In this document: positions 1 to 64,000 of the stretch, in pieces | How the letters are laid out: each line of letters begins with the position of its first letter | How positions within the stretch are numbered: the stretch's first letter is position 1 | Origin: Armatimonadota bacterium | GTDB taxonomy: Bacteria > Armatimonadota > Hebobacteria > CAIYQO01 | NCBI GenBank assembly: GCA_029553475.1 | Contig: JAKPKV010000113.1 | Coordinates: 1 to 64,000, forward strand | DNA length: 64,000 bases | Reading direction: 5' to 3' | Program-made: the position numbers and the translations under genes | The notes under the pieces: model-generated | What the model saw: only the letters and a program-made list of their open reading frames with translations | Database searches by the model: none | Told to the model about the DNA's origin: nothing

Positions 1-1359
1 GAGGCCGGGCGCCGTGTGCGGCGTATTGATGTTGATGCTCTCGGCCGGCGGGAACGCGGGGTCGGTGGAGAACTGCAGCGTGTAGTTCGTCGCGTCGGGC
101 ACCGCTGTACACTGGTACTCGCCCGTGCTCGGCATGAGGCCGGACGCGGTCACCAGCGGCGGGGGCATGATGACGGTGATCTGCGCGGACGCCGGCGAGG
201 GGGGAGTCAGGGCGAGGCGGTAGCCGCTGATCGTCGCCCGCGAGTTGGCGAGCACCTGCGGGGTGGCGGTGAGCCACCGCACGTAATACGCGGAATGAAA
301 GCCCGACGTCGCCCCGAAACGGCGGCAGGTGACGGTGTAGGTATGGTCGGCGAGCGTCTCATTGGCCACCGTCATGTTGGCCAGCGTATCCTCGTAGCTG
401 ACCGTCGTCTGGAACGTGGTCGCCGCGCCCGTCGCGGAATTGATGGCGATGTCCACGACGGTGCTCTCCAGCGGGCGACTACCAGGGAAGAGTTTGCTCC
501 CATCCACGTACAGGGACGCTTCCTTCGGCAGCACGGCGATGGGCGCGTCCGGATGCGTCGCGCGATAAACGAGCACGCCGACGACATTGAGGGGCAGCGT
601 GGCCCAGGAGACAATCGTCCCGCCGAACGGCTGTTCCAGCGGCACGGCGTCGGCCAGCGGCGCGAGCAGCGGGGCGGGCACTGCCGCCGGCGGCACGACG
701 TCAATGGTGACGCTGTCGGAGATGGCCGTCTCCTTGATCTTCGCGGTCACCGTGGCCCGGCCTGCGTCTATCGCGATGAGCAGGCCGTCCTGGGTGATGG
801 CGGCGACGGTGCTCGGGGTGACGCTCCACTCGATAGATCCGGCCGGCAGCACGATGACCGAGGCCAGCGCGTCGGTGACCGTCGCCGTGCACGCCGCCGC
901 GTCGCCGACGGTGAGGGAGGTGGGGGCGTGTACGGCAATGGCATCAGGGACGCCGGTGAGGGTGAGCGTCACGGTGCTGGGCACGCCGGGGGCGAGGTGC
1001 AGCGAGGTTGTGCCGCTGGCCAGCAGACTGCCCAGGCCGTCCCGCTGCGCGTAGGCGTGAATCGTCAGCGTCGCCGGGCCGGTGGGCAGGCCGAAAAATT
1101 CCACCGTGCCGGGTATCTCGGCGCCGGGCGCGCTCGGGCGGTTGGCGGTTTTCGCGACGGGGGATGCGCTCGGAAAGCTGATCGTGCAGACCAGGCTCTG
1201 CGCGCTCGCCGGGATGGCGCGGGTCGCCTCGGGCCAGGTGAAGGCGAGGACGAGGCTGCCGGCGCCGCGCGGCGAGGACGCCGGATTCGCCCCCCCGCCG
1301 CAGCCGGAGAGCACCAGCGCGAGCAGGGCCAGCAGGACGAACAGCGAGCGCAGGATCAT
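1..1359 (-). CDS. Secreted lipoprotein with Ig-like (BIG2-type) domain, 3' end outside window
   Basis: Translating the minus strand from the ATG at 1359 gives an uninterrupted 453-codon frame that leaves the window at base 1, so the C-terminus is missing. The N-terminus is a hydrophobic signal ending in LVLSGC, with the lipobox cysteine at residue 20, followed by a Gly-rich linker; this predicts an outer-membrane or surface lipoprotein. Residues about 140-225 (IAVHAPTSLTVGD ... GRATVTAKI) look like a bacterial Ig-like group 2 domain, as in intimin/invasin-type adhesins. A fibronectin-III-like or Ig-like stretch follows (from PLADAVPLEQPFGG). GGAG lies a few bases before the ATG. No catalytic motif is seen; a structural or adhesive role is inferred. 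The predicted small membrane protein gene lies 88 bp upstream in the same direction. Confidence 0.85.
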   Translation of the reverse strand, partial: MILRSLFVLLALLALVLSGCGGGANPASSPRGAGSLVLAFTWPEATRAIPASAQSLVCTISFPSASPVAKTANRPSAPGAEIPGTVEFFGLPTGPATLTIHAYAQRDGLGSLLASGTTSLHLAPGVPSTVTLTLTGVPDAIAVHAPTSLTVGDAAACTATVTDALASVIVLPAGSIEWSVTPSTVAAITQDGLLIAIDAGRATVTAKIKETAISDSVTIDVVPPAAVPAPLLAPLADAVPLEQPFGGTIVSWATLPLNVVGVLVYRATHPDAPIAVLPKEASLYVDGSKLFPGSRPLESTVVDIAINSATGAATTFQTTVSYEDTLANMTVANETLADHTYTVTCRRFGATSGFHSAYYVRWLTATPQVLANSRATISGYRLALTPPSPASAQITVIMPPPLVTASGLMPSTGEYQCTAVPDATNYTLQFSTDPAFPPAESININTPHTAPGL

Positions 1360-1447
1360 GGCAGGCTCCTTTCGGAAACGGGCAGCGACGGTCGTTTCAC
1401 GATGCAATACCCTGCTGTTCGACGGCGGCGGCGAATGTCCTTTTCTG

Positions 1448-1834
1448 TTATTCAGCATCCGCTGGTGGCGTCTCCGCGGGCGGATGAGCGGGTGGCGGAG
1501 GCGGGCCGGGCGATAGTTCGCCATCGGGGTTGGATTTGTATTTGTCGGGCAGCAAGGCGAGGACGAGGATACAGAGGAGGCCGCCAATCAGGCCGAAGAA
1601 CCCCAGGAGAGCCAGCGCGCCGAACCAGGGGTGCTGGCCTTTGGCGCGGGCGTAGAGGGAGCAGCCCCAGGCGAAGAGCGCCAGGCATAGCAGGCTCAAC
1701 ATGAAGCTCTGCATTAGCGTGGGGGTCCATGGAGCAAGCGGATTGTTGGCCCATGCGATTGTTATACTGCCTGACATACAGATAAAACCGAGCCACAGAC
1801 CGATGCGCGCCTTGGTTTCATAACGTTTGAGCAT
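1448..1834 (-). CDS. Small three-helix membrane protein, unknown function
   Basis: This 128-aa protein has three hydrophobic segments at about residues 12-28, 41-61 and 70-93, then a short charged stretch (DKYKSNPDGE) and a proline-rich acidic tail (GPPPPPAHPP). The pattern suggests a small inner-membrane protein with a flexible tail. I do not recognise a family. It is preceded by a weak GGGA-type ribosome site and lies 88 bp upstream of the lipoprotein gene on the same strand, so co-transcription is possible. The opposite-strand frame across this region is a GC shadow without a plausible start or protein features. Confidence 0.7.
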   Translation of the reverse strand: MLKRYETKARIGLWLGFICMSGSITIAWANNPLAPWTPTLMQSFMLSLLCLALFAWGCSLYARAKGQHPWFGALALLGFFGLIGGLLCILVLALLPDKYKSNPDGELSPGPPPPPAHPPAETPPADAE

Positions 1835-1945
1835 GGGCGTTCCCGATAATTAGAGATTAGGGGTGAGGGATTCGGGATGAGGTGTAGTGGGCCGTCGCGT
1901 TGCGCCTCGCTTCGCCATCTTGACCGGGGGCGCCCCCCGGGAATC

Positions 1946-2462
1946 GGCCGGCGCCGACGCGGGCGGCGCGCCAGCGGACCCCGTGGACAGCGCCCGGTCG
2001 CCCCCCCCACCCCCATGTCCCGCAGGGACCGAAGCCGTTTGCCACGGGTGGAGCGTCAGCGGAACCCGTGGACCCCAGCCCCGCAAAACATCACAGCCCC
2101 GCAGGGGCGACAGCAGGAGGAGATCATATCATGGCCGATTCATTCGCCGCCCCGACCGGAGATGGCCCCGCGCCTCCTCGAGCAGCGTGAGCGGATGGGA
2201 CGCGATGAAGCGGTAGCGCGAGCCGCAGGCGGAGCAGCAGCGGACGGTGACGTTGCAGGAGGAGGATTCCGGATGCTCCGCGGTAGCTATGGGACGGGAC
2301 GCTGTCGCCCCTGCGGGGCTGTGGATGTTTGCGGGGCCGGGGTTCACGGGTTCCGCTGGCGCTCCACCCGTGGCTAACGGCTTCGGTCCCTGCGGGACAG
2401 GGGGGTGGGGGGGGCGACCGGGCGCTGCGCGCGGGGTCCGCTGATGCGCCGCCCGTGGCCGG
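1946..2462. repeat. Large inverted repeat (about 160-bp arms) in gene-free region
   Basis: Bases 1946-2114 read on the opposite strand match 2301-2462 over nearly their full length, by eye about nine positions in ten. Shared blocks include GCAGGGGCGACAGC, CCACGGGTGGAGCG and GGTCCCTGCGGGACA (one orientation or its complement). The roughly 186 bp between the arms shows no gene. Because the arms differ at scattered positions and small indels, this is an old or maintained palindrome rather than an assembly fold-back. It occupies most of the 892-bp gap between the small membrane protein and the hydrolase gene. No transposase frame lies inside. Confidence 0.85.
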
Positions 2463-2533
2463 CGGGGGTGATCCCTTCGGGATGACATCATCTCCTCTAC
2501 CTCGTACGCCTATCTCCTATCTCCTATCTGTAG

Positions 2534-2697
2534 CGGGTCGTCACGTTGCACCTTGTCTCGTCCATCGTCGGGAACGCCCTCCGTGGCGTTCCGGTTCCCG
2601 TAGCTCCACCCGGTGTGCCAACGTGCGCCTCGGAACGCCACGGCGGGCGTTCCCTACCAGCGGTCGGTTCGCAGAGCACGAGACAACGTGACGACCC
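2534..2697. repeat. Second inverted repeat with nested GGAACGCC hairpins
   Basis: The outer arms are GGGTCGTCACGTTG (2535-2548) and CAACGTGACGACCC (2684-2697). Inside, each half carries its own hairpin built from GGAACGCC...GGCGTTCC, at 2571-2592 and 2632-2652, and these halves are also complementary to each other. Bases 2463-2533 to its left show only repetitive CTCCTATCT text and no gene. The structure is a compact cruciform-type element just downstream of the alpha/beta hydrolase stop codon, where it could act as a transcription or mRNA 3'-end structure. Confidence 0.75.
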
Positions 2698-2726
2698 ACG
2701 ACAATCGCTGACTACGAACCCTACCT

Positions 2727-3776
2727 TTACAGCCATTGCCGCATAAAGGCCCAAACTCTTGCATTGGAGAAGGTGTGGCCGCCGGGGTAATATTCTTCCT
2801 CGACGCGGTCGGCGGCGTGGAAGAGGGCGTAAGCCTGGCGGAGGGTGTGGACGCCCTCCTTCGTCGCGTGGAGGGGGAAGATGGGGTCATCCTCACCCTG
2901 GCTGATGAGGAGCGGGCGCGGGGCGATGGCGCAGCCCAGGGTGGGCATCTCCGCCACGCGGGCGAGGCCGGGCACGAAATTGTCCAGGCAGTGGTGGATC
3001 TGCATGAAGACGCGGAACTGGTTGAAATAGCCGCTGATCATCGCCGCCTTCACGCGGTCGTCGAGGACGGCCATGAAGAAGGCGATGGTGCCGCCGCCGC
3101 TGATGCCGGCGACGCCCAGGTGGCCCGCGTCCACCTCCGGCTGATCGCCGAGCAGGGTGAGCAGGCGGCGGGCGTCAAAGACGCGCAGGCCCGCCATGCT
3201 GCCGCCGAGCTGCTGGGCGAGTTTGGTGGGCGTGTCACAGGCGGACGTGTTGTACTGCGCGCAATAGCTGAAATCGCGCCGGCGGCCGAAGCAGAGCTGG
3301 TCGTAGGTCAGCGCCACGAAGCCGTTGCGCGCCGCCTCCAGCGCGAAGCTGTGCTGATACTCGCCCGTCACCGGCTCCCCGGCGGCGTTGCGGCCGAAGA
3401 GGGGATTCATGCCGTCGCCGTGGCCGTGCAGGCAGAGCACCGCCGGCCCGGACGCCCGTGCGGGGATGAGCAGCATGAAGGGCACGGTCAGCCCCGGCGC
3501 GGTCTCTACCTCGCCGAAGCGGAAAGCGATGCCCGGCTCCCACTCGCCCGCGGCGATGACGCGCGGTTCCAGCGGCAGCGGCTCCGGCGTCCACCCCAGC
3601 GCCCCCTCCACCGCCGCGCGCAGGTCGGCCCGCCACGCCGCGAACCCCGCGCGGGTGAGGCCGTCCGGCGTGAAGCGCGGGGTGATCTCCCCCCACCAGC
3701 GGTTCAGCGCCGCCAGCGGCGCATATCCCGCGCCCGGCGAGGCGGTGGCGATCATCCAATCGGTGGTGATGGACAT
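2727..3776 (-). CDS. Alpha/beta hydrolase of the acetyl xylan esterase/dienelactone hydrolase type
   Basis: The start at 3776 is preferred because AAGGAG lies just upstream; the longer frame would run through an inverted repeat. The 349-aa product has the serine-hydrolase hallmarks: a GHGDGMNP oxyanion-type loop after the first core strand, nucleophile elbow GISGGG near residue 225, an acid in QGEDDPIFP near residue 297 and the catalytic histidine in GGHTF near residue 335. No convincing signal peptide is visible, so a cytoplasmic location is likely. The family includes esterases that deacetylate sugars or cleave small esters; the substrate cannot be read from sequence. It lies between two inverted repeats. 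Confidence 0.88.
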   Translation of the reverse strand: MSITTDWMIATASPGAGYAPLAALNRWWGEITPRFTPDGLTRAGFAAWRADLRAAVEGALGWTPEPLPLEPRVIAAGEWEPGIAFRFGEVETAPGLTVPFMLLIPARASGPAVLCLHGHGDGMNPLFGRNAAGEPVTGEYQHSFALEAARNGFVALTYDQLCFGRRRDFSYCAQYNTSACDTPTKLAQQLGGSMAGLRVFDARRLLTLLGDQPEVDAGHLGVAGISGGGTIAFFMAVLDDRVKAAMISGYFNQFRVFMQIHHCLDNFVPGLARVAEMPTLGCAIAPRPLLISQGEDDPIFPLHATKEGVHTLRQAYALFHAADRVEEEYYPGGHTFSNARVWAFMRQWL

Positions 3777-3842
3777 GATGAGACTCCTTCGTAGTTGTAC
3801 TCGTATGTCGGGCGTGCGCCGCGGCGCGGCGCGGCGTGCCGT

Positions 3843-4037
3843 CACCACGGGGACTGTCCCCCTGCACGTCGTGACCAGATGATCCACCGGCCGTTCACCG
3901 GGACTGTCCCCAATGCCCCAACCCCCTCCCCGACATGGGGAGGGGCGCCATATCTACGCCGCCACCATGGGGACAGTCCCGGCGAGAACCCTGTGGATCA
4001 CCTGATCACGGCGTGCAGGGGGACAGTCCCCGTGGTG
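3843..4037. repeat. Inverted repeat with two 70-bp arms and GGGGACnGTCCCC palindromes
   Basis: The arm at 3843-3912 is the reverse complement of 3968-4037 with only about ten to twelve mismatches. Each arm begins and ends with a GGGGAC(T/A)GTCCC-type palindrome, and the central 55 bp contains a further CCCCTCC/GGAGGGG stem. The right arm overlaps the 3' end of the URO-D-like gene and supplies its last ten codons and stop. The left arm sits upstream of the hydrolase start. The palindromic ends resemble repetitive extragenic palindromes mobilised in trans by REP-associated tyrosine transposases; that link is inference. Confidence 0.88.
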
Positions 4038-5217
4038 CGCTCCGCTCCGCCGCTTCACGCAGTGCGTCGTAGTCCATCGGCTTCGGGATGCCGAAGAGCT
4101 CGCATTTGCGCTGCAGGTAGTAGAGATAGTTGGCGTAGGTGACGTCGGGCGGGCAGCGGTGGTCGCAGAAGGGGATGAAGCCGCCCTGCTCGACGATGGG
4201 CGCCAGGTAGCGCAGCTCCGCTTCGATGGCCTCACGGCCGGCGATCATCGCGCGCTTGTCCACCCCGCCGAAGAGGAGGACGCGTTCGCCGTAGCGCTCC
4301 CGCAGGTCGTGCGGGAACATGTGCCCGGCGCGCTCCAGCGGGAACATGCCGTTCACGCCCCCCGCCAGCCAGCCGTCCACCAGCAGGTTCGCGTCGCCGT
4401 CGCAATCCACGCAAAAGGTGTCCAGCCCGCGCCGGCGGCAGCAGTCGGTGATCTCCTTGTAGCGCGGGGTCATCACCGCGCGGAAGAAGGCGGGGGAGAC
4501 CATCGGGCCGGCGTTGTAGGCCATGTCTTCCCAGAAGAGGCCGAGATCAACGCGCACCTCGCGCAGCGCGCGGTCAATGGTGGTGATGGTGAGGAGGGTG
4601 AGATGGTCCATCATCTCCGCCATCCACTCCGGCTCTTCGGCCACCGCCACGCAGGCGTTCTCAAACCCCATCCAGTCGCGAATCACGCCGAACAGGCTGC
4701 CCAGGCCGATGGTCACCGGGGTATCCGAGGCGTTCAGCCGCGCCACCGCCGCCGCCCACTCCGCATCGTCCGGGTAGCGGGGGGTGTTGGGGTTCAGGCG
4801 TTCATCGCGGAAGCGCTCCCAGTCCGCGCGGGTCTCGATGGGGAATTTCAGGTAGTGCGGAATCGTCGAAGCGCCGTCCGTGAAGGACTGGCAGATGGCG
4901 CCCTCGCCGTTGCGGTAGATGATATAGCGCTCCGTCTCCTCGATCACTTCGTAGGTGAAGGGCGGCACTATGCCGACGTTCACCGGCACGTAGTCCTGCG
5001 TGTCCAAGGCGAAGAAGCGGTCGCCCTGCCGGTTATTGGTGACGGAGTCCGGCAGGCCCTGCCGGTGCCAGGTGGGAAAGGTCTCCTCCCACCAGCCGAA
5101 CTCCCAGTGGGCGGGATGGTCGGCGGTTTTGTAGTGCGTCACGCGGCGAAAGCGCTCGCGGCTGGTCATGGTCGAGACGCCGGGCGAGGCGTACAGGGAA
5201 GCGGGCTGGACACGCAT
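4006..5217 (-). CDS. Uroporphyrinogen decarboxylase-like (URO-D superfamily) protein
   Basis: The start at 5217 has GGGAG a few bases upstream; the ATG at 5169 (MTSRERF, a typical URO-D-like start) is the alternative. The 403-aa product is collinear with the URO-D/corrinoid methyltransferase superfamily: ERFRRVTHYKTADHPAHWEF at the start, a central VDCDGD motif and a C-terminal CDHRCPPDVTYANY motif. It lacks the usual HemE signature, so a methyltransferase-like role (corrinoid or one-carbon) is more likely than haem synthesis. The final ten residues (PRGLSPCTP and the stop) are encoded by an inverted repeat arm, so the original terminus was probably replaced. A second family member is at 56296-57543. 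Confidence 0.85.
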   Translation of the reverse strand: MRVQPASLYASPGVSTMTSRERFRRVTHYKTADHPAHWEFGWWEETFPTWHRQGLPDSVTNNRQGDRFFALDTQDYVPVNVGIVPPFTYEVIEETERYIIYRNGEGAICQSFTDGASTIPHYLKFPIETRADWERFRDERLNPNTPRYPDDAEWAAAVARLNASDTPVTIGLGSLFGVIRDWMGFENACVAVAEEPEWMAEMMDHLTLLTITTIDRALREVRVDLGLFWEDMAYNAGPMVSPAFFRAVMTPRYKEITDCCRRRGLDTFCVDCDGDANLLVDGWLAGGVNGMFPLERAGHMFPHDLRERYGERVLLFGGVDKRAMIAGREAIEAELRYLAPIVEQGGFIPFCDHRCPPDVTYANYLYYLQRKCELFGIPKPMDYDALREAAERSAPRGLSPCTP

Positions 5218-5254
5218 GTTGGACTCCCGGCGCGCGCGCAGCGCACCAGGGGGT

Positions 5255-5283
5255 ACTATAGCATAAAGACCGGAGCATGTGGA
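5255..5283 (-). promoter_or_regulatory. Possible sigma-70-type promoter for the URO-D-like gene
   Basis: On the minus strand a TCCACA box (5283-5278) is 17 bp from TATAGT (5260-5255), about 37 bp upstream of the chosen start at 5217. The -10 is good and the -35 matches four of six positions. The surrounding DNA is strikingly less GC-rich than its neighbours. Confidence 0.35.
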
Positions 5284-5398
5284 GGGACAGACTACGCATG
5301 GCGGAACGGCGTTGCGAACGGGGCGCGCACACACCGATGTCGGGGGTTGCAGACCTGGCCATGCGCAGTCAGTCCCAGTGGTACTGGGGGAGGGAGAA

Positions 5399-5800
5399 AT
5401 GGACGCGCTGCGCGCACTGCTGGATGCCGTGCAGACCATCGCGGTGGTCGGGTTTTCGCCGAGCGCCGGGAAGGCGGGGCATGACGTGCCGGCCTACCTG
5501 CGCCGGGCGGGGTATCGCATCATCCCGGTGAACCCGGCGGTGGCGGAGGCGTGGGGCGAGCGCGGCTACGCGTCGCTGCGCGACATCCCCGACCCGGTGG
5601 ACCTGGTGCTCGTCTTCCGCCGCGCGGAGCACGTCCCCGACATCGTGCGCGACGCGCTGGCCCTGCCCCATCGCCCGCGCGCGGTCTGGCTGCAGCGCGG
5701 CATCGTCAGCGCCGAGGGCGAGGCGCTCGCCCGCGCCGCCGGCCTCACCGTCGTGCAGGACCGCTGCATCATGGTGGAGCATCGGCGGCGGGGGGCGTGA
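5399..5800 (+). CDS. CoA-binding domain protein (YccU/CoA_binding_2 family)
   Basis: GGGAGGGAG directly precedes the ATG at 5399, which gives a 133-aa protein of normal family length. The N-terminal Rossmann strand and loop IAVVGFSPSAGKAGHDVPAYL, then YRIIPVNP and DLVLVFRRAEHVPDIV, follow the pattern of the CoA-binding domain related to the succinyl-CoA synthetase alpha subunit. The C-terminal VVQDRCIMVEHRR keeps the family's conserved terminal CIMxEH. These single-domain proteins bind CoA; their cellular role is not established. The gene is divergent from the URO-D-like gene and convergent with the next large gene. Confidence 0.9.
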   Translation: MDALRALLDAVQTIAVVGFSPSAGKAGHDVPAYLRRAGYRIIPVNPAVAEAWGERGYASLRDIPDPVDLVLVFRRAEHVPDIVRDALALPHRPRAVWLQRGIVSAEGEALARAAGLTVVQDRCIMVEHRRRGA

Positions 5801-5829
5801 CCACACCCCCGTCGCGCCCGCCCGCCTGC

Positions 5830-8800
5830 CTACCGCTCCGGGATGACCACCCGTACCGTGGCGGTGACCAACTCCTCCGGCTTCACCCCGTCCACCACCC
5901 GGTAGCCGGTGGCTTTGATGGCGTAGACGCCGGGGGGGAGGCCGGCGGTGCGCAGGGTGTAGCGGGTGTCGCTCTCCTTGGTGAAATACTGGTCGCCGCG
6001 GCTGACGGCGCCGCGCACCTGGTCGGCGAGGACGGCGACCAGATCAATGTTGCCGGTGACGCGCACGGTGACGGTGAGCTGGTCGCCGGTGATGACTTGC
6101 CCCTCGGTGAGGCCGCCGAGGGTGATGCTGTTGTACCAGTCCACGGCGGCGTGGGCCAGCGGCGGGACGAAGTCGGGGTGCTGGGTGAGCACCAGCGCGC
6201 CGTAGGCGGTGAAGCCGCTGCCGCCCACCGGCAGCACCTCCAGCCGCAGCCGCTCCTGCCGCGCCAGCGCGAAGGTGCCCAGCTTCACCCAGCCGTCGGG
6301 CGCGCCGGCGGGGATGGTGGCGGTGAGCAGGGCCTGCGACGAGGCGGTGAGCGAGGGCGGGCGGGTGACGCGCACCGCCAGGCCGCGCTCGCGCGGCATC
6401 GCCAGCAGCCAGGCGGTATAGGTGCCGGGCCGCAGCACGGGGAAGCGGCTGGCCGTGGCGGTATCGGTGGTCAGCGCGTGCCCGAGGCCGCCCCACAGCG
6501 GCCACGGCTGCCAGTCGCCCAGCAGGTCGCGGCCCGGCAGCAGGGCGAGGCTGAATTTCGGCGTTTTCCCCACCGTCGTCACGCTGTAGGGCGCGGCGAG
6601 GGTGTTCCCCTTCGTATCCATCGCCACCAGCCCGTAGAGGAGCATGCCGCCGTTGGGCTGGCCGGGAATCTCCCCTTCGAACATGGTGTTGCCGGTGCCC
6701 TCCACCGGCGTCAGGTCGGCGAGTTTCAGGTTGCGCAGGGACGACCCGTAGCGCACCGCCACCGCCTTCACGCCGTCGGGATCATACACGGTGGCGCGCA
6801 CGCGGATCGGCGTGCCGGCGGGCGGCGCGGCGGGGGTGAGGCGCAGGGCGCGCAGGTATGGCCCGTCCGGATTCGTCACCAGGCTGATGACCTTCACCCG
6901 CAGCGGTTTGTCGCCGGCGGTGAATTTCACCGTCAGCGTCGCGCCGGTATGCTTCAGCGGCAGGTCGGTGGTGCCGGCGAGGTCGGCGCTGGAGGCGAGC
7001 GCCACCGGCGCCGCGCCGTTGAGGCTGACGGCGCCCGTGCCGACCGTCACCACGCGCAGCGCCGCGCCGGTGACGGGCAGGTCCTTCAGCGGGATGCGGT
7101 AGGTGAGGCCGGTGCCGGCCGGCACCAGCCGCCCGCGGGCGTCGGCGGTGGTGATGCCGCTCTCGGCCAGGAAGGGCCGGTCCGCCGGCGGATGAATCGG
7201 CGCGAAGAGCGGCAGCACGTCGCGGTCCGCGAGCGTCGGGCGGTCGTCCAGCGGGTCGGGCAGGCCGTCGCGGTCGGTGTCCGGGTGGTGCGGGTCGCTG
7301 CCTTGAAACAGCTCCAGCGCGTTATCCACGCCGTCCTGATCGTCGTCTTCAACGGGTAAATCCAGCATCAGCGGCGGCGAGAGGGAAATGCCCAGCCCGC
7401 CGGCCTCCACCACGCGGGCGCGCACGGCCACCTTCCCGCCGTAGCGCATGGGCGGCAGGACGGCGGCCAGCGTGCCATTGCCCACCGCAATCAGGTCGGC
7501 GGCGCCGATGCGGCCGGTGGGATCACTGAAGATCAGCCGCGCGGCCAGCACCTTCGCCGCGCCGTCCACGCGCACGGTGATGGGGATGGGCGTGCCGGCC
7601 GTCGGCGTGCGCAGCGTCGTCGTCGGCGCCTCCACCTTCAGCGTGGGCTTCAGCCGGTCGGGAAAGCGCACGCCCTGCTGCTTTTGCTGTTCAAACAGCG
7701 CGTAGACGGCGGTGAATTCCCGCGCGCGGTACGCCTGCGCGGGGGTGACCAGCGAGCGGGAGTAGGTGATTTCCTTCAGCATGGCGGCGACGGTGCTCGG
7801 CGGCAGGCCGTCGGGATCGAGGTAAAGCACCTGCACCGGGCCTTTCATCACCGTCAACGCGTGGCGCAGCTCCGCCACCGTGCGCGCTCGCGCGCTCGCG
7901 GGGAAGACGGGGAAGCCGTCCGGCACGCCCGCGTAGGCGGGCAGCGCCCCCGCGCCCTTGCGCAGGAAGGCGCAAAACCACTGCCGGCGCGCGGCGTCGG
8001 TGATGCGCTCCGTCGGCGCCCAGGCGCCGCCGTCTCCCTGCAGCGACAGCGCGAGCAGGTCCAGCTCGCGGGGATTCGGCGGGGCGGCGCCGCGCGGCGG
8101 GGCGGCGAGGAACTCGGCGGCGGTGAAGAACTGGCGCGCCAGCAGGTGCTGATAGAGCGCCGGCGCCGCCGCCAGCTCGGCGGGGATTTCAATGCCCACC
8201 GGCAGCCGCGCCAGCGCCGGGTCGTCCAGCAGCGGCAGGATGCGCGTCTTCACGTCGTCCAGCGCGCCGGTGCCCTCGTAGATGAGCGCCAGCAGCTCGG
8301 TGCCCTGGCGGATATCCGCCTCCTCGCGCCACTGCAGCAGCGGCTGATTCGCGGAAAAACGGGCATAGCAAGAGCGGTTGCCCAGCCGGCCGTCGGCGGG
8401 GATGTCGGCGAGCACGCGGGGGTCCGGGGGCATGATTTTCCGGATCGCGTCCGGCAGGCCCAGGTCCTGGTGGGTGGCGATGACGGCGCCGGGGGCGTCG
8501 GCGGCGGCGGTCAGCGCACCGTCACGGTCATCCGGCTGCGCCGGGTCGTAGCGAATCTGCCCGGTCAGCTTGCCTTTCACCGCCTCCAGCAGCGCGCCGG
8601 GGGTGAAGACCTCTTTTTTCAGCCCGTGGGCGCGCGCCAGGACGTCGGCGAGGCGGGCGTCCGTCTCGTCGCGGATGATGAAGACCGGCTCCTCGTTTGG
8701 CTGCCGGTTCAGCGCCATCTGCAGGCTGCCCAACCAGGTTTCCAACTCCGGCTGGCCGGCGATCCAGCGCAGGTCCACCACGCGCAGCGTGGTCGGCGCC

Positions 8801-8856
8801 GCCCAGAGCAGCGCGGGCAGCAGCAGGACGGCGATGACCAGCAGACGACGGGTCAT
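5830..8856 (-). CDS. Large secreted protein with thrombospondin-type-3 calcium repeats
   Basis: The start at 8856 follows AAGGAG and opens a clear signal peptide (MTRRLLVIAVLLLPALLWAA). The 1,008-aa product divides roughly into an N-terminal globular region (25-400), Ig-like regions, an acidic DDQDGVDNALE...DTDRDGLPDPLDDRP stretch near residues 502-535, and further beta-rich domains ending in RVVIPER. The acidic stretch matches the calcium-binding TSP3-type repeat found in exported bacterial proteins. The N-terminal part (LNRQPNEEPVFIIRDE, GQIRYDP) is faintly like the N-terminus of GxGYxYP-motif proteins; this is a weak, unverified resemblance. It is probably periplasmic or surface-associated. 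No enzyme motif is recognised. Confidence 0.8.
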   Translation of the reverse strand: MTRRLLVIAVLLLPALLWAAPTTLRVVDLRWIAGQPELETWLGSLQMALNRQPNEEPVFIIRDETDARLADVLARAHGLKKEVFTPGALLEAVKGKLTGQIRYDPAQPDDRDGALTAAADAPGAVIATHQDLGLPDAIRKIMPPDPRVLADIPADGRLGNRSCYARFSANQPLLQWREEADIRQGTELLALIYEGTGALDDVKTRILPLLDDPALARLPVGIEIPAELAAAPALYQHLLARQFFTAAEFLAAPPRGAAPPNPRELDLLALSLQGDGGAWAPTERITDAARRQWFCAFLRKGAGALPAYAGVPDGFPVFPASARARTVAELRHALTVMKGPVQVLYLDPDGLPPSTVAAMLKEITYSRSLVTPAQAYRAREFTAVYALFEQQKQQGVRFPDRLKPTLKVEAPTTTLRTPTAGTPIPITVRVDGAAKVLAARLIFSDPTGRIGAADLIAVGNGTLAAVLPPMRYGGKVAVRARVVEAGGLGISLSPPLMLDLPVEDDDQDGVDNALELFQGSDPHHPDTDRDGLPDPLDDRPTLADRDVLPLFAPIHPPADRPFLAESGITTADARGRLVPAGTGLTYRIPLKDLPVTGAALRVVTVGTGAVSLNGAAPVALASSADLAGTTDLPLKHTGATLTVKFTAGDKPLRVKVISLVTNPDGPYLRALRLTPAAPPAGTPIRVRATVYDPDGVKAVAVRYGSSLRNLKLADLTPVEGTGNTMFEGEIPGQPNGGMLLYGLVAMDTKGNTLAAPYSVTTVGKTPKFSLALLPGRDLLGDWQPWPLWGGLGHALTTDTATASRFPVLRPGTYTAWLLAMPRERGLAVRVTRPPSLTASSQALLTATIPAGAPDGWVKLGTFALARQERLRLEVLPVGGSGFTAYGALVLTQHPDFVPPLAHAAVDWYNSITLGGLTEGQVITGDQLTVTVRVTGNIDLVAVLADQVRGAVSRGDQYFTKESDTRYTLRTAGLPPGVYAIKATGYRVVDGVKPEELVTATVRVVIPER

Positions 8857-9200
8857 GGGTATGCTCCTTGCTTCGGTTCGTGCGTTGCATCTCCCCGGGC
8901 GAGGACGCTCGCCCGCCCGGGAACAGCCTCTCCTCCCCAGTATAGCACGCCTCCCTTGTTCCCATCTCCGCGCCGGCCTATGTCTCACGAAGGAATTTTT
9001 CGCGGGAATGCGGAATGGGAGAAACAGGAGGCGTCTTTCCGCCGCGCCGGTGTTTTCGCGACGGGGCGGCGGCCTTGTTCGGGGACTTAACCCTGGAGAC
9101 GGTTAGCGGACGGGTGGATGGGATATAATGCAGACGTTACTGTCTGGTCATTTCAACCGATGCCGGTTGACATTATCCGAACGGGAGGCGAGAGCGCCGC
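8857..9200. other. 344-bp divergent intergenic region, no gene
   Basis: This gap separates the leftward secreted-protein gene from the rightward pseudopilin cluster. It contains a GC-rich palindromic patch at about 8893-8921 that includes an 18-bp word (8901-8918) repeated in opposite orientation at 62834-62851. The middle 60-120 bp is noticeably richer in A and T, and a consensus -10 box lies at 9124-9129. Short frames crossing it have no start or coding character. Confidence 0.7.
9124..9129 (+). promoter_or_regulatory. TATAAT -10 box upstream of the pseudopilin cluster
   Basis: A perfect TATAAT sits 72 bp upstream of the first prepilin start. No good -35 is found at 16-18 bp spacing, so an activator-dependent or extended -10 promoter is possible. 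It is the only promoter-like site seen ahead of the 30-kb cluster. Confidence 0.35.
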
Positions 9201-10364
9201 ATGAGTAAACGGGCACCGGCGGGCTTCACGTTGATCGAGCTGCTCGTCGTCATTGCGATCATGGCCGTCCTCGCCGCCATCATGCTGCCGGGCTACCTCA
9301 GCGTCGAGCGCAGCCAGAAGCTGAACGGCTGCATGAACCACCTGCGCGCCATCGGCGTGGCGCTGGCGATGTACCACGAGGACTACGGCAGCTATCCCCC
9401 CGCGCCCGCCCCCGAGTATCTGCGGAGCGGCGGCAGCGACGCCACCTACCTGCCCTTTTCGTCCGACGTCGGCATCAGCTATACCGGCACATCGGCGCAC
9501 GACACTCCGCCGGGACGGCTTGACAAGGACGACAGCGACTACAGCGGACCGCCGATGAAGTTCATCGTGAAGATTGACAGCGTCGGCACCCCGGATACCT
9601 TTTGCTGGTCCACGGATGACGGCGCGACCTGGTCCACCTCGATGGATATTCCGACGAGCGTGCCGCCCGACCCCCTCGGGACGACCAATGTCAAAGTGAC
9701 GTTCGGCGCGGAGACCGGGCATGCCGGCGATGAACAGTGGACCTTCTGGGTGGGCGTCTCGCGGGTGGGGCAGTACGGGCTGGCGATGCTCTACTGGGAG
9801 TACTTGAGCGATGCGCATGACTACGTGCGCAGCCGCAACCTCTATCACTGCCCGGCGATGACGGAGACGGAGCAGGTGAACCTGCGCGGCAATCTGGAGG
9901 CGCTGTGGTCGCAGGACCCCGCCAATCAGACGCTGCGCAAGTTCGATCCGCTGTGGGCGGGCTACAACACGTATGACGTGACGTATAACTACGATCAATT
10001 CGCGTCGGGCATCGCGCAATACGATGCCGCGCTGGGTTTTGGCAATCAGCACGCCAACCGCACCCTCGCCACCGCCAGGCCGCCCGCCGACACCGTGGTC
10101 TGCTGGTGCTACGCGCACACGAGCGGCCGGTCGCCGAGCGTGCCGGACGCCGAGGCGGGCGAGCCGGACGTGGTGGGCGATCTCGCTGCCGCGCGGAGCG
10201 CCATGCGCGCGCGCCGCAACGACGCCAGCCTGGTGCTGTGGGTGGACGGCACGGTGGATGCCGTGCGCCCCTACCTGACGCGCGCGCGGGACGATAAAGA
10301 CGGCCAGCCGGCCTATTACTGGACGCCGCCGTACCTCTATTCGCCGCAGGGAGGGGTACGATGA
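9201..10364 (+). CDS. Prepilin-type protein, GspG/GspH (FimU)-like, with inserted beta-domain
   Basis: The start at 9201 follows GGGAGGCGAGAG. The 387-aa protein opens with a basic leader and the prepilin peptidase/methylation motif AGFTLIELLVVIAIM (cleavage after Gly8, Glu+5 present). After the helix, residues about 91-183 (MKFIVKIDSVGTPDTFCWS ... GHAGDEQWTFWV) form a beta-rich insert resembling a decoration domain I associate with phage tail proteins. The C-terminus has RRNDASLVLWVDGTVD, an arginine variant of the H-X9-DG motif common in expanded prepilin families. It is the first gene of the cluster and overlaps the next by 4 bp (ATGA). It probably assembles into a pilus or type II secretion pseudopilus. 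The ATPase, secretin and peptidase genes are not in this window. Confidence 0.92.
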   Translation: MSKRAPAGFTLIELLVVIAIMAVLAAIMLPGYLSVERSQKLNGCMNHLRAIGVALAMYHEDYGSYPPAPAPEYLRSGGSDATYLPFSSDVGISYTGTSAHDTPPGRLDKDDSDYSGPPMKFIVKIDSVGTPDTFCWSTDDGATWSTSMDIPTSVPPDPLGTTNVKVTFGAETGHAGDEQWTFWVGVSRVGQYGLAMLYWEYLSDAHDYVRSRNLYHCPAMTETEQVNLRGNLEALWSQDPANQTLRKFDPLWAGYNTYDVTYNYDQFASGIAQYDAALGFGNQHANRTLATARPPADTVVCWCYAHTSGRSPSVPDAEAGEPDVVGDLAAARSAMRARRNDASLVLWVDGTVDAVRPYLTRARDDKDGQPAYYWTPPYLYSPQGGVR

Positions 10365-13168
10365 CGCGGATATGCACCGGGGCGGCGGAGGTGTCCTCCG
10401 CGCAGAGACCAGTGCCGTTAGCGGGCGGAGTACAACGCCGCGGTCCCAGTACGGGCGGAGTGCAACGCCGCGGCCCCAGGAGGGGGTTCACCCTCGTTGA
10501 GGTGCTGGTGGCGGTGATTATCCTGCTGTTTGGGGTGATCGTGGCGCTGCGCATCTTCCCGCGCGGGTTTGATGCCTTCACCGAGACCCAGCAGACCACC
10601 ACCTCGTACACGCTGATGGACGCCTGGGTGAAGCAGTTCCAGGAGCAGCCGGAGCTGCTGGGCGATTTCTATCCGCTGGGCGACACCGGCTCGGCCGCGG
10701 CCGCGGCCGCCGCCGATACGTTCGATTTTCACGACATCACCGCCGTGCAATACGAGGTAGGGGCGACAGATAATGCGTTCGCCTGGTACCATCAGCACCT
10801 GTATCCGTCCATCTGGCGGAATGCGGACGGTACGGTGCAACTGGCGCCGGAGTGGCCGCTGGGGCAGCCGCTCAGCGCGCGCGTATTGCGGAAATGCGAG
10901 GGCGAGAAGGTGCCCATCCCGGCGGGACGGGCGGCGGACATCCTTGACGGGAAGGCCATGCCGGACCTGGTGGACGGCGTGCTGGCGACCGTGACCGCGC
11001 CCGCAAGCATCGGCGAAAGCGAACTGCAGGTAGATGACGCGACGAAATTGCTGCACGGGATGTGGCTGGCGATTGATCTCAATCCAGCTGATCAGAAAAA
11101 AATGGACATGCTGGTGCAGGTGGATATTGGCGCCACCAAGCTGATTGGGTCGAGCCCCGTTGCCAACCCTGTTGCACTGTATGTCTCAAAAAGCGATCAG
11201 GCGAAAGGTCTCGGCGCGATACGGATGCCCATCCCCGCCGGCGCGGTGCTGCGCCAGTTCGCCCCCGCCTCCTTCGTGCCAAAATACCTGCCGCGCTTCG
11301 GGCCGATACTGCCGAACGGCACGCTGGATGTCGTCGGCAAGAAGATTGCGCTGGCGCAAATCATGATTCAGCAGGACGGGGCCGAAGTCCAGGAGGACGC
11401 GCCCGTCACGATTTATGATACGCGGTATCGCCACGTCTCCCGCGATGAACGCGAGCGCTTGCTGGATCGCATCAGCGCGCTGCCGGACAGTTTGTACTAC
11501 TCGCTTGAACAGCTGCCGGCGGCGCCCAATACGCTGTCCATCGTGCTGTTGCCGCAGTATGACGCGGAGCGGTGCGTGCGCTTCAGTTGCTTTGTGCGGA
11601 GCGATCCGGCGACGATGGAGTTCCTGCCGCCGCAAATGCTGCTGCTGCCCCGGAACCCGGACCCCGACGAACCTGATCCGACCAAGCGGACGATCACCTG
11701 GAACGCGACCCTGTACAATCAGGATCAGTCGGGCAGTTATCCGGTCTCGGTGACGGCGACGGCGGATCGCACGGCGATCACGTTCACGGCGGCCACCCCC
11801 CTGGCCGGCAGCGAGCTGATCAACCGCGCCTACCGGAATTTCGCTGACGCGGCGAATCCGGAGACGATTCAGGCCGATGAGGACCCGACATCCGCGGCGT
11901 TTCCCGCGCCGTCGGACGCGCAATACGCGACGAAGCTGCGCACCTATTACACCAAGCTAGGCGCCATGCCCGCCGGGTATTACTACTTCCCGCGGATGGA
12001 CGAAGCCACGCTGGCGGGGGGCGCGGTGCCGGGCACGATTTACTTCTCGCCGCGCGACCGGGGACGCACGGTGAAGCTGGACTACACCATCGCCGACTGG
12101 GGGGCGCTGCACGAGGACCTGACGCTGAACGACGAGGGGTACATGACGCTGGCGCTGCCCGACCCGAAGATCGCCAACCGGCCCACCGGCCCGCGCGAGC
12201 GGACCACCTGGGGACTGTATGGTCCGATGCAGGAGGACGGGCGCGACGTGATGCTGGCGCTGGTGGATACCCGCACCGACATGGTCTATCACGTGGTGAA
12301 GCGCGATGACCGCGCGCACCCCTACGGGGTGGAGCCGAGCTCCGGCGTGGTGGTGCCGGCGCAGGTCATCGCCGTGGACCTGTCGCAGGCCGCCGCTGGG
12401 CGCGTGCGGCTGGGCGGCGTGCCGGCAGGGGTGGTCTGGCGCGGCCCCTGGGGGGACGGGGGGGCGTATACGAAGAATGACGGCGTCACCCATTACGGGC
12501 TGCCGTACCGCTGTCTGCAGGATCATACCGCCGCGCCGGCCAACAGGCCGCACCCCGATGGCACTACCGCGCAGTGGGAGCTCATCGAGAATCCCGCCTG
12601 GGACGCGCTCAAGGGCAACACCTTCCGCGTCTATTACCGCGCGCGCCGCGACTGGACGCTGCAGGTATTCAAGGCGCCGTCGGTGTTCTGGATGATGAGC
12701 CCCTCCGCGACGAAGACCGCGCTGGCGGGGCGGAACCTGCAGTGGCGGGCGGCAAGCTGGTGCGCCGAGACGGTGACCGATCCCACCGACCCGACGAAAA
12801 GCGTCACCGCCGGCTGGCTGGCCGTGCCCGGCGTCTACGAGGGGCAGTCGGTGGCGGTGGATTACTACCATCAGGTGACCGACGGCGACGGCACGACGGC
12901 GCTGCGCCGGGTCAGCGGCGAGGTGCATCCGGTGCCGAAACGGGGGAGCGGCAAGCCGAACAGCCTCATCCGCCTGGCGCACCCGCCGGCGCCGAATACG
13001 AAGGTGACCGTGCGCGGCATCACCGTGACCGTACGCGCGCTATGGATTCAGCCGCGCGGCGGCGCCGCCAACCGCTATACCACCAGCCCAACGGCGCCGG
13101 AGAAACAGCCGCTGAACGAGCGCTGGCAGGCGAAGACGGTGACGGTGACGCTGCCGGAATTCAAGTAA
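10361..13168 (+). CDS. Giant PilV/GspI-like prepilin with carbohydrate-binding-like module
   Basis: The start at 10361 overlaps the preceding stop (ATGA), which implies translational coupling. The motif RRGFTLVEVLVAVIILLFG is a type IV prepilin signal, but the leader before the cleavage glycine is about 43 residues long and contains a twofold GGVQRRGP repeat. At 935 aa it is several times longer than ordinary PilV/GspI (about 120-200 aa). Residues about 211-310 contain a GD-type beta module also found in the two giant proteins. Residues about 693-745 (GAYTKNDGVTHYGLPYRC ... AQWELI) resemble a CBM5/12 chitin-binding-like fold. The remainder is beta-rich and unassigned. The inferred role is a minor pilin carrying a large adhesive head. 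Confidence 0.88.
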   Translation: MTRICTGAAEVSSAQRPVPLAGGVQRRGPSTGGVQRRGPRRGFTLVEVLVAVIILLFGVIVALRIFPRGFDAFTETQQTTTSYTLMDAWVKQFQEQPELLGDFYPLGDTGSAAAAAAADTFDFHDITAVQYEVGATDNAFAWYHQHLYPSIWRNADGTVQLAPEWPLGQPLSARVLRKCEGEKVPIPAGRAADILDGKAMPDLVDGVLATVTAPASIGESELQVDDATKLLHGMWLAIDLNPADQKKMDMLVQVDIGATKLIGSSPVANPVALYVSKSDQAKGLGAIRMPIPAGAVLRQFAPASFVPKYLPRFGPILPNGTLDVVGKKIALAQIMIQQDGAEVQEDAPVTIYDTRYRHVSRDERERLLDRISALPDSLYYSLEQLPAAPNTLSIVLLPQYDAERCVRFSCFVRSDPATMEFLPPQMLLLPRNPDPDEPDPTKRTITWNATLYNQDQSGSYPVSVTATADRTAITFTAATPLAGSELINRAYRNFADAANPETIQADEDPTSAAFPAPSDAQYATKLRTYYTKLGAMPAGYYYFPRMDEATLAGGAVPGTIYFSPRDRGRTVKLDYTIADWGALHEDLTLNDEGYMTLALPDPKIANRPTGPRERTTWGLYGPMQEDGRDVMLALVDTRTDMVYHVVKRDDRAHPYGVEPSSGVVVPAQVIAVDLSQAAAGRVRLGGVPAGVVWRGPWGDGGAYTKNDGVTHYGLPYRCLQDHTAAPANRPHPDGTTAQWELIENPAWDALKGNTFRVYYRARRDWTLQVFKAPSVFWMMSPSATKTALAGRNLQWRAASWCAETVTDPTDPTKSVTAGWLAVPGVYEGQSVAVDYYHQVTDGDGTTALRRVSGEVHPVPKRGSGKPNSLIRLAHPPAPNTKVTVRGITVTVRALWIQPRGGAANRYTTSPTAPEKQPLNERWQAKTVTVTLPEFK
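10423..10482 (+). repeat. 30-bp tandem repeat (two units) inside the prepilin leader
   Basis: The words starting GGGCGGAGTACAACGCCGCG (10423) and GGGCGGAGTGCAACGCCGCG (10453) are offset by exactly 30 bp and keep the reading frame, encoding GGVQRRGP twice. The repeat lies immediately before the prepilin cleavage motif and explains the abnormally long leader. Confidence 0.85.
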
Positions 13169-13278
13169 CAGGGGCACAGCCCCCGGCGGGGGGCGTTGCC
13201 CGGCAGCCCGGCTCTTTAGGGCCGGACGATACGGGGTATAACAGCGTCAGGCGGAGCGTTCCGCCGTGAGGAGTGATC

Positions 13279-14994
13279 GTGCGCAGCCGGCATCCGGGCA
13301 GGCCATATCGCCGCGGCTTCACGCTGACGGAAATCATCATCGCCATCGCGGTGCTCGCGCTGGTGATGGCGCTCTTGGGCCTGCCGCTGCTCTCCGCCTT
13401 CGGCTATGTGCAGAAGGCGACGGCGCGGGGCGAGGCGCAGCGCGCCGGGCTGCGGGCCGCGCAGCAGCTCGAGCGCGAGCTGGCGGTGGCGATGTATATC
13501 TTCGAGCTGCCGCCGGACGGCACCTGGGTCTCCTACGTGAAGGCGTACGAGAGCGCGACCGACATCGAGCGCAGCCGCGGCATGGCGATGGGGATGGACA
13601 GCGGGCAGCTCGTGCTCTGCCGCTACGCGCAGCTGCCGGCCTTCCCGTGGGTGTGGGAGTACGCGGAGGCGTCAGCCAGCACGCAAAGCTGGGTGCTGCT
13701 GAGCCCCAACTATGCGGCCGCCAGCGCGGCGCCCACCTACGAGCGCTATTACGCGCCGTTCCACGACCCGAATCGCCAGGGCCAGCCGGAGAATCCCTAC
13801 ACGGTGATGCAGCTCACCGAGTCCGGCCTGAGCTGGGCGTCCGCGACGGTCACCGCGCTGGATGCGCGCTTCCCGCTGAGCGTCGAGACCGACGCGGTGC
13901 GCGCCCTGGGGCTGGACCGGCAGACGGCGCGCGACCAACTCCTGCGCCGCAAACAGAACTGCCTTTTCGGCGTGACGCCGGCCGGCGACGTGTGGGATAC
14001 CCCGCGTTTCCAGGTGAGCCCGCGGCGCGTCACCGGCGAGTCGCTGCATCTCCTCACCGCGAGCACCGGCCTGTCGCTGCCCACGGTGGCGCGCGCCGAA
14101 CTGCCGCTGATTGCCGGGCGCAGCCGCGATCTGGACGAGATTCCCGATGCCGACCTGACGACGATCTACGGCGAGAACTCGGCAACGATCCGCGCGCTGT
14201 TTCCGCTCTATCCGGTGGGCGCCAACCCGTTCGGCTACCAGGTGCGCGTCTTCGACGGCGCCGGCGGACTGGTCTACGGCGTCACCGGCTACAGCAGCGC
14301 GACCGGGAGCGGGCGGCTGGCGACCAGCCGGCACTTCATGGACTGGCCGCGCATTCAGCGCACCGGCACGCTCGCCTACGTGGACCCGACGACGAATACT
14401 GTTACCGACGTCGTTGAGGATCTGGCGACCTGGAACGCGGACGATATTGCCCGGCATCGGCTGGAGGGCACCTTTGTCTTTGAGCAGCCCGTTGCGCCGA
14501 AAGCGCTCATCTTTTCGTCATACGGCGCCGGCGATCCGTATCGCCTCCCCATTCCCGAAGGGTGGCTGGCCGGTCTCACCTATCTGGTCACCCCGCCGCG
14601 GAAGATGACGCTTGAACAGGGGGGCGCGATCAAGACGTTTCGCCTGGTCAACAAAGCGCCCGCTGATCTCGGCCAGGACGAATACTGCCTGGCACACCCG
14701 GGCAGCACGTTCGGGGATTCCCGTCAGCTCGCGTTCGGCGAGGATATGGATGGGAGCTGGGCAGTGGTATATGGCACAAGTGCCAGGCCATCACTCTACA
14801 CCCTGTGCGATCTGCAGCCCACAGACACGGTGGTGGTCACCTATTCGTCGAAGGCGGTGCTCGACCTCGCGCTGACGGTGAGCCGCAAGGACTACGCGGC
14901 GCGCACGCCGGAGACCAGCCGGCAGGATTTCAGCGTGACCCGCGGCATCGAGGCGAAGAACGCGGCGAAGCGCGCGCGGAGGGATGACCGATGA
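13279..14994 (+). CDS. Large PilW/GspJ-like prepilin
   Basis: GTG at 13279 is chosen because GAGGAG ends 5 bp before it; the GTG at 13273 overlaps that ribosome site. The 571-aa product has a 13-residue leader and the prepilin motif RRGFTLTEIIIAIAVLALVMAL with Glu+5. The region after the helix (AAQQLERELAVAMYIF) is typical of PilW/GspJ. The following 500 residues are beta-rich with several Tyr/Gly-rich segments and no recognised domain; usual family length is about 200-350 aa. A 110-bp gap follows the previous gene, and the stop overlaps the next start (ATGA). By position it is the third minor pseudopilin (J-like) of the cluster. Confidence 0.88.
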   Translation: MRSRHPGRPYRRGFTLTEIIIAIAVLALVMALLGLPLLSAFGYVQKATARGEAQRAGLRAAQQLERELAVAMYIFELPPDGTWVSYVKAYESATDIERSRGMAMGMDSGQLVLCRYAQLPAFPWVWEYAEASASTQSWVLLSPNYAAASAAPTYERYYAPFHDPNRQGQPENPYTVMQLTESGLSWASATVTALDARFPLSVETDAVRALGLDRQTARDQLLRRKQNCLFGVTPAGDVWDTPRFQVSPRRVTGESLHLLTASTGLSLPTVARAELPLIAGRSRDLDEIPDADLTTIYGENSATIRALFPLYPVGANPFGYQVRVFDGAGGLVYGVTGYSSATGSGRLATSRHFMDWPRIQRTGTLAYVDPTTNTVTDVVEDLATWNADDIARHRLEGTFVFEQPVAPKALIFSSYGAGDPYRLPIPEGWLAGLTYLVTPPRKMTLEQGGAIKTFRLVNKAPADLGQDEYCLAHPGSTFGDSRQLAFGEDMDGSWAVVYGTSARPSLYTLCDLQPTDTVVVTYSSKAVLDLALTVSRKDYAARTPETSRQDFSVTRGIEAKNAAKRARRDDR

Positions 14995-17861
14995 GGACGA
15001 CCTTCATGCCGGCGCTGGCTCCCTCCGTCCGGCGGCGGGCGCGCTACGCGGCGCGCGGCCAGGCGCTCATCCTGGCGGTGCTGGTGATGTTCCTGCTCGC
15101 CGGGCTGGCCGGGCTGTTCATCGCCACCCTGAATCAGGCGCTGGTGCAGACCGCGCGCGCCGAAGACCGCGTGCAGCTGGAGGATATCGTCGAGGCGGGC
15201 CTGCGGCAGTTCGCCAATCACCTGCTGAACGGCCCGGACGGCGCCGACGCCCGCCCGCCGGAGGGTCCCGATGTCAACAACCCCGGCTGGATCGCCTACG
15301 GCGGCGGCTTCTTCCGCGTGACGCTCTCCTACGGGCCGACGCGGAGGGGGGCGGATATCTCCGCCGCGAACCCGATGGGCGCCAACCCGCTGCAGCGCAT
15401 GGTGAAGATTGACGTGGAGGCGCGCTTCACGCTGGACAACCCGCCGGACCCGGCGCTGCGCGACGCGCTGGACGCGCTGGACCCGACGAAGAAGGACGAC
15501 CCCGCCACCTTCGCGCAGTACCGCAAAGGCTACCAGGATCCGCGGCGCTTCCTCACCCGCCGGCTCACCGCGTTCATGCCCATCGGGCTGACGGATTACC
15601 TGCTGTGGATCACCAACATTGACGGCGCCGCCGAGCCGGCCGTGCTCGCGCCGGACGTGGACCTGGGCGCCATCCGCACGGTGAACAAGGACCCGGCGAC
15701 GCTGGCGGACGCCGAGCTGGAAGATCCGGCGAACAGTGCGACTATCAGCACCAGGTATCAGTCGGTCTACAATGGGCCGATCCGCTGCGAAGGCGACCTG
15801 GCCATCGGTTCGCGGGCGCGCATTGATCTGTCCACCGACGCGGCCTTCGCCACGAATTTCGCCGTCTCGCGCCAGGACCTGATGGAAGTGGCGGGCGTGT
15901 TGAGCGCCTACGACGCCACGGCGAGCGCGGTCGCCACGCGCCTCGTGCTCGACGCGCCGGATACCGAACTGGCCGTCGCCAGCTCCGCGGTGGCGCTGGA
16001 TCCGGTGACGGACCGCGCCAACATCGCCACGCTCCGCTTCCTGCAGACGCGCGAGAACAACCCGCTCATCCGCGCGCAGAAGGCGCCGCTGCTCGACCGC
16101 CGCGACCCGGCGACGAACACGCACCGCTACCGCGTGCTCACCGCCGAATCGGCGCTGTGGGATTACACCGCCACCGCCGGCGCCGGCGCCAGCGCGTTCA
16201 CCTCGCAGATGCTGGGGTGGGGCTCCGGCCTGTATCTGGATAACACGTATACCAGCGTGCAGTATGGCGGAGACCTGGAGGCGCTGCGCGACGAGTGGCT
16301 CAACCCGAAAGAGCCGCTGTACCAGGATTGGACGTGGATTGACGGCGTCTACCACCCGGAGCACGCCGGCGCGGTGGAGATCACCCTGCACGACTGGGAG
16401 TATAACGCGGCGTCCGCGCTGGCCACCCGCCTGCCGTATCTCGAGCTGCGGCGCTTCGACGGCGGGCAGTTCTTCAACAAGGCCAATCAGCCGGTGGGCG
16501 AGCGCATCACGCTGCCGTACCCGCGCAACGGCGTCATCTACGCCGAAGGCAACGTCATCGTGAAGGGCAACCTGCCCGCCTCGCTCGCCTTCCAGGACAG
16601 CGACGGCGACGGGCTGTACGAGCCGCTGCTGCACGGCGGCGTCCAGCAGCCCGGCGGTTGGAACCCGGACGGCTCGGGCGTGCAGTATTACGTCACCGCC
16701 GCCAATCGCCGCTACGACCTGACCATCGTCTCCGGCGGCACGGTGTACATCGAGGGCAGCCTGCTGGGGCCGGCCACCCGGCGCGCGACGTATGTTGATG
16801 GCGCGGGGATGACGACAGTCAAACTCGGTGACCCCTATGACAGCAAGGTGGCGCTGCTGGCGCGCGACAACGTCTGCCTGAACCCGACCAAGCTGTTTGC
16901 CAGCGCCAGCCGCGAGACGGAGCCGGTGGGGAGCGAAAACCTCTGGCGGGTGCGCGCGGGCGATCCGCTCGACTTCACCTTCACCACCGCCGGCGCGGTC
17001 AACGCGCGCACGCGGCTGCTGCTGCGCCACGCCGGCGCGGCGGTGGTCGGCCAGGACTACGGCGTGATGCGCATGCTGGTGAACGGCGAGCCGTTCCGCT
17101 TCGCCCCTGGCGCCACGGTCGAGGACCGTCTCTGCTTCGGCGACATGGCGATTCTCGATTTGCGCACGCCGTGGTGGGCGAATCCCGTGCAGTGGGGCGG
17201 GGGCCTGTACGCCGATGACCCGCTGGAACAGCAGGTGTGGGATATCAGCGACAGCGGCCGCTATGCGCCCCCCGGGCTGCCGCTGCAGGGCAACGGCGCG
17301 ACGAACACCATCCGCTTCGAGTGGCTGGAGGGAAGCGATTACCTGCTCGCCGCCTCGCCCACCATGCCCACGCTGCTCGTCACCGGCGTGGACGTGCAGG
17401 TGGATGCGCTCATTTACGCGCAGCGCGGGAGCTGGTTCATCATCCCCGGCGTCTACTACAACGACCCGGACAACCCGATGACCGATCTCGAGTGGCCCTT
17501 CCCGAAGCCGGGCGAGCCGCTGGACGTGCGGCTGGTGGTGCACGGCGCCATCGTGGAGAACCGTCCCGCGCCGCCGGAGGCGCAGGAAGAGTGGATTAAA
17601 CACTGGCGGGGCAGCAACCTGGCGTATTTCACCACGGACAACACCACGCCACACCTGCTTGACCCCGCCGCCGGCACCTGGGACCCGGCGACGTGGCGAT
17701 GGACGGATCGCCGCGCCGGCATCGAATACTACTACGACGCCACCCTGCAGCGCCCCGTCTGCTATTGGGAAGACGCGCGCGGGCGGTATTTCACCCCACG
17801 GCTGCCCAAACTGCCCGTCTGCCCGAGCGTCTTCTCCATCGGGGTGATACAAAATACGTAG
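14991..17861 (+). CDS. Giant PilX/GspK-like minor pilin
   Basis: The start at 14991 overlaps the previous stop by 4 bp. The 956-aa product has a basic N-terminus, then ARGQALILAVLVMFLLAGLAGL, the helix style of PilX/GspK proteins, which characteristically lack the Glu+5 of other prepilins. Helical sequence continues through EDRVQLEDIVEAGLRQFANHLLNG. The rest is a long beta-rich region with repeated VYIEGSLLG-like and YYVTAANRRYDL-like strands but no assigned domain. PilX is normally under 200 aa and GspK about 320 aa, so the extension is exceptional. Its position as fourth in an H-I-J-K order supports the assignment and suggests it caps the tip complex. Confidence 0.83.
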   Translation: MRTTFMPALAPSVRRRARYAARGQALILAVLVMFLLAGLAGLFIATLNQALVQTARAEDRVQLEDIVEAGLRQFANHLLNGPDGADARPPEGPDVNNPGWIAYGGGFFRVTLSYGPTRRGADISAANPMGANPLQRMVKIDVEARFTLDNPPDPALRDALDALDPTKKDDPATFAQYRKGYQDPRRFLTRRLTAFMPIGLTDYLLWITNIDGAAEPAVLAPDVDLGAIRTVNKDPATLADAELEDPANSATISTRYQSVYNGPIRCEGDLAIGSRARIDLSTDAAFATNFAVSRQDLMEVAGVLSAYDATASAVATRLVLDAPDTELAVASSAVALDPVTDRANIATLRFLQTRENNPLIRAQKAPLLDRRDPATNTHRYRVLTAESALWDYTATAGAGASAFTSQMLGWGSGLYLDNTYTSVQYGGDLEALRDEWLNPKEPLYQDWTWIDGVYHPEHAGAVEITLHDWEYNAASALATRLPYLELRRFDGGQFFNKANQPVGERITLPYPRNGVIYAEGNVIVKGNLPASLAFQDSDGDGLYEPLLHGGVQQPGGWNPDGSGVQYYVTAANRRYDLTIVSGGTVYIEGSLLGPATRRATYVDGAGMTTVKLGDPYDSKVALLARDNVCLNPTKLFASASRETEPVGSENLWRVRAGDPLDFTFTTAGAVNARTRLLLRHAGAAVVGQDYGVMRMLVNGEPFRFAPGATVEDRLCFGDMAILDLRTPWWANPVQWGGGLYADDPLEQQVWDISDSGRYAPPGLPLQGNGATNTIRFEWLEGSDYLLAASPTMPTLLVTGVDVQVDALIYAQRGSWFIIPGVYYNDPDNPMTDLEWPFPKPGEPLDVRLVVHGAIVENRPAPPEAQEEWIKHWRGSNLAYFTTDNTTPHLLDPAAGTWDPATWRWTDRRAGIEYYYDATLQRPVCYWEDARGRYFTPRLPKLPVCPSVFSIGVIQNT

Positions 17862-17868
17862 AGGTGGG

Positions 17869-17907
17869 AATTGAAAATTGACAATTGTCAATTGGAAATT
17901 TTCAATT
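17869..17907. repeat. AT-rich palindrome between pilin and giant-protein genes
   Basis: ATTGAAAATT (17870-17879) pairs with AATTTTCAAT (17897-17906), enclosing the palindrome GACAATTGTC. The patch is almost pure A/T in DNA that is otherwise about two-thirds G+C. It could be a protein-binding site, a processing signal, or imported simple sequence. Confidence 0.6.
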
Positions 17908-17913
17908 TGTTTG

Positions 17914-17961
17914 AGGCCACACGCTCCCCCTTCCCCCGGAGGGAGGGGGAGCGTGTGGCCT
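17914..17961 (+). terminator. 18-bp perfect hairpin, possible attenuator within the cluster
   Basis: AGGCCACACGCTCCCCCT (17914-17931) is exactly complementary to 17944-17961, with a 12-base loop that can itself pair. No T-run follows, so it is not a canonical intrinsic terminator. It lies 19 bp upstream of the giant-protein start and could tune expression between pilin genes and giant genes or protect the mRNA. Confidence 0.55.
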
Positions 17962-17980
17962 GTAGAGAACGAGGCGCGCC

Positions 17981-20900
17981 ATGATCAGACGATGCTGGTT
18001 CTGCTGGATTCTGCTCGGAGCGGTCTTCTGGCCGACGCTTGCCGGGTGGGCGGTGCCGCGCGTGGTGGCCGACCACGCGAAGCCCACGCGCACCTATCAC
18101 GTCTGCCTGCTGCTGCTGCGCAGCCAGAAGCGCGACGTGCCCTACTGGAACAGCGACCCCTGGTTCCTGCCCGTCATCAACCGCAGCCCCTACAAACCCG
18201 CCGGCTGGACGCTGGAGAATCCGCTCGCCTCCGCCACCCTGCAGCCGAACGCCGATCTGCTGAACAGCGCCATCAAGTTCCAGGCCGATCCCAAGGGCGC
18301 CGGCCCCACCTCCACGGACTGGTATAAAAACGGCAAGGCGTGGGGGGCGCCGCTCACCAAGGACGATCCCGCCTACTGGGCGGTGCAGATTGACCGGGCC
18401 AGCCTCGACGCGCTGGCCGATTTCGACCTGCTGGTGCTCAACGGCCACAGCGAATCCACGCTGACCAATGAGGAGCGCGACGCGCTGCGCTACCTCTTGG
18501 AGCGCGGCGCCACCATCTGGATCAACAACTCGCAGCGCGGCGGCAACCAGCTCTACAACTTCTTCCTCGACCCGCCGATCATCTTCCAGCCGGGGCCGTA
18601 TGACTGGCCGCTGCCGGCCAACACCTCCACCTGGATGAAGCCGATCATCCCGGACCACTGGCTGCTCTCCGCGCACTACCCGATCACCGCGCAGGAGACG
18701 AACTACCTGCGCGACAACGTGGGCGACAAAAGCTTCATCCTCAGCGGGGTGGCCGGCTACACGGGCGGCGAGAGCTCGCAGGTGCAGGAGGTGGTGCGCC
18801 TCATCCGCAACAACGCCGACGGCACCGTGACGCCGATGGGGCCGAGCATCGCCGCCGGCCGCGTGGGCAACGGGCTGCTCATCCTCACCGGCACCGACAT
18901 CATGGGCGCGGCGGCGGACTGGTTCGAGTACAAGCATAACCGCGAGAACCTGCGCGACCTGAACGTCTGGCCGTCCAACGAGGCGATGCACATCGTCGGT
19001 CAGCCGAATGACCACTACATTTATAAGGCGGCCGCGAAGCTCGTCTTCAACATGCTCGCCCGCCCGGCGAGCTGGCACATGGTGAGCGGCAACGCCATCG
19101 CCTCCCGCACCTACGACGCCACCTTTTCCACCACGCTGACGCGAAGCTGGCGGGCGGGCTTCACCGCGCTGGGCGACCCCGTCTCCTCCGGCAACTACGT
19201 GGCGCTCATCGGCAACGCCGCCGCCCCGCCGACCCAGGAGGCGGACGAGCTGCGCCTCTATCGCGCGCGCAAGGTGATGGACGACGGCGGGGCGGCCCTC
19301 GACTACCCCTACGGCCTCTATGACGATTTCCAGCGCAAGCTCACCCCCACGCTGGTGCCCTTCTGGAAGGCCGGCGCGGCCTACGGGGTCGGCAACGCCG
19401 CGCGGCGCGGCGGGTATTTCTACCGCTGCACGGGGGCGCACACCGCCGACGCCGCCAACCAGCCGGGGCTGGGGGCGAACTGGCACCTCTTCTGGGATCT
19501 GTACCCGTACGGGCCGTTCCCCAACGACGCGGCCGCCGACAGCGAGATGGACCTGTGCTTCAGCCGGGCGCCGTCGCCGGATGACGGCAACGGCCCGTGG
19601 TCGTGGATCGGCGCGCCGGTCTTCGGCAAAATCACCACCGGCCTGCTCAGCCGCACCGTGCTCTACGCGCTGCAGCGCCGCTACAATACCGCGGCCAACC
19701 GCTGGGAGTGCCAGGTGCGCGCCTTCGCGGTGGATCCCTTCATCATGGGCGCCGGCCCGACGCAGGTGGGCGAGGACCTGTGGGCGGCGACGCCCAGCCC
19801 GGTCGTCGCCACCGGCCTGCCGCGGGCGTCGCTGACGCTGTCGAACAACCGGCTGGTGGTCACCGTGCTGGGGAAGACGAACGCGAACTCCTCCTGGCGC
19901 ATCTTCGTGCTCGACGCCCGCTCCGGGCAGGCGCGCGCGCAGGTGGGCGGCGCGCCGGAGATCGGCGCCAACTTCCGCCCCACCGGCCCGGCGAGCATGG
20001 TCACCGCGCAGGTGGAATTTGAGGCGAGCGATCTGGAAGCGAGCGTCGCCGCCACCGTGAATACCTCCGCCTACAACCCGACGCAGCCCAAGCTGCGCCG
20101 GGAAGTGGTGGAGATGCTGGCGGTGGCCGGCGAGTATTACTCGCCCGCCGTGACGGCGGCGCAGGCGGCGCAAACGACGCCGGACGAGTTGGCCGGCGGG
20201 CAGGCGGCGCTGTTCCTCATCCCGCCGACGTTCGTCTTCCGCTCGACGAACGTCCAGCGCGGGGCCTATCTCTCGCGGGTGCCCGCCGATCTGGCCATCA
20301 CCGACGCGCTGAACAAGCGCTATAATATCGGCAATCCGTCCAGCGATTTCCGCCGAAAGTACGTGCTGAGCGTGAAGGTGGAGCCGAACGGGCTGAAACT
20401 CACCTTCCGCAACTGGGATGCCTTCTTCCCGCAGGGCGCGGCGGCCCCGCTGCTCACCCTGCCGCTCACCATCAGCTTCACCCCGGAGCGCACGGTGGTC
20501 GGCGGCGGCTCGGCGCAGAGCACCGGGCCGGTCGCCATCACCGGCGTGATGCCCGCCATGGGCTACCCCGTGCTGCTGCGCGGCACCCAGCGCTACGAGA
20601 TTCTCGACGCGGCGAGCGATCCGCTGCGCTCCACGCTGCGTTGGTTCGACGGCGACATCATCTACGATAATTTCGGCAAGCGCGCCGCCGGCGGCACCTT
20701 CGGCTTCGCGGTGGACGCGCCGCCGCTGGTCTTCCGCGACGCCCTCGTCGTGGGCACCAACACGCACGGCGTGGTGGACTACCCCGGGCTGAAGAACAGC
20801 CGGCAGCCGCTCGTCGAGGGCGGCGTGCCGCTGCGCCAGGGCGGCACGGTGAACGCCGTGCGCCTGCGCATCCCCGCGCTCTCCACCGCCGCCACTCCGG

Positions 20901-23900
20901 GCAATGTGAGCAACTGGCGCGGCGAGCTGGCCTGGCAGTTCCACGGCGATACCCACGGCCCGCGCAGCTACAACCTGCAGCAGTGGTTCTGGCGCAGCGA
21001 TTTCCCGTATCCGGCGGCGGCGAGCGGCGACACCGTCTACGCGGCGGGGCTCTACCACGGCTACGGCGATTACGAAGGCGGCGCACTCTATAACACCCTG
21101 GGCGCGTCGTCGCTCTCCCGCGGCATGCTCTACGCCATCAACCCGGACGCCCCGCGCTATCTGCAACAGACGATGGCCGCCGGCATGGTGGGGGCGGGCG
21201 CGCCGCCCGCCGACTACGATCCCACCCGCACGCTGCTCATTGACCAGACCGGGCTGCAGGACGTCGTGCGGCGCGCCACGCTGCGCGTGGGCGCGCGCAT
21301 CCTGCTGAAGGAGCCGGCGGGGCGCACCTGGGACATGGGCACGGTGACGCAGATTCGCGAGGAGGGGGCGGGCGCGCGCCGCTACTGGGCGGTGTTTGAT
21401 CGCCCCTATGATCCGGCGGAGATCACCCCCGCCGGCTGCGTGGCGATCATGGCCACCTCGGTGCCCTACCTGAGCCACGTGCGGGCCTGGAACGCCGACA
21501 CCGGCGAGGAGCCGCTGCGCCGCTACCCGCGCGACGGCGCGCCCGCCCTGCGCACCAGCGAGGGCATCTCCAGCACGCCGCCCTCCGGCGAATCCGCCTG
21601 CCCGGACAATACCTTCGGGCAGATGGAAGTGATGGTCGCCTTCACGCACCTGGGCGTGGTCTGCCACGAGCCGTGGACGGTGGACGACGCCTCGCATACG
21701 CTGATCCCCGGCGACACCGGCAATTTCCTGCCCGCCGACTGGCCGGAGCGCAACGTGGCCTACCTGCCGCGCTCGCCGTTCGCGCGGCAGTCGAATACCG
21801 TCAACGTGCTGCCCGAGCTGAATTACACCGTGGACGCGCGCACGGGCCGCATCGAGCTGAGCCCGCGGGTGGCCGGGGAGTTCGCCGACCGCTTCGTCGC
21901 CGTCCACTACTTCACGCTGGAGATGGTGGAGATGGGTGGGGTGAGGCGCCCGACGCGCGTGCGCCATGCCGAGGTGATGTACGTGCCGTCGCCGGTGCGC
22001 TGGCAGTATCTCTTCTCCGACGCCATCCCGGACAGCGGGCCGACGGTGGTGAACGACACCGTCTACATCTCCGCCATCCGCCGCACCATCACCGGCCGGT
22101 GGCAGCCCACGCTGTATGCCTTCGCGGCGATTCCGGCGGACCCGCTGCGCGTCCAGCCGCTGTGGATGCAGCCGCTGGGCGCCACGCTGCCCGACACCGC
22201 GCCGCTGCCCTATCGCGGCATCACCTCGCCCACGCCCACGCCCGCCGGCGTGCTGGTGGGCAGCGCGCTGGACGGGGTGGGGACGAACGAGCTGGCGCTC
22301 TACAGCGACCGCGGGCTGATCATCGCCGACGGTCACCGCCTCATCCGCGCCAATCATGACGGCGAGGTGGTGTGGCAGGCCGCCGCCACGAAAGATTACG
22401 ACCCGCTGGTGCTCATGCACATTGACCCGCCGGGCAGCGCCGATCAGACGACGGGGGTGACGCAGCAGGAGTTCACCCTCGTCACCCGCGTGCAGCGCCT
22501 GCCCACCGGCAACCTGCTGGTCTGCGACGCCGGCGCCAACCGCGTGGTGGAGCTGAACCGCGAGGGCACCGTCGTCTGGCAGCACCCGGACGGCAACCTC
22601 ACCTACATGGATCCCGACCGCAAGCTGGACGGCTCCCGGTATCGCCCGGATGCCTGGCTCAACGAGCCGCAGCCGCTGGCCAACCGCCCCTTCGCGCTGC
22701 GCGCGGTGACGCCGGCGAAGCTGCGCCCGAACGGCCCGCGTGACGCGCGCCGCTACTACGTCGAGAAAACCGTCACCGATCCGAACCTGCTCAAATGGGA
22801 CCTGCTGCCCGCCGGCCGCCGGCTGGGCCGCGCCACCGTGCGCTGGGAGGTGACGATCATCGCCGATACCGGCAACAACCGCGTGCTGGAGATCATCCGC
22901 CCGCTGGTGCGCCTGGATGACGCGGAGACCGAGGAAATCGGCGCGCTCTCCTACGCGCGCGGTTTCCACTACCGCCCGGACCTGTACTACATGAATGGCG
23001 CCACCCGCGTCTACCTGCAGCAGTATGAGGAAGTGCTCGCCAACGGCCTGCCCGGGCAGGTGGCGGGCGCCGCGCCGGGTGAGCAGCGCTCGCTGGTCTT
23101 CGCCGACGGCGCGGCGCTGAAAACCCCGCTGGTCTTCACCGCCGCCATGCGCTACCCCGGCTCCGATGGGCAATTGCTGCACCTGCGCGCCGATACGGAC
23201 CCGATGCTGGACGGCGTGCGCACCCGCGAGCTGCTGGTGGCGGTGGGCAATCCCGCGCCCGACCCGGCCAATCCGACGCGCTTCCTGCGCACCGCGTTCA
23301 TCCATACGCCCGGCGGCACGAGCGCCGCGGTGCTGGGCAACTACGCCAGCCTCCGCGACGCCGCCGCCGCCGGCGCCGCCACGCTGAACCTCAGCTATGT
23401 CAGCGACCTGAAAGTCGGCGACGCGCTGCTGGTGAAAGACCCGACGAACCCGGACCCGGCGGCCGTCTGTACCGCCGCCGTGACGGGCATCAACAGCGCG
23501 GCGAAGACGATCACCATCACCCCGCCGCTGGATAAGCACTTCCCGATGGACAGCCGGGTGGTGGCCACCGGGCGCTGGAACGCGCTGCAGATTCGCGCGG
23601 CGAGTCCGCACGACTATGCCCGCCTCACCCAGCTCGACCTGATCACGCTCACCACGCCGGCCGGCGGGCAGGAGACGCGGGCGCTGGCGGTGGATGCCGC
23701 CGGCGTGCGCGAGGTGCCGCTGGATCCGACGCGCCAGGACGCGCCGGTCTTCGAGATGGGGCAGGCGCAGTACACGCAGGCGACGCGGCAGAGCGCGCTG
23801 TGGGAGCAGATGGTGGAGATCAAGTTCGCCGGCCGCCCCGTCGAGGAGCGCGCGGCGCTGAAAGACACCCTCACCCGCTGGAAGCAGGACAGCCTCTTCA

Positions 23901-24238
23901 CGCCGGTGGCGGTCTTGCGGCAGGACCCGGGGCCGGGGCTGACCGCCACCGATCCGCGCACGGTGCGCTATCTCATCGCGCAGATGAACGCGACGATCAA
24001 TCCGGACCCCGCGACCTGGATCAACGGCAAGGCCGAACGCCGGATTCACCTTTTCGAAGCGCGCTGGTTCGATATGCAGCACGCCTACCCGCCGCCGGCG
24101 GACAACTCCACCGGCTGGCGGATCATTGACAGTGAGTGGAACTACTTCCTGTATCCCGACCCGACGTCGCCGGGCTACCCCAACCTGCCGGGGTGGACCT
24201 ATCCGCTCGGCCAGCCGCTGAGCCTGGCGCGGGATTAA
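17981..24238 (+). CDS. Giant exported beta-propeller protein 1 (2,085 aa)
   Basis: ATG at 17981 follows GAGG and opens a hydrophobic signal (CWFCWILLGAVFWPTLAGWA). Residues about 30-200 (HVCLLLLRSQKRD ... DLLVLNGHSESTLTNEERDA, GATIWINNS) resemble the DUF4159/glutamine-amidotransferase-like fold. Residues about 461-515 (FWKAGAAYGVGN ... YFYRCTGAHTADA ... NWHLF) look like a CBM5/12-type module. The middle and C-terminal thirds contain PQQ/NHL-style blades, such as GNLLVCDAGANRVVELN near 1510 and IADTGNNRVLEII near 1628. Residues about 1798-1865 hold the GD-type module shared with neighbours. No catalytic residues of quinoprotein dehydrogenases are evident. Placed directly after four minor pilins, it is a candidate tip or secreted adhesin. 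Confidence 0.82.
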   Translation: MIRRCWFCWILLGAVFWPTLAGWAVPRVVADHAKPTRTYHVCLLLLRSQKRDVPYWNSDPWFLPVINRSPYKPAGWTLENPLASATLQPNADLLNSAIKFQADPKGAGPTSTDWYKNGKAWGAPLTKDDPAYWAVQIDRASLDALADFDLLVLNGHSESTLTNEERDALRYLLERGATIWINNSQRGGNQLYNFFLDPPIIFQPGPYDWPLPANTSTWMKPIIPDHWLLSAHYPITAQETNYLRDNVGDKSFILSGVAGYTGGESSQVQEVVRLIRNNADGTVTPMGPSIAAGRVGNGLLILTGTDIMGAAADWFEYKHNRENLRDLNVWPSNEAMHIVGQPNDHYIYKAAAKLVFNMLARPASWHMVSGNAIASRTYDATFSTTLTRSWRAGFTALGDPVSSGNYVALIGNAAAPPTQEADELRLYRARKVMDDGGAALDYPYGLYDDFQRKLTPTLVPFWKAGAAYGVGNAARRGGYFYRCTGAHTADAANQPGLGANWHLFWDLYPYGPFPNDAAADSEMDLCFSRAPSPDDGNGPWSWIGAPVFGKITTGLLSRTVLYALQRRYNTAANRWECQVRAFAVDPFIMGAGPTQVGEDLWAATPSPVVATGLPRASLTLSNNRLVVTVLGKTNANSSWRIFVLDARSGQARAQVGGAPEIGANFRPTGPASMVTAQVEFEASDLEASVAATVNTSAYNPTQPKLRREVVEMLAVAGEYYSPAVTAAQAAQTTPDELAGGQAALFLIPPTFVFRSTNVQRGAYLSRVPADLAITDALNKRYNIGNPSSDFRRKYVLSVKVEPNGLKLTFRNWDAFFPQGAAAPLLTLPLTISFTPERTVVGGGSAQSTGPVAITGVMPAMGYPVLLRGTQRYEILDAASDPLRSTLRWFDGDIIYDNFGKRAAGGTFGFAVDAPPLVFRDALVVGTNTHGVVDYPGLKNSRQPLVEGGVPLRQGGTVNAVRLRIPALSTAATPGNVSNWRGELAWQFHGDTHGPRSYNLQQWFWRSDFPYPAAASGDTVYAAGLYHGYGDYEGGALYNTLGASSLSRGMLYAINPDAPRYLQQTMAAGMVGAGAPPADYDPTRTLLIDQTGLQDVVRRATLRVGARILLKEPAGRTWDMGTVTQIREEGAGARRYWAVFDRPYDPAEITPAGCVAIMATSVPYLSHVRAWNADTGEEPLRRYPRDGAPALRTSEGISSTPPSGESACPDNTFGQMEVMVAFTHLGVVCHEPWTVDDASHTLIPGDTGNFLPADWPERNVAYLPRSPFARQSNTVNVLPELNYTVDARTGRIELSPRVAGEFADRFVAVHYFTLEMVEMGGVRRPTRVRHAEVMYVPSPVRWQYLFSDAIPDSGPTVVNDTVYISAIRRTITGRWQPTLYAFAAIPADPLRVQPLWMQPLGATLPDTAPLPYRGITSPTPTPAGVLVGSALDGVGTNELALYSDRGLIIADGHRLIRANHDGEVVWQAAATKDYDPLVLMHIDPPGSADQTTGVTQQEFTLVTRVQRLPTGNLLVCDAGANRVVELNREGTVVWQHPDGNLTYMDPDRKLDGSRYRPDAWLNEPQPLANRPFALRAVTPAKLRPNGPRDARRYYVEKTVTDPNLLKWDLLPAGRRLGRATVRWEVTIIADTGNNRVLEIIRPLVRLDDAETEEIGALSYARGFHYRPDLYYMNGATRVYLQQYEEVLANGLPGQVAGAAPGEQRSLVFADGAALKTPLVFTAAMRYPGSDGQLLHLRADTDPMLDGVRTRELLVAVGNPAPDPANPTRFLRTAFIHTPGGTSAAVLGNYASLRDAAAAGAATLNLSYVSDLKVGDALLVKDPTNPDPAAVCTAAVTGINSAAKTITITPPLDKHFPMDSRVVATGRWNALQIRAASPHDYARLTQLDLITLTTPAGGQETRALAVDAAGVREVPLDPTRQDAPVFEMGQAQYTQATRQSALWEQMVEIKFAGRPVEERAALKDTLTRWKQDSLFTPVAVLRQDPGPGLTATDPRTVRYLIAQMNATINPDPATWINGKAERRIHLFEARWFDMQHAYPPPADNSTGWRIIDSEWNYFLYPDPTSPGYPNLPGWTYPLGQPLSLARD

Positions 24239-24314
24239 CCGGGGAGCGCCGGCATCAGGAGGCGCCGGCAACGCGATATGTTCAGATATGGATGGCAGAA
24301 TGAGGAGAACGGGT

Positions 24315-27300
24315 ATGGACCCGACACGCACAATCGAGCGATGGGGGATGGGGAGGGGAGCGGCGCGCCTGCTGCTCGTCCTCGCCCTGCTGCTGGCCGC
24401 GCCGGCCCTGGCGGGGCTGTCCACGACGTCGGACTGGCCGATGATGGGCGGCACCGCCGGGCACACCGGCGAAGCGAAGGGCGCGCTGCCGCCGGCGGGC
24501 ACGACGATGGGCATCGAGTGGTCGCGGCAGCTCGGCGCGCCGGTGACGGCCACCCCCGCCATCTCCGATACCACGAACGAGCTCATTGTCGGCACGGCGG
24601 ATGGCCGCGTCGTCTGGCTGGACGTCATCACCGGCGCGGTGCATCACAGCGTGCGGGTCGGCACGAACACCCCGTTCCTCAATACGCCGCTGGTAGACAG
24701 CGGAAACGACATGGTCTACGCCGGCAACGCCAATGGCCGGCTCTACGCGGTGCGGAGCGGCACGCCGGCGCCCGTCTGGGTGGCGCCGGCGGTGGGCACG
24801 GCCCCCTGGGGGCCGCTGGCCGCCGCGCCGATCTTCATCGGCGACGACATCCTCGTCGCCTCCATGGACGGGTGCATGTACAAAGTCACCGCCGCCACCG
24901 GCGCCTGGACGCGCATCTACGGCCCCATCGGCGCCGGCATCGAGGCGACGCCGACCCTCGGCGCGGCGAAAGCGGTGGGCGCCGCCAGCGCGCTGGCCGC
25001 GGATATGGCGACCATCGGCCTCACCAGCGTGCGGGTGGTGGATGCGAGTCTCTTCGATCCTGGCGACGAGTTGAAGATCGGCCCGAATCCCGCGGCGGCG
25101 CTGTCGGTGGGCTACATCACGCGCGTGGATACCGCGGCCAACACGCTGTATTTCAGCCTGCCGACCACCGCGACCTTCGTGGCGGGCGCCAACAGCGCCT
25201 ACGCCACGCCGCATCAGCCGCTCTACTTCGCCGCGACGAACGGCCGCCTGTACGCCATCAACGCGGATGAGGCCACGAGCCACCTGCGCTGGGTCTACCC
25301 CGATCCGCCGGGGAAGCTGCGGGCGCCGCAGGCCGCGCCGCTGCTGGACGGCGATGTGCTCTACGTCGGCGACCGCGGCGGCAGTTTTTACTGCGTGAAC
25401 GGCTACAGCGGGAAACTCGTCGGCATGCTCGCCGCGGCGGCGCTCGGCATCGGCGGCGACCTCGTCACCGCCGCCGGCAAGGCGGGGAACCATCAGGTGT
25501 TCGTCGGCGGGAGCGCCGGGCTGGCGGCCATTGACGTGACGAACCCGGCGGCCATGGTCATCCAGCGCCGCTATACCGTTTTTTCCACCGGCGTGGTCGC
25601 GCAGCCGGTGGTTGATGCCGCCGGCAAAGTCCTCGTCGGCACCGCCGGCGGCGCGGTCTACGCCCTGAACCAGGACGCCGACACCGAGATGTGGCACTGG
25701 ACGCCCGCGCGCGCGCTGACGCTCACCGGCTCTCCGCTGCTGCAGGTCAAGGGCGCGGACCGCCGCGTGTTCGCCGTCACCCGCGAGGGGCTGGCGCTCT
25801 CGCTGCTCACGGATGCCGCCGCCGCCCTGCCCGCGAGCCCAAAGCTGCCGAAGGGCCATTGGCCGCAGTTCCAGGGTGACGCCACCCATCCCGGCGCGCT
25901 CAACGCCGCGTCGCCCGGCTTCACCGCGCCCACCGACGGCATGGCCGGCGGCGAGTATACCGGCCGCAAGCTGCGCTGGGTGGCGCCCACCGGCGGCAAC
26001 GTGCGCGCCTCCGCCGCGGTGGCGCGCATCAGCGAGCGCGAGCGCACCGCCGCGCTGCACGGCGCCATCGCCGCCCCGCCCGCCGGCGCGCGCGCCGGCA
26101 CCACCATCACCGTGGACGACGCTTCCGCCTTCCACGTCGGCGATCCCGTCATCATCGGCGACGATTATCTCGGTCCCATCGCCGCCATCACCCGCACCCT
26201 CGCCGATCCGCTGGCGCCGGACACCCTCGTCGTCACCGACGGCCCGCGCCAGGGGCACGCCGCCGGCGCAGTGGTGCGCGTGAGCCACTACCGCACCGAC
26301 CGCGTGACGGGCGGCGATGCGCGGCAGTACGGCTCGCCGCAGGTGGGCGTCGCCAAAGATGCCGCCCAGGGCACGCTCTGGTATGACAACGCGCCGGTGT
26401 ATAATCCGCGCGGCCTCTCCTTCGCGCTGCGCGGCGTGCTCGTCCCCCGTTTCACCCGCGATGACGGCACGGCGCTGACCGCCTTCGCGGCGGCCGCCGG
26501 CGGCCAGGAAGTGCGCTTCGGGTTCTTCGAAAATGACACCGTCAACGTGATGAACCCGACCAGCGCCACCGAGCTGGATAACCCGACCTACCTGTACGTC
26601 TATCTCACGGATAACGGGCACATCGGCGTCCGTCGCAAGGTGACCGCCGGCGGCGACGCGCAGGCGCTGGATGCCGTGATCCCCGGCGCGGGGACGTATG
26701 CGCTGGCGAACGGCATCGAGGTGGTGCTGGCGCTGCGGCCCACCGGTACGAACGCCGCGCGGGCGACGGCGTATTACCGGCTGGCGGATGCCAACGGCAA
26801 ATTCCCCACTGACTTTTCCGGCTTCACGACCATCGGCTCGTATAACCTGCCCTCCGCCCTTCAGGTGGCTAATGCCACCCCGCCGCCGGCCTTCCTCTAC
26901 GAGGATCTGCTGCTGCCGGCGCCGCCGTCCGGACTGTACCCCTTCCTGCGCGGCTTCGACGGCGCCGGCGCGCGGCCCGGCTTTGACGTGACGGCGAAAG
27001 ACACGCGAGTACTCATCAGCTACGACCCGATCGCCGATACCGACGTCGTCGGCCCGGGCAGCAGCGTCATCCAGGTGGAGTTCCCCGAGCGCTTCCTACC
27101 CGGCGACCGGGTGGAGATCTTCCATCCATCGGACCCCGACCGGTACGAGACGTTCACGGTCGGCAGGGTGACCAGCACGTCTATCACGCTGGCGACGGGC
27201 CTGCAACACCGTTATCCGCCCGGCTCGCTGCTGCGCGCGGGGCGGCCCGGCGCGTGGGCGGCCTTCACCGGCTCCGATGATGGCTATCTGCGGGCCATTG

Positions 27301-30300
27301 ATCCGCAGACGGGCGCGGCGATCTGGAAGACGAACGCCAACGGCTACCTGGGGGCGGTGCGCGGCACGCCGGTGATTGATGACGCGCGCGCGCGCGTCTA
27401 CGCCGCCGGCGCCGGCGGGCGGCTGTTCGCCTTCGCGCAGAACGGGCAGTGGCTGTGGGCGTATCCCAGCGTGATGGCGCCGGCCCTCGGCCCCCTCGGC
27501 ACCGCGCCGGTGCTCGACGACGAGGGCAACATCTACTTCGGCACCGAAGGCGGTTATATCTATAAGGTGACGCCGGACGGCGAGCTGGCCACCAGCTCCG
27601 CCGACCCCGCGAAGACCACCAGCTACCCGGTGGCGCCCGACGCCGCGCTCTCGCCCATCGTCGGCGGGCTGGCGCTGTATCGCGCCGGCGCCGGCGCCGA
27701 TCCGGCGGGCCTGCGCGTCATCGTGCCCACCCGCGCCGGCAAGGTGTACCTCCTCGACGGCAATCTCGCGAAAAAGCTGATCTATCCCGATGACATGGCC
27801 GCTCCCAAACCGGCGGTCGGCGCGCTCAGCGCCGCGCCGGCCGTGGGCGCGGACGGCACCATCTACCTCGGCGATCTCACCGGCAGGGTGCACGCGTTCT
27901 ACGAAGACGCCGGGGGCGCGCTGAAGAGCCGCTGGCAGGTCTCCGCCGCCGATCCCACGCCGATCCTGTTCGCGACGGAAGGCCCGGTGGTCGCCGCCGC
28001 CGCGACGGCGGAGGGCGCGCTCTACCTGGCCGACGGCGCGGTGGATGCCGACCCGCTGCTCGGCAAGCGGCTCTACGCCGTGACCGGCAATTACGCCGCC
28101 GACCACGCCGCGGCGCTGAAGAGCAAGCAGCTTGACGGCGCGCCGGGCGGCGCGCTGACGCTGGACGCCGCCGGCAACCTGCTGGTGGCCACCGAGGCGG
28201 CCTCCGTTTACTGCTTCGCGCCGCTCGCCGGCGACGACGACCCGCTGTGGCGATGGAACGCGGTGACGACCGGCCTCCTGCCGAAGGCGCTGCCGCTGCG
28301 CACCGCGCCCGCGCCCTGGCTGGGCGCCCTGGTGATCGCCGGCGGGGATGACGGCAACATCTACGGCATCGGCCCGCGCGGGGAAGTCGCTCCGGCAGAC
28401 CCGGCGCTCAGCGTCGGCACGCCGGGCGGGCCCTGGCCGCTGGCGCATCGCGACCCGCGCCGCACCGGCGCGGACGCCGAGCGCCGCGCGTCCGAGCCGG
28501 GGCCGAAGGAGCCGAGCCTGCGCTGGTACGCGAATCCGGGCGGCCGCCTCTCCGCCGCGCCGGTGGTGACCGACCGCACGCCGGATCAATCCAGCCGCGT
28601 GGTGCAGGGCACGCCGGACGGCAAGGTGATCGTTTACGACGCCTCCACCGGCGAAGCCCGCTGGACCGCCGCGCTGGACGGCCAGGGGCCGGTGCGCGGC
28701 GCCGCCGCCGTGCATACGGACGGCAGCGTCGCCGTCGGCGCCCTCGACGGCCGCGCCTACCTCTTCGCGGCGGACGGCACGCCGCGCTGGAATACGCGGG
28801 CGGCGAACGGCACGCTCTACGGCGGCTTCCACGCCGCGCCCATCCGCGCCGCCAACGGCCGCGTGGCCATCGCGACCGCCGACCGGCTGGACGTCGCCGG
28901 CGCCTACGCCGCGCCCGCCGGCACCCCGAACGGCGCCGCCGCGCTGCGGGCCGCGCTGACCGACGTCGATCCCGTGACCGAGGTGACCGGCGGCGCCGGC
29001 CTGGAGATCACCTACGACCTGGGCCGCCTGGCCACCATCTCCCGCGTGCGCATCCGCACCGCCAACGGCGGCGAGCTCTCCTTCTTCCGCAATGGCGCCT
29101 GGTCGCTCTACGGCTCGTTCAGTGAGGAAGCCGCCCCGCGCTACATCACCGTGGACGCCAATCGCGCCGCCGGCATGGTGCGCTGGACGAACCGCTCCGC
29201 CGCCGGCGTCGCGGTGCAGGCCTTCGAGGTGTTCACCGCGGATGGGCCGCGGCTCACCGCCCTCGACACGCTGGTGGATGGCGCCGCCGGCGCCATCCCG
29301 TCGAACGGCGCCGTCACCGAGCTGCGGCCGAACGCCGTGCCGACGATCTTCGCGCAGCGCGTGACGTTCACCACGCGCGCGAAGGGCGAGCTGCGCGTCA
29401 TCGGCCCCGATGACGCCGAGGTGACGGTGGCGAAATACGCGCTGCAGGCGGCGCCGCAGACCTACGAGGTGCCGCTGAATCGCATGGTGAAGGCGGTGCG
29501 CTGGGTGCGCGACCCCGCCGATACCAACACCCTCGATCTCTTCGAGCTGTATGGCGCGGGCGGCGGGCGCGTCTACCTCTTCGACGATGCCACCGGCAAT
29601 CTGCTGCGGCAGTACCCCACCGTGGAGCCGGAGCTCGGACCGGTGACGGCGGCGATGGCCTCCGACGGCGACACCCTCTTTTTGGCCACCGCGAGCGGCG
29701 AGGCGCTGGCGCTGCGGCTCACCGACCTGTCGGAACTCTGGCGCACGCCGCTCACCGACCAGGCGCTGGCGCCGGTGACCATCGCCGAAACCGCCGGCGG
29801 CGACGCCGAGGTGCTTTTCGTCACCCATGACGGCGCCGTGCGCACGCTGGACACGCTGGGCAATCCCATCCACGCGGCAGCCTGGCGCATCCCCGGCGCG
29901 ACCTCCAACGCGCCGGCCATCACCACCGAGCTGTCCGGCGGCAAGCGCTGGGCGTACCTGATTAACGACCGCGGGCAGATTTACCGCATCAACCTGAACC
30001 TGGCGCCGGGCGCCGGCGGCACGGGCGCGGTGGCGCTGGGCGAGCTGCCCACCGGCGTGAATTCCTCGCCGGCCCTCGATTCCACCGGGCTGCTCTACGT
30101 CGGCTCGGAGATGGGCGCCCTCTACTGCCTGGATACCAATGATATTTACGTGCGGCGCTACGTGCTGGGGGTGCCGGAGTACGCCATCGGCATCCGCTGG
30201 ACCTATTTCCCGGATCGCTCGTCGCTCACCACCGCGCTATTTGAGGACGCCGCGCCGAATAGCCACGCGCTGCGCGTGAACTCCGTCGCCGGCTTCCGCA

Positions 30301-33300
30301 TCGGCGACGCGGTGCAGATCACCCGGCCGGACGGCAGCCTGCCGCAGAGCCTGGGCCGCATCACCGACATCAGTGAGCCGCGCAACCGCACCGCCTTCGC
30401 CGGCGTCAGCGGCAGGGCGAAAAACGCCGCCAACGCCGCCGTCCTCGACTTCACCGACGGCGCCACCGTGGCCGCCGTGTGGCCGGAAGGCGCGGCGGTG
30501 GGCGGCGTCTGCTACCGCGCCGGCGATCCGGAGGTGAAATACTACGTCACGGCGGTGAACAAGCCGGGGCGGACGATCACGCTCCTCACCCCGGTGGCGT
30601 CGGCCAGCACGGTAGAACCGAGAGAGTGGGTCTTCACCGCGACCCAGGCGCCGGACGCCTGGACGCTGCAGCTCCGCACGGTGGACCTGGACGGCGACAC
30701 CTTCTCCGAGATCGCCGTGGGCGACGACATCTCCGTGCTGCCCTGGTACGACGCGGCGCTCCATGCCGCGCCGTCGCTGCGCCGGCTGGGCACGGTCACG
30801 AAAGTGGACCTGACCACCCACACCCTCACGCTGGACAAGCCGATCTCCCTCCTCGGCGCCACCGCCGGGGCGACGAATGCCGCCTCCGGCACGGTCCTCG
30901 CCACCCGCCTCGTCGGCACGGCGACGAACGCCGCCGCCAGCGCGACGCTGAACTTCATCCCGCTGCCCGCCGGCGTGGCCGCCGGGCAGCAGTGCTACCT
31001 GGTGGATGATCCCACCACCGTCTACACCGTGGGGGCGGTGAATGCCGCGACGCACGTGGTGACGCTCACCGCGCCGGTGCCGGCCGCGCACCTCACCGCG
31101 CCGGGCATCTGGGCCTTTAATGCGCTGCCGCCGGGCGTGGCCGCCGGGCAGCCGTGCTACATCACCGAGGAGCCGGACACCGTCTACACAGTGGAGAGCG
31201 TCGGCCCCGGCGCCACCGTCACCCTGACCGCGCCGGTGCCGATGGCGCATCCGCTGCACGTGGAGTGGACCTTCGAGACGGCGGCGCGCGCCATCCCCGC
31301 CGGCTCGCAGGTCTTCGTCGGCTCCGTCTACGGCATCCTCTACGTGGCCACCCCCACCGCCGACTGGCGCACCGCCGGCGACATCGTGCGCGCCATCCGC
31401 GGCGCGGCGGCGCCTATGCGCACCGCCCCCGCCATCGGGCCGGGGCAGATCGCCTACCTCGGCGCGGATGACGGCCTGCTGTACGCCATCGGCCCCGTCG
31501 GCCCGGCGGGCTTCCCGCCGCAGCTCCCGGTGCTGCCGCCGCGCACCGACATCTCGCCGTGGTACTCCTTCCACCGCGACAATCAGCGCACCGGCTACGC
31601 CGACCGCCGGGGACCGCTCACCAGCGACCTGCGCTGGTACCACAACACCGGCAGCACGCTGGAGAGCTCGCCGGCGCTCGGCTATCCGGATGGTCTCGCC
31701 CGGCTGGGCGTGCTCTACGCCGGCACCGCCGACGAGCTGGATCACCGCGGCATCCCCCGGCAGCGCGGCTCGCTGCTCGCGCTGGATGCCTCCAGCGGCC
31801 GCCTGCGCTGGCGCTTCAACGATGGCGAGGCGATGGGCAAGATCATCTCCTCGCCCGCCGTCTTCGTCCTCGAGCGCGAGAAGCCGGACGGCGAGATCAT
31901 CAGGGACGAGCGCGTGGTGGTCGGCACGGTGGACGTGCCCGATTTCTTCTACTCCATCATGACCGACGCGCTGCGCCTCGATGACAAGGGTTTTGAGGAG
32001 TACGTCTCCGCCCGCCCGCCCGCGGGACAGCGCATCCTGGCGGGCGATACCATCGTCGGCCTCTACGTCACCCAGCCGGAACGCTTCCGGGCCGGGATGG
32101 AAGTCTACATCACCAATGCCGGCACCGGCTCGAATTTCGAGGTGTTCGGCACCATCGGCAGCATCACCGGCGGCCTGCTGCGCCTGAGCAAGGCGTATAC
32201 CGCGCTGCGCGTCCACGACCTGGCCTCCGAAGTGCACTCGCAGAAGGTCCAGGAAGGTCACGTCTACTGCGTGGACCGCACCGGCGAGCTGCGCTGGAAA
32301 TACCCGCGCGACGGCGCGCGGGCCTCCGAGCGCCTCGCGCCCGTGCGCTCCTCGCCGGTGGTGGACCCGGCCGGCACGACCTACTTCGGCACCGACGACG
32401 GCGTCGTCTACGCGCTGAATCTTGACGGCGAGCTGCTCTGGAAGTACGTGGTGCCGCGCGAGGGCGAGGATGAAGCGGAGATGGAGATCACCTCCTCGCC
32501 GACGCTGGACAAGATCGGCAGCCGCCTCTTCGTCGGCGTCAGCGCCCTCGGCGTCAACCGCGGCTACGTGATCGCCCTCGACGCCCTCACCGCCGATGAC
32601 GCGAATCGCCTGCTGTGGAAGCGCCACCTGTACGTGGACGTGAACGGCAACAACGCCTACGACGCCAACGAACCCGGCCCGGTGACCGCCAGCCCGACCA
32701 TCGGCACCATTGACGGCAAAGAGGTGCTCTACATCGGCACGGACGATTTCAACGCCGCCGACGGCCTGCAGGGCGCGCTCTTCTGCCTCGACCTGGCGAC
32801 GGGCGAGAACGCGACCACGCCCGCCGGGGCGGTCATCCCGCCGGCGGTCATCGGCCCGATCCGCAGCACCGCCGCCGTCATCCCGGAGACGAACACGACC
32901 GTCTACGGGGTGGTCGCGGTGGCGGGCGGCGGCAACACCATTGACGTGGCGGTGACCGCCGCCCAGCAGCTCCCCATCGCCACCCAGCGCGTGAAGATCC
33001 GCGGGGAGAACACCACGCTGGAGCGCGCGCTGGTGACGGTGGCCCAGCAGTCGGAAGACCCGGTGACGAAGACGCGCGTCTACCGCCTGACGCTCGACAC
33101 CCCGATCAACGGCGCCGAAGCCTATGAGTCGGTGCGCACGCACGAGCAGGCGGTCATCGTCGGCACCCTCGACGACCCGCTCACCGCCACGCAGGGCGAC
33201 GGCAAGCTCTACGCCTTCACCGAAGACCTGAAGGCGAACCTGTGGAGCTTCCCGACCGGCGGGCCTATCCGCACCTCGCCCGCCATCAGCACGGAAGTGG

Positions 33301-36300
33301 GGCTGGTGGGCGAGCGCGCGCGCAGCTATACCGCCTACGTGGGCGCGAATGATTTCTTCCTCTACGCGGTCACCTTCTACGGCACCTTCCGCGTCCTGCG
33401 CTGGGAGAAGAGCCTGCGCGACCGCGTCTACGCCTCGCCGGCGGTGGGCATGCGCACCGCCGAGCAGGAGTGGGCGCGCGCCATCGTCTACCAGCCCTCG
33501 CGCGACAAATATATGTACGCCTTCGGCGATCAGGTGGGGCTGCCGGAGGATGGCCAGCCGCAGGATCCGGACGGGCCTGACGACAACTACATCCCGCCCG
33601 AGGACGATGACCGCGACGAGGCGCGGGTGCCCTCCACGGTGATGGTGCAGAAGTCGGTGGAGTACAAAGACGGCGACACGAGCTGGTGGAAGTTCGTCGT
33701 CACCGTGCGCAACATCGGCCGCGGCAAGGTCGAGAACCTGAAAATTTACGATATCCTGCCCGCCGAACTGAGCTACCCGCTGGTGGACCAGCCGGGGCCG
33801 GATGGGGTGCTGGGCACCGCGGATGATATTCCCGGCGATCCGACCGCCATCCCGTATACCGGGCCGCTGAACCCGGATGAGAAGATGCACGCGCCGGTCA
33901 ATCTCGGCACGCCGGCGCAGCCGCAGTGGGAGATCATGTGGACGCGGGGCGACGATACCGGCTTCACACTGGATCCGGACAAGGGCGACCCGCACCAGAC
34001 GACCACCGAATATAAGCGCACCTTCGTCTTCTACAGCCGCGTGCGCCCGTCCGAGCGCACCTACGACTCGATGGGCGTGAAGATGAAGGTCACCACCGTG
34101 CCGACGGTGATGGCGAACGACACCGAAGTGGTCACCGACGCCCCGGCGAAGGTGCACATGGGCGATGCCGCCTACGTGCAGATCACCAAGCACCCGGTGC
34201 CGGCGGAGAGCGGCGGCAATATCGGGGTGAACCAGGTGCTCGCCCGCGGCATCACCTGGGCAGGCCTGGAGGAGCAGGAGATCGCCGTGCGCAAGGAAAC
34301 GCCGGTGGCCAACGACTGGACGGACACCTTCATCGTGCGCATGTACTACAACGGCTTCAAGGGTCCGGACCTGCGGCTGGCCGCCAGCGGCGCCGAGCTG
34401 CGCGCCTTCTCGCCGTGGAACTACGCGGATCACGAGTCCGGCGTGCCGCTCGCCTTCCAGTTGCCCTACACCTTCAAGACGAACGGCATGCCGGTGGGCG
34501 CGCGCCAGATGAAGACCTTCGTCTCGCCGCGCGCGGGCGACAACTACGCCACCTCCGGCGTGCGGCTGCCGCTCATCCCGAACGTGCCGCAGTATAATCA
34601 GACGCGCTTCCCCGGCGTGCCGCTCAGCCCGACGGTCATGCCCTACGCCTGGCGCCTCACCATCCAGCAGGGCCGCACCCAGCTCAATCAGAAGATCGGC
34701 GAGTGGGGGCCGGAGCTGCCCTTCATGGAGCGCATCGCAGTGGGCACGATCAGCGGCGAAGTGCCCGCTGGCGGGCTGTCGGTGCGGCTGAAGACGACGA
34801 ACCTGGCCAAGGGCCTGCGCGTGCAGGCGATGAAGCTGCGCCGGCTGCTGTTCGAGAATCCCACCGAGCCGGACGTGGAAGTCTACGTGGTGGATATCAC
34901 CGAGAATCCGCCGGTGGCGCCGGATGTCAAAGACCTGACGCTCACCTTCGCGCGGGCGCTGCCGGCGAAGATCGAGGACGGCGCCATCCTGCGCGACGAG
35001 TGGACCGCCGACCTGGCGGTGCTCAACCCGCTGGCGGTGAGCGGCCTGCAAGGCGATGAGATGAACCTCGGCGCCGAGATGCGCCCCGGCGGCACCGCGT
35101 CCGCGGCGACGCTCACGGTGACGAACGCCTCGCGCTGGGACGTGCCGAATCCCTATTCGGCGCGCTACCGCATCCGCGTGATGCCTATTGACCTGCGGCT
35201 GCCCGGCAACGCTTTCCGCTGGAACGACGCGCTGGAGGACCCGGCGGTCAATGCCGGATATGCCTTCGGCGCGCCGCCGCGGGCCGGCGCCGTCTGGGAC
35301 GGCTTCCGCTACGACCCGTACAAAGAGTACCACGTGACGATGACCGGCGCCATGCTCGACCTGCCGGACGGCTCCGCGCTGCGCGCCGGCGAGTCGCTGC
35401 GCATGCACGTCACGCGCCGCCTGCCCCCGCATCAGCCGAACGGCGGGTACGGCACATTCTCGGAGCACAAGCTCACGCTGCTCAATGACGGCGCGCGCGT
35501 CTTCCTCGATACGAACCTCGACGGCGTCTATCAGGCCGGGGAAGATCTGCTCCTCGAGGACCTGAACGCCAACACGCTGTGGGATGACGGCGAGCGCCTC
35601 TTCGTGGACGTTGACGGCAACGGCCTGCCGGGCCACGACGAGCCGGTCTTCGCCCTCGGCGCGTTCGACGTGCGCATCTTCATGGATATGAACGGCAACG
35701 GCGTCTGCGATCCGGGCGAGCCGTTCTACGCCTCCGCGGCGGCGACGGACGCCTACACCACCGCGGACGCGCTGCCGGCCAACCCGCTGCGCACCACCGT
35801 GGGGGTGGCGATTCAGCCCGCGCTGCGCGTGCCCAGCACCATGCTCGATCTCGGCCGCCAGCCCGCCGGCGCGCTCTACGGCCTGCCGCTGCGCCTGCCC
35901 GTCATCGAGAACCCGGGCAACGCGCCGTTGACGAACGTGCAGTTGAGCACGGGCAATACGCTGGCGACCAGCGACAACTACGCCACGCCGCTGCTGAATA
36001 TGCTGCTGCGCGCGGGCGGCGCCGGCGTGAAGCCCGACCTGACCTTCACCCCGCCCGACACCGTGACGGTGGGGAAGGTGAGCCTGCGCAAGGTCGAGGA
36101 GATGCAGCCGCTCATCCTCTCGCACAGTATGCCCGCGGACTGGACGGTGCTGAAGAGCCCGGCGGACGACCGCCGCAATTTTGGCCGGCCCTTCGAGCTG
36201 CCGCTGAAGACCGGCTACCGCCAGCCCACCGGCACGTATATGGGCGAGGCGACGATCACCGCCGCCGGCGGCAGCGCCGGCCTGGCCGTCAGCGTGCGGG

Positions 36301-38924
36301 TGAATGAGCAGCGGACGTCGCAGGTGGTGCCGGGGTTCAGCGCGCCGCCGCCGTTCGATATCCGCTCCGCCGTGCCCTTCGTGCCGGCGGCATACGGCTG
36401 GACGAACTACCTGACCGGCGTCGAGCGCTGGCCGACCGCTGCCGTGCTGCCGAAGGTGACGCCGACCGACCGCGATGACCTGGGCATCTGGGTGGCCAGC
36501 AATACGCCGGTGGGGAACACGCCGGTGATGCCCGCGCAAGACACCGATACCACGCTCTGGTTCCGGCGCGCGAAGCATCTCATCACCGACCTGGCCGGCG
36601 TGGATCTCGCGAACAGCCGCATCGCCATCCCGGTGGCGGACTGGAACAAGGTGCGCCGGCGGAGCGATGCCACCGGCGACCTGGTCATCCTGCGCAAGAA
36701 ACCCACGGTGGATGACCCGAACCCCAACATCGTCTGGTTCGGCCAGGCGGTGGTGCCGGCGATCGGCCCGGCGGTGCCCGGCGTCATTGACGTGCAGCCG
36801 GCGCTGGCCTGGGGCATCCCGAACGAGCAAACGGTGGTGGAGATCCTCGCCCATCCGTGGGTGCCCGTCTTCACCCCGGCGGAGATGGAGGGCATGCGCG
36901 CGCTGCTTGATGATCCCGGCAATCCGGGCTTCAAGCCGCTGATTGAGTGCACCACGCCGTCGGTGACGATGGCCTGGTACGACGCGGCCACCCGCCGCAT
37001 GGTGCTGCGCGAGGACGCGCAGGCCAATCCGTGGCTCATCTGGTCGGTCTCCGCGCTGCGGCGGGTCACCCGCAACGGGCAGCCCAGTTTCCTGCCGGGT
37101 TCCTACCTTGCCTACAAGCAGTTCGACCCGGAGAACCCGACGGGCGGGAAGTACTACTGGATCACGCCGCCGGACATGGCGCTCCTCGGCGGGTCGCTGC
37201 CGAAAGTGACCGTGCGCGAGAAGCCCACGCTGCTGCCGGTCTCCTGGATGAAGGCCGGGACGCCGCCCATCAACGGGATGGCGCTGTACGAGGGAAGCGC
37301 GCCGTCCGAAGCGCGGAAACTCTACTACGCCTTCGCCGGCGCGCAGGCGGAGGAAGTGGTGACCACCGTGGGCGCGGCGTCGGCGGGCGTGGCCCTGGAA
37401 GTGGCCAGCACCGCCGACCTGACCGCGGGCATGGTGATCCGCATTGACAATCCGGCGCCGCAGCCGGACAGCTACGCGCGCATCGCGGCGATTGTGGATG
37501 CCACGCACGTGACGCTGCAGCAGGCCGCGACCGCCGCCGCCGGCGCCCCCGTGCTGGTGACGAATATCCTGGCCGTGGCCGGCGCGGTGAATCCGGCGGG
37601 GACGACAATCCCCGTTGATGCGACCACGGCGCTGTATCCGGGGCAGACGATCGTCGTGGATAACCCGAACAGCGCGGATGCCATCGTCACCGTCACCGGC
37701 GTGCAGGCCGGTACGATCACCGTGGATACGCCGGTGCGCGTGGAAGCGAACGCGTATCTCCGCGCCTACTGGACGACGGACGTGCCGCTCGTCGCGCTCA
37801 ATCACGCGTTCGACGCCGCCGGCGCGGTGAAGGTTTTCGCCGACTCGGTTGGCGGCGCGGCCGAGGCGACGCCGGCGCATCTGAACCTGATTTTCCAGGG
37901 GACGGCCGGCGGCAACACCGACTTGTACTACGCGCGGGTGAGGGTGGATCAGCGGCCGGCCGCCGATCCGCGCGGATCGCGCCCGCTGGTCTTGCAGCCG
38001 CTCATCCTAGCTGACGCTAACCCGGCGACCGGCGTGGTGACGGAAGCGCTGACGCCGAACAGCGCGACGACGCCGACCTTCTTCACCGGCGGCCGCTACC
38101 GCGCCTGGTGGCTGCGCGTGGATGCCGACCCGCGCCAGCTTAAGCTGACGGTGCTCACGAAGGGCGGCGCCACCGACACGGTGACGATGGACGCCTGGGT
38201 GGATAAGCCGGCGGCGTGGCCCGCGGACGGCGAACTGGCGGATGTCTTCGGCGCGCTGGATCCCCTCCGCGAGTACACGTTGGAATATAGCCTCAACGGC
38301 CGCCGCTACCGGCTCGGCTTCAACCCCTACGTCGGCACGGTGCGCGTCCTTCGCCAGCCGGCGGCGGACGCGACGATCATCAGCGTCAGCATCACCGGCG
38401 TGCCGCGCGTGCAGCGCCTCACCGGCCACTACGCGCCGGACGTGCTGCCCATCGTCTCGGTGGAGCGCTGGCGGAGCCTGTATGAGAATCCGCCAGGTAC
38501 ATGGATACCCGATTATGGTCCGGGCGGCTCGCTGGCCGCCGCCCCGCGCGTGTGGCTCTACTGGACGCGCCAGCACGATGACGCGCTGGGACCGCGGGTC
38601 TACTACCGCACCTGGCGCATGGTGAACGCGGGCACCGCCGCCACCCCGAACATCGTGCGGCTGGATACCGAGGCGCGCAGCGAGACGAACCCGCAGAACA
38701 TGGACATGCCGGAGCGCATGCTGCCCATGGAAGTGCTCGCGCCGGACGGCACCGCCACCGTGGTGCGCCAGTCCGCCGGGATCAACTCGCCGGAAGCCGG
38801 GCTGTGGGTGCTCACCACCGCCTCCCGCGACCTCTGGCCGCTCTACCCGAACACCGGCGAGAAGGACGTGACCCGCCACGATCTGTTCCTGCAGGTCATC
38901 AACGTCCCGGCGCCGGATCGGTGA
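24315..38924 (+). CDS. Giant multi-propeller exported protein 2 (about 4,869 aa), PilY1-like candidate
   Basis: ATG at 24315 is chosen because GAGGAG lies 8 bp upstream. A signal peptide follows (AARLLLVLALLLAAPALAG). Four PQQ-type opening motifs mark four tandem beta-propeller units: DWPMMGGTAGHTG (about residue 40), HWPQFQGDATHPG (515), PWPLAHRDPRRTG (1373) and PWYSFHRDNQRTG (2415), each with repeated blades like IYFGTEGGYIYKV. Discoidin-like sequence lies near 1540-1650, a DUF11-like region from about 3106, and EF-hand-like loops (DVDGNG, DMNGNGVCDPGE) near 3732-3806. At least eight GD-type modules and a threefold Cys-Tyr repeat interrupt the blades. There is no membrane anchor at the C-terminus (VINVPAPDR). 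The length is far beyond PilY1 (about 1,000-1,200 aa). Function is inferred from cluster position and architecture. Confidence 0.85.
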   Translation: MDPTRTIERWGMGRGAARLLLVLALLLAAPALAGLSTTSDWPMMGGTAGHTGEAKGALPPAGTTMGIEWSRQLGAPVTATPAISDTTNELIVGTADGRVVWLDVITGAVHHSVRVGTNTPFLNTPLVDSGNDMVYAGNANGRLYAVRSGTPAPVWVAPAVGTAPWGPLAAAPIFIGDDILVASMDGCMYKVTAATGAWTRIYGPIGAGIEATPTLGAAKAVGAASALAADMATIGLTSVRVVDASLFDPGDELKIGPNPAAALSVGYITRVDTAANTLYFSLPTTATFVAGANSAYATPHQPLYFAATNGRLYAINADEATSHLRWVYPDPPGKLRAPQAAPLLDGDVLYVGDRGGSFYCVNGYSGKLVGMLAAAALGIGGDLVTAAGKAGNHQVFVGGSAGLAAIDVTNPAAMVIQRRYTVFSTGVVAQPVVDAAGKVLVGTAGGAVYALNQDADTEMWHWTPARALTLTGSPLLQVKGADRRVFAVTREGLALSLLTDAAAALPASPKLPKGHWPQFQGDATHPGALNAASPGFTAPTDGMAGGEYTGRKLRWVAPTGGNVRASAAVARISERERTAALHGAIAAPPAGARAGTTITVDDASAFHVGDPVIIGDDYLGPIAAITRTLADPLAPDTLVVTDGPRQGHAAGAVVRVSHYRTDRVTGGDARQYGSPQVGVAKDAAQGTLWYDNAPVYNPRGLSFALRGVLVPRFTRDDGTALTAFAAAAGGQEVRFGFFENDTVNVMNPTSATELDNPTYLYVYLTDNGHIGVRRKVTAGGDAQALDAVIPGAGTYALANGIEVVLALRPTGTNAARATAYYRLADANGKFPTDFSGFTTIGSYNLPSALQVANATPPPAFLYEDLLLPAPPSGLYPFLRGFDGAGARPGFDVTAKDTRVLISYDPIADTDVVGPGSSVIQVEFPERFLPGDRVEIFHPSDPDRYETFTVGRVTSTSITLATGLQHRYPPGSLLRAGRPGAWAAFTGSDDGYLRAIDPQTGAAIWKTNANGYLGAVRGTPVIDDARARVYAAGAGGRLFAFAQNGQWLWAYPSVMAPALGPLGTAPVLDDEGNIYFGTEGGYIYKVTPDGELATSSADPAKTTSYPVAPDAALSPIVGGLALYRAGAGADPAGLRVIVPTRAGKVYLLDGNLAKKLIYPDDMAAPKPAVGALSAAPAVGADGTIYLGDLTGRVHAFYEDAGGALKSRWQVSAADPTPILFATEGPVVAAAATAEGALYLADGAVDADPLLGKRLYAVTGNYAADHAAALKSKQLDGAPGGALTLDAAGNLLVATEAASVYCFAPLAGDDDPLWRWNAVTTGLLPKALPLRTAPAPWLGALVIAGGDDGNIYGIGPRGEVAPADPALSVGTPGGPWPLAHRDPRRTGADAERRASEPGPKEPSLRWYANPGGRLSAAPVVTDRTPDQSSRVVQGTPDGKVIVYDASTGEARWTAALDGQGPVRGAAAVHTDGSVAVGALDGRAYLFAADGTPRWNTRAANGTLYGGFHAAPIRAANGRVAIATADRLDVAGAYAAPAGTPNGAAALRAALTDVDPVTEVTGGAGLEITYDLGRLATISRVRIRTANGGELSFFRNGAWSLYGSFSEEAAPRYITVDANRAAGMVRWTNRSAAGVAVQAFEVFTADGPRLTALDTLVDGAAGAIPSNGAVTELRPNAVPTIFAQRVTFTTRAKGELRVIGPDDAEVTVAKYALQAAPQTYEVPLNRMVKAVRWVRDPADTNTLDLFELYGAGGGRVYLFDDATGNLLRQYPTVEPELGPVTAAMASDGDTLFLATASGEALALRLTDLSELWRTPLTDQALAPVTIAETAGGDAEVLFVTHDGAVRTLDTLGNPIHAAAWRIPGATSNAPAITTELSGGKRWAYLINDRGQIYRINLNLAPGAGGTGAVALGELPTGVNSSPALDSTGLLYVGSEMGALYCLDTNDIYVRRYVLGVPEYAIGIRWTYFPDRSSLTTALFEDAAPNSHALRVNSVAGFRIGDAVQITRPDGSLPQSLGRITDISEPRNRTAFAGVSGRAKNAANAAVLDFTDGATVAAVWPEGAAVGGVCYRAGDPEVKYYVTAVNKPGRTITLLTPVASASTVEPREWVFTATQAPDAWTLQLRTVDLDGDTFSEIAVGDDISVLPWYDAALHAAPSLRRLGTVTKVDLTTHTLTLDKPISLLGATAGATNAASGTVLATRLVGTATNAAASATLNFIPLPAGVAAGQQCYLVDDPTTVYTVGAVNAATHVVTLTAPVPAAHLTAPGIWAFNALPPGVAAGQPCYITEEPDTVYTVESVGPGATVTLTAPVPMAHPLHVEWTFETAARAIPAGSQVFVGSVYGILYVATPTADWRTAGDIVRAIRGAAAPMRTAPAIGPGQIAYLGADDGLLYAIGPVGPAGFPPQLPVLPPRTDISPWYSFHRDNQRTGYADRRGPLTSDLRWYHNTGSTLESSPALGYPDGLARLGVLYAGTADELDHRGIPRQRGSLLALDASSGRLRWRFNDGEAMGKIISSPAVFVLEREKPDGEIIRDERVVVGTVDVPDFFYSIMTDALRLDDKGFEEYVSARPPAGQRILAGDTIVGLYVTQPERFRAGMEVYITNAGTGSNFEVFGTIGSITGGLLRLSKAYTALRVHDLASEVHSQKVQEGHVYCVDRTGELRWKYPRDGARASERLAPVRSSPVVDPAGTTYFGTDDGVVYALNLDGELLWKYVVPREGEDEAEMEITSSPTLDKIGSRLFVGVSALGVNRGYVIALDALTADDANRLLWKRHLYVDVNGNNAYDANEPGPVTASPTIGTIDGKEVLYIGTDDFNAADGLQGALFCLDLATGENATTPAGAVIPPAVIGPIRSTAAVIPETNTTVYGVVAVAGGGNTIDVAVTAAQQLPIATQRVKIRGENTTLERALVTVAQQSEDPVTKTRVYRLTLDTPINGAEAYESVRTHEQAVIVGTLDDPLTATQGDGKLYAFTEDLKANLWSFPTGGPIRTSPAISTEVGLVGERARSYTAYVGANDFFLYAVTFYGTFRVLRWEKSLRDRVYASPAVGMRTAEQEWARAIVYQPSRDKYMYAFGDQVGLPEDGQPQDPDGPDDNYIPPEDDDRDEARVPSTVMVQKSVEYKDGDTSWWKFVVTVRNIGRGKVENLKIYDILPAELSYPLVDQPGPDGVLGTADDIPGDPTAIPYTGPLNPDEKMHAPVNLGTPAQPQWEIMWTRGDDTGFTLDPDKGDPHQTTTEYKRTFVFYSRVRPSERTYDSMGVKMKVTTVPTVMANDTEVVTDAPAKVHMGDAAYVQITKHPVPAESGGNIGVNQVLARGITWAGLEEQEIAVRKETPVANDWTDTFIVRMYYNGFKGPDLRLAASGAELRAFSPWNYADHESGVPLAFQLPYTFKTNGMPVGARQMKTFVSPRAGDNYATSGVRLPLIPNVPQYNQTRFPGVPLSPTVMPYAWRLTIQQGRTQLNQKIGEWGPELPFMERIAVGTISGEVPAGGLSVRLKTTNLAKGLRVQAMKLRRLLFENPTEPDVEVYVVDITENPPVAPDVKDLTLTFARALPAKIEDGAILRDEWTADLAVLNPLAVSGLQGDEMNLGAEMRPGGTASAATLTVTNASRWDVPNPYSARYRIRVMPIDLRLPGNAFRWNDALEDPAVNAGYAFGAPPRAGAVWDGFRYDPYKEYHVTMTGAMLDLPDGSALRAGESLRMHVTRRLPPHQPNGGYGTFSEHKLTLLNDGARVFLDTNLDGVYQAGEDLLLEDLNANTLWDDGERLFVDVDGNGLPGHDEPVFALGAFDVRIFMDMNGNGVCDPGEPFYASAAATDAYTTADALPANPLRTTVGVAIQPALRVPSTMLDLGRQPAGALYGLPLRLPVIENPGNAPLTNVQLSTGNTLATSDNYATPLLNMLLRAGGAGVKPDLTFTPPDTVTVGKVSLRKVEEMQPLILSHSMPADWTVLKSPADDRRNFGRPFELPLKTGYRQPTGTYMGEATITAAGGSAGLAVSVRVNEQRTSQVVPGFSAPPPFDIRSAVPFVPAAYGWTNYLTGVERWPTAAVLPKVTPTDRDDLGIWVASNTPVGNTPVMPAQDTDTTLWFRRAKHLITDLAGVDLANSRIAIPVADWNKVRRRSDATGDLVILRKKPTVDDPNPNIVWFGQAVVPAIGPAVPGVIDVQPALAWGIPNEQTVVEILAHPWVPVFTPAEMEGMRALLDDPGNPGFKPLIECTTPSVTMAWYDAATRRMVLREDAQANPWLIWSVSALRRVTRNGQPSFLPGSYLAYKQFDPENPTGGKYYWITPPDMALLGGSLPKVTVREKPTLLPVSWMKAGTPPINGMALYEGSAPSEARKLYYAFAGAQAEEVVTTVGAASAGVALEVASTADLTAGMVIRIDNPAPQPDSYARIAAIVDATHVTLQQAATAAAGAPVLVTNILAVAGAVNPAGTTIPVDATTALYPGQTIVVDNPNSADAIVTVTGVQAGTITVDTPVRVEANAYLRAYWTTDVPLVALNHAFDAAGAVKVFADSVGGAAEATPAHLNLIFQGTAGGNTDLYYARVRVDQRPAADPRGSRPLVLQPLILADANPATGVVTEALTPNSATTPTFFTGGRYRAWWLRVDADPRQLKLTVLTKGGATDTVTMDAWVDKPAAWPADGELADVFGALDPLREYTLEYSLNGRRYRLGFNPYVGTVRVLRQPAADATIISVSITGVPRVQRLTGHYAPDVLPIVSVERWRSLYENPPGTWIPDYGPGGSLAAAPRVWLYWTRQHDDALGPRVYYRTWRMVNAGTAATPNIVRLDTEARSETNPQNMDMPERMLPMEVLAPDGTATVVRQSAGINSPEAGLWVLTTASRDLWPLYPNTGEKDVTRHDLFLQVINVPAPDR

Positions 38925-38943
38925 GGGGGAGGGAAACCACGCG

Positions 38944-38980
38944 CGACGAGGGGGCGGGCATAATGCCCGCCCCCTCGTCG
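38944..38980 (+). terminator. 17-bp hairpin after the giant gene
   Basis: CGACGAGGGGGCGGGCA (38944-38960) and its exact complement (38964-38980) are separated by a TAA loop, 20 bp after the giant gene's stop. There is no T-run, but a hairpin of this strength at the end of a 30-kb cluster is a likely transcription end or 3'-end protector. Confidence 0.65.
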
Positions 38981-38999
38981 TGTCACAGCAAATGAGAAA

Positions 39000-39104
39000 A
39001 TCGTTCGTAGTCGCGCCGCAGCCTGAGCAAGGCGCGTCGAATTTCTACACCGGATTGCCTATTCGAACGCGCCTTGCTCAGGCTGCGGCGCGACTACGAA
39101 CGAT
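39000..39104. repeat. Near-perfect inverted repeat with 43/44-bp arms
   Basis: Bases 39000-39042 are the reverse complement of 39061-39104 apart from one single-base indel, with an 18-bp spacer. The arms include TCGTTCGTAGTCGCGCCGC. There is no coding potential inside. The near identity points to recent insertion or active maintenance, and the form suits a REP/hairpin element. The rest of the gap, 39105-39227, shows no gene. Confidence 0.88.
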
Positions 39105-39227
39105 GGGAACTGCACACCGCCTCTGTTATTTCTACCCGGTGCTTGCCCTTCCTCATCCAACCAACAACAGCAGGCAGAGGCCCGGATGGACCTCTGCCTG
39201 AAAAGTCTGACGGAGTTGGGACAGCGT

Positions 39228-39425
39228 TTAGAGCATGCTGGCGGCGGCGCGCTGGCGTTTGCGCTTCGCTTTCTTTTCGCGATTGATGCGCTCGCGCTCG
39301 GCCTTGCCTTTGCGGTCATCCACTTCGCGGGCGATCCCGCCGATCACCTCGCGCTCGAAGGCGCGGTACTTGTCCCGGTTCTGGCACGCTTCGCGCAGCG
39401 CGACAATATCAACTTGAGTGCCCAT
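39228..39425 (-). CDS. Small lysine/arginine-rich protein, unknown
   Basis: The frame encodes 65 residues: an acidic-basic N-terminal helix (ALREACQNRDKYRAFERE) followed by a strongly basic C-terminal helix (NREKKAKRKRQRAAASML). The pattern suggests a nucleic-acid- or membrane-surface-binding helical peptide. A GAGGAG site lies upstream but with long spacing to ATG 39425. I do not recognise a family. A hydrophobic frame on the opposite strand covers the same DNA, but its composition is that of a shadow. Confidence is moderate because of its size and isolated position. Confidence 0.5.
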   Translation of the reverse strand: MGTQVDIVALREACQNRDKYRAFEREVIGGIAREVDDRKGKAERERINREKKAKRKRQRAAASML

Positions 39426-39585
39426 GCGTGTATCTCACTCCTCATTCACTGGCTTCGTGAAGACGGGTTATTCTACCAGCGCCCCGCGCGCGCGTCAAGA
39501 GAGAGGCCCAACCGGGCGCCAGCGCCCCGTGATAATCGAACAACAGCATAGCCATACTGCCCCTCGGCCCCTCCCCGGCCCCCTA

Positions 39586-39720
39586 TGCGTCACGCTAGGG
39601 TTCGCGTATCCTGCGTACTCGTCATCGTACTCGTATCCCCGCCAGGATACGCGGCTCGACGGAGTCTCGCCCTCCAGGGGATACGAGTACGATGACGATG
39701 ACGATGACGATGACGAGCTG
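39586..39720. repeat. Inverted-repeat element, copy 1, with (GATGAC)4 expansion
   Basis: GTCATCGTACTCGTATCCCC (39621-39640) pairs with its complement at 39677-39696. The right arm continues into four tandem GATGAC hexamers where the left arm has one. The left flank GCGTCACG..AGGGTTCGCGT (from 39586) is shared with the element at 45659. It ends 20-odd bp before the promoter-like site of the VIT gene. Bases 39426-39585 show nothing else. Confidence 0.75.
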
Positions 39721-39747
39721 GCGATCCATGGCCCGATATGCTATACT
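39719..39747 (+). promoter_or_regulatory. Possible promoter of the VIT/exosortase pair
   Basis: TATACT at 39742-39747 is 36 bp upstream of the VIT gene start, with a weak TGGCGA 17 bp further upstream. The inverted-repeat element abuts it, so the insertion may have changed upstream control. Confidence 0.3.
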
Positions 39748-39783
39748 GGCATCATCGGATTTCCCACCCAGGAGGGCCCGCAC

Positions 39784-42222
39784 ATGGAGCACGAGCAGAC
39801 TGACGCGCTGGAAGCCGCCCGCGCCGCGGGGGCGCTGCCCCCCGACCTCGAAGAGCTGCTGCACAGCAGCGGCCCGCCGGCGCCCCCGCCGATGTCGCGC
39901 TTCTGGCGGGGCTACCTGATCGCCTTCGGCGTGGTGCTGCCGGTGCTCACCCTCGCCGTCGAGCTCCTCTTACGCCTCTGCACCGGCGCCTTCTTCGACC
40001 CGCTGCCCACGCCGGTGCATATCGCCCTCTACGCCGGCATCGCCGTCTTTTGCCTGCTGCTGCTGCGGGCGGCGGGGGGCGGCGCGCGGCCGCCGCTGTG
40101 GGTGCTGGGCGGACTCTACGGCATGGCGCTCGTCACGACAGTGGTGTACACCGTGCAGTTCCTGCCCATTCTGCCCATTTCCCTCCTCGCGGTGCTGCTG
40201 CTGGGCATCGGCTTTTGCGGGCTCAGTCCGCTGCTGGCGCTCATCGGCATGGTGTATGCCCGCGCGTACCTGACGAGCATGGCGCGGCAGGAGGAGCATC
40301 CGCGCCTGCCCGGTCTGCGCCGGGGGCTGCTGGTGGCGGTGCTGCTGCTGGCGGTCGTCGAGCTGCCGGGCGCCTACACCCAACTGCTCATGCGCCAGGC
40401 GCAGGCGGACGCTCCGGCGGCCCGCGCCCAGGCGGTGCGGATGCTGCGGGCGGTGGGCAGCCGCGAGGTGCTGCTGCGCGCCTGCTACGTCCGCTCGGGC
40501 ACCAATGGCGCGTTCCTCACCGCGGCGCTGGCGGTGATCAGCCCGCTCGGCACGGACGAGGCGCGGGTGCTCTACTACCGGGTGACCGGCCAGCCGTTCA
40601 ACGCCGCGCCGCTGCCGCGGGAAATGGTGCGCCACCGCGCCGCCTGGGATGCTGAAGGTATGGCGTGGGATGACGCGGTGGGCGGCGCCGCCGTCGCCGG
40701 GCGGGTGCGCCACCTGAACCTGACCACCTCGCGCCTGGATGGCTCGGTAGACGCCGACGCCGGCCTCGCCTACCTGGAGTGGACGCAGGAGTTCCACAAT
40801 ACCTCCGGGATGGCGCGCGAGGCGCGGGCGCAGCTCGCGCTGCCGCCGGGCGCCGTCGTCTCGCGGGCGACGCTGTGGGTGAACGGCGAGGAGCGCGAGG
40901 CCGCCTTCGCCGCCCGCGGCCGCGCCCGCCAGGCGTATGAGGAGGTGGTGGTGGTACAGCGGCGCGATCCGCTGCTCGTCACCACCTGCGGGCCGGACCG
41001 CGTGCTCGTGCAGTGCTTCCCGGTTCCCGCGAATGGCCGCATGAAGATTCGCCTGGGCATCACCGCCCCGCTGCAGGGGGACGGCGCTTTAGTGCTGCCG
41101 GCGATCATCGAGCGCAACTACGGCCTGGGCCGCGACCTGCGCCAGCAGCTCTGGGTGGAAGGCGATGCGCCGATGACCACGGCCATCACGGGCGTGAAGG
41201 CGGAGCGCGCGGCGAGCGCCTACGCCGTGCGCGGGGCGATGGCGGTGGAGAGCGCGGCGTCCGTCATCCGCGTGCAGCAGCCCCCCGCGAAGCTGGCGTG
41301 GACGCCCGACCCCGCGCGGCCGGGAGCGGTGATCGTGCAGCGCCCGGCGCCCGCCCCCTGGAAGCCGGACCGCGTGGTCTTCGTGCTGGACGGCTCCGCC
41401 GGCATGCGCGCGGTGGAACAGCACCTGCCGCGGATCATGGACCATTTCCCGGCGGGCATCGAATACGCGGTGGTGGCGGCGACCGATGCCGGCAGCCTCC
41501 TCGCCAGGCCGCCGCGGCCACACGCGGCGCTGCACGTGTCGCTGGAGACCGGCATCCAGCGCTGTGAGGGCGGGGTGGATAACCTGCCGGCGCTGCTGCG
41601 CGGGCTGGAGCTGGCGGCGGAGGCGACGCGCGGGGCGGTGGTGTGGATTCACGGCGCGCAGCCGCTGGACGGCGATATGTCGGCGCTGACGCAGTGGTGG
41701 GAGCGCCGCCCGAATGGCCCGCGCCTCTACGCACTGCAGGTGGCGCCCGGCCCCAATCGCGTGCTGGAAGCCGGCGAGGGCGTCGCCGGCCTCGCCACCG
41801 TGGCGTATACCGGCGCTCTTGCGGAAGACCTGAACCGCGTCTATGCGGTCTGGCGAGGACAGCAGCCCACCTGGGTGCGCGAGCGCGTTCCCGGCAAGCG
41901 AGCCGGTCCGGGGGAGAAGACCTCGAATCACCTGGCGCGGCTGTGGGCGGCCGACCAGGTGCGCACGTTGCGCGCCACCGGCAAGCTGGCGGATATCGAG
42001 ATGGCCATCGCCATCGCCGCGCGCTACCACCTGGTCACCCCGGTCACCGGCGCGGTGGTGCTGGAGAACGCCCAGCAGTACAAGGACAATGGCCTGGAGC
42101 CGGTGCATGCCGGCTCGGTGCCCACCATCCCGGAGCCGGAGGCGTGGCTGCTGCTGCTCGTCGCGGCGCTGGTGCTGGGGTTTGCCTGGTGGCGAAAGAG
42201 GCGCGCGTGCCCCGCCGCCTGA
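39784..42222 (+). CDS. Membrane VIT/vWA-domain protein with PEP-CTERM sorting signal
   Basis: ATG 39784 follows AGGAGG. The 812-aa protein has a soluble N-terminus (1-35), about six membrane helices (to about residue 200), a VIT domain (about 302-450; EFHNTSGMAREARAQLALPP, RQAYEEV), and a vWA domain starting RVVFVLDGSAGM near residue 532 with a degenerate MIDAS. It ends in IPEPEAW (PEP at 783-785), a hydrophobic helix and WWRKRR, a textbook PEP-CTERM tripartite signal. VIT/vWA proteins are known protein-interaction modules, related to inter-alpha-trypsin inhibitor heavy chains. The next gene, overlapping by 16 bp, is an exosortase, so this is very likely its dedicated substrate. The layout resembles the XrtN- and MSEP-CTERM-type VIT systems. 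Confidence 0.92.
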   Translation: MEHEQTDALEAARAAGALPPDLEELLHSSGPPAPPPMSRFWRGYLIAFGVVLPVLTLAVELLLRLCTGAFFDPLPTPVHIALYAGIAVFCLLLLRAAGGGARPPLWVLGGLYGMALVTTVVYTVQFLPILPISLLAVLLLGIGFCGLSPLLALIGMVYARAYLTSMARQEEHPRLPGLRRGLLVAVLLLAVVELPGAYTQLLMRQAQADAPAARAQAVRMLRAVGSREVLLRACYVRSGTNGAFLTAALAVISPLGTDEARVLYYRVTGQPFNAAPLPREMVRHRAAWDAEGMAWDDAVGGAAVAGRVRHLNLTTSRLDGSVDADAGLAYLEWTQEFHNTSGMAREARAQLALPPGAVVSRATLWVNGEEREAAFAARGRARQAYEEVVVVQRRDPLLVTTCGPDRVLVQCFPVPANGRMKIRLGITAPLQGDGALVLPAIIERNYGLGRDLRQQLWVEGDAPMTTAITGVKAERAASAYAVRGAMAVESAASVIRVQQPPAKLAWTPDPARPGAVIVQRPAPAPWKPDRVVFVLDGSAGMRAVEQHLPRIMDHFPAGIEYAVVAATDAGSLLARPPRPHAALHVSLETGIQRCEGGVDNLPALLRGLELAAEATRGAVVWIHGAQPLDGDMSALTQWWERRPNGPRLYALQVAPGPNRVLEAGEGVAGLATVAYTGALAEDLNRVYAVWRGQQPTWVRERVPGKRAGPGEKTSNHLARLWAADQVRTLRATGKLADIEMAIAIAARYHLVTPVTGAVVLENAQQYKDNGLEPVHAGSVPTIPEPEAWLLLLVAALVLGFAWWRKRRACPAA

Positions 42223-43544
42223 CCCCGGCGCTGCTGCTGCTGGCCGCCGCCGCGCTCTGGCCGGTCTGGCTTTGGTATGCCCACCGGCTGCTGGCCGCCC
42301 CGGAAGAGCGCGCCGGCCTGCTCGCGCTGGGGGTCGCCGTCCTCTTCTGCTGGCGGACGCCGCCCGCGCCGCTGCCGCGTTGGCCGCTGCTGGTGCCGGC
42401 TGTGCTGCTGCTGGCGTATGCCGCCGCCGTGCCGGTCGCGCCGCCGCTGGTGCGGGCCGTCCTCGGCATCACCGCGCTGGTGGCGCTGGTCAGCGCGCTG
42501 CGCCTGGGCGCGCGCCTGCATGTCGGCCTCTGGGGGTTGGCGCTGCTGGCGTTGCCCGTGCTGCCCTCGCTGCAGTTTTACCTGGGCTATCCATTGCGGG
42601 CGGCGGTGGCGCAGGGGGCGGCGCCGCTGCTGCGCGGGGCGGGCTACTCGGTGCTGCCGGAGGGCGCCTGCCTGCGCTGGGGCGGGGCGCTCGTCGCGGT
42701 GGACGCGCCGTGCAGCGGCGTGCGCATGCTGTGGACCGGCCTCTTCCTCGCGCTGGCGCTGGCGGTCTGGCTGCGGCTCTCGCCCGGGCGCACCATTGCC
42801 GCGCTGGGCCTGGCGTTCGCCGCCGTGCTCGCCGGCAACGTGCTGCGCGCCGTCGCGCTGTTCTTTCCGGAGGCGGGGGCGCTGCCCCTGCCCGCCTGGG
42901 GGCACGCCGGCATCGGCACGGTCAGCTTCCTGCTCGTCGCCGCCGCCATCGCCGGGGGTGTGCTGTGGCTGCACGGGCGGCAACGCCCGCCCGCGTCCGG
43001 CACGCGGGTGGCGGAGGGGAGCGGTCTCCCGCGCCCGCGCGCCATCGCCCTGTTCCTGGCCGTATGTGTCGCTGCCGCCGTCATACCCTGTTGGACGCCG
43101 CCACGCGCGCCACGCGCGCTCACCGCCTTCCCGGGGTGGCCGGCGGCGCTGGAGGGCACTCCGCTGCGGGCGCTGCCGCTCAGCGCGCGGGAGGCGCGCT
43201 TCAGCCGCGACTTCCCCGGGCGGGTGGGCCGCTTCAGCGACGGCCGGCGGGAGTGGATCATCCGCTGGGTGACGACGCCCACGCGCACGCTGCACCCGGC
43301 CGCCGACTGCTTCCGCGGCAGCGGCTACCGCCTCACCCCGCTTGCGCTGCACGTGGACGCGGCGGGCCGCCGCTGGGGCGCCTGCCTCGCCGCGCGCGCG
43401 GGCGAGCGCCTGCGGGTGCGCGAATGCATCGTGGACGGCGACGGCCGGCACTGGAGCGACGTCTCCGCCTGGTACTGGGCGGCGCTGCTCGATCGCACCC
43501 GCGGCCCGTGGTGGGCGTACACCGTCGCCGAGCGCGCGCCATAG
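42207..43544 (+). CDS. Exosortase fused to an EpsI-like (DUF3485) domain
   Basis: GTG 42207 has AAAGAGG upstream and overlaps the end of the VIT gene. The 445-aa protein has eight or so membrane helices in its first 270 residues with the exosortase triad in order: Cys169 in APCSGVRM, Arg214 in GNVLRAVALFF and His233 in WGHAGIG. Exosortases cut and process PEP-CTERM tails at the inner membrane during surface sorting. From about residue 290 a soluble domain (ALEGTPLRALPLS ... IIRWVTTPTRTLHPAADCFRGSG) resembles EpsI, which in many genomes is a separate or fused exosortase partner. Its stop is directly next to the stop of the convergent heparinase gene. Confidence 0.92.
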   Translation: MPRRLTPALLLLAAAALWPVWLWYAHRLLAAPEERAGLLALGVAVLFCWRTPPAPLPRWPLLVPAVLLLAYAAAVPVAPPLVRAVLGITALVALVSALRLGARLHVGLWGLALLALPVLPSLQFYLGYPLRAAVAQGAAPLLRGAGYSVLPEGACLRWGGALVAVDAPCSGVRMLWTGLFLALALAVWLRLSPGRTIAALGLAFAAVLAGNVLRAVALFFPEAGALPLPAWGHAGIGTVSFLLVAAAIAGGVLWLHGRQRPPASGTRVAEGSGLPRPRAIALFLAVCVAAAVIPCWTPPRAPRALTAFPGWPAALEGTPLRALPLSAREARFSRDFPGRVGRFSDGRREWIIRWVTTPTRTLHPAADCFRGSGYRLTPLALHVDAAGRRWGACLAARAGERLRVRECIVDGDGRHWSDVSAWYWAALLDRTRGPWWAYTVAERAP

Positions 43545-45602
43545 TTACCGTTCGACCGTCACGGCATACTGTTCGGCGATACGGATCGTGTCCGTGTTTC
43601 CGCCGCGCGTGATGCGCACCGTCAGCCCGCCGTCCGCCTCCGCGGCCTCCACGGCGGTGATCGTCGGCGGCGTGCCGGTCTTCACCGGCTCCAGCGCGAC
43701 GACGAAGCGGGCGGCGGCGCCCTCGCGGGTGAGCATCACCAACGGCACGCGTTCCAGCACCGAGCTGCCCGGCCCGTCGGCGACGCGCACGCCGGTATCG
43801 CGCGCCGCGGCGGCATGCAGATAAGTGGTGACGGCCTCGCCGGCGAACTGCACGGTGATTGCCCCATCCGTCCGGCCCGCGCGCAGATCCTGGAGGTAGA
43901 TCAGGCCGGGATAGCCGTCTTCCGGCTGCGCCGCCGCTTCGGCGGCGGCGCAGGTGGCGCGGGTGCCCCGGCTGTGGTAGAGCCAGTCGTAGCGGTGCGG
44001 GGCGTCGCCGGTCAGGTCGTCCACCACCAGCAGGTAGGCCGGCTGCTGCACCAGCGTGCGCGTGTGTCGGACGCCGGGATATCCCGCGTCGCAGCGGGCG
44101 GTGACGGCGGGCACCTCCGGCGCGAAAGCGAGCAGTTTGCCCGCCGCCCCCTGCTGGCTGGCGCGATCCACCACCACCGTGTTGTGGCTCAGCGTGGCGC
44201 GGTACCAGTTGCTGTGGATGGCCAGCCGGTAGGCCTGGCTGGCGGCGCGTCCGGGATCCACGCCGAGCTCCCGGTCGTGGCCGTAGAGCACGAAACTCAG
44301 CTTATCAAAATGCCCGTGAAAGCCGCCGAACGGCCCGAAGGTGAGCACGGAGACCAGATTCGCCGGCGCGCCGGTGCGCAGGATGGCGTGCCCGGCGCCG
44401 GGGAAGGCGGTGCTCGCCAGCGGCGCGGGGCCGCCGGCGCCCGCCGCCGGCCGGCCGAACTGCACGCCGTGGAAAGCCGGGGCCGCCGGCAGCGCCGCCA
44501 GCAGCGCCGGGTCGCGGAGCGCGCGGTAGGCCGCCTCCATCTCGAAGCTCTGCACCGCCGAGGTATTCACGTCGTCGCCGAAACGCGGCAGCGCCCCGCC
44601 AGGGAGGAGATACTGCGCCGGCAGCGTGAACATGCGCGCGAAGCGCGGATCGCCCCAGAGGTCAACGCCCAGCCGCCGGGCCGCCTCCGCGGTGTGCACC
44701 AGCGCGGTGAGGGTGTAGAAGTGGTAGCCCCAACTGTTCTCGTACCACATGCCCTCCGCCGTCACCGAGGCCGCCATCTGGAAGGCGAAGCCGTGGTGCG
44801 GATCGGTGAGCGCCTGGCGAATCCACGCCGTCTCGCCGAGCAGCATGCCGCCGGTGATCATCGCCGCGTTGTGCCAGCTCTGCCAATTGCTCTTGCCGGC
44901 TTTGTGGCGGTCCAGGTTCTCCAGCAGCGGGCGCAGCAGGCCCTCGCGCACGGCGGCGTGCTCCTCGGCGGTCAGCGTAGCGTATATCAGGTCATACGCC
45001 GGGGCGATGCAGGTGGCCGTCAGCGACGCTTCGCCGAGGGTCTGCTCGGAGATGTGGCCGCCGTCAACGCCGTCGGCGCGCTGGCGGTTGTTATGATAGG
45101 GATACTGGCGGTAGCGTTCCGCGTAGCCCAGCAGCACCCGCTTGGTGAACGCGGCCATTGTCGCGTCGCCGGTGAGGGCATAGCCCCACGCCGCGTCCAG
45201 CGCGCGCCGGAAGTTGCGGCTGTGGGTCGTTTTGAAGAGCACGTCGTCATAGGGCGGGCCGCTGTAGACCGTCAGGCATTTCGGGCACTGGTGGTGGGTG
45301 GCGTCCAGCGTGGTGAGGCCCATTTCGCAGGTCGCGCACTGATACCACTGGTTATGCTGCCCGCCGCGCGGGGGGAACTCCAGCGGGGCGGCGGCCGCCG
45401 CCTTCGCCCGCGCCACCATCGCGGCCACGGCGTCCCGCGCCGGTCCCGTGCCGGCCAGCGCCGCTTTCAGCCGCGCCAGCTCTTCGGCGTCGCAGGCCAG
45501 CCAGGGGTGCGGGCGTGCCGGCAGCGCATACTCCGCCGCCGCCGCGCCTCCGCCGGCGCCGAGGAGGAGCAGCAGCATGATGGACAGCGGTGAACGTGAC
45601 AT
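43545..45602 (-). CDS. Heparinase II/III-family polysaccharide lyase
   Basis: GAGAGGAA precedes ATG 45602, and a signal peptide follows (SIMLLLLLGAGGGAAAA). The 685-aa product has an N-terminal region with a C-x2-C...C-x2-C pair (CATCEMG ... CPKC, residues about 88-108) and an alpha/alpha-toroid region. This contains NWQSWHNAAM near residue 240 and YENSWGYHFY near 285, matching the Asn/His/Tyr catalytic positions of family PL12/PL15/PL21-type lyases. A C-terminal beta-sheet region includes GGFHGHFDKLSFVLYG. It probably cleaves uronic-acid-containing polysaccharide (heparan, alginate or own exopolysaccharide) outside the cytoplasm. It converges with the exosortase gene with no gap. Confidence 0.85.
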   Translation of the reverse strand: MSRSPLSIMLLLLLGAGGGAAAAEYALPARPHPWLACDAEELARLKAALAGTGPARDAVAAMVARAKAAAAAPLEFPPRGGQHNQWYQCATCEMGLTTLDATHHQCPKCLTVYSGPPYDDVLFKTTHSRNFRRALDAAWGYALTGDATMAAFTKRVLLGYAERYRQYPYHNNRQRADGVDGGHISEQTLGEASLTATCIAPAYDLIYATLTAEEHAAVREGLLRPLLENLDRHKAGKSNWQSWHNAAMITGGMLLGETAWIRQALTDPHHGFAFQMAASVTAEGMWYENSWGYHFYTLTALVHTAEAARRLGVDLWGDPRFARMFTLPAQYLLPGGALPRFGDDVNTSAVQSFEMEAAYRALRDPALLAALPAAPAFHGVQFGRPAAGAGGPAPLASTAFPGAGHAILRTGAPANLVSVLTFGPFGGFHGHFDKLSFVLYGHDRELGVDPGRAASQAYRLAIHSNWYRATLSHNTVVVDRASQQGAAGKLLAFAPEVPAVTARCDAGYPGVRHTRTLVQQPAYLLVVDDLTGDAPHRYDWLYHSRGTRATCAAAEAAAQPEDGYPGLIYLQDLRAGRTDGAITVQFAGEAVTTYLHAAAARDTGVRVADGPGSSVLERVPLVMLTREGAAARFVVALEPVKTGTPPTITAVEAAEADGGLTVRITRGGNTDTIRIAEQYAVTVER

Positions 45603-45621
45603 GGCAAATTCCTCTCACTGA

Positions 45622-45993
45622 CTAATGCGCGCATTGATATCTTACCTCACCCCCATAGGCGTCACGAGAGGGTTCGCGTCTCCTTGCGTACTCGTCATCG
45701 TCGTCGTCATCGTACTCGAAAAAATCGTAAAACGGTTGTGCTGCAGCCGAGCGCGGTGTTACCGCGCGTCGGTCAGTCCGGTGCCGGGATGTACTGGGCC
45801 ATCACGTTGCCCACTACACCTGGCGATCAGACACGCTGTGAAAAATCGAAGCCTGTATTTCGAGTACGATGACGAGTACGAGTACGATGACGAGTACGAT
45901 GGCGATGACGAGTACGTAAGGAGACGCGAACTCCGGAAACTCACCCCACCCCTCTCCCCGCGGGGCGGGAACCGCAGGCATCAATGCGCGCAG
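45622..45993. repeat. Inverted-repeat element, copy 2 of the CATCGTACTC family
   Basis: The arm CGCGTCTCCTTGCGTACTCG (from 45675) pairs with 45903-45928, and CATCGTACTCG pairs with CGAGTACGATG repeats near 45861-45900, which are expanded on the right side. Outer flanks also pair (ATGCGCGCATTGAT near 45624; ATCAATGCGCGCAG near 45980). The left flank from 45659 matches the element at 39586. The central 140 bp has no gene. This element fills most of the 511-bp gap between the heparinase start and the next gene; bases 45994-46113 hold only the leader of that gene. Confidence 0.75.
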
Positions 45994-46113
45994 CAATAAA
46001 TCTTCGCGAACGCGGCAGGTGAATCCTTCACGCCGCGCACCGTTGACGCGCCCGCCCGCGCAGAGTATCATTAGCGGTCGGAAAAATTCTTGAGCTACGC
46101 CGGAGATGCATAG

Positions 46114-46602
46114 ATGGCCGAACAGACGACTGGTCTCACGCTGACCGTGGGCGATTACGTGCGCTTGAAGTCGCGCGCCGCGAATCAGCATCAGTCTTTT
46201 CAATTGAACCGTGAAGAGCTGTCCACGCAGTACGAGTCGGTGGACGGCATCATCCTCTCCATCCGCGAGATCGCCACCGGCCGCCTGCTGGCGGAGACAG
46301 CCGGCGATCTGGATGGCTACGTGATCGAGCTGCTGAACGAGCGCACCTTCATCCCGCGCTTCGCCTCGCAGCGCAATGCCCCGCGCGGCACCGATCATCC
46401 CACGATCGCGCCCGCCTGGGCGCGGCTGCGGCAGGCCCTGCGCCAGGCCGCGGACGGCGGGGTGCTCTACTCCTCCTCGCTGCCTACGCTCTTCACCGAG
46501 AGCCCGCTGGCGAAGCTGCTCGACGGCTGGAAGGTGCTGCGCATTCGTTCATGCGACTTCGAGCCGATCGTGCGCCGCGGCCGCGACGACGAGGACGCGT
46601 GA
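46114..46602 (+). CDS. Hypothetical protein, 162 aa
   Basis: ATG 46114 follows CGGAGA. The product has no signal or membrane helix and is predicted cytoplasmic. It begins with a beta-rich segment (LTLTVGDYVRLKSRAANQHQ), continues with ESVDGIILSIREIATGRLL and ends in an acidic tail (RRGRDDEDA). I do not recognise a family. Codon bias matches surrounding genes, and it is flanked by two inverted-repeat elements, so it looks like an independent transcription unit. Confidence 0.7.
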   Translation: MAEQTTGLTLTVGDYVRLKSRAANQHQSFQLNREELSTQYESVDGIILSIREIATGRLLAETAGDLDGYVIELLNERTFIPRFASQRNAPRGTDHPTIAPAWARLRQALRQAADGGVLYSSSLPTLFTESPLAKLLDGWKVLRIRSCDFEPIVRRGRDDEDA

Positions 46603-46640
46603 CGCCGCACACAACTTCCTCCCCGCCCGCGTGTCTAAAA

Positions 46641-46799
46641 GACTGTTTCGACAGTCTTCGCCGACGCCTCGCGGATCTCGCTCGCGCCTGGCCGCGTTGG
46701 ATGGCCTAACATGTACTCCCCAGTACACTCTCGGCCATCCGCCTTGCCAGCCACGAGCGATCCTCCGCGATCCGACGACGAATACTTCCGAAACAGTCC
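46641..46799. repeat. Imperfect inverted repeat spanning a whole intergenic gap
   Basis: GACTGTTTCG (46641) pairs with CGAAACAGTC (46790-46799); inside, TTGGATGGCC pairs with GGCCATCC and AGTACT-like centre sequences close the stem. About 75-bp arms match imperfectly. The element nearly fills the gap between the 162-aa hypothetical and the esterase gene. Confidence 0.7.
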
Positions 46800-46850
46800 C
46801 TAATCGGGTGAGAATCACTCGTGTGTTTGCCGGAGGAAGGGTTCACGCCC

Positions 46851-48734
46851 GTGCGCCGATTCGCCTGGATGATCGTCAGCCTGCTCTGCGCCTGCCTGCT
46901 CGCGGGCGCCGCCACGCCCGCGCCCGAGGTCACCATCGCCGAGGTGAAGGGGGGCGGCTTCATCGTGACCAGCCCCGTCTATACCGCGCGCATCGGCGCG
47001 GACGGCAACCTGCGCGGGCTGGCGGTGAACGGCGTGGAATTCCTCGACGACCGGGTGACCGGCTCGGCGGGCGCCGCGTTCTTCGTCGAGCGCCCGGTGC
47101 CGCTGCCCGCCCTCACCCTCGACGGGTTGACGCTGGTGGCCACCGACGGCGTGTACACCGCCCGCTACGAGTTCTACGAAGGCTTCATCACCCTCACCTT
47201 GCGCCAGACCAGCGCGAAAGGCGCCGCCTATACGGTAGTCTGCGCCGCGCAGGTGGCCTACGCCGAGAACCTCGCCTACGCCGGGCTGGCGGCGGCGCCG
47301 GCGACCTATGACTGGCCGGACGTGGCGATGAGCGTGCCCACCGGCGAATTCCTCGAGCTGCGCGGCGGCTCGCGCATCTGGGGGCAGGCGCTGGGCCGCC
47401 AGGTCTGGGAGCGCAGCGACATCGCGCCGAACAAGGATTACACGCTGCTGCTGGTGCCGGGGCGCGGCGAGCCGCGCACGCCCAGCCTGCCGCAGCTCAC
47501 CATGCTGACCGCGACCTTCGCGACGCCCGACCAACTGCTCCCCGGCGACGCGCCGGTGGCGATCGCGCTCTTCTTCCAGAATAACGCCCGGCAGCCGATT
47601 GCCACCGAGGTGGCGCTGCACGTGACCAGCTCGACCGGCGCCGTGGTCCATAAGACGCGCCTGCCGCTGTCCTGCGCGGCGCACGGCATGGCGACGCTGA
47701 ACTGGACGGTGACGCCGCCCGCGCCGGATTTTTACGTGCTCACCGCGCGCGCCAACCTGAGCGGGGCGTGGAAGGAGTATGAAACCACCTTCGGCTACGA
47801 CGCCGCGCGCATCGCCCCGGCGATTACCGCTCCCGCCGACTACGCCGACTACTGGGCGCGCGTCGTCGCGGAGGCGAAGGCCGGCGGGGTGAAGCTGACC
47901 CGGCTGGAAGACCGCGGGCGCTCCACCGGCACGGTGATCGTCTACCGCATCGGGCTGCAGGCGGAAGGCTTCACCTGCTTCGGCTGGCTGGCGGCGCCGA
48001 AATTCCCCGGGCGATATCCCGGACTGCTGCTCATCCCCGGCGAGCGCGTGCGCACCATCACCCCCAACGCGGCGCTGGCCGACTGCGGCTTCGTGGTGAT
48101 GACCATCGAACCCACCGGCCAGGCGGTGGATGGTCCGATCAAGCCGCTCATCACCACCGCGTTCACCGCGCTGCATGATCCGGCGGCGGTGGGGCTGCGC
48201 GCGGTGACGGTGCGCTACCTGCAGGCGCTGGACGCGCTGGCCACCGTGCCGGAAGCCGACCCGAACCGGCTGGCCGTCACCGGCGTGAGCCTGGGGGGCG
48301 CGCTGGCGATGCTGCTGGCCGCGCGGGATGAACGCGTCCAGGCGCTGGCCCCCGACGTGCCCTATTTCTGCTATATCGAACAGGGGAAGCAGGCTGCCAT
48401 CTGGCCCTATGCCGAGGTGCGGGAATATCTGGAAGCGCATCCGGCACAGCAGGACGCGGTGTGGACCACGCTGCGCTACTTTGACGCCGGCAATGCCGTC
48501 GCGCAGCTCACCTGTCCCACGCTCATCAGCGCGGGCATCAACGATACCGTGTCGCGCCCGGCGAACATCTACGGGCTGTACAACCGCCTGCCCGGCCCGA
48601 AGGCGCTGAAGCTGTACCTGGCGGGGCACGAAGGCGGCGGCCCCAGCCACTGGGCGGAGAAGGTGAAGTGGCTGGGACAGGTGCTCGGCCCGCCCGCCCC
48701 CGCCGCCCCCGCCGCGAAGGCGGACGCCCCGTGA
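46851..48734 (+). CDS. Secreted acetyl-xylan-esterase-like alpha/beta hydrolase
   Basis: GTG 46851 is chosen because GGAGGAAGG precedes it; an upstream GTG at 46821 has no such site. The 627-aa product has a signal peptide (RRFAWMIVSLLCACLLAGAA), a beta-rich N-terminal half (to about residue 320) and a C-terminal AXE1/PF05448-type hydrolase. The catalytic residues are visible: nucleophile in GVSLGG near 480, acid in AGINDTV near 562 and histidine in AGHEGGG near 592. It probably deacylates a polysaccharide or small ester outside the cytoplasm. It overlaps the rsmA start by the GTGA arrangement, so the two are translationally coupled despite unrelated roles. Confidence 0.87.
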   Translation: MRRFAWMIVSLLCACLLAGAATPAPEVTIAEVKGGGFIVTSPVYTARIGADGNLRGLAVNGVEFLDDRVTGSAGAAFFVERPVPLPALTLDGLTLVATDGVYTARYEFYEGFITLTLRQTSAKGAAYTVVCAAQVAYAENLAYAGLAAAPATYDWPDVAMSVPTGEFLELRGGSRIWGQALGRQVWERSDIAPNKDYTLLLVPGRGEPRTPSLPQLTMLTATFATPDQLLPGDAPVAIALFFQNNARQPIATEVALHVTSSTGAVVHKTRLPLSCAAHGMATLNWTVTPPAPDFYVLTARANLSGAWKEYETTFGYDAARIAPAITAPADYADYWARVVAEAKAGGVKLTRLEDRGRSTGTVIVYRIGLQAEGFTCFGWLAAPKFPGRYPGLLLIPGERVRTITPNAALADCGFVVMTIEPTGQAVDGPIKPLITTAFTALHDPAAVGLRAVTVRYLQALDALATVPEADPNRLAVTGVSLGGALAMLLAARDERVQALAPDVPYFCYIEQGKQAAIWPYAEVREYLEAHPAQQDAVWTTLRYFDAGNAVAQLTCPTLISAGINDTVSRPANIYGLYNRLPGPKALKLYLAGHEGGGPSHWAEKVKWLGQVLGPPAPAAPAAKADAP

Positions 48735-49591
48735 ACGAGACGCTGGAGCTGACCAACCCCGGCGTGCTCATCCCGCTGCTGCGGCGCCACGGGTTCTACA
48801 CCCGCAAGTCACTCGGCCAGCATTTCCTCATCAGCCGCGCCGCGCTGGAGGCCATCATCGCCGCCTGCGCGCTGGATGATGGGCTGCCCGTGCTGGAGAT
48901 CGGTCCCGGCATCGGCGCCGTCACCCGCGCGCTGGCGGAGCGCGGCGCCGCCGTCACCGCCGTGGAGCTGGATGCCCGCGCCATCGCCGTGCTGGGCGAG
49001 ACGGTGGGCGGTTTCCCCGCGGTCGCCATCGTGCAGGGCGACATCCTCACGCTGGATGTGGCGGCGCTGCTCGGTGAACGGAGCTGGACGGTGGTCGGCA
49101 ACTTGCCGTATTACATTACCACGCCGATCATCGCCCGCGTGCTGGAACACGCCGCGCACATCCGCCGCGCCGTCTTCATGGTGCAGCGCGAGGTGGCCGA
49201 CCGCCTAGCGGCCGCCCCCGGCGGCAAAACCTACGGCGCGCTCTCCGTCTTTGTGCAGGTGTACGCGGCCGTCGAGCGCGTGGCGAAGGTGCCGAAGGGC
49301 GCGTTTCTGCCGCCGCCCACCGTGGATTCCGCCGTCGTCCGCCTCACCATGCGCTCGGAGCCGCTGGTGCCCCCGGCGCTGCGGGAGAGCTTTTTCACCC
49401 TGGTGCACGCCGCCTTCGGCCAGCGCCGCAAGACGCTGGAAAACGCCCTCGCCAACGCCGGCATCCTCGGCGGGGAGCGCGCCGCCGTCGCCGCCGCCCT
49501 CCGCGCCGCCGGCATTGACCCCGGCCGGCGCGGGGAGACGCTGGCGATTGACGAATACCTGCGGCTGGCGGAGCAGGTGATGGCGCGGTAG
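48731..49591 (+). CDS. rsmA: 16S rRNA dimethyladenosine transferase
   Basis: The GTG at 48731 overlaps the previous stop (GTGA). The 286-aa product has every family signature: LGQHFLISRAALE near residue 28, the SAM-binding VLEIGPGIGAVTRAL, the catalytic NLPYYITTPI (N-L-P-Y) and the C-terminal FLPPPTVDSAVVRL and FGQRRKTLENAL. RsmA (KsgA) dimethylates two adjacent adenines in the 3' hairpin of 16S rRNA during small-subunit maturation. Length is normal (about 270-290 aa). Confidence 0.97.
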   Translation: MNETLELTNPGVLIPLLRRHGFYTRKSLGQHFLISRAALEAIIAACALDDGLPVLEIGPGIGAVTRALAERGAAVTAVELDARAIAVLGETVGGFPAVAIVQGDILTLDVAALLGERSWTVVGNLPYYITTPIIARVLEHAAHIRRAVFMVQREVADRLAAAPGGKTYGALSVFVQVYAAVERVAKVPKGAFLPPPTVDSAVVRLTMRSEPLVPPALRESFFTLVHAAFGQRRKTLENALANAGILGGERAAVAAALRAAGIDPGRRGETLAIDEYLRLAEQVMAR

Positions 49592-49722
49592 GCACCCGGC
49601 TGTAGATATGGTCACTATTCCGGGGTGCAGGCGGCGCGACGGCGTCTCGTCCGCCAGGCAGGAAGCGCTCCGTATGAAGGCGAAACAGTAGGCTGACCGG
49701 GACGACGGTGCGGGAGGTGGCG

Positions 49723-49941
49723 ATGGCGCGCGTACTCATGACACTGCTGGGGGTGGGCTTTCTGGCGCTGGGCGCCTGGGCCGGGTATGCCTGGTGGCCG
49801 GCCGTGCTGCCGGTGTTGCAGGCGCTCCTCGTCTTTTTCCTCGTCCTTTTCGGGCTGGCGCTGCTCATCTTCGGGATCAGCGAGATCGCCGGGAGCCGGG
49901 CGACGGGACAGCCGGAAGGGGAGACGACGGCGGAGGAGTGA
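49723..49941 (+). CDS. Small two-helix membrane protein
   Basis: GGGAGGTGG lies 3-5 bp before ATG 49723. The 72-aa product is two hydrophobic helices (about 5-25 and 30-52) joined by WWPAV, with a polar acidic tail (GQPEGETTAEE). No family is recognised. It lies between rsmA and the vWA gene, all rightward, with a 74-bp gap to the latter. Confidence 0.6.
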   Translation: MARVLMTLLGVGFLALGAWAGYAWWPAVLPVLQALLVFFLVLFGLALLIFGISEIAGSRATGQPEGETTAEE

Positions 49942-50015
49942 GGTCGCCACGACACGACGATGGGGAGAGGTGACACCCCCTGAGGCGGGGAATACTCCCT
50001 GCAGGAGGCTGAGGC

Positions 50016-51869
50016 GTGCACCTGCTGGCACCGCTCTGGTTGCTGCTGGCGCTGCCGCTGGCGGCGGCGCTGATTATTCTCTACCTGCTCAAGCTGCGGC
50101 GGCGCGATTTCGTCGTGCCGTCCGTCTTCCTCTGGGAGCAGGCGCTGCAGGATTTGCAGGCGAACGTGCCGCTGCAGAAACTGCGCAAAAACCTGCTGCT
50201 GCTCGTGCAGCTGCTGGTGCTCCTGTTTGCCGTCTTCGCCCTCGGCCGCCCGGCCATGCAGGCGGTGACGCAGGGGGGCAGCAGCGTGGTGCTGGTCATT
50301 GACGCCTCCGCCAGCATGCAGAGCGGCGACGTGGCGCCCTCGCGTTTCGCGGCGGCGAAGGCGGAAGGGCGGAAAGCCATCGAGGCGCTGGGCCCGCGCG
50401 ACAGCATGCTCCTCGTCGCCGTGGGCGGCGGCACCCGCGCCCTCACCCCCTTCACCACCGACAAGCGCGCGCTGCGCGAGGCGCTGAACCGCCTGCGGGT
50501 GACGGACGGCCGCGCCGACCTGCGCGGGGCGCTGGACCTGGTGGCGGGCATGGTGCAGGGACGCAAGGAGCGCGAGCCGCCGCGGGTGGTGATCGTCAGC
50601 GACGGCGCGGTGCCGCCGGTGGCGCTGCCCGCCAGCTTTGACCTGCCCATCCACTTCATCAAAATCGGCCGGCGCAGCGAGAACGTCGGCATCGTGATGA
50701 TGGACGTGCGCCGCCGCATCAGCCGCCGCGGCGGTTTTGAAGGACTGCTCTCCATCAAGAATTTCGGCAACACGGCACGGCGCTTCACCCTGGAGCTCAC
50801 CTTCGAGCAGACGCTGCTGGACGCCCGCGAGCTGACGCTGGGGCCGGGGAAGCAGCGCACGGAAGTGCTGAGCGAGTTCCCGGAGGGCGTGCTGGCGGCC
50901 TTGAAAAACGCGGACGGCGTGCTCACCGCGACGATTGCGCTGGACGATGACCTGGCGGTGGACAACGCGGCGCGGGTGCTGCTGCCGAAGACGGACCCGC
51001 TGCCGGTGGCGCTGGTCTCCGCCGGCGGCAACCTCTTCCTGGAGACGGCGCTGAAGCTGGACAGCATGGTGCAGGTGACGCGCGGCGGCTTCTTGCCGCC
51101 CACGCTGCCGCCGGGCGCGGTGGTCATCGCCGATGGCGTGCCGCTCTCCGCCATCCCGCACGGCGTGTCCGCGCTCATCATCGGCCCGCGCGCGCTCAGC
51201 CCCGCCGTGCCCGCGCGCGGCCGGGGGATGGCGACGGCGCCGACGGTGGCCGATTGGGACCGCCGCCATCCGGTGCTGGAGCACGTGGACCTCTCCGGTC
51301 TCTATATCTCGCGGGCGATGACGCTGGCGCCCACCGGCGGCGCGCGGGCGCTCATCGAGACGGCGGAGGGGCCCATCGCCCTCGTCGAGGAGAAGCCGGG
51401 CCGCCGGGTGATTTATCTCGGCTGGGAGATGCACGACTCCGATTTTCCGCTGCGCGTCGGCTTCCCCATCTTCATCGGCAACTGCGTGGACTGGCTCTCC
51501 GGCGGGCGCGCCCGCGCGGAGGGGCTGACCGTGCGCACCGGCCAGGTGGTGCAATTGCCCGCTGCCGCCGGAGAGACGCTGACCCAGCCGGACGGCACGA
51601 CGGGGCCGCTGGGCGCGGGGGGATTCCGCGCCGCGCTGGCGGGCGTCTACACCGTGAAGGGGAAGGAGGGCACGCGGCGCTTCGTCGCCAACCTCGCCGA
51701 CGCCGGCGAGAGCAACCTGCTGCCGCACAGCCTCACCTTCGCCGGCCGCGCGGCGAACGTCGTCAGCGGCCCGGTGCGCACCGAGCAGGAGCTGTGGCGC
51801 TGGGTGCTGCTGGCCGCGCTGGCGCTGCTCTGCCTGGAATGGTGGGTCTTCCACCGCCGGGTGGGATAG
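50016..51869 (+). CDS. BatA-like vWA-domain membrane protein
   Basis: GTG 50016 is preceded by AGGAGG at 7-bp spacing. The 617-aa product starts with the BatA-type N-terminal membrane segment (LAPLWLLLALPLAAALIILYLLKLRRRDFVVPS broken by two helices, the second at about 60-80). A vWA domain follows with VIDASASM near residue 95 as the MIDAS motif. After it comes a beta-rich region and a GATase-like segment (GRRVIYLGWEMHDSDFPLRV), and a C-terminal helix (VLLAALALLCLEWWVF). Such proteins are anchored in the inner membrane with the vWA domain outside the cytoplasm. MoxR and DUF58 partners, usual in Bat operons, are not nearby. The following TPR gene could be its partner. Confidence 0.85.
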   Translation: MHLLAPLWLLLALPLAAALIILYLLKLRRRDFVVPSVFLWEQALQDLQANVPLQKLRKNLLLLVQLLVLLFAVFALGRPAMQAVTQGGSSVVLVIDASASMQSGDVAPSRFAAAKAEGRKAIEALGPRDSMLLVAVGGGTRALTPFTTDKRALREALNRLRVTDGRADLRGALDLVAGMVQGRKEREPPRVVIVSDGAVPPVALPASFDLPIHFIKIGRRSENVGIVMMDVRRRISRRGGFEGLLSIKNFGNTARRFTLELTFEQTLLDARELTLGPGKQRTEVLSEFPEGVLAALKNADGVLTATIALDDDLAVDNAARVLLPKTDPLPVALVSAGGNLFLETALKLDSMVQVTRGGFLPPTLPPGAVVIADGVPLSAIPHGVSALIIGPRALSPAVPARGRGMATAPTVADWDRRHPVLEHVDLSGLYISRAMTLAPTGGARALIETAEGPIALVEEKPGRRVIYLGWEMHDSDFPLRVGFPIFIGNCVDWLSGGRARAEGLTVRTGQVVQLPAAAGETLTQPDGTTGPLGAGGFRAALAGVYTVKGKEGTRRFVANLADAGESNLLPHSLTFAGRAANVVSGPVRTEQELWRWVLLAALALLCLEWWVFHRRVG

Positions 51870-51958
51870 GGCACCGCCGGAGATGTGGTAGAATAAGACC
51901 GTTGTCCGCCCCGCCGCGCGGGGCAGCCCCGGCAATTTCGGACCAGGAGGTCACGCAC

Positions 51959-54238
51959 ATGCGACGGGTATTCCTCTGGCTCTGCGGCACGCTGCTGCTC
52001 ACCCTTCCAACCTGTGCCCAGGGTGACGCCTGGCAGGCGGCGATGGACGCCGGGCGGGCGGCGGCATCGGATGAAGCCAGGATCACCGCCTATGCGAAAG
52101 CGGTGGAACTGGCGGCGGATTTTGCGGCAGATGATGACCGCGTTCACGCATGCAGCTTAGCGCTGGCGCAGGTGTATGACCGCAACAGCCGCCCCGACGA
52201 CGCGAACCAGGTCATCAGCAGCCTGCTGGCGCGGCGCATCCGCGCGCTGGGGCTGGCGGACCCGAAGCTGGCGACGACGTATCTCGCCATTGGCGATTAC
52301 TACCTGTCGTTCGGCAATTTCGACGTCGCGAAACCGCAGTTCGACCGCGCTCTCGCTATCTGCACGAAAGCTTACGGCGAGGGCGACCCGCGCCTGGCCC
52401 CCTGCTACACCGGGCTGAGCGAGTATTACCGCCGGAAGAACGATCCGCGCGGGGCAGTGGCGGCGCTGCAGACCGCCATCGCGCTCATCGAGCAGGGCGG
52501 CGGCAAGGAGAGCCCCGATCTCGCGAAACCGTTGATGCGGCTGGCAAGCCTGTATCAGAACCTGCGCACCCTCCCGGAAGCGAAAGCCGGCCTCACCAGC
52601 AGCGAGGCCGGCATCACGCCCCCGTGGCTTCTCAACATCAGCAGCGGGGCCGGCATCACGCCCCTGTGGCTTCTCGCCCTCCCGGAAGCGGAAGCCGCCC
52701 TCACCCGCGCGCTGGCGGTGCTGGAGAAAGCCTATGGCCCCGAGGACGCTCAACTGGTGGAGGCGCTGCAGGCGATGGGCGCCTACTATTGGTACGCAGT
52801 ACGCAAGCCGGAGCAGGGGCTACCCTACTATCAGCGCGCGCTGGCGATTCAGGAGCAGGCGCTGAAGGCGGATGATCCGCAATTCGCCGCATCGCTGCAG
52901 TCGCTTGCCGCGTTGAGTAACACGCTGCGGCGTTTCGATGATGCCGTGCAGTATTACCGTCGCCTGCTCGCCGCGCAGGAGGCAAAGGAACCCGGCGGGC
53001 GCAACGCGCTGTATGCGCGGGTGGGACTGGCGACCGCGTTGATACGCGCGAAACAGCCGACGGAAGCGCGCGAGGAGATTGACCGGCTCTTCACCGCGGC
53101 GGCGAAGCTCACCGACCGCGACGGTTACTATACGCGGAATGATTTTCATCGGCAAATCGCACAAGCTTACCACCAAGCAGGCGCCTACGCGGAGGCCGAC
53201 GCTGCATACGGGGCCTGGGCGGAATGCGTCGAGAAGACGCCGGCGCCCGGGCGGGGGGGTGTACGCATGGACCCCCTCGTTGCGATCCTGACCAATTGGG
53301 CGGGGTTCTACCGGCAGTTTGGGCGGGAAACCGAGGCCGAAACGCTGCTGCAGCGCATGGCTGATCGGTATGCCGCGCGTGGCACCGTCCCGGATACCGC
53401 GCTGGTCGCGCTGGCGGAATGCCTGGTGTCGCAGGGCAAGATCACCGAGGCGGAAGCGCAGCTCACGCGTTCGACGAGTGGTCCCGGCGCCGGCTATCGC
53501 CCGATTGCCTGGGCGGAGGCGCTCCTGCCGCTCTATCGCGGGATGGACCTGCTGAACGCCGCCGCGCCGCTGCCGCGGCTCGGCCGCTCGCTGTCGGTGG
53601 TCGAGTTGGAGATCGCGTCCCGGCAACCTGGCGCCCCCGCGCGGGAGGCATTTGCCGCCGCCGAACCGCTGTTGCGCGCGGTGAAAACGCACTGGGATGC
53701 CGCGCAGCGATCAACCGGTGAGTACAATGCGCACTATACCAATTACTATAACGCGCTGGCGATCAACAGTTACGCGGCGGCGCTCATCATGCAGGGCAAA
53801 TATGCGGAGGCAACTCCGCTGCTGGCGAAGGCGCGGGAGCTGGCGGAAGCCGCGCAGCCCATCCTGCTGCCGGGTCCGCAGCGAGATATCCGCGTCTCCG
53901 GGAATAGCGTTTTCGGCGAACTGGCGCCGTTCCTCATCAACCAGGCCGCTCTGCGCTTCCGCGAGTTGCAGGCGGCGCAGGGGGCGCCGAAGGACGTGCT
54001 GGCGGACGTCGTCGCCCCGCTGGAAGCGGCGCTGGCCGAGCGCGCGGCGCTGTATGGAACGTGGAGCCTGCAGTACGGCCGCGTGCTCATCAACCTGGGG
54101 GCCGCCTACGCCGCCGCCGGCGAGACGGCGAAGGCGAAGAAGGCATTGTCGGAGGCGACAACGCTCTTCGCCGGGATGCTCGGCGAGGAGGACCCGGCGG
54201 TGGCGACCCTCGCCGCGCGGCTGGCAACGCTGCCGTAG
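51959..54238 (+). CDS. Exported TPR-repeat protein with internal duplicated insert
   Basis: AGGAGGT precedes ATG 51959, opening a signal peptide (RVFLWLCGTLLLTLPTCAQG). The 759-aa protein is mostly tetratricopeptide repeats of the 42-residue, kinesin-light-chain style (LATTYLAIGDYYLSFGNFDVAKPQFDRA and similar, split here by ordinary variation). TPRs mediate protein-protein contacts, here outside the cytoplasm. Residues about 205-241 contain an in-frame 36-residue duplication carrying the unit AGITPxWLL twice, which breaks the TPR spacing. It follows the BatA-like gene by 89 bp; Bat clusters often contain TPR proteins. Confidence 0.85.
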   Translation: MRRVFLWLCGTLLLTLPTCAQGDAWQAAMDAGRAAASDEARITAYAKAVELAADFAADDDRVHACSLALAQVYDRNSRPDDANQVISSLLARRIRALGLADPKLATTYLAIGDYYLSFGNFDVAKPQFDRALAICTKAYGEGDPRLAPCYTGLSEYYRRKNDPRGAVAALQTAIALIEQGGGKESPDLAKPLMRLASLYQNLRTLPEAKAGLTSSEAGITPPWLLNISSGAGITPLWLLALPEAEAALTRALAVLEKAYGPEDAQLVEALQAMGAYYWYAVRKPEQGLPYYQRALAIQEQALKADDPQFAASLQSLAALSNTLRRFDDAVQYYRRLLAAQEAKEPGGRNALYARVGLATALIRAKQPTEAREEIDRLFTAAAKLTDRDGYYTRNDFHRQIAQAYHQAGAYAEADAAYGAWAECVEKTPAPGRGGVRMDPLVAILTNWAGFYRQFGRETEAETLLQRMADRYAARGTVPDTALVALAECLVSQGKITEAEAQLTRSTSGPGAGYRPIAWAEALLPLYRGMDLLNAAAPLPRLGRSLSVVELEIASRQPGAPAREAFAAAEPLLRAVKTHWDAAQRSTGEYNAHYTNYYNALAINSYAAALIMQGKYAEATPLLAKARELAEAAQPILLPGPQRDIRVSGNSVFGELAPFLINQAALRFRELQAAQGAPKDVLADVVAPLEAALAERAALYGTWSLQYGRVLINLGAAYAAAGETAKAKKALSEATTLFAGMLGEEDPAVATLAARLATLP
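52571..52705 (+). repeat. In-frame 108-bp duplication with 2 x 42-bp tandem units in the TPR gene
   Basis: CTCCCGGAAGCG at 52571 recurs at 52679 (108 bp, 36 codons), and the intervening sequence holds two 42-bp units containing GCCGGCATCACGCCC (52607 and 52649). The reading frame is preserved. The shape, a direct duplication flanking a repeated unit, looks like insertion of a short repetitive sequence or slippage. Confidence 0.85.
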
Positions 54239-54319
54239 CGAAAAATCCCCGCCCCCGGCGGGAAGAATCGCCGGGAGCGGTGTCCAATGGAGTATCACCG
54301 CCCGGAGGGGAGTTTTTTC

Positions 54320-54580
54320 ATGGCATCCGCGGAGACCAAACGCGAGATCAAGCAGATGATCGTCGAGCAGCTCTTCCTGCCCATCGCGCCGGAGGAGATC
54401 GAAGATACCGCCCCGCTCATGGACACTTACGGCGTGGATTCCGTCGCCCTCTTCTCGCTCATCGTCGGCCTGGAAGCCGTCTACGGCCTCACCATCGAGG
54501 AGAGCGAGTTCCGGCTGGCGCTCTTTCAGGACGTGGAATCCATCGCGAACTTCGTGGAGTCGAAGACGCGGGGCGCGTGA
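54320..54580 (+). CDS. Acyl carrier protein
   Basis: GGAGGGGAG lies just before ATG 54320. The 86-aa acidic protein has the four-helix ACP pattern with the phosphopantetheine serine in YGVDSVAL near residue 40 and the helix-III/IV sequence TIEESEFRLALFQDVESIANFV. It carries acyl or aminoacyl groups as thioesters on the prosthetic group. No fatty-acid, polyketide or acyltransferase gene is next to it, so it may serve a specialised partner elsewhere. DSx and the less conserved surroundings suggest it is not the main fatty-acid ACP. Confidence 0.9.
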   Translation: MASAETKREIKQMIVEQLFLPIAPEEIEDTAPLMDTYGVDSVALFSLIVGLEAVYGLTIEESEFRLALFQDVESIANFVESKTRGA

Positions 54581-54636
54581 GGGGCAATGCACAATGCAGA
54601 GTTGAGAATGGAGAATTGAGAATGTGTTGCTCAGTA

Positions 54637-54708
54637 ATTCGGTGACGGCCTCTTTTTTCGGGAGTAGAGCGCAGCGTAACGGACGAAAAAAGCTGGCTGT
54701 CACCGAAT
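54637..54708. terminator. Bidirectional hairpin between ACP and msrB
   Basis: ATTCGGTGAC (54637-54646) pairs with GTCACCGAAT (54699-54708), and inside it CTTTTTTCG pairs with CGAAAAAAG, giving a two-step stem. It lies between two convergent genes and probably ends both transcripts. Upstream at about 54588-54628 is an A-rich patch of repeated GAGAATTGAGAATG-like words. Confidence 0.6.
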
Positions 54709-54718
54709 GACCCTGAGG

Positions 54719-55186
<468 letters not shown>

Positions 55187-55231
55187 GGCAGTGTCCTCCA
55201 GAGCGGTTATACCCGGTTGACACCCATCGCG

Positions 55232-56284
55232 CTATGCTTCCCCCGCCAATTGTCCGCAGGCGCCCCCCACCTCCGCGCCGCGCGATTGGCGCAGGGCGGC
55301 CTCCACGCCGCGGGCGCGCAGCGCGCGGACAAAACGGTCGGCGGCGGCGCGGAGATCGGCGCCCGGCGCGGTGGTGAAGCCGGGGGTGGGATTGAGCGGG
55401 ATGACGTTCACCAGCGTCCGCAGGCCGCGCACCAGGGCGGCCAGCGCGTCGGCGTCGGCGTCGCTATCGTTCCGCCCCGGCGCCACGGTATACTCGAAGG
55501 TCACCTTGCGGCCCGTGCGGCGCACGAAGCGGCGGGCGGCGGCCATCAGTGCATCCAGCGGATACTTTTTCGCGATGGGCACCAGGCGCGCGCGGGCGGC
55601 CTGGGTGGGGGCGTGCAGCGAGATGGCCAGCCCCACCTGCAGGCCCTCGTCCGCCAGCCGCTCGATGCCCGGCACGATGCCCACAGTGGAGAGGGTGATG
55701 CGCCGCTGGCCGAGGTGGAGTCCCAGCGGGTGGTTGAGCAGGCGGATGGAGCGCACCACGGCGTCGTAATTCGCCAGCGGCTCGCCCATGCCCATGTAGA
55801 CCACGTTGGTGACGTGCCGGCCCGCGGGCAGATCGGCCTGGATGCGGTAGACCTGGTCCACCATCTCCGCGGCGCTCAGGCCGCGCGCAAAACCCGCCTG
55901 TCCGGTGGCGCAGAAGCCGCAGCCGAAGGGGCAGCCCACCATGGAAGAGAGACAGACGGTGACGCGGTCCGCTTCGGGGATGCGCACGCTCTCGACGGCG
56001 CGGCCGTCCGCCAGCCCGAACAGGTATTTTGCCGTGCCGTCCGGCGCCTCCACCCGCCGGCGCGTCTCCAGCGCGGTGAGCCGGCAGCGGGCGGCCAGCG
56101 CCTCGCGCAGCGCCGCCGGCAGCTCGGACAGCGCGGCGAACGACGTGGCCAGCCGCCGATGCATCCCGGCGAAGAGCTGTTTCGCGCGGTAGGCGGGCGC
56201 GTCCAGCGCCGCCAGCACCGCCGCCAGCTCGTCCGGGAAGAGCCCTTTCACGTCCACGTTGTCCGGGAAGGCCGATGTGGGCAC
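55232..56284 (-). CDS. rlmN: Dual-specificity 23S rRNA/tRNA adenine-C2 methyltransferase
   Basis: The start is GTG 56284 with AAGGGAG upstream; the longer frame is upstream readthrough within the adjacent URO-D-like gene. The 350-aa product has the radical-SAM CxxxCxxC motif in GCPFGCGFCATG, NVVYMGMGEPL, and the C-terminal CGQL with the second catalytic cysteine. RlmN methylates A2503 of 23S rRNA and A37 of some tRNAs, using a mono-methylated cysteine intermediate. It starts 11 bp after the URO-D-like stop, so it is likely co-transcribed. Confidence 0.96.
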   Translation of the reverse strand: MPTSAFPDNVDVKGLFPDELAAVLAALDAPAYRAKQLFAGMHRRLATSFAALSELPAALREALAARCRLTALETRRRVEAPDGTAKYLFGLADGRAVESVRIPEADRVTVCLSSMVGCPFGCGFCATGQAGFARGLSAAEMVDQVYRIQADLPAGRHVTNVVYMGMGEPLANYDAVVRSIRLLNHPLGLHLGQRRITLSTVGIVPGIERLADEGLQVGLAISLHAPTQAARARLVPIAKKYPLDALMAAARRFVRRTGRKVTFEYTVAPGRNDSDADADALAALVRGLRTLVNVIPLNPTPGFTTAPGADLRAAADRFVRALRARGVEAALRQSRGAEVGGACGQLAGEA

Positions 56285-56295
56285 CGCGGCTCCCT

Positions 56296-57543
56296 TCACC
56301 CGACGCGCGCGGCCTGGACGATCTCCATGGTGATCTCCGCCCAGCGCCACAGCCGCTGCGGCTGATACGCCACCGTGCTGATATCCTTGAAGATGAGCTC
56401 CAGCGGGCACCCATGACGGGCGCAGACCTCCACCGTCGTCCGCACGTGCTCGCGCGCGGCCGCTTCATCGAAGCTGGGCCAGGCCAGCAGCGCCGGGTTC
56501 GGCTTGCGCGAGTACACGTACGCACCGCGAATCTCCGACGCGCCCAGCTCCTCATCTACCCACGGGCTCATGGAGATTTTTCGCAGGTTCGGAATCTGGC
56601 GCACTTCGGCCATCTTGCGGTCCAGCGGGTCGCAGCAGCCGTAATAGACCAGGCCGAAGCGGCGGAAGAGCGGCAGGTTCGGCGTGATCTCGAACTCCGC
56701 GAACATCGCCGGCGACACCGTGGAGAACATCTGCGCGAGGCCGAACATCCAGATATCTTTCGTGCGCGGTTTCGCGGGATCAAAGCCCGGCGCGGGCAGC
56801 TCGTCCGTGTACGCGCCGGTGCAGTGGATGAGCGACTGGCTGTGGCAGAGCAGGCCCTCGGCTTCCGCCTGATCGAGCATCGTCATATAGCCGCTCACCA
56901 TGCGCCGCACCAGCTCCGCCATGAATGCCGGGCGGTCTATCAGCGCCAAGCACGCGCCTTCCACGCTCATCCAGGCGCTGATGGGGTCCCAGACGGAGAG
57001 ATACGGATCGTACCCCTGCTCAACGACGTCGAGGACGCCGTCAAAGAGCGCGTGCGCCACCTCCAGGCGGCGGGCGGTTTCCGCGGCGTCGTGGATGAGC
57101 ACCGGCGTCCGGAGGCGGTCCAGGTCGGCATCGGACGCGAGCTGGTTCGTATACCCGTGCCCCACCACGCTGTTGGTCGGATCTCCCACCGCGATGCGCT
57201 CCTCCGTCTGAATGCCGAAGCCGGTGCTGTGAATCGCCTTCGGCACGCGAATGTACGGCTCCACCACCATATCCACGCGGCAGTGCCGCCACTGGTAGAG
57301 CGTGCGGCGCAGGGCGTCTTCATATTCGCGGCAGACGGGATGTTCGCAGCGCGGCGTCAGCTCGTCGTCCACGTTCATCTCGTTCCAGCACACCTGGTCA
57401 ATGGTGACCATCGGGCGAGCCGGGCGCAGGCCGTTGAGCGCGCGCCACAGCGCGCGCGTCTCGTCCTGCGCGGGGAGGGCGGCGATGTCCGCCACCTCGG
57501 CGGCCAGGCTGCGGATGATCTCGCGATCGCGGGTCGTCAGCAT
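56296..57543 (-). CDS. URO-D superfamily protein, second family member
   Basis: ATG 57543 has AAGGA upstream and gives a 415-aa protein. It has the URO-D-like layout: a helical N-terminus (LTTRDREIIRSLAAEVADI), a central QSLIHCTGAYTDEL, then VYYGCCDPLDRK and a C-terminal DISTVAYQPQRLWRW. It is only distantly similar to the copy at 4006-5217. Superfamily members include HemE and corrinoid-dependent methyltransferases. The cysteine-containing HC and CC motifs suggest metal binding of the methyltransferase kind rather than haem synthesis. It heads a leftward run with rlmN and msrB. Confidence 0.85.
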   Translation of the reverse strand: MLTTRDREIIRSLAAEVADIAALPAQDETRALWRALNGLRPARPMVTIDQVCWNEMNVDDELTPRCEHPVCREYEDALRRTLYQWRHCRVDMVVEPYIRVPKAIHSTGFGIQTEERIAVGDPTNSVVGHGYTNQLASDADLDRLRTPVLIHDAAETARRLEVAHALFDGVLDVVEQGYDPYLSVWDPISAWMSVEGACLALIDRPAFMAELVRRMVSGYMTMLDQAEAEGLLCHSQSLIHCTGAYTDELPAPGFDPAKPRTKDIWMFGLAQMFSTVSPAMFAEFEITPNLPLFRRFGLVYYGCCDPLDRKMAEVRQIPNLRKISMSPWVDEELGASEIRGAYVYSRKPNPALLAWPSFDEAAAREHVRTTVEVCARHGCPLELIFKDISTVAYQPQRLWRWAEITMEIVQAARVG

Positions 57544-57764
57544 GCGGTGATCCTTTATCCAGGGAATGCGGCGGCGCGGGCCGTCGCCGCACGCCATTGT
57601 ACCATCCGCGGCACGCCGACGCCAGTAGCACGCGTTGGCGCCGCGCGCCGCGATGGTGTTGAAGCCGCGCGACATTGTGCGTCGCGCGTAACGCGCCGGA
57701 AATCCGCAATGGGTATAGTACCGTAACCATCGCAACGACCGCGACCACCGAAGGGAAGGGCGCC

Positions 57765-57983
57765 ATGGAAACGCTGGCTCGGTTTCTGGAGGAGTTACAA
57801 CTTGGCGTGGTGGATGACCCGCATACGAACAGTCGCGTCGCGCTCACCGAAAAGGTGACCGTCTGCCCGGCCTGCCGCAGCCTGCACACCCTGCGGGAGG
57901 AGCACGGCCACGTCTTCTGCCTCGCCTGCGCCTGGGCGTTCCGCCAGCGCAAGCGCGCCGTCCGGACGACGCCGGCGGCGTGA
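57765..57983 (+). CDS. Small zinc-ribbon protein, unknown role
   Basis: GAAGGGAAGGG precedes ATG 57765. The 72-aa product has an acidic helix (LARFLEELQLGVVDDP) and a treble-clef-like C-x2-C...C-x2-C pair (CPACRSLHTLREEHGHVFCLAC), ending in a basic tail. Such short zinc ribbons often bind nucleic acid or protein. A TATAGT sits about 45 bp upstream without a clear -35. No family recognised. Confidence 0.7.
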   Translation: METLARFLEELQLGVVDDPHTNSRVALTEKVTVCPACRSLHTLREEHGHVFCLACAWAFRQRKRAVRTTPAA

Positions 57984-58013
57984 CCGTATTCGCGCCGCGG
58001 CGCGCAGGAATCG

Positions 58014-58048
58014 GCCCCCCTCCCCGGCGTCACGCCGGGGAGGGGGGC
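58014..58048. terminator. 16-bp hairpin between convergent small genes
   Basis: GCCCCCCTCCCCGGCG (58014-58029) pairs exactly with 58033-58048 around a TCA loop, and is followed by a modestly T-rich ATTCTTGTG. It lies 30 bp after the zinc-ribbon gene and 44 bp before the DUF2294 stop, so it can end both transcripts. Confidence 0.75.
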
Positions 58049-58092
58049 ATTCTTGTGCACGCAGGACATGAGGAGCCGCCGCCGATGGCGAT

Positions 58093-58482
58093 TTACGATG
58101 ACGGTGGCGATTTGGGGTCGGCGTACTCCGGCTTGCCGTCGAGGATGAAAATCAGCAGGCGTTCGCCGCGGGCGGTGCTGATGTCGGTATGCATACTGAG
58201 GACGTGGCAGTGGGTGATGCCGTGGATGACGGCTTCCAGCAGCAGGCGGGCGCCTTCCACCAGCTCGGTGCGCATCTGCTTCACCAGCAGGATGCCGCGC
58301 GCCGCGCCGGCGCCGCCGACGAGCTGCTTTTCGGCGGGCGTGAGCACGCCCTGCAGGCGTACCAGCACCATATCGTCCACCAGGTAAGTGACGGTTTCGG
58401 TCGGCCCGCGCCCCATGTATTCCTTCTCAAAGCGCGTCATCGCCTCGCTGATCTCTGCCTCGAGCTGCCCTTGCGTCTTCAT
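58093..58482 (-). CDS. DUF2294-domain protein
   Basis: ATG 58482 starts MKTQGQLEAEISEAMTRFE, the conserved opening of DUF2294, so the longer upstream frame is rejected. The 129-aa product matches the family throughout: YMGRGPTETVTYLVDDM, VRLQGVLTPAEKQL, HVLSMHTDISTARGERL and IFILDGKPEY. Family function is not established; members occur in Firmicutes, cyanobacteria and related lineages. It is divergent from the E1-beta gene across about 140 bp. Confidence 0.9.
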   Translation of the reverse strand: MKTQGQLEAEISEAMTRFEKEYMGRGPTETVTYLVDDMVLVRLQGVLTPAEKQLVGGAGAARGILLVKQMRTELVEGARLLLEAVIHGITHCHVLSMHTDISTARGERLLIFILDGKPEYADPKSPPSS

Positions 58483-58585
58483 GCGGGTCCATGATACCGG
58501 GAAAGGGCAGGTGGGTAAAGGGGAGGGAGCGGGGAAGCGGCCGGGCCGCGCGCGACTGCCGCTGACGATGCGGGGCGCCCGCCCC

Positions 58586-58614
58586 TTGCCAATTCGGCGG
58601 AAATGGTGTCTAAT
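58586..58614 (+). promoter_or_regulatory. Sigma-70-type promoter for the E1-beta gene
   Basis: TTGCCA (58586-58591) is 17 bp from TCTAAT (58609-58614); each box matches five of six consensus bases. A start point about 7 bp later would be within a base or two of the ATG at 58623, implying a leaderless or nearly leaderless mRNA. Confidence 0.5.
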
Positions 58615-58622
58615 CGGGTGAG

Positions 58623-59615
58623 ATGCGGACAACCACGGCAACCCAACTGGTATACTACGCGGACGCCATTCGCGAGGCGCTGGCGCTGGAGATGCGGCGC
58701 GATCCCGCGGTGGTGCTCTTCGGCGAGGATATCGCCCTTTACGGCGGGGCGTTCGGCGTCACCCGCGGCCTGCTGGACGAATTCGGTCCGGAGCGGGTGG
58801 TGAATACCCCCATCTCGGAGGGCGGCTTCACCGGCCTGGCCATCGGCGCGGCGCTCACCGGCCTGCGCCCGGTAGTGGAATACATGTTCATGGATTTCAT
58901 CGCGCTGGCGGCGGATCAGATCGTCAACCACGCGGCGAAATTCCGCGAGATTTACGGCGAGCAGGCGCGCGTGCCCATCGTCTTCCGCGCCGCGGGGGGC
59001 GCCGGGCGCTCGTATGGCGCCACCCACTCGCAGATGCTCGAAGGGTGGTTCATGCACGTGCCGGGGATGAAGGTCGTGGCGCCCTCCACCGCCGAAGACG
59101 CCCGCGGGCTGCTCATCAGCGCCATCCGCGATGACGACCCGGTGCTGGTGGTGGAGCATAAAGACCTGTACAAGGTGCGCATGCCGCTCAGCGCGGAGGC
59201 GCGGCCCATCCCCTTCGGCGCGGCGCGGGTGCTGCGCGAGGGGGACGCCGCCACGGTCATCAGCTACTCGAAGGCCGTGCATACCGCCGCGCTGGCCGCC
59301 GCGCAACTGGCGCAGGATGACATCCACGTCGAGGTGATTGACGTGCGCTCGCTGAAGCCGTTGGATACCGCGACCATCGCCGCCTCGGTGCGGAAAACCG
59401 GCAAAGCGCTCATCGTCACCGAGGCGATGGGCGTCGCCGGCCCCGCCGCCGAGCTCGCGTATCAGGTGATGGCGGGGGCGTTCGAGTATCTGGAGGCCCC
59501 CATCGTCCGCCTCACCGCCCGGGAGACGGCCATCCCCTTCGCGCCGCCGCTGGAAGCGGCGGCCGTGCCGGGGGTGGAGGAGGTGGCGCGGGCCGTGCGG
59601 GCGCTGGTGGGGTAG
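58623..59615 (+). CDS. 2-oxoacid (pyruvate/acetoin) dehydrogenase E1 component, beta subunit
   Basis: ATG 58623 begins a 330-aa protein with the E1-beta pattern: VVLFGEDIALYGGAFG, the cofactor-site TPISEGGFTGLAIGAALTG, RAAGGAGRSYGATHSQ, and C-terminal VIDVRSLKPLD and VTEAMGVAGPAAELAYQ. With E1-alpha it makes the thiamine-diphosphate enzyme that decarboxylates pyruvate or a related 2-oxoacid, feeding acetyl groups to lipoylated E2. Length is normal. No E1-alpha or E2 gene is adjacent, so the exact substrate is open (pyruvate, acetoin or branched-chain). Confidence 0.92.
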   Translation: MRTTTATQLVYYADAIREALALEMRRDPAVVLFGEDIALYGGAFGVTRGLLDEFGPERVVNTPISEGGFTGLAIGAALTGLRPVVEYMFMDFIALAADQIVNHAAKFREIYGEQARVPIVFRAAGGAGRSYGATHSQMLEGWFMHVPGMKVVAPSTAEDARGLLISAIRDDDPVLVVEHKDLYKVRMPLSAEARPIPFGAARVLREGDAATVISYSKAVHTAALAAAQLAQDDIHVEVIDVRSLKPLDTATIAASVRKTGKALIVTEAMGVAGPAAELAYQVMAGAFEYLEAPIVRLTARETAIPFAPPLEAAAVPGVEEVARAVRALVG

Positions 59616-59660
59616 TGTGCGCGTGCAGTGTGACGCTGTGTTGTGAAAGCGAGAACGATC

Positions 59661-61208
59661 GTGTCGCTTGAATCGTACCTGGCCGCGGGCCGGGAGTTTA
59701 TGCGGAAAGGTGATTACGCCGGGGCGCTGGCGCAGGCGGACGCCGCGCTGGCGGTGGCGGCGGAGTCGTTCGACGCGCTGCAGTTGCGCGGACGGGCGCT
59801 CTTTTTGCTGGGACGCGATGCGGACGCGCTGCAGGCGCTGCGGCTGGCGCATGCCGCGTGGCGCCGGCAGTGGCACGCGGAGGAGCCGCCGCCCGACCCG
59901 CATGAGGCGTACGACGCGGAGCCGGCGCTGGCGCCGGAGCCGGTGAACCTGGAGGCGCTGGAGACGCTGCTGGCGCTGCACGCGCGCTACCACCTGGATG
60001 CCGAGCTGCTGGCGCTGCTGGGCGAGCTGGCGGAAGACGCCGGGCGCTACGAAATCGCCCGCGAGGCCTTCAGCGCGCTCGTCGAGCGGGAGCCGGATCA
60101 TCTGGACGCCTGGGAAGGGCTGGTCCACGTGCTCTGCCACACCGACCTGGACGCCGCGCTGGAGGCGGTGGAGCGCGCGCTGGGCGCCTTCCCGCGCCAC
60201 GCGCTCTTCCTCGAATTCCTCGGCTTCATTCACTACCGCCGCCGGCGGTTCCGCGCGGCGCTGCACGCCTATCGCCAGGCGATTAATTGCGGCGCCACGC
60301 ACCCGGATAATTACGAGGCGGTGGTGCAGTGCTACCTGGCGCTGGGCGAGGGGGAGCGCGCCGTCGAGATGCTGGAAGAGCACGCGCGCCGCGAGCCGCA
60401 TGATCCGGAGACGCACCGCTTCGCGGTGGAAGTGGCGCTGGGGGGTGGGCAGCCCGAGCTGGCGCTGGAGCACGCGCATCAACTGGTGCGGCTGGAGCCT
60501 TCCCGCGCGGAGACGTATTGCTATAAAGCGTGGGTGGAGATGGCGCTGGGCGACTGGGAGGCGGCGTCGCGCACGCTGCGGCTCGGGTTCCACAAAGTGG
60601 TGGACGGCGCCTTCGCGCTCTACGAGCTGGTGGATATCCTCATCACCGACGGCGCGCTGGACGAGGCGCTGCGCGTGGCGGAGCTGGCCTGCACGCTGGC
60701 GCCGGAGCATCCCGACTCGCTCGCCGCGCGCGGGAAAGTGCTGAAGGAGATGGGGGCGCTGGATGCCGCGCTGGACGCGTTTCGCGCCGCCGCGGCGCTG
60801 GCGCCGCGGGATGACGTGTATCAGACCTGGCTGGGCGTGGTGCTCTCCGCGCGGGGCGAGCACCAGGCGGCCATCCGGCAGTTCAACTACGTGCTGGCGC
60901 GCCGGCCTGACGACCTGTGGACGCTGGCGAATCGCGGCCTCGCCTTCCTGGACATGCACGTGCCGGAGCGCGCCTACGGCGACTTCACCCGCGGTCTCGA
61001 GCTGGATCCGGAGGAAGCCCACCTGTACCTGTGGCGGGCGGGCGCGCTGGCGCGGCTGGGCGACCTCGACGGCGCGCTGCGCGATCTGCGCCAAGCGCTG
61101 GACCTCAGCGACGACCTGTTTGCGGAGCTGGAGCACGAGCCGTTGCTCGATCCGCTGCGCGACGACCCGCGCTACCGCGCCCTGCTCGATCCTGACGGCG
61201 AGGAGTGA
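59661..61208 (+). CDS. TPR-repeat protein, cytoplasmic
   Basis: GTG 59661 (VSLESYLAAGREF) is preferred, with a GAGA element upstream; an in-frame GTG at 59643 has none. The 515-aa protein has no signal or membrane helix and is almost entirely TPR-like helices of 34 residues (REFMRKGDYAGALAQADAAL; AARGKVLKEMGALDAALDAF; EEAHLYLWRAGALARLGDLD). It likely acts as a scaffold. It precedes bshC by 5 bp, so is in the same transcription unit. Confidence 0.85.
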   Translation: MSLESYLAAGREFMRKGDYAGALAQADAALAVAAESFDALQLRGRALFLLGRDADALQALRLAHAAWRRQWHAEEPPPDPHEAYDAEPALAPEPVNLEALETLLALHARYHLDAELLALLGELAEDAGRYEIAREAFSALVEREPDHLDAWEGLVHVLCHTDLDAALEAVERALGAFPRHALFLEFLGFIHYRRRRFRAALHAYRQAINCGATHPDNYEAVVQCYLALGEGERAVEMLEEHARREPHDPETHRFAVEVALGGGQPELALEHAHQLVRLEPSRAETYCYKAWVEMALGDWEAASRTLRLGFHKVVDGAFALYELVDILITDGALDEALRVAELACTLAPEHPDSLAARGKVLKEMGALDAALDAFRAAAALAPRDDVYQTWLGVVLSARGEHQAAIRQFNYVLARRPDDLWTLANRGLAFLDMHVPERAYGDFTRGLELDPEEAHLYLWRAGALARLGDLDGALRDLRQALDLSDDLFAELEHEPLLDPLRDDPRYRALLDPDGEE

Positions 61209-61213
61209 TCGCG

Positions 61214-62806
61214 ATGCGTGAGGCCCCCCCCGGCCCGCTCAGCGTGCTGGCCCGCGTCCCACTGGCCGCGGTGCAGCGCGGCGGCGCGCTGCTGGCGGAC
61301 CTGCAGGCGGACAAACCGGCGGCGACGGAGCTCTTCACCGCCGGCGCCGGCACGTCCCGCGCGGACCGCGCCGCCCTCGCCGACATCCTCGTTGACCAGC
61401 AGGCGCGCTGGGGCGCGGGAGAGGCGGCGCTGGCGCAGGCCCGCCGTCTCGCCGACCCGGCGACGCCGGTGGTGACCGTCGGGCAGCAGCCGGGGCTGCT
61501 CACCGGCCCGCTGTACACGATCTACAAAGCGCTGACCGCCCTCACCCTCGCGCGGCGGCACGGCGGGGTACCCGTTTTTTGGGTGGGCGCCGATGATGAC
61601 GACCGCGCGGAGATTGACCACTGCGGGCTGTGGGATGCCGGCGAGGCGCTGCATCCCATTCACTACCCCTGCGACGCCGGCGCGCCGGGTATGCTGGTGG
61701 GCGATCTGCCCGCCGGCGACGCCGCGGAGGCGGTGCTGGCGGGGGCGCTGCCGCTGCTGCGCGATCTCCCCCACGGCGCGGCGGCGGAGGGGCTGCTGCG
61801 CGCGACGCTGGCGGGCAGCGCTGACCTGGGCGCGTGGTTCGCGCGGCTGCTTGCGCGACTGTTCGCGCGCTGGGGGCTGGTGCTCTGCGACCCGCGCGAT
61901 CCCGCGCTGCGCCGGCTGGCGCTGCCGGTGCTGCGCGCGGAGCTGGCGCGGCCGCTGGAGACGACCCGCCGGCTGCGGGAGCGCGCCGCGGAATTACGCC
62001 GGCGCGGGTATCCCCCGGCGCTCACCAAGCCTGAACACGTGGTCAATCTCTTCCGCTATGACGGGCATCGCCAGCGCATCAGCTTCACCGACGGCGCCTA
62101 TGCGATTGACGGCGTCCGCGTCGCGCCGGCGGCGCTGCGGGCGGCGGTGGACGACGATCCCGGCGGCTTCGTGCCGAACGCGGTCCTGCGCCCGGTGGTG
62201 CAGGAGTATCTCTTCGGCAGCCTCGCCTTCGTCGCCGGACCGCATGAGGCGGAGTACTGGGCGGAGCTGGCGCCGGTCTTCGCGGCGCTGGACGTGCGCA
62301 TGCCCGCCGTCGTCATCCGCGCCGGCGCCACGCTGGTCCCGCGCCGCCATGCCCGCCGCCTGCGCCAGTGGGAGATCGCGCCGCTCGACCTCCTCGTCGC
62401 GTATGACCGGCTGCGCCTGACGCTGCTGGACGCCGCGGGGCCCGACGCGGTGCGCGAGGCCTTCGCCCTGAGCCGCGCGGAGCTCGGGCGCGTCGCCGCG
62501 CGCCTCGCCCAGGCCGTCGCCGGCGTGGAGCCGACCCTCGCCGCCGCCGCCGCCGCCGCGCACCAGCGCATGGCACACGAGCTCGAACGCCTGGAGCGGA
62601 AAACGCGGAAGGCCATCGAACGCGGCGACGACGACCTCACCGCCCGCCTCGCCGCAACCCGCGAAGCGCTCTTCCCGCACGGCGGATTGCAGGAACGGGC
62701 GCTCAACGTCTGTTCGCTCATCGGACGATACGGGGAAGGGATCATCGCGCAATTGGTCGAGTTGCTTGACGGGGAGGAAGGTCAGCATCTCTTCGTCGAA
62801 ATATAG
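61214..62806 (+). CDS. bshC: Bacillithiol biosynthesis cysteine ligase
   Basis: ATG 61214 follows GAGGAG at 8-bp spacing. The 530-aa product matches BshC: VVTVGQQPGLLTGPLYTIYK, VPVFWVGADDDDRAEID, PNAVLRPVVQEYLFGSLAFVAGPHEAEYW, a helical region (ERKTRKAIER) and FPHGGLQERALNVCSLIGRYGE. BshC adds cysteine to glucosaminyl-malate to make bacillithiol, a low-molecular-weight thiol. Family length is about 540 aa. bshA and bshB are not in the window. Confidence 0.95.
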   Translation: MREAPPGPLSVLARVPLAAVQRGGALLADLQADKPAATELFTAGAGTSRADRAALADILVDQQARWGAGEAALAQARRLADPATPVVTVGQQPGLLTGPLYTIYKALTALTLARRHGGVPVFWVGADDDDRAEIDHCGLWDAGEALHPIHYPCDAGAPGMLVGDLPAGDAAEAVLAGALPLLRDLPHGAAAEGLLRATLAGSADLGAWFARLLARLFARWGLVLCDPRDPALRRLALPVLRAELARPLETTRRLRERAAELRRRGYPPALTKPEHVVNLFRYDGHRQRISFTDGAYAIDGVRVAPAALRAAVDDDPGGFVPNAVLRPVVQEYLFGSLAFVAGPHEAEYWAELAPVFAALDVRMPAVVIRAGATLVPRRHARRLRQWEIAPLDLLVAYDRLRLTLLDAAGPDAVREAFALSRAELGRVAARLAQAVAGVEPTLAAAAAAAHQRMAHELERLERKTRKAIERGDDDLTARLAATREALFPHGGLQERALNVCSLIGRYGEGIIAQLVELLDGEEGQHLFVEI

Positions 62807-62833
62807 AAATATAGGCTGGACGATTCCAGCTCT

Positions 62834-62926
62834 GGGCGGGCGAGCGTCCTCTACACGATGAATCGAAAACGACACGCGATGTGCGACAGCCGGCGTCGTC
62901 CCGCACCGCGCCGGGATCGCCCGCCC
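62834..62926. repeat. GC-rich inverted repeat upstream of rpe
   Basis: GGGCGGGCGA (62834-62843) pairs with TCGCCCGCCC (62917-62926). Its first 18 bp (GGGCGGGCGAGCGTCCTC) recur exactly, in the same orientation relative to the downstream gene, about 45-62 bp upstream of the large secreted-protein gene (8918-8901). It may be a shared control site or a short dispersed repeat. Confidence 0.55.
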
Positions 62927-62944
62927 GAGGAGGAGACCAGCATC

Positions 62945-63625
62945 ATGTCTGCATCAGAAACGCTGCCATACCCGATCCACCCGTCCATCCTCGCCTTCGA
63001 CTTCTCCCGCGTCGCCGACGAGGTGCGGGCGCTGGACGCCGCGGGGGCGGACGCGTTTCATTTTGACGTGATGGACGGCCACTTCGTGCCGAATCTCACC
63101 TTCGGGCCGATGGTGCCGCGCGCGTTGCGCTCGGTGACGGCGCGGGCGTTTCACGCGCATCTGATGGTCTATCATCCGGATGCCTACCTCTCGCAGATGG
63201 CGGAGGCGGGGGTGCGGCGGCTCTACGCGCACCCGGAATCCACCCCGCATATCCACCGCACGCTGGGCGCCATTCGCGCCGCGGGGATGGAGGCGGGCGT
63301 GTCCATCAATCCCGGCACGCCCGTCGAGGCGCTGGAGCCGCTGCTGGAGATGGCCGACGCCGTGCTGGTGATGTCGGTGAATCCCGGTTTCGGCGGGCAG
63401 GCGTTCCTGCCCATCACCTATCGCCGCCTGGGCCAGTTGCGCGCGCTGATGGCGCGGCTGGGGGTCTCGCCGGCGGTGGCGGTGGACGGCGGGGTGGACG
63501 GCGGCAACATCGCCGCGCTGACGCGGGCGGGGATGACCGAGGCGGTGGTCGGCACGGCGCTTTTTGCGGAGGGCGACCCGGCGGCGGCGATGCGCGCCAT
63601 CGCGGGGGCGGCATGGGGCGGATAG
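62945..63625 (+). CDS. rpe: Ribulose-phosphate 3-epimerase
   Basis: ATG 62945 follows GAGGAGGAG at a slightly long spacing. The 226-aa TIM-barrel protein has all signatures: IHPSILAFDFSRV, FHFDVMDGHFVPNLTFGP (metal-binding Asp/His), MSVNPGFGGQAF and AVDGGVDGGNI. It interconverts ribulose-5-phosphate and xylulose-5-phosphate in the pentose phosphate pathway. The stop overlaps the next start by 13 bp. Confidence 0.96.
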   Translation: MSASETLPYPIHPSILAFDFSRVADEVRALDAAGADAFHFDVMDGHFVPNLTFGPMVPRALRSVTARAFHAHLMVYHPDAYLSQMAEAGVRRLYAHPESTPHIHRTLGAIRAAGMEAGVSINPGTPVEALEPLLEMADAVLVMSVNPGFGGQAFLPITYRRLGQLRALMARLGVSPAVAVDGGVDGGNIAALTRAGMTEAVVGTALFAEGDPAAAMRAIAGAAWGG

Positions 63626-64000
63626 ATCTGCACCTGCATACCACCTACTCCGACGGCACGTGGACGCCCGAGGCGCTGGTGGCGGATGCCGCCGCGCGCG
63701 GGGTGACGCTCATCGCCGTCACCGATCACGACGACATCGGCGGCATCGCGCCGGCGCGGGCGGCGGGCGCAACGCTGGGCGTGCGCGTGCTCAGCGGGGT
63801 GGAGATCAATACCGAGGTCGGGCGCGAGCAGATCCACATCCTCGGCTATGGTTTCCCGCCCGAGGCGCCCGCGTTGCGTGACGCGCTGGCGGCGCTGCGC
63901 CATGCCCGGCTCGTGCGCCTGCGGGCGATGCTGGGGCGGCTGGCGGCGCTGGGCTACCCGCTGGATGAAGCGCGCGTGCTCGCCATCGCCGGCCATGGCT
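63613..64000 (+). CDS. PHP-domain phosphoesterase (TrpH/YciV-like), 3' end outside window
   Basis: Translation from ATG 63613 stays open to the end of the window (129 codons). It begins MGRIDLHLHTTYSDGTWTPE, with the H-x-H metal motif and the SDG typical of PHP phosphoesterases, and continues with LIAVTDHDDIGGI and SGVEINTE. In TrpH/YciV these residues bind the metals of a nucleotide 3'(2'),5'-bisphosphate or oligonucleotide phosphatase. The 13-bp overlap with rpe suggests translational coupling. Confidence 0.9.
   Translation, partial: MGRIDLHLHTTYSDGTWTPEALVADAAARGVTLIAVTDHDDIGGIAPARAAGATLGVRVLSGVEINTEVGREQIHILGYGFPPEAPALRDALAALRHARLVRLRAMLGRLAALGYPLDEARVLAIAGHG

Follow-up and report, generated by a model that had tools for sequence, protein, structure and literature searches.

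What does an exosortase do in a genome that appears to offer it a single substrate, and does such a pair represent a sorting system of its own? The question is raised by two overlapping genes within a 64,000-nucleotide stretch of an Armatimonadota genome (hereafter the window), the first encoding a PEP-CTERM-tailed VIT/vWA protein and the second an exosortase. From the sequence of the locus, the original prediction was that the two form a dedicated pair and, because of an EpsI fusion, a separate subtype.

Architecture of the locus

The features of the locus, in window coordinates, are as follows.

39784..42222, + strand: VIT/vWA protein, 812 aa (ATG at 39784, stop TGA at 42220-42222), with a membrane-embedded N-terminus (helices 39-205), a VIT domain (~311-430), a vWA-like region (~529-704) and then the PEP-CTERM tail
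42118..42219, + strand: PEP-CTERM sorting tail VPTIPEPEAWLLLLVAALVLGFAWWRKRRACPAA, with the PEP motif at residues 783-785, a membrane helix at 785-808 and a basic cluster
42207..43544, + strand: exosortase, 445 aa, XrtQ-like, with a C-terminal EpsI-like domain (GTG at 42207, stop at 43542-43544)
42711..42713, + strand: codon of Cys169 (DAPCSG), catalytic role predicted from the family
42846..42848, + strand: codon of Arg214 (GNVLRA)
42903..42905, + strand: codon of His233 (WGHAG)
43104..43541, + strand: EpsI-like domain, residues ~300-445, motif HPAADCFRGSGY, from profile comparison with DUF3485/EpsI

The predicted substrate is a VIT-vWA protein, in which a VIT domain recognized by Pfam PF08487 (E 1.9e-10) precedes a region with no Pfam match, whose top PDB match by fold is inter-alpha-trypsin inhibitor heavy chain 1 (ITIH1; Foldseek E 4e-20) and for which a profile search also hits ITIH4 (E 6e-9), further support that it is vWA-like. 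The AlphaFold2 model of the protein has a mean pLDDT of 87.8, and the N-terminal membrane helices were read from hydropathy. The vWA region lacks a complete DxSxS metal-binding motif, carrying DGSAG instead, and the last Ser is also replaced in most relatives of the protein. The tail, with its Pro-Glu-Pro, helix and basic cluster, scores 17.1 bits with TIGR02595 (cut-off 16) and falls marginally short with PF07589 (20.0 against 20.7).

The exosortase gene starts 16 nt before the end of the VIT gene, with AAAGAGG upstream of its GTG, and its product belongs to the exosortase/archaeosortase family (TIGR04178, 45.4 bits, cut-off 23; PF09721, 88.3 bits, cut-off 25.7, E 6.8e-25). Cys169, Arg214 and His233 are exactly where they had been predicted, and the Cys/Arg/His of the membrane-embedded core is invariant in 28/28 aligned exosortases. 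The AlphaFold2 model (pLDDT 89.9) found no PDB relative by fold search (best E 0.1), nor did a sequence profile, and no match to the enzyme was found in plasmid records. Neighbouring genes encode a repeat protein of 4878 aa and a heparinase-like protein on the opposite strand.

The C-terminal domain of the exosortase gives no match to the EpsI model PF11984 at E<=1; by profile comparison, it is homologous to EpsI, given P of 2.6e-5 over 130 columns (probability 75%) against true EpsI/DUF3485, whereas eight column-shuffled control profiles gave P of 0.35-0.83 and probabilities of 0.0-0.2%. The pattern H-x4-C-x4-G-[YW] is common to both families, so this part of the original prediction holds. 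A separate EpsI is absent from the genome (PF11984, E<=0.001), which is consistent with the fused domain doing the job of EpsI.

Apparent dedication within the genome

A search of the window genome, a metagenome-assembled genome (MAG) that is 99.5% complete with 4% contamination, so that 0.5% may be missing, found one exosortase. Among 65 candidates scored, one PEP-CTERM match at E<=1 was obtained, the tail of the VIT protein itself (E 8.5e-4), although TIGR02595 misses weak tails, finding none in genomes G293 and G299 where the VIT proteins carry one, so further substrates could be overlooked. With the sole exosortase and the sole PEP-CTERM protein detected being encoded by adjacent genes, the pair looks dedicated, as had been proposed, and the exosortase is apparently a private enzyme that trims the tail of the VIT protein.

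The pairing is not a chance reading, since a second genome of the genus keeps it at 80-86% identity. Beyond the genus, adjacent and co-directional exosortase/VIT pairs number 18 in 17 genomes, covering Armatimonadota, Desulfomonile, Myxococcota, Gammaproteobacteria, Acidobacteriota, Planctomycetota, Hydrogenedentes, and Melainabacteria. Cultured bacteria that carry a pair include Exilibacterium tricleocarpae and Planctomycetes Pla86. The VIT partners retain their PEP tails, and across phyla the gene that constantly accompanies the exosortases of this group is the VIT gene. The XrtQ-like group to which the window enzyme belongs spans at least eight phyla and is not peculiar to a GC-rich lineage.

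Relationship to catalogued sorting systems

Among named exosortase models, XrtQ (NF012182) scores best with the window enzyme, at 164 bits against a curated cut-off of 270, and the highest score among relatives in the window group is 182 bits. XrtQ enzymes above the cut-off (genomes G633, G693, G694, and G838) are likewise EpsI-fused, and their genes directly follow that of a VIT/vWA protein whose tail is PEP-CTERM-like, in genomes that are similarly poor in PEP-CTERM proteins (0-2, against one in the window genome). The window pair shares the fusion and the adjacent partner, but the partners differ in subtype: that of XrtQ is of a TIGR03788-like type (405-425 bits) with a vWA domain found by Pfam, whereas that of the window is of a TIGR04477/TIGR04286-like type with a membrane-embedded N-terminus. 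In the exosortase tree, the window clade and XrtQ fall into one supported group (97/94), and AU tests of XrtQ lying inside versus beside the window group rejected neither arrangement (p of 0.185 and 0.375). XrtT (NF033770) is more remote. The exosortase above its cut-off in G952, a genome with no PEP-CTERM match, is also EpsI-fused and lies beside a TIGR03788-like VIT/vWA protein, but the gene order is reversed, the enzyme is distant in the tree, and the window enzyme scores 84 bits (cut-off 250).

The proposal of a separate subtype defined by its EpsI fusion was therefore not sustained, given that the same fusion with a VIT/vWA neighbour occurs in four XrtQ genomes and one XrtT genome. Use of the fusion as a subtype marker was rejected also because the window's own group itself varies, some lineages having the EpsI part fused and others encoding it in an overlapping gene of its own. 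EpsH-EpsI fusions as such were described in 2006 (PMC1569441). What survives of the proposed distinctness is a score below the XrtQ cut-off and a VIT partner of a different type from that of XrtQ. On present sequence comparisons, the window enzyme reads as an unnamed sister branch, outside the named subtypes, in a broader XrtQ-like group that is itself uncatalogued, and the pair is a variant of the already catalogued XrtQ-type VIT/exosortase pairs.

The VIT partner itself is best matched by the XrtN-system model TIGR04477 (126 bits, cut-off 250) and then by the MSEP-CTERM model TIGR04286 (46 bits, cut-off 150), each well below its cut-off, with the strongest alignment at the VIT domain and the N-terminal membrane region also matched in relatives. 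The exosortase likewise scores below the cut-off of XrtN (TIGR04476, 42 bits, cut-off 200). VIT/vWA proteins with LPXTG or GlyGly-CTERM sorting tails are also known, some with a dedicated sorting enzyme adjoining (PMC3237569), but their enzymes (TIGR03784 sortase; rhombosortase) and tail signals are unrelated to those of the window pair. Classical PEP-CTERM systems share with it the EpsI-homologous C-terminal region of EpsH-EpsI fusions (PMC1569441), yet they have many substrates and are sited in exopolysaccharide clusters. In the literature searched, neither XrtQ, XrtT, XrtN, and MSEP-CTERM in the present sense nor an exosortase with a VIT domain is named; one paper mentions both inter-alpha-trypsin and exosortase, a single time each.

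Paired and orphan VIT proteins

About 30 relatives of the window VIT protein, mostly from Verrucomicrobiota, lack an adjacent exosortase, and these orphans are usually found in genomes rich in PEP-CTERM proteins. Across phyla, the median PEP-CTERM count is 3 in paired and 21 in orphan genomes (p 0.006). A mere phylum effect was considered and rejected, as the contrast persists inside Armatimonadota, where paired genomes have 1, 1, 4, and 6 PEP-CTERM proteins and orphan genomes 12-37 (Mann-Whitney exact p 0.006). It should be noted that exclusivity is not universal across the group, because some paired genomes are rich in PEP-CTERM proteins, such as G296 with 28 and one exosortase, and G300 with 26 and four. 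The pair appears to replace the general sorting system in genomes nearly without other PEP-CTERM proteins. A broader proposal, to which we give an even chance, is that an uncatalogued group of exosortases, with XrtQ as one branch, would consist of private processors of VIT/vWA proteins, and that genomes would repeatedly switch the VIT protein from client of the general system to client of its own EpsI-equipped exosortase, and back, according to whether the general system is absent.

Proposed mechanism and alternatives

The best explanation, and in our judgment the probable one, is that the two genes form a dedicated, XrtQ-like sorting cassette. Reasoning from the family, the N-terminal helices would insert the VIT/vWA protein into the inner membrane, leaving the VIT and vWA-like domains exposed to the periplasm and the C-terminus anchored by the PEP-CTERM helix. 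The exosortase encoded next door would then recognize the Pro-Glu-Pro motif, and Cys169, aided by Arg214 and His233, would attack a bond near it, so that the C-terminal helix is removed and the new end is either released or joined to another molecule, with the EpsI-like domain, presumably periplasmic, helping at the cleavage or transfer step. Because the N-terminus would stay in the membrane, processing is expected to free or re-attach the C-terminus only, rather than to secrete the VIT protein.

Alternatively, the pair may be the last one left of a former full PEP-CTERM system, its enzyme unneeded or inactive. The discoverers (PMC1569441) regarded genomes having one or two PEP-CTERM matches as potential remnants, and elsewhere the VIT protein's relatives are usually found among many PEP-CTERM proteins; however, the catalytic residues, the EpsI motif, and the PEP tail are intact in both genomes of the genus despite 14-20% divergence of the proteins, and the lineage of the enzyme is separate from the general exosortases and paired in many phyla, which is not what a leftover of the general system would look like. 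Decay is thus decidedly improbable.

It is unlikely, too, that the VIT protein is merely the nearest neighbour of an enzyme serving other substrates with tails too divergent for TIGR02595. The misses in G293 and G299 show that true tails in the family can escape the model, and the sole exosortase of G296, of the window kind, coexists with 28 PEP-CTERM matches and hence may serve many; against this stand the single candidate at E<=1 among the 65 scored, the overlap of the genes, and the recurrence of the pairing across phyla. That the exosortase mainly does another job, such as polysaccharide export, with VIT cleavage incidental, is barely plausible: classical EpsH/EpsI genes do sit in exopolysaccharide clusters (PMC1569441), but the flanks here hold no such cluster, and the VIT gene remains the constant neighbour across phyla.

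Implications

The biochemistry of exosortases is little known, one reason being that in most systems the substrates run to dozens. One enzyme with one membrane-anchored substrate, encoded by overlapping genes and equipped with a fused EpsI, would offer a simple test bed for how exosortases act on substrates and for the function of EpsI. If genomes do switch repeatedly as proposed, the VIT protein would be a client worth keeping. The contrast between paired and orphan genomes suggests that genomes lacking the rest of the PEP-CTERM set still hold on to the VIT/vWA protein, and its retention suggests a valued role in the cell envelope.

The gene pair and its products

The pair is real and conserved; the stop codon of its VIT gene falls inside the start region of the exosortase gene, an overlap of 16 nt.

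39784-42222, + strand: VIT/vWA protein, 812 aa
42207-43544, + strand: exosortase, 445 aa, GTG start preceded by AAAGAGG

In the VIT/vWA protein, Pfam and NCBIfam detect the VIT domain (PF08487), and the PEP-CTERM tail scores 17.1 bits with TIGR02595 (cut-off 16). Pfam misses the vWA part, which has diverged too far, but a structure predicted by AlphaFold2 from 38 relatives (mean pLDDT 87.8) resembles, by Foldseek (E 4e-20), the VIT-vWA portion of inter-alpha-trypsin inhibitor heavy chain 1. Because DGSAG replaces the metal-binding motif DxSxS, metal binding by this domain is doubtful. Several membrane helices are predicted within the N-terminal 205 residues, and the PEP-CTERM helix at residues 785-808, so that both ends are predicted to be membrane-held.

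The exosortase matches PF09721 and TIGR04178 (Pfam, NCBIfam), and Cys169, Arg214 and His233, located exactly as in the original prediction, are constant across 28 aligned exosortases. Pfam found no EpsI/DUF3485 match in this enzyme. When the C-terminal domains of 23 systems were aligned and compared by profile with true EpsI domains from other genomes, P was 2.6e-5 across 130 columns, against 0.35-0.83 for eight column-shuffled EpsI alignments, and the motif H-x4-C-x4-G-[YW] coincides; distant homology to EpsI is therefore supported. EpsH proteins with fused EpsI have been known since 2006 (PMC1569441).

Directly upstream lies a single 4878-aa open reading frame (24288-38924) with, by eye, many PQQ-like beta-propeller repeats. 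Between it and the VIT gene is a perfect inverted repeat of 38 nt around a 29-nt loop (39000-39104), the sole copy within the window, and about 80 nt before the VIT start codon a 27-nt inverted repeat (93%; 39614-39703) adjoins an ATGACG simple repeat.

Apparent dedication and distribution

The genome (5.27 Mb in 194 contigs, 99.5% complete) holds one exosortase and, even at E<=1, one PEP-CTERM match; no separate EpsI gene was found in it, and another VIT protein encoded elsewhere has no PEP-CTERM tail. This genome-wide count agrees with the predicted single-substrate system, and the pair is apparently dedicated, one enzyme to one substrate.

The VIT alignment, searched against 84,980 species genomes, yielded 44 loci. 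Exosortase-adjacent VIT genes occur in Armatimonadota (the window's genus and two genomes titled Actinomycetota at NCBI), Desulfomonile, a deltaproteobacterial MAG assigned to Myxococcota, Gammaproteobacteria (Woeseiaceae, Exilibacterium), Acidobacteriota, Planctomycetota (Pla86), Hydrogenedentes and Melainabacteria/Obscuribacterales. Loci L058 and L060 bear the Actinomycetota titles, yet G211 and G210, the genomes that contain these contigs, are assigned to the phylum of the window. Genome G210 carries three tandem VIT genes followed by one exosortase; in its locus L012 (1-8249, same as L060) the first of the tandem VIT/PEP-CTERM paralogues has two in-frame stops. Genome G298 holds two pairs, L040 and L078; the latter (5574-10297, Obscuribacterales) is a second VIT and exosortase-EpsI pair, with the tail PEADTW instead of PEPETW.

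About 25 VIT relatives without an adjacent exosortase (orphans) occur in Verrucomicrobiota, Kiritimatiellota and Lentisphaerota; nearly all keep the PEP-CTERM tail, and their genomes, with one exception, contain other exosortases. Median PEP-CTERM matches per genome are 21 for orphan and 3 for paired VIT (Mann-Whitney p 0.006), a contrast confounded by phylum, and the comparison was therefore redone inside Armatimonadota, where paired genomes have 1, 1, 4 and 6 matches and orphan genomes 37, 26, 24, 13, 24, 16 and 12 (exact p 0.006, kinship inside groups lowering the effective number). XrtQ and XrtT genomes likewise have 0-2. The paired exceptions are G296 (28 matches, one exosortase) and G300 (26 matches, four exosortases). 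The sole exosortase of G296 (locus L028) is XrtQ-like, and an enzyme of the window's group may there serve many substrates. About seven changes of paired/orphan state are required on the VIT tree, and well-supported branches force no fewer than two of these, so the arrangement shifted more than once.

Relation to named exosortases

The EpsI-like part is fused to the exosortase in the window and at L018, L019, L026, L040, L055, L058 and L060, whereas it is a separate overlapping reading frame at L021, L027, L028, L038, L049, L051 and L052, and a separate frame also in G623 and G481; the fusion is thus a variable detail among VIT-paired exosortases. Nor does it mark a separate subtype, as had been proposed, since it recurs beside VIT/vWA neighbours in named enzymes. 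XrtQ (NF012182) is the best model throughout for VIT-paired exosortases of the window's kind (45-182 bits), none reaching its cut-off of 270. The above-cut-off XrtQ enzymes of G633, G693, G694 and G838 (322-370 bits; that of G838 surfaced via the XrtT search) are each EpsI-fused, as in the window, and encoded immediately after a VIT/vWA protein whose tail is PEP-CTERM-like. The sole XrtT found (NF033770; G952, 687 bits) is also EpsI-fused and adjoins a TIGR03788-like VIT/vWA protein. At locus L083 (6896-10668), XrtT and such a neighbour stand in reversed gene order, the tail having no recognisable PEP motif. An EpsI-fused exosortase with a private VIT/vWA partner therefore already exists in named subtypes. 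The XrtQ partners belong to the TIGR03788 ('marine sortase target') type, unlike the window's, whose nearest models are XrtN-system (TIGR04477) and MSEP (TIGR04286); the difference lies in partner type, and the pair is not a new category.

A tree of 28 exosortase cores joins XrtQ, the window clade and 14 further VIT-paired exosortases in a single group (97/94), outside which two Armatimonadota relatives fall; XrtQ may be nested in or sister to the VIT-paired exosortases of this group. A 2011 study (PMC3237569) described VIT/vWA-family proteins bearing LPXTG, GlyGly-CTERM or PEP-CTERM tails, some of them in dedicated sortase cassettes. No description of the XrtQ, XrtT, XrtN or MSEP systems was found in the literature searched, and their features are drawn here from NCBIfam models and the genomes examined.

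Proposed processing

The exosortase most likely uses Cys169 to cut near the PEP motif of the neighbouring VIT protein, a cut that would strip its C-terminal helix, presumably with the EpsI-like domain assisting at this step. Because the N-terminus is predicted to be membrane-embedded, cleavage would free or re-attach the C-terminus and would not secrete the protein. The main value of the pair lies in the contrast between paired and orphan VIT proteins and in a minimal system for testing exosortase and EpsI function.
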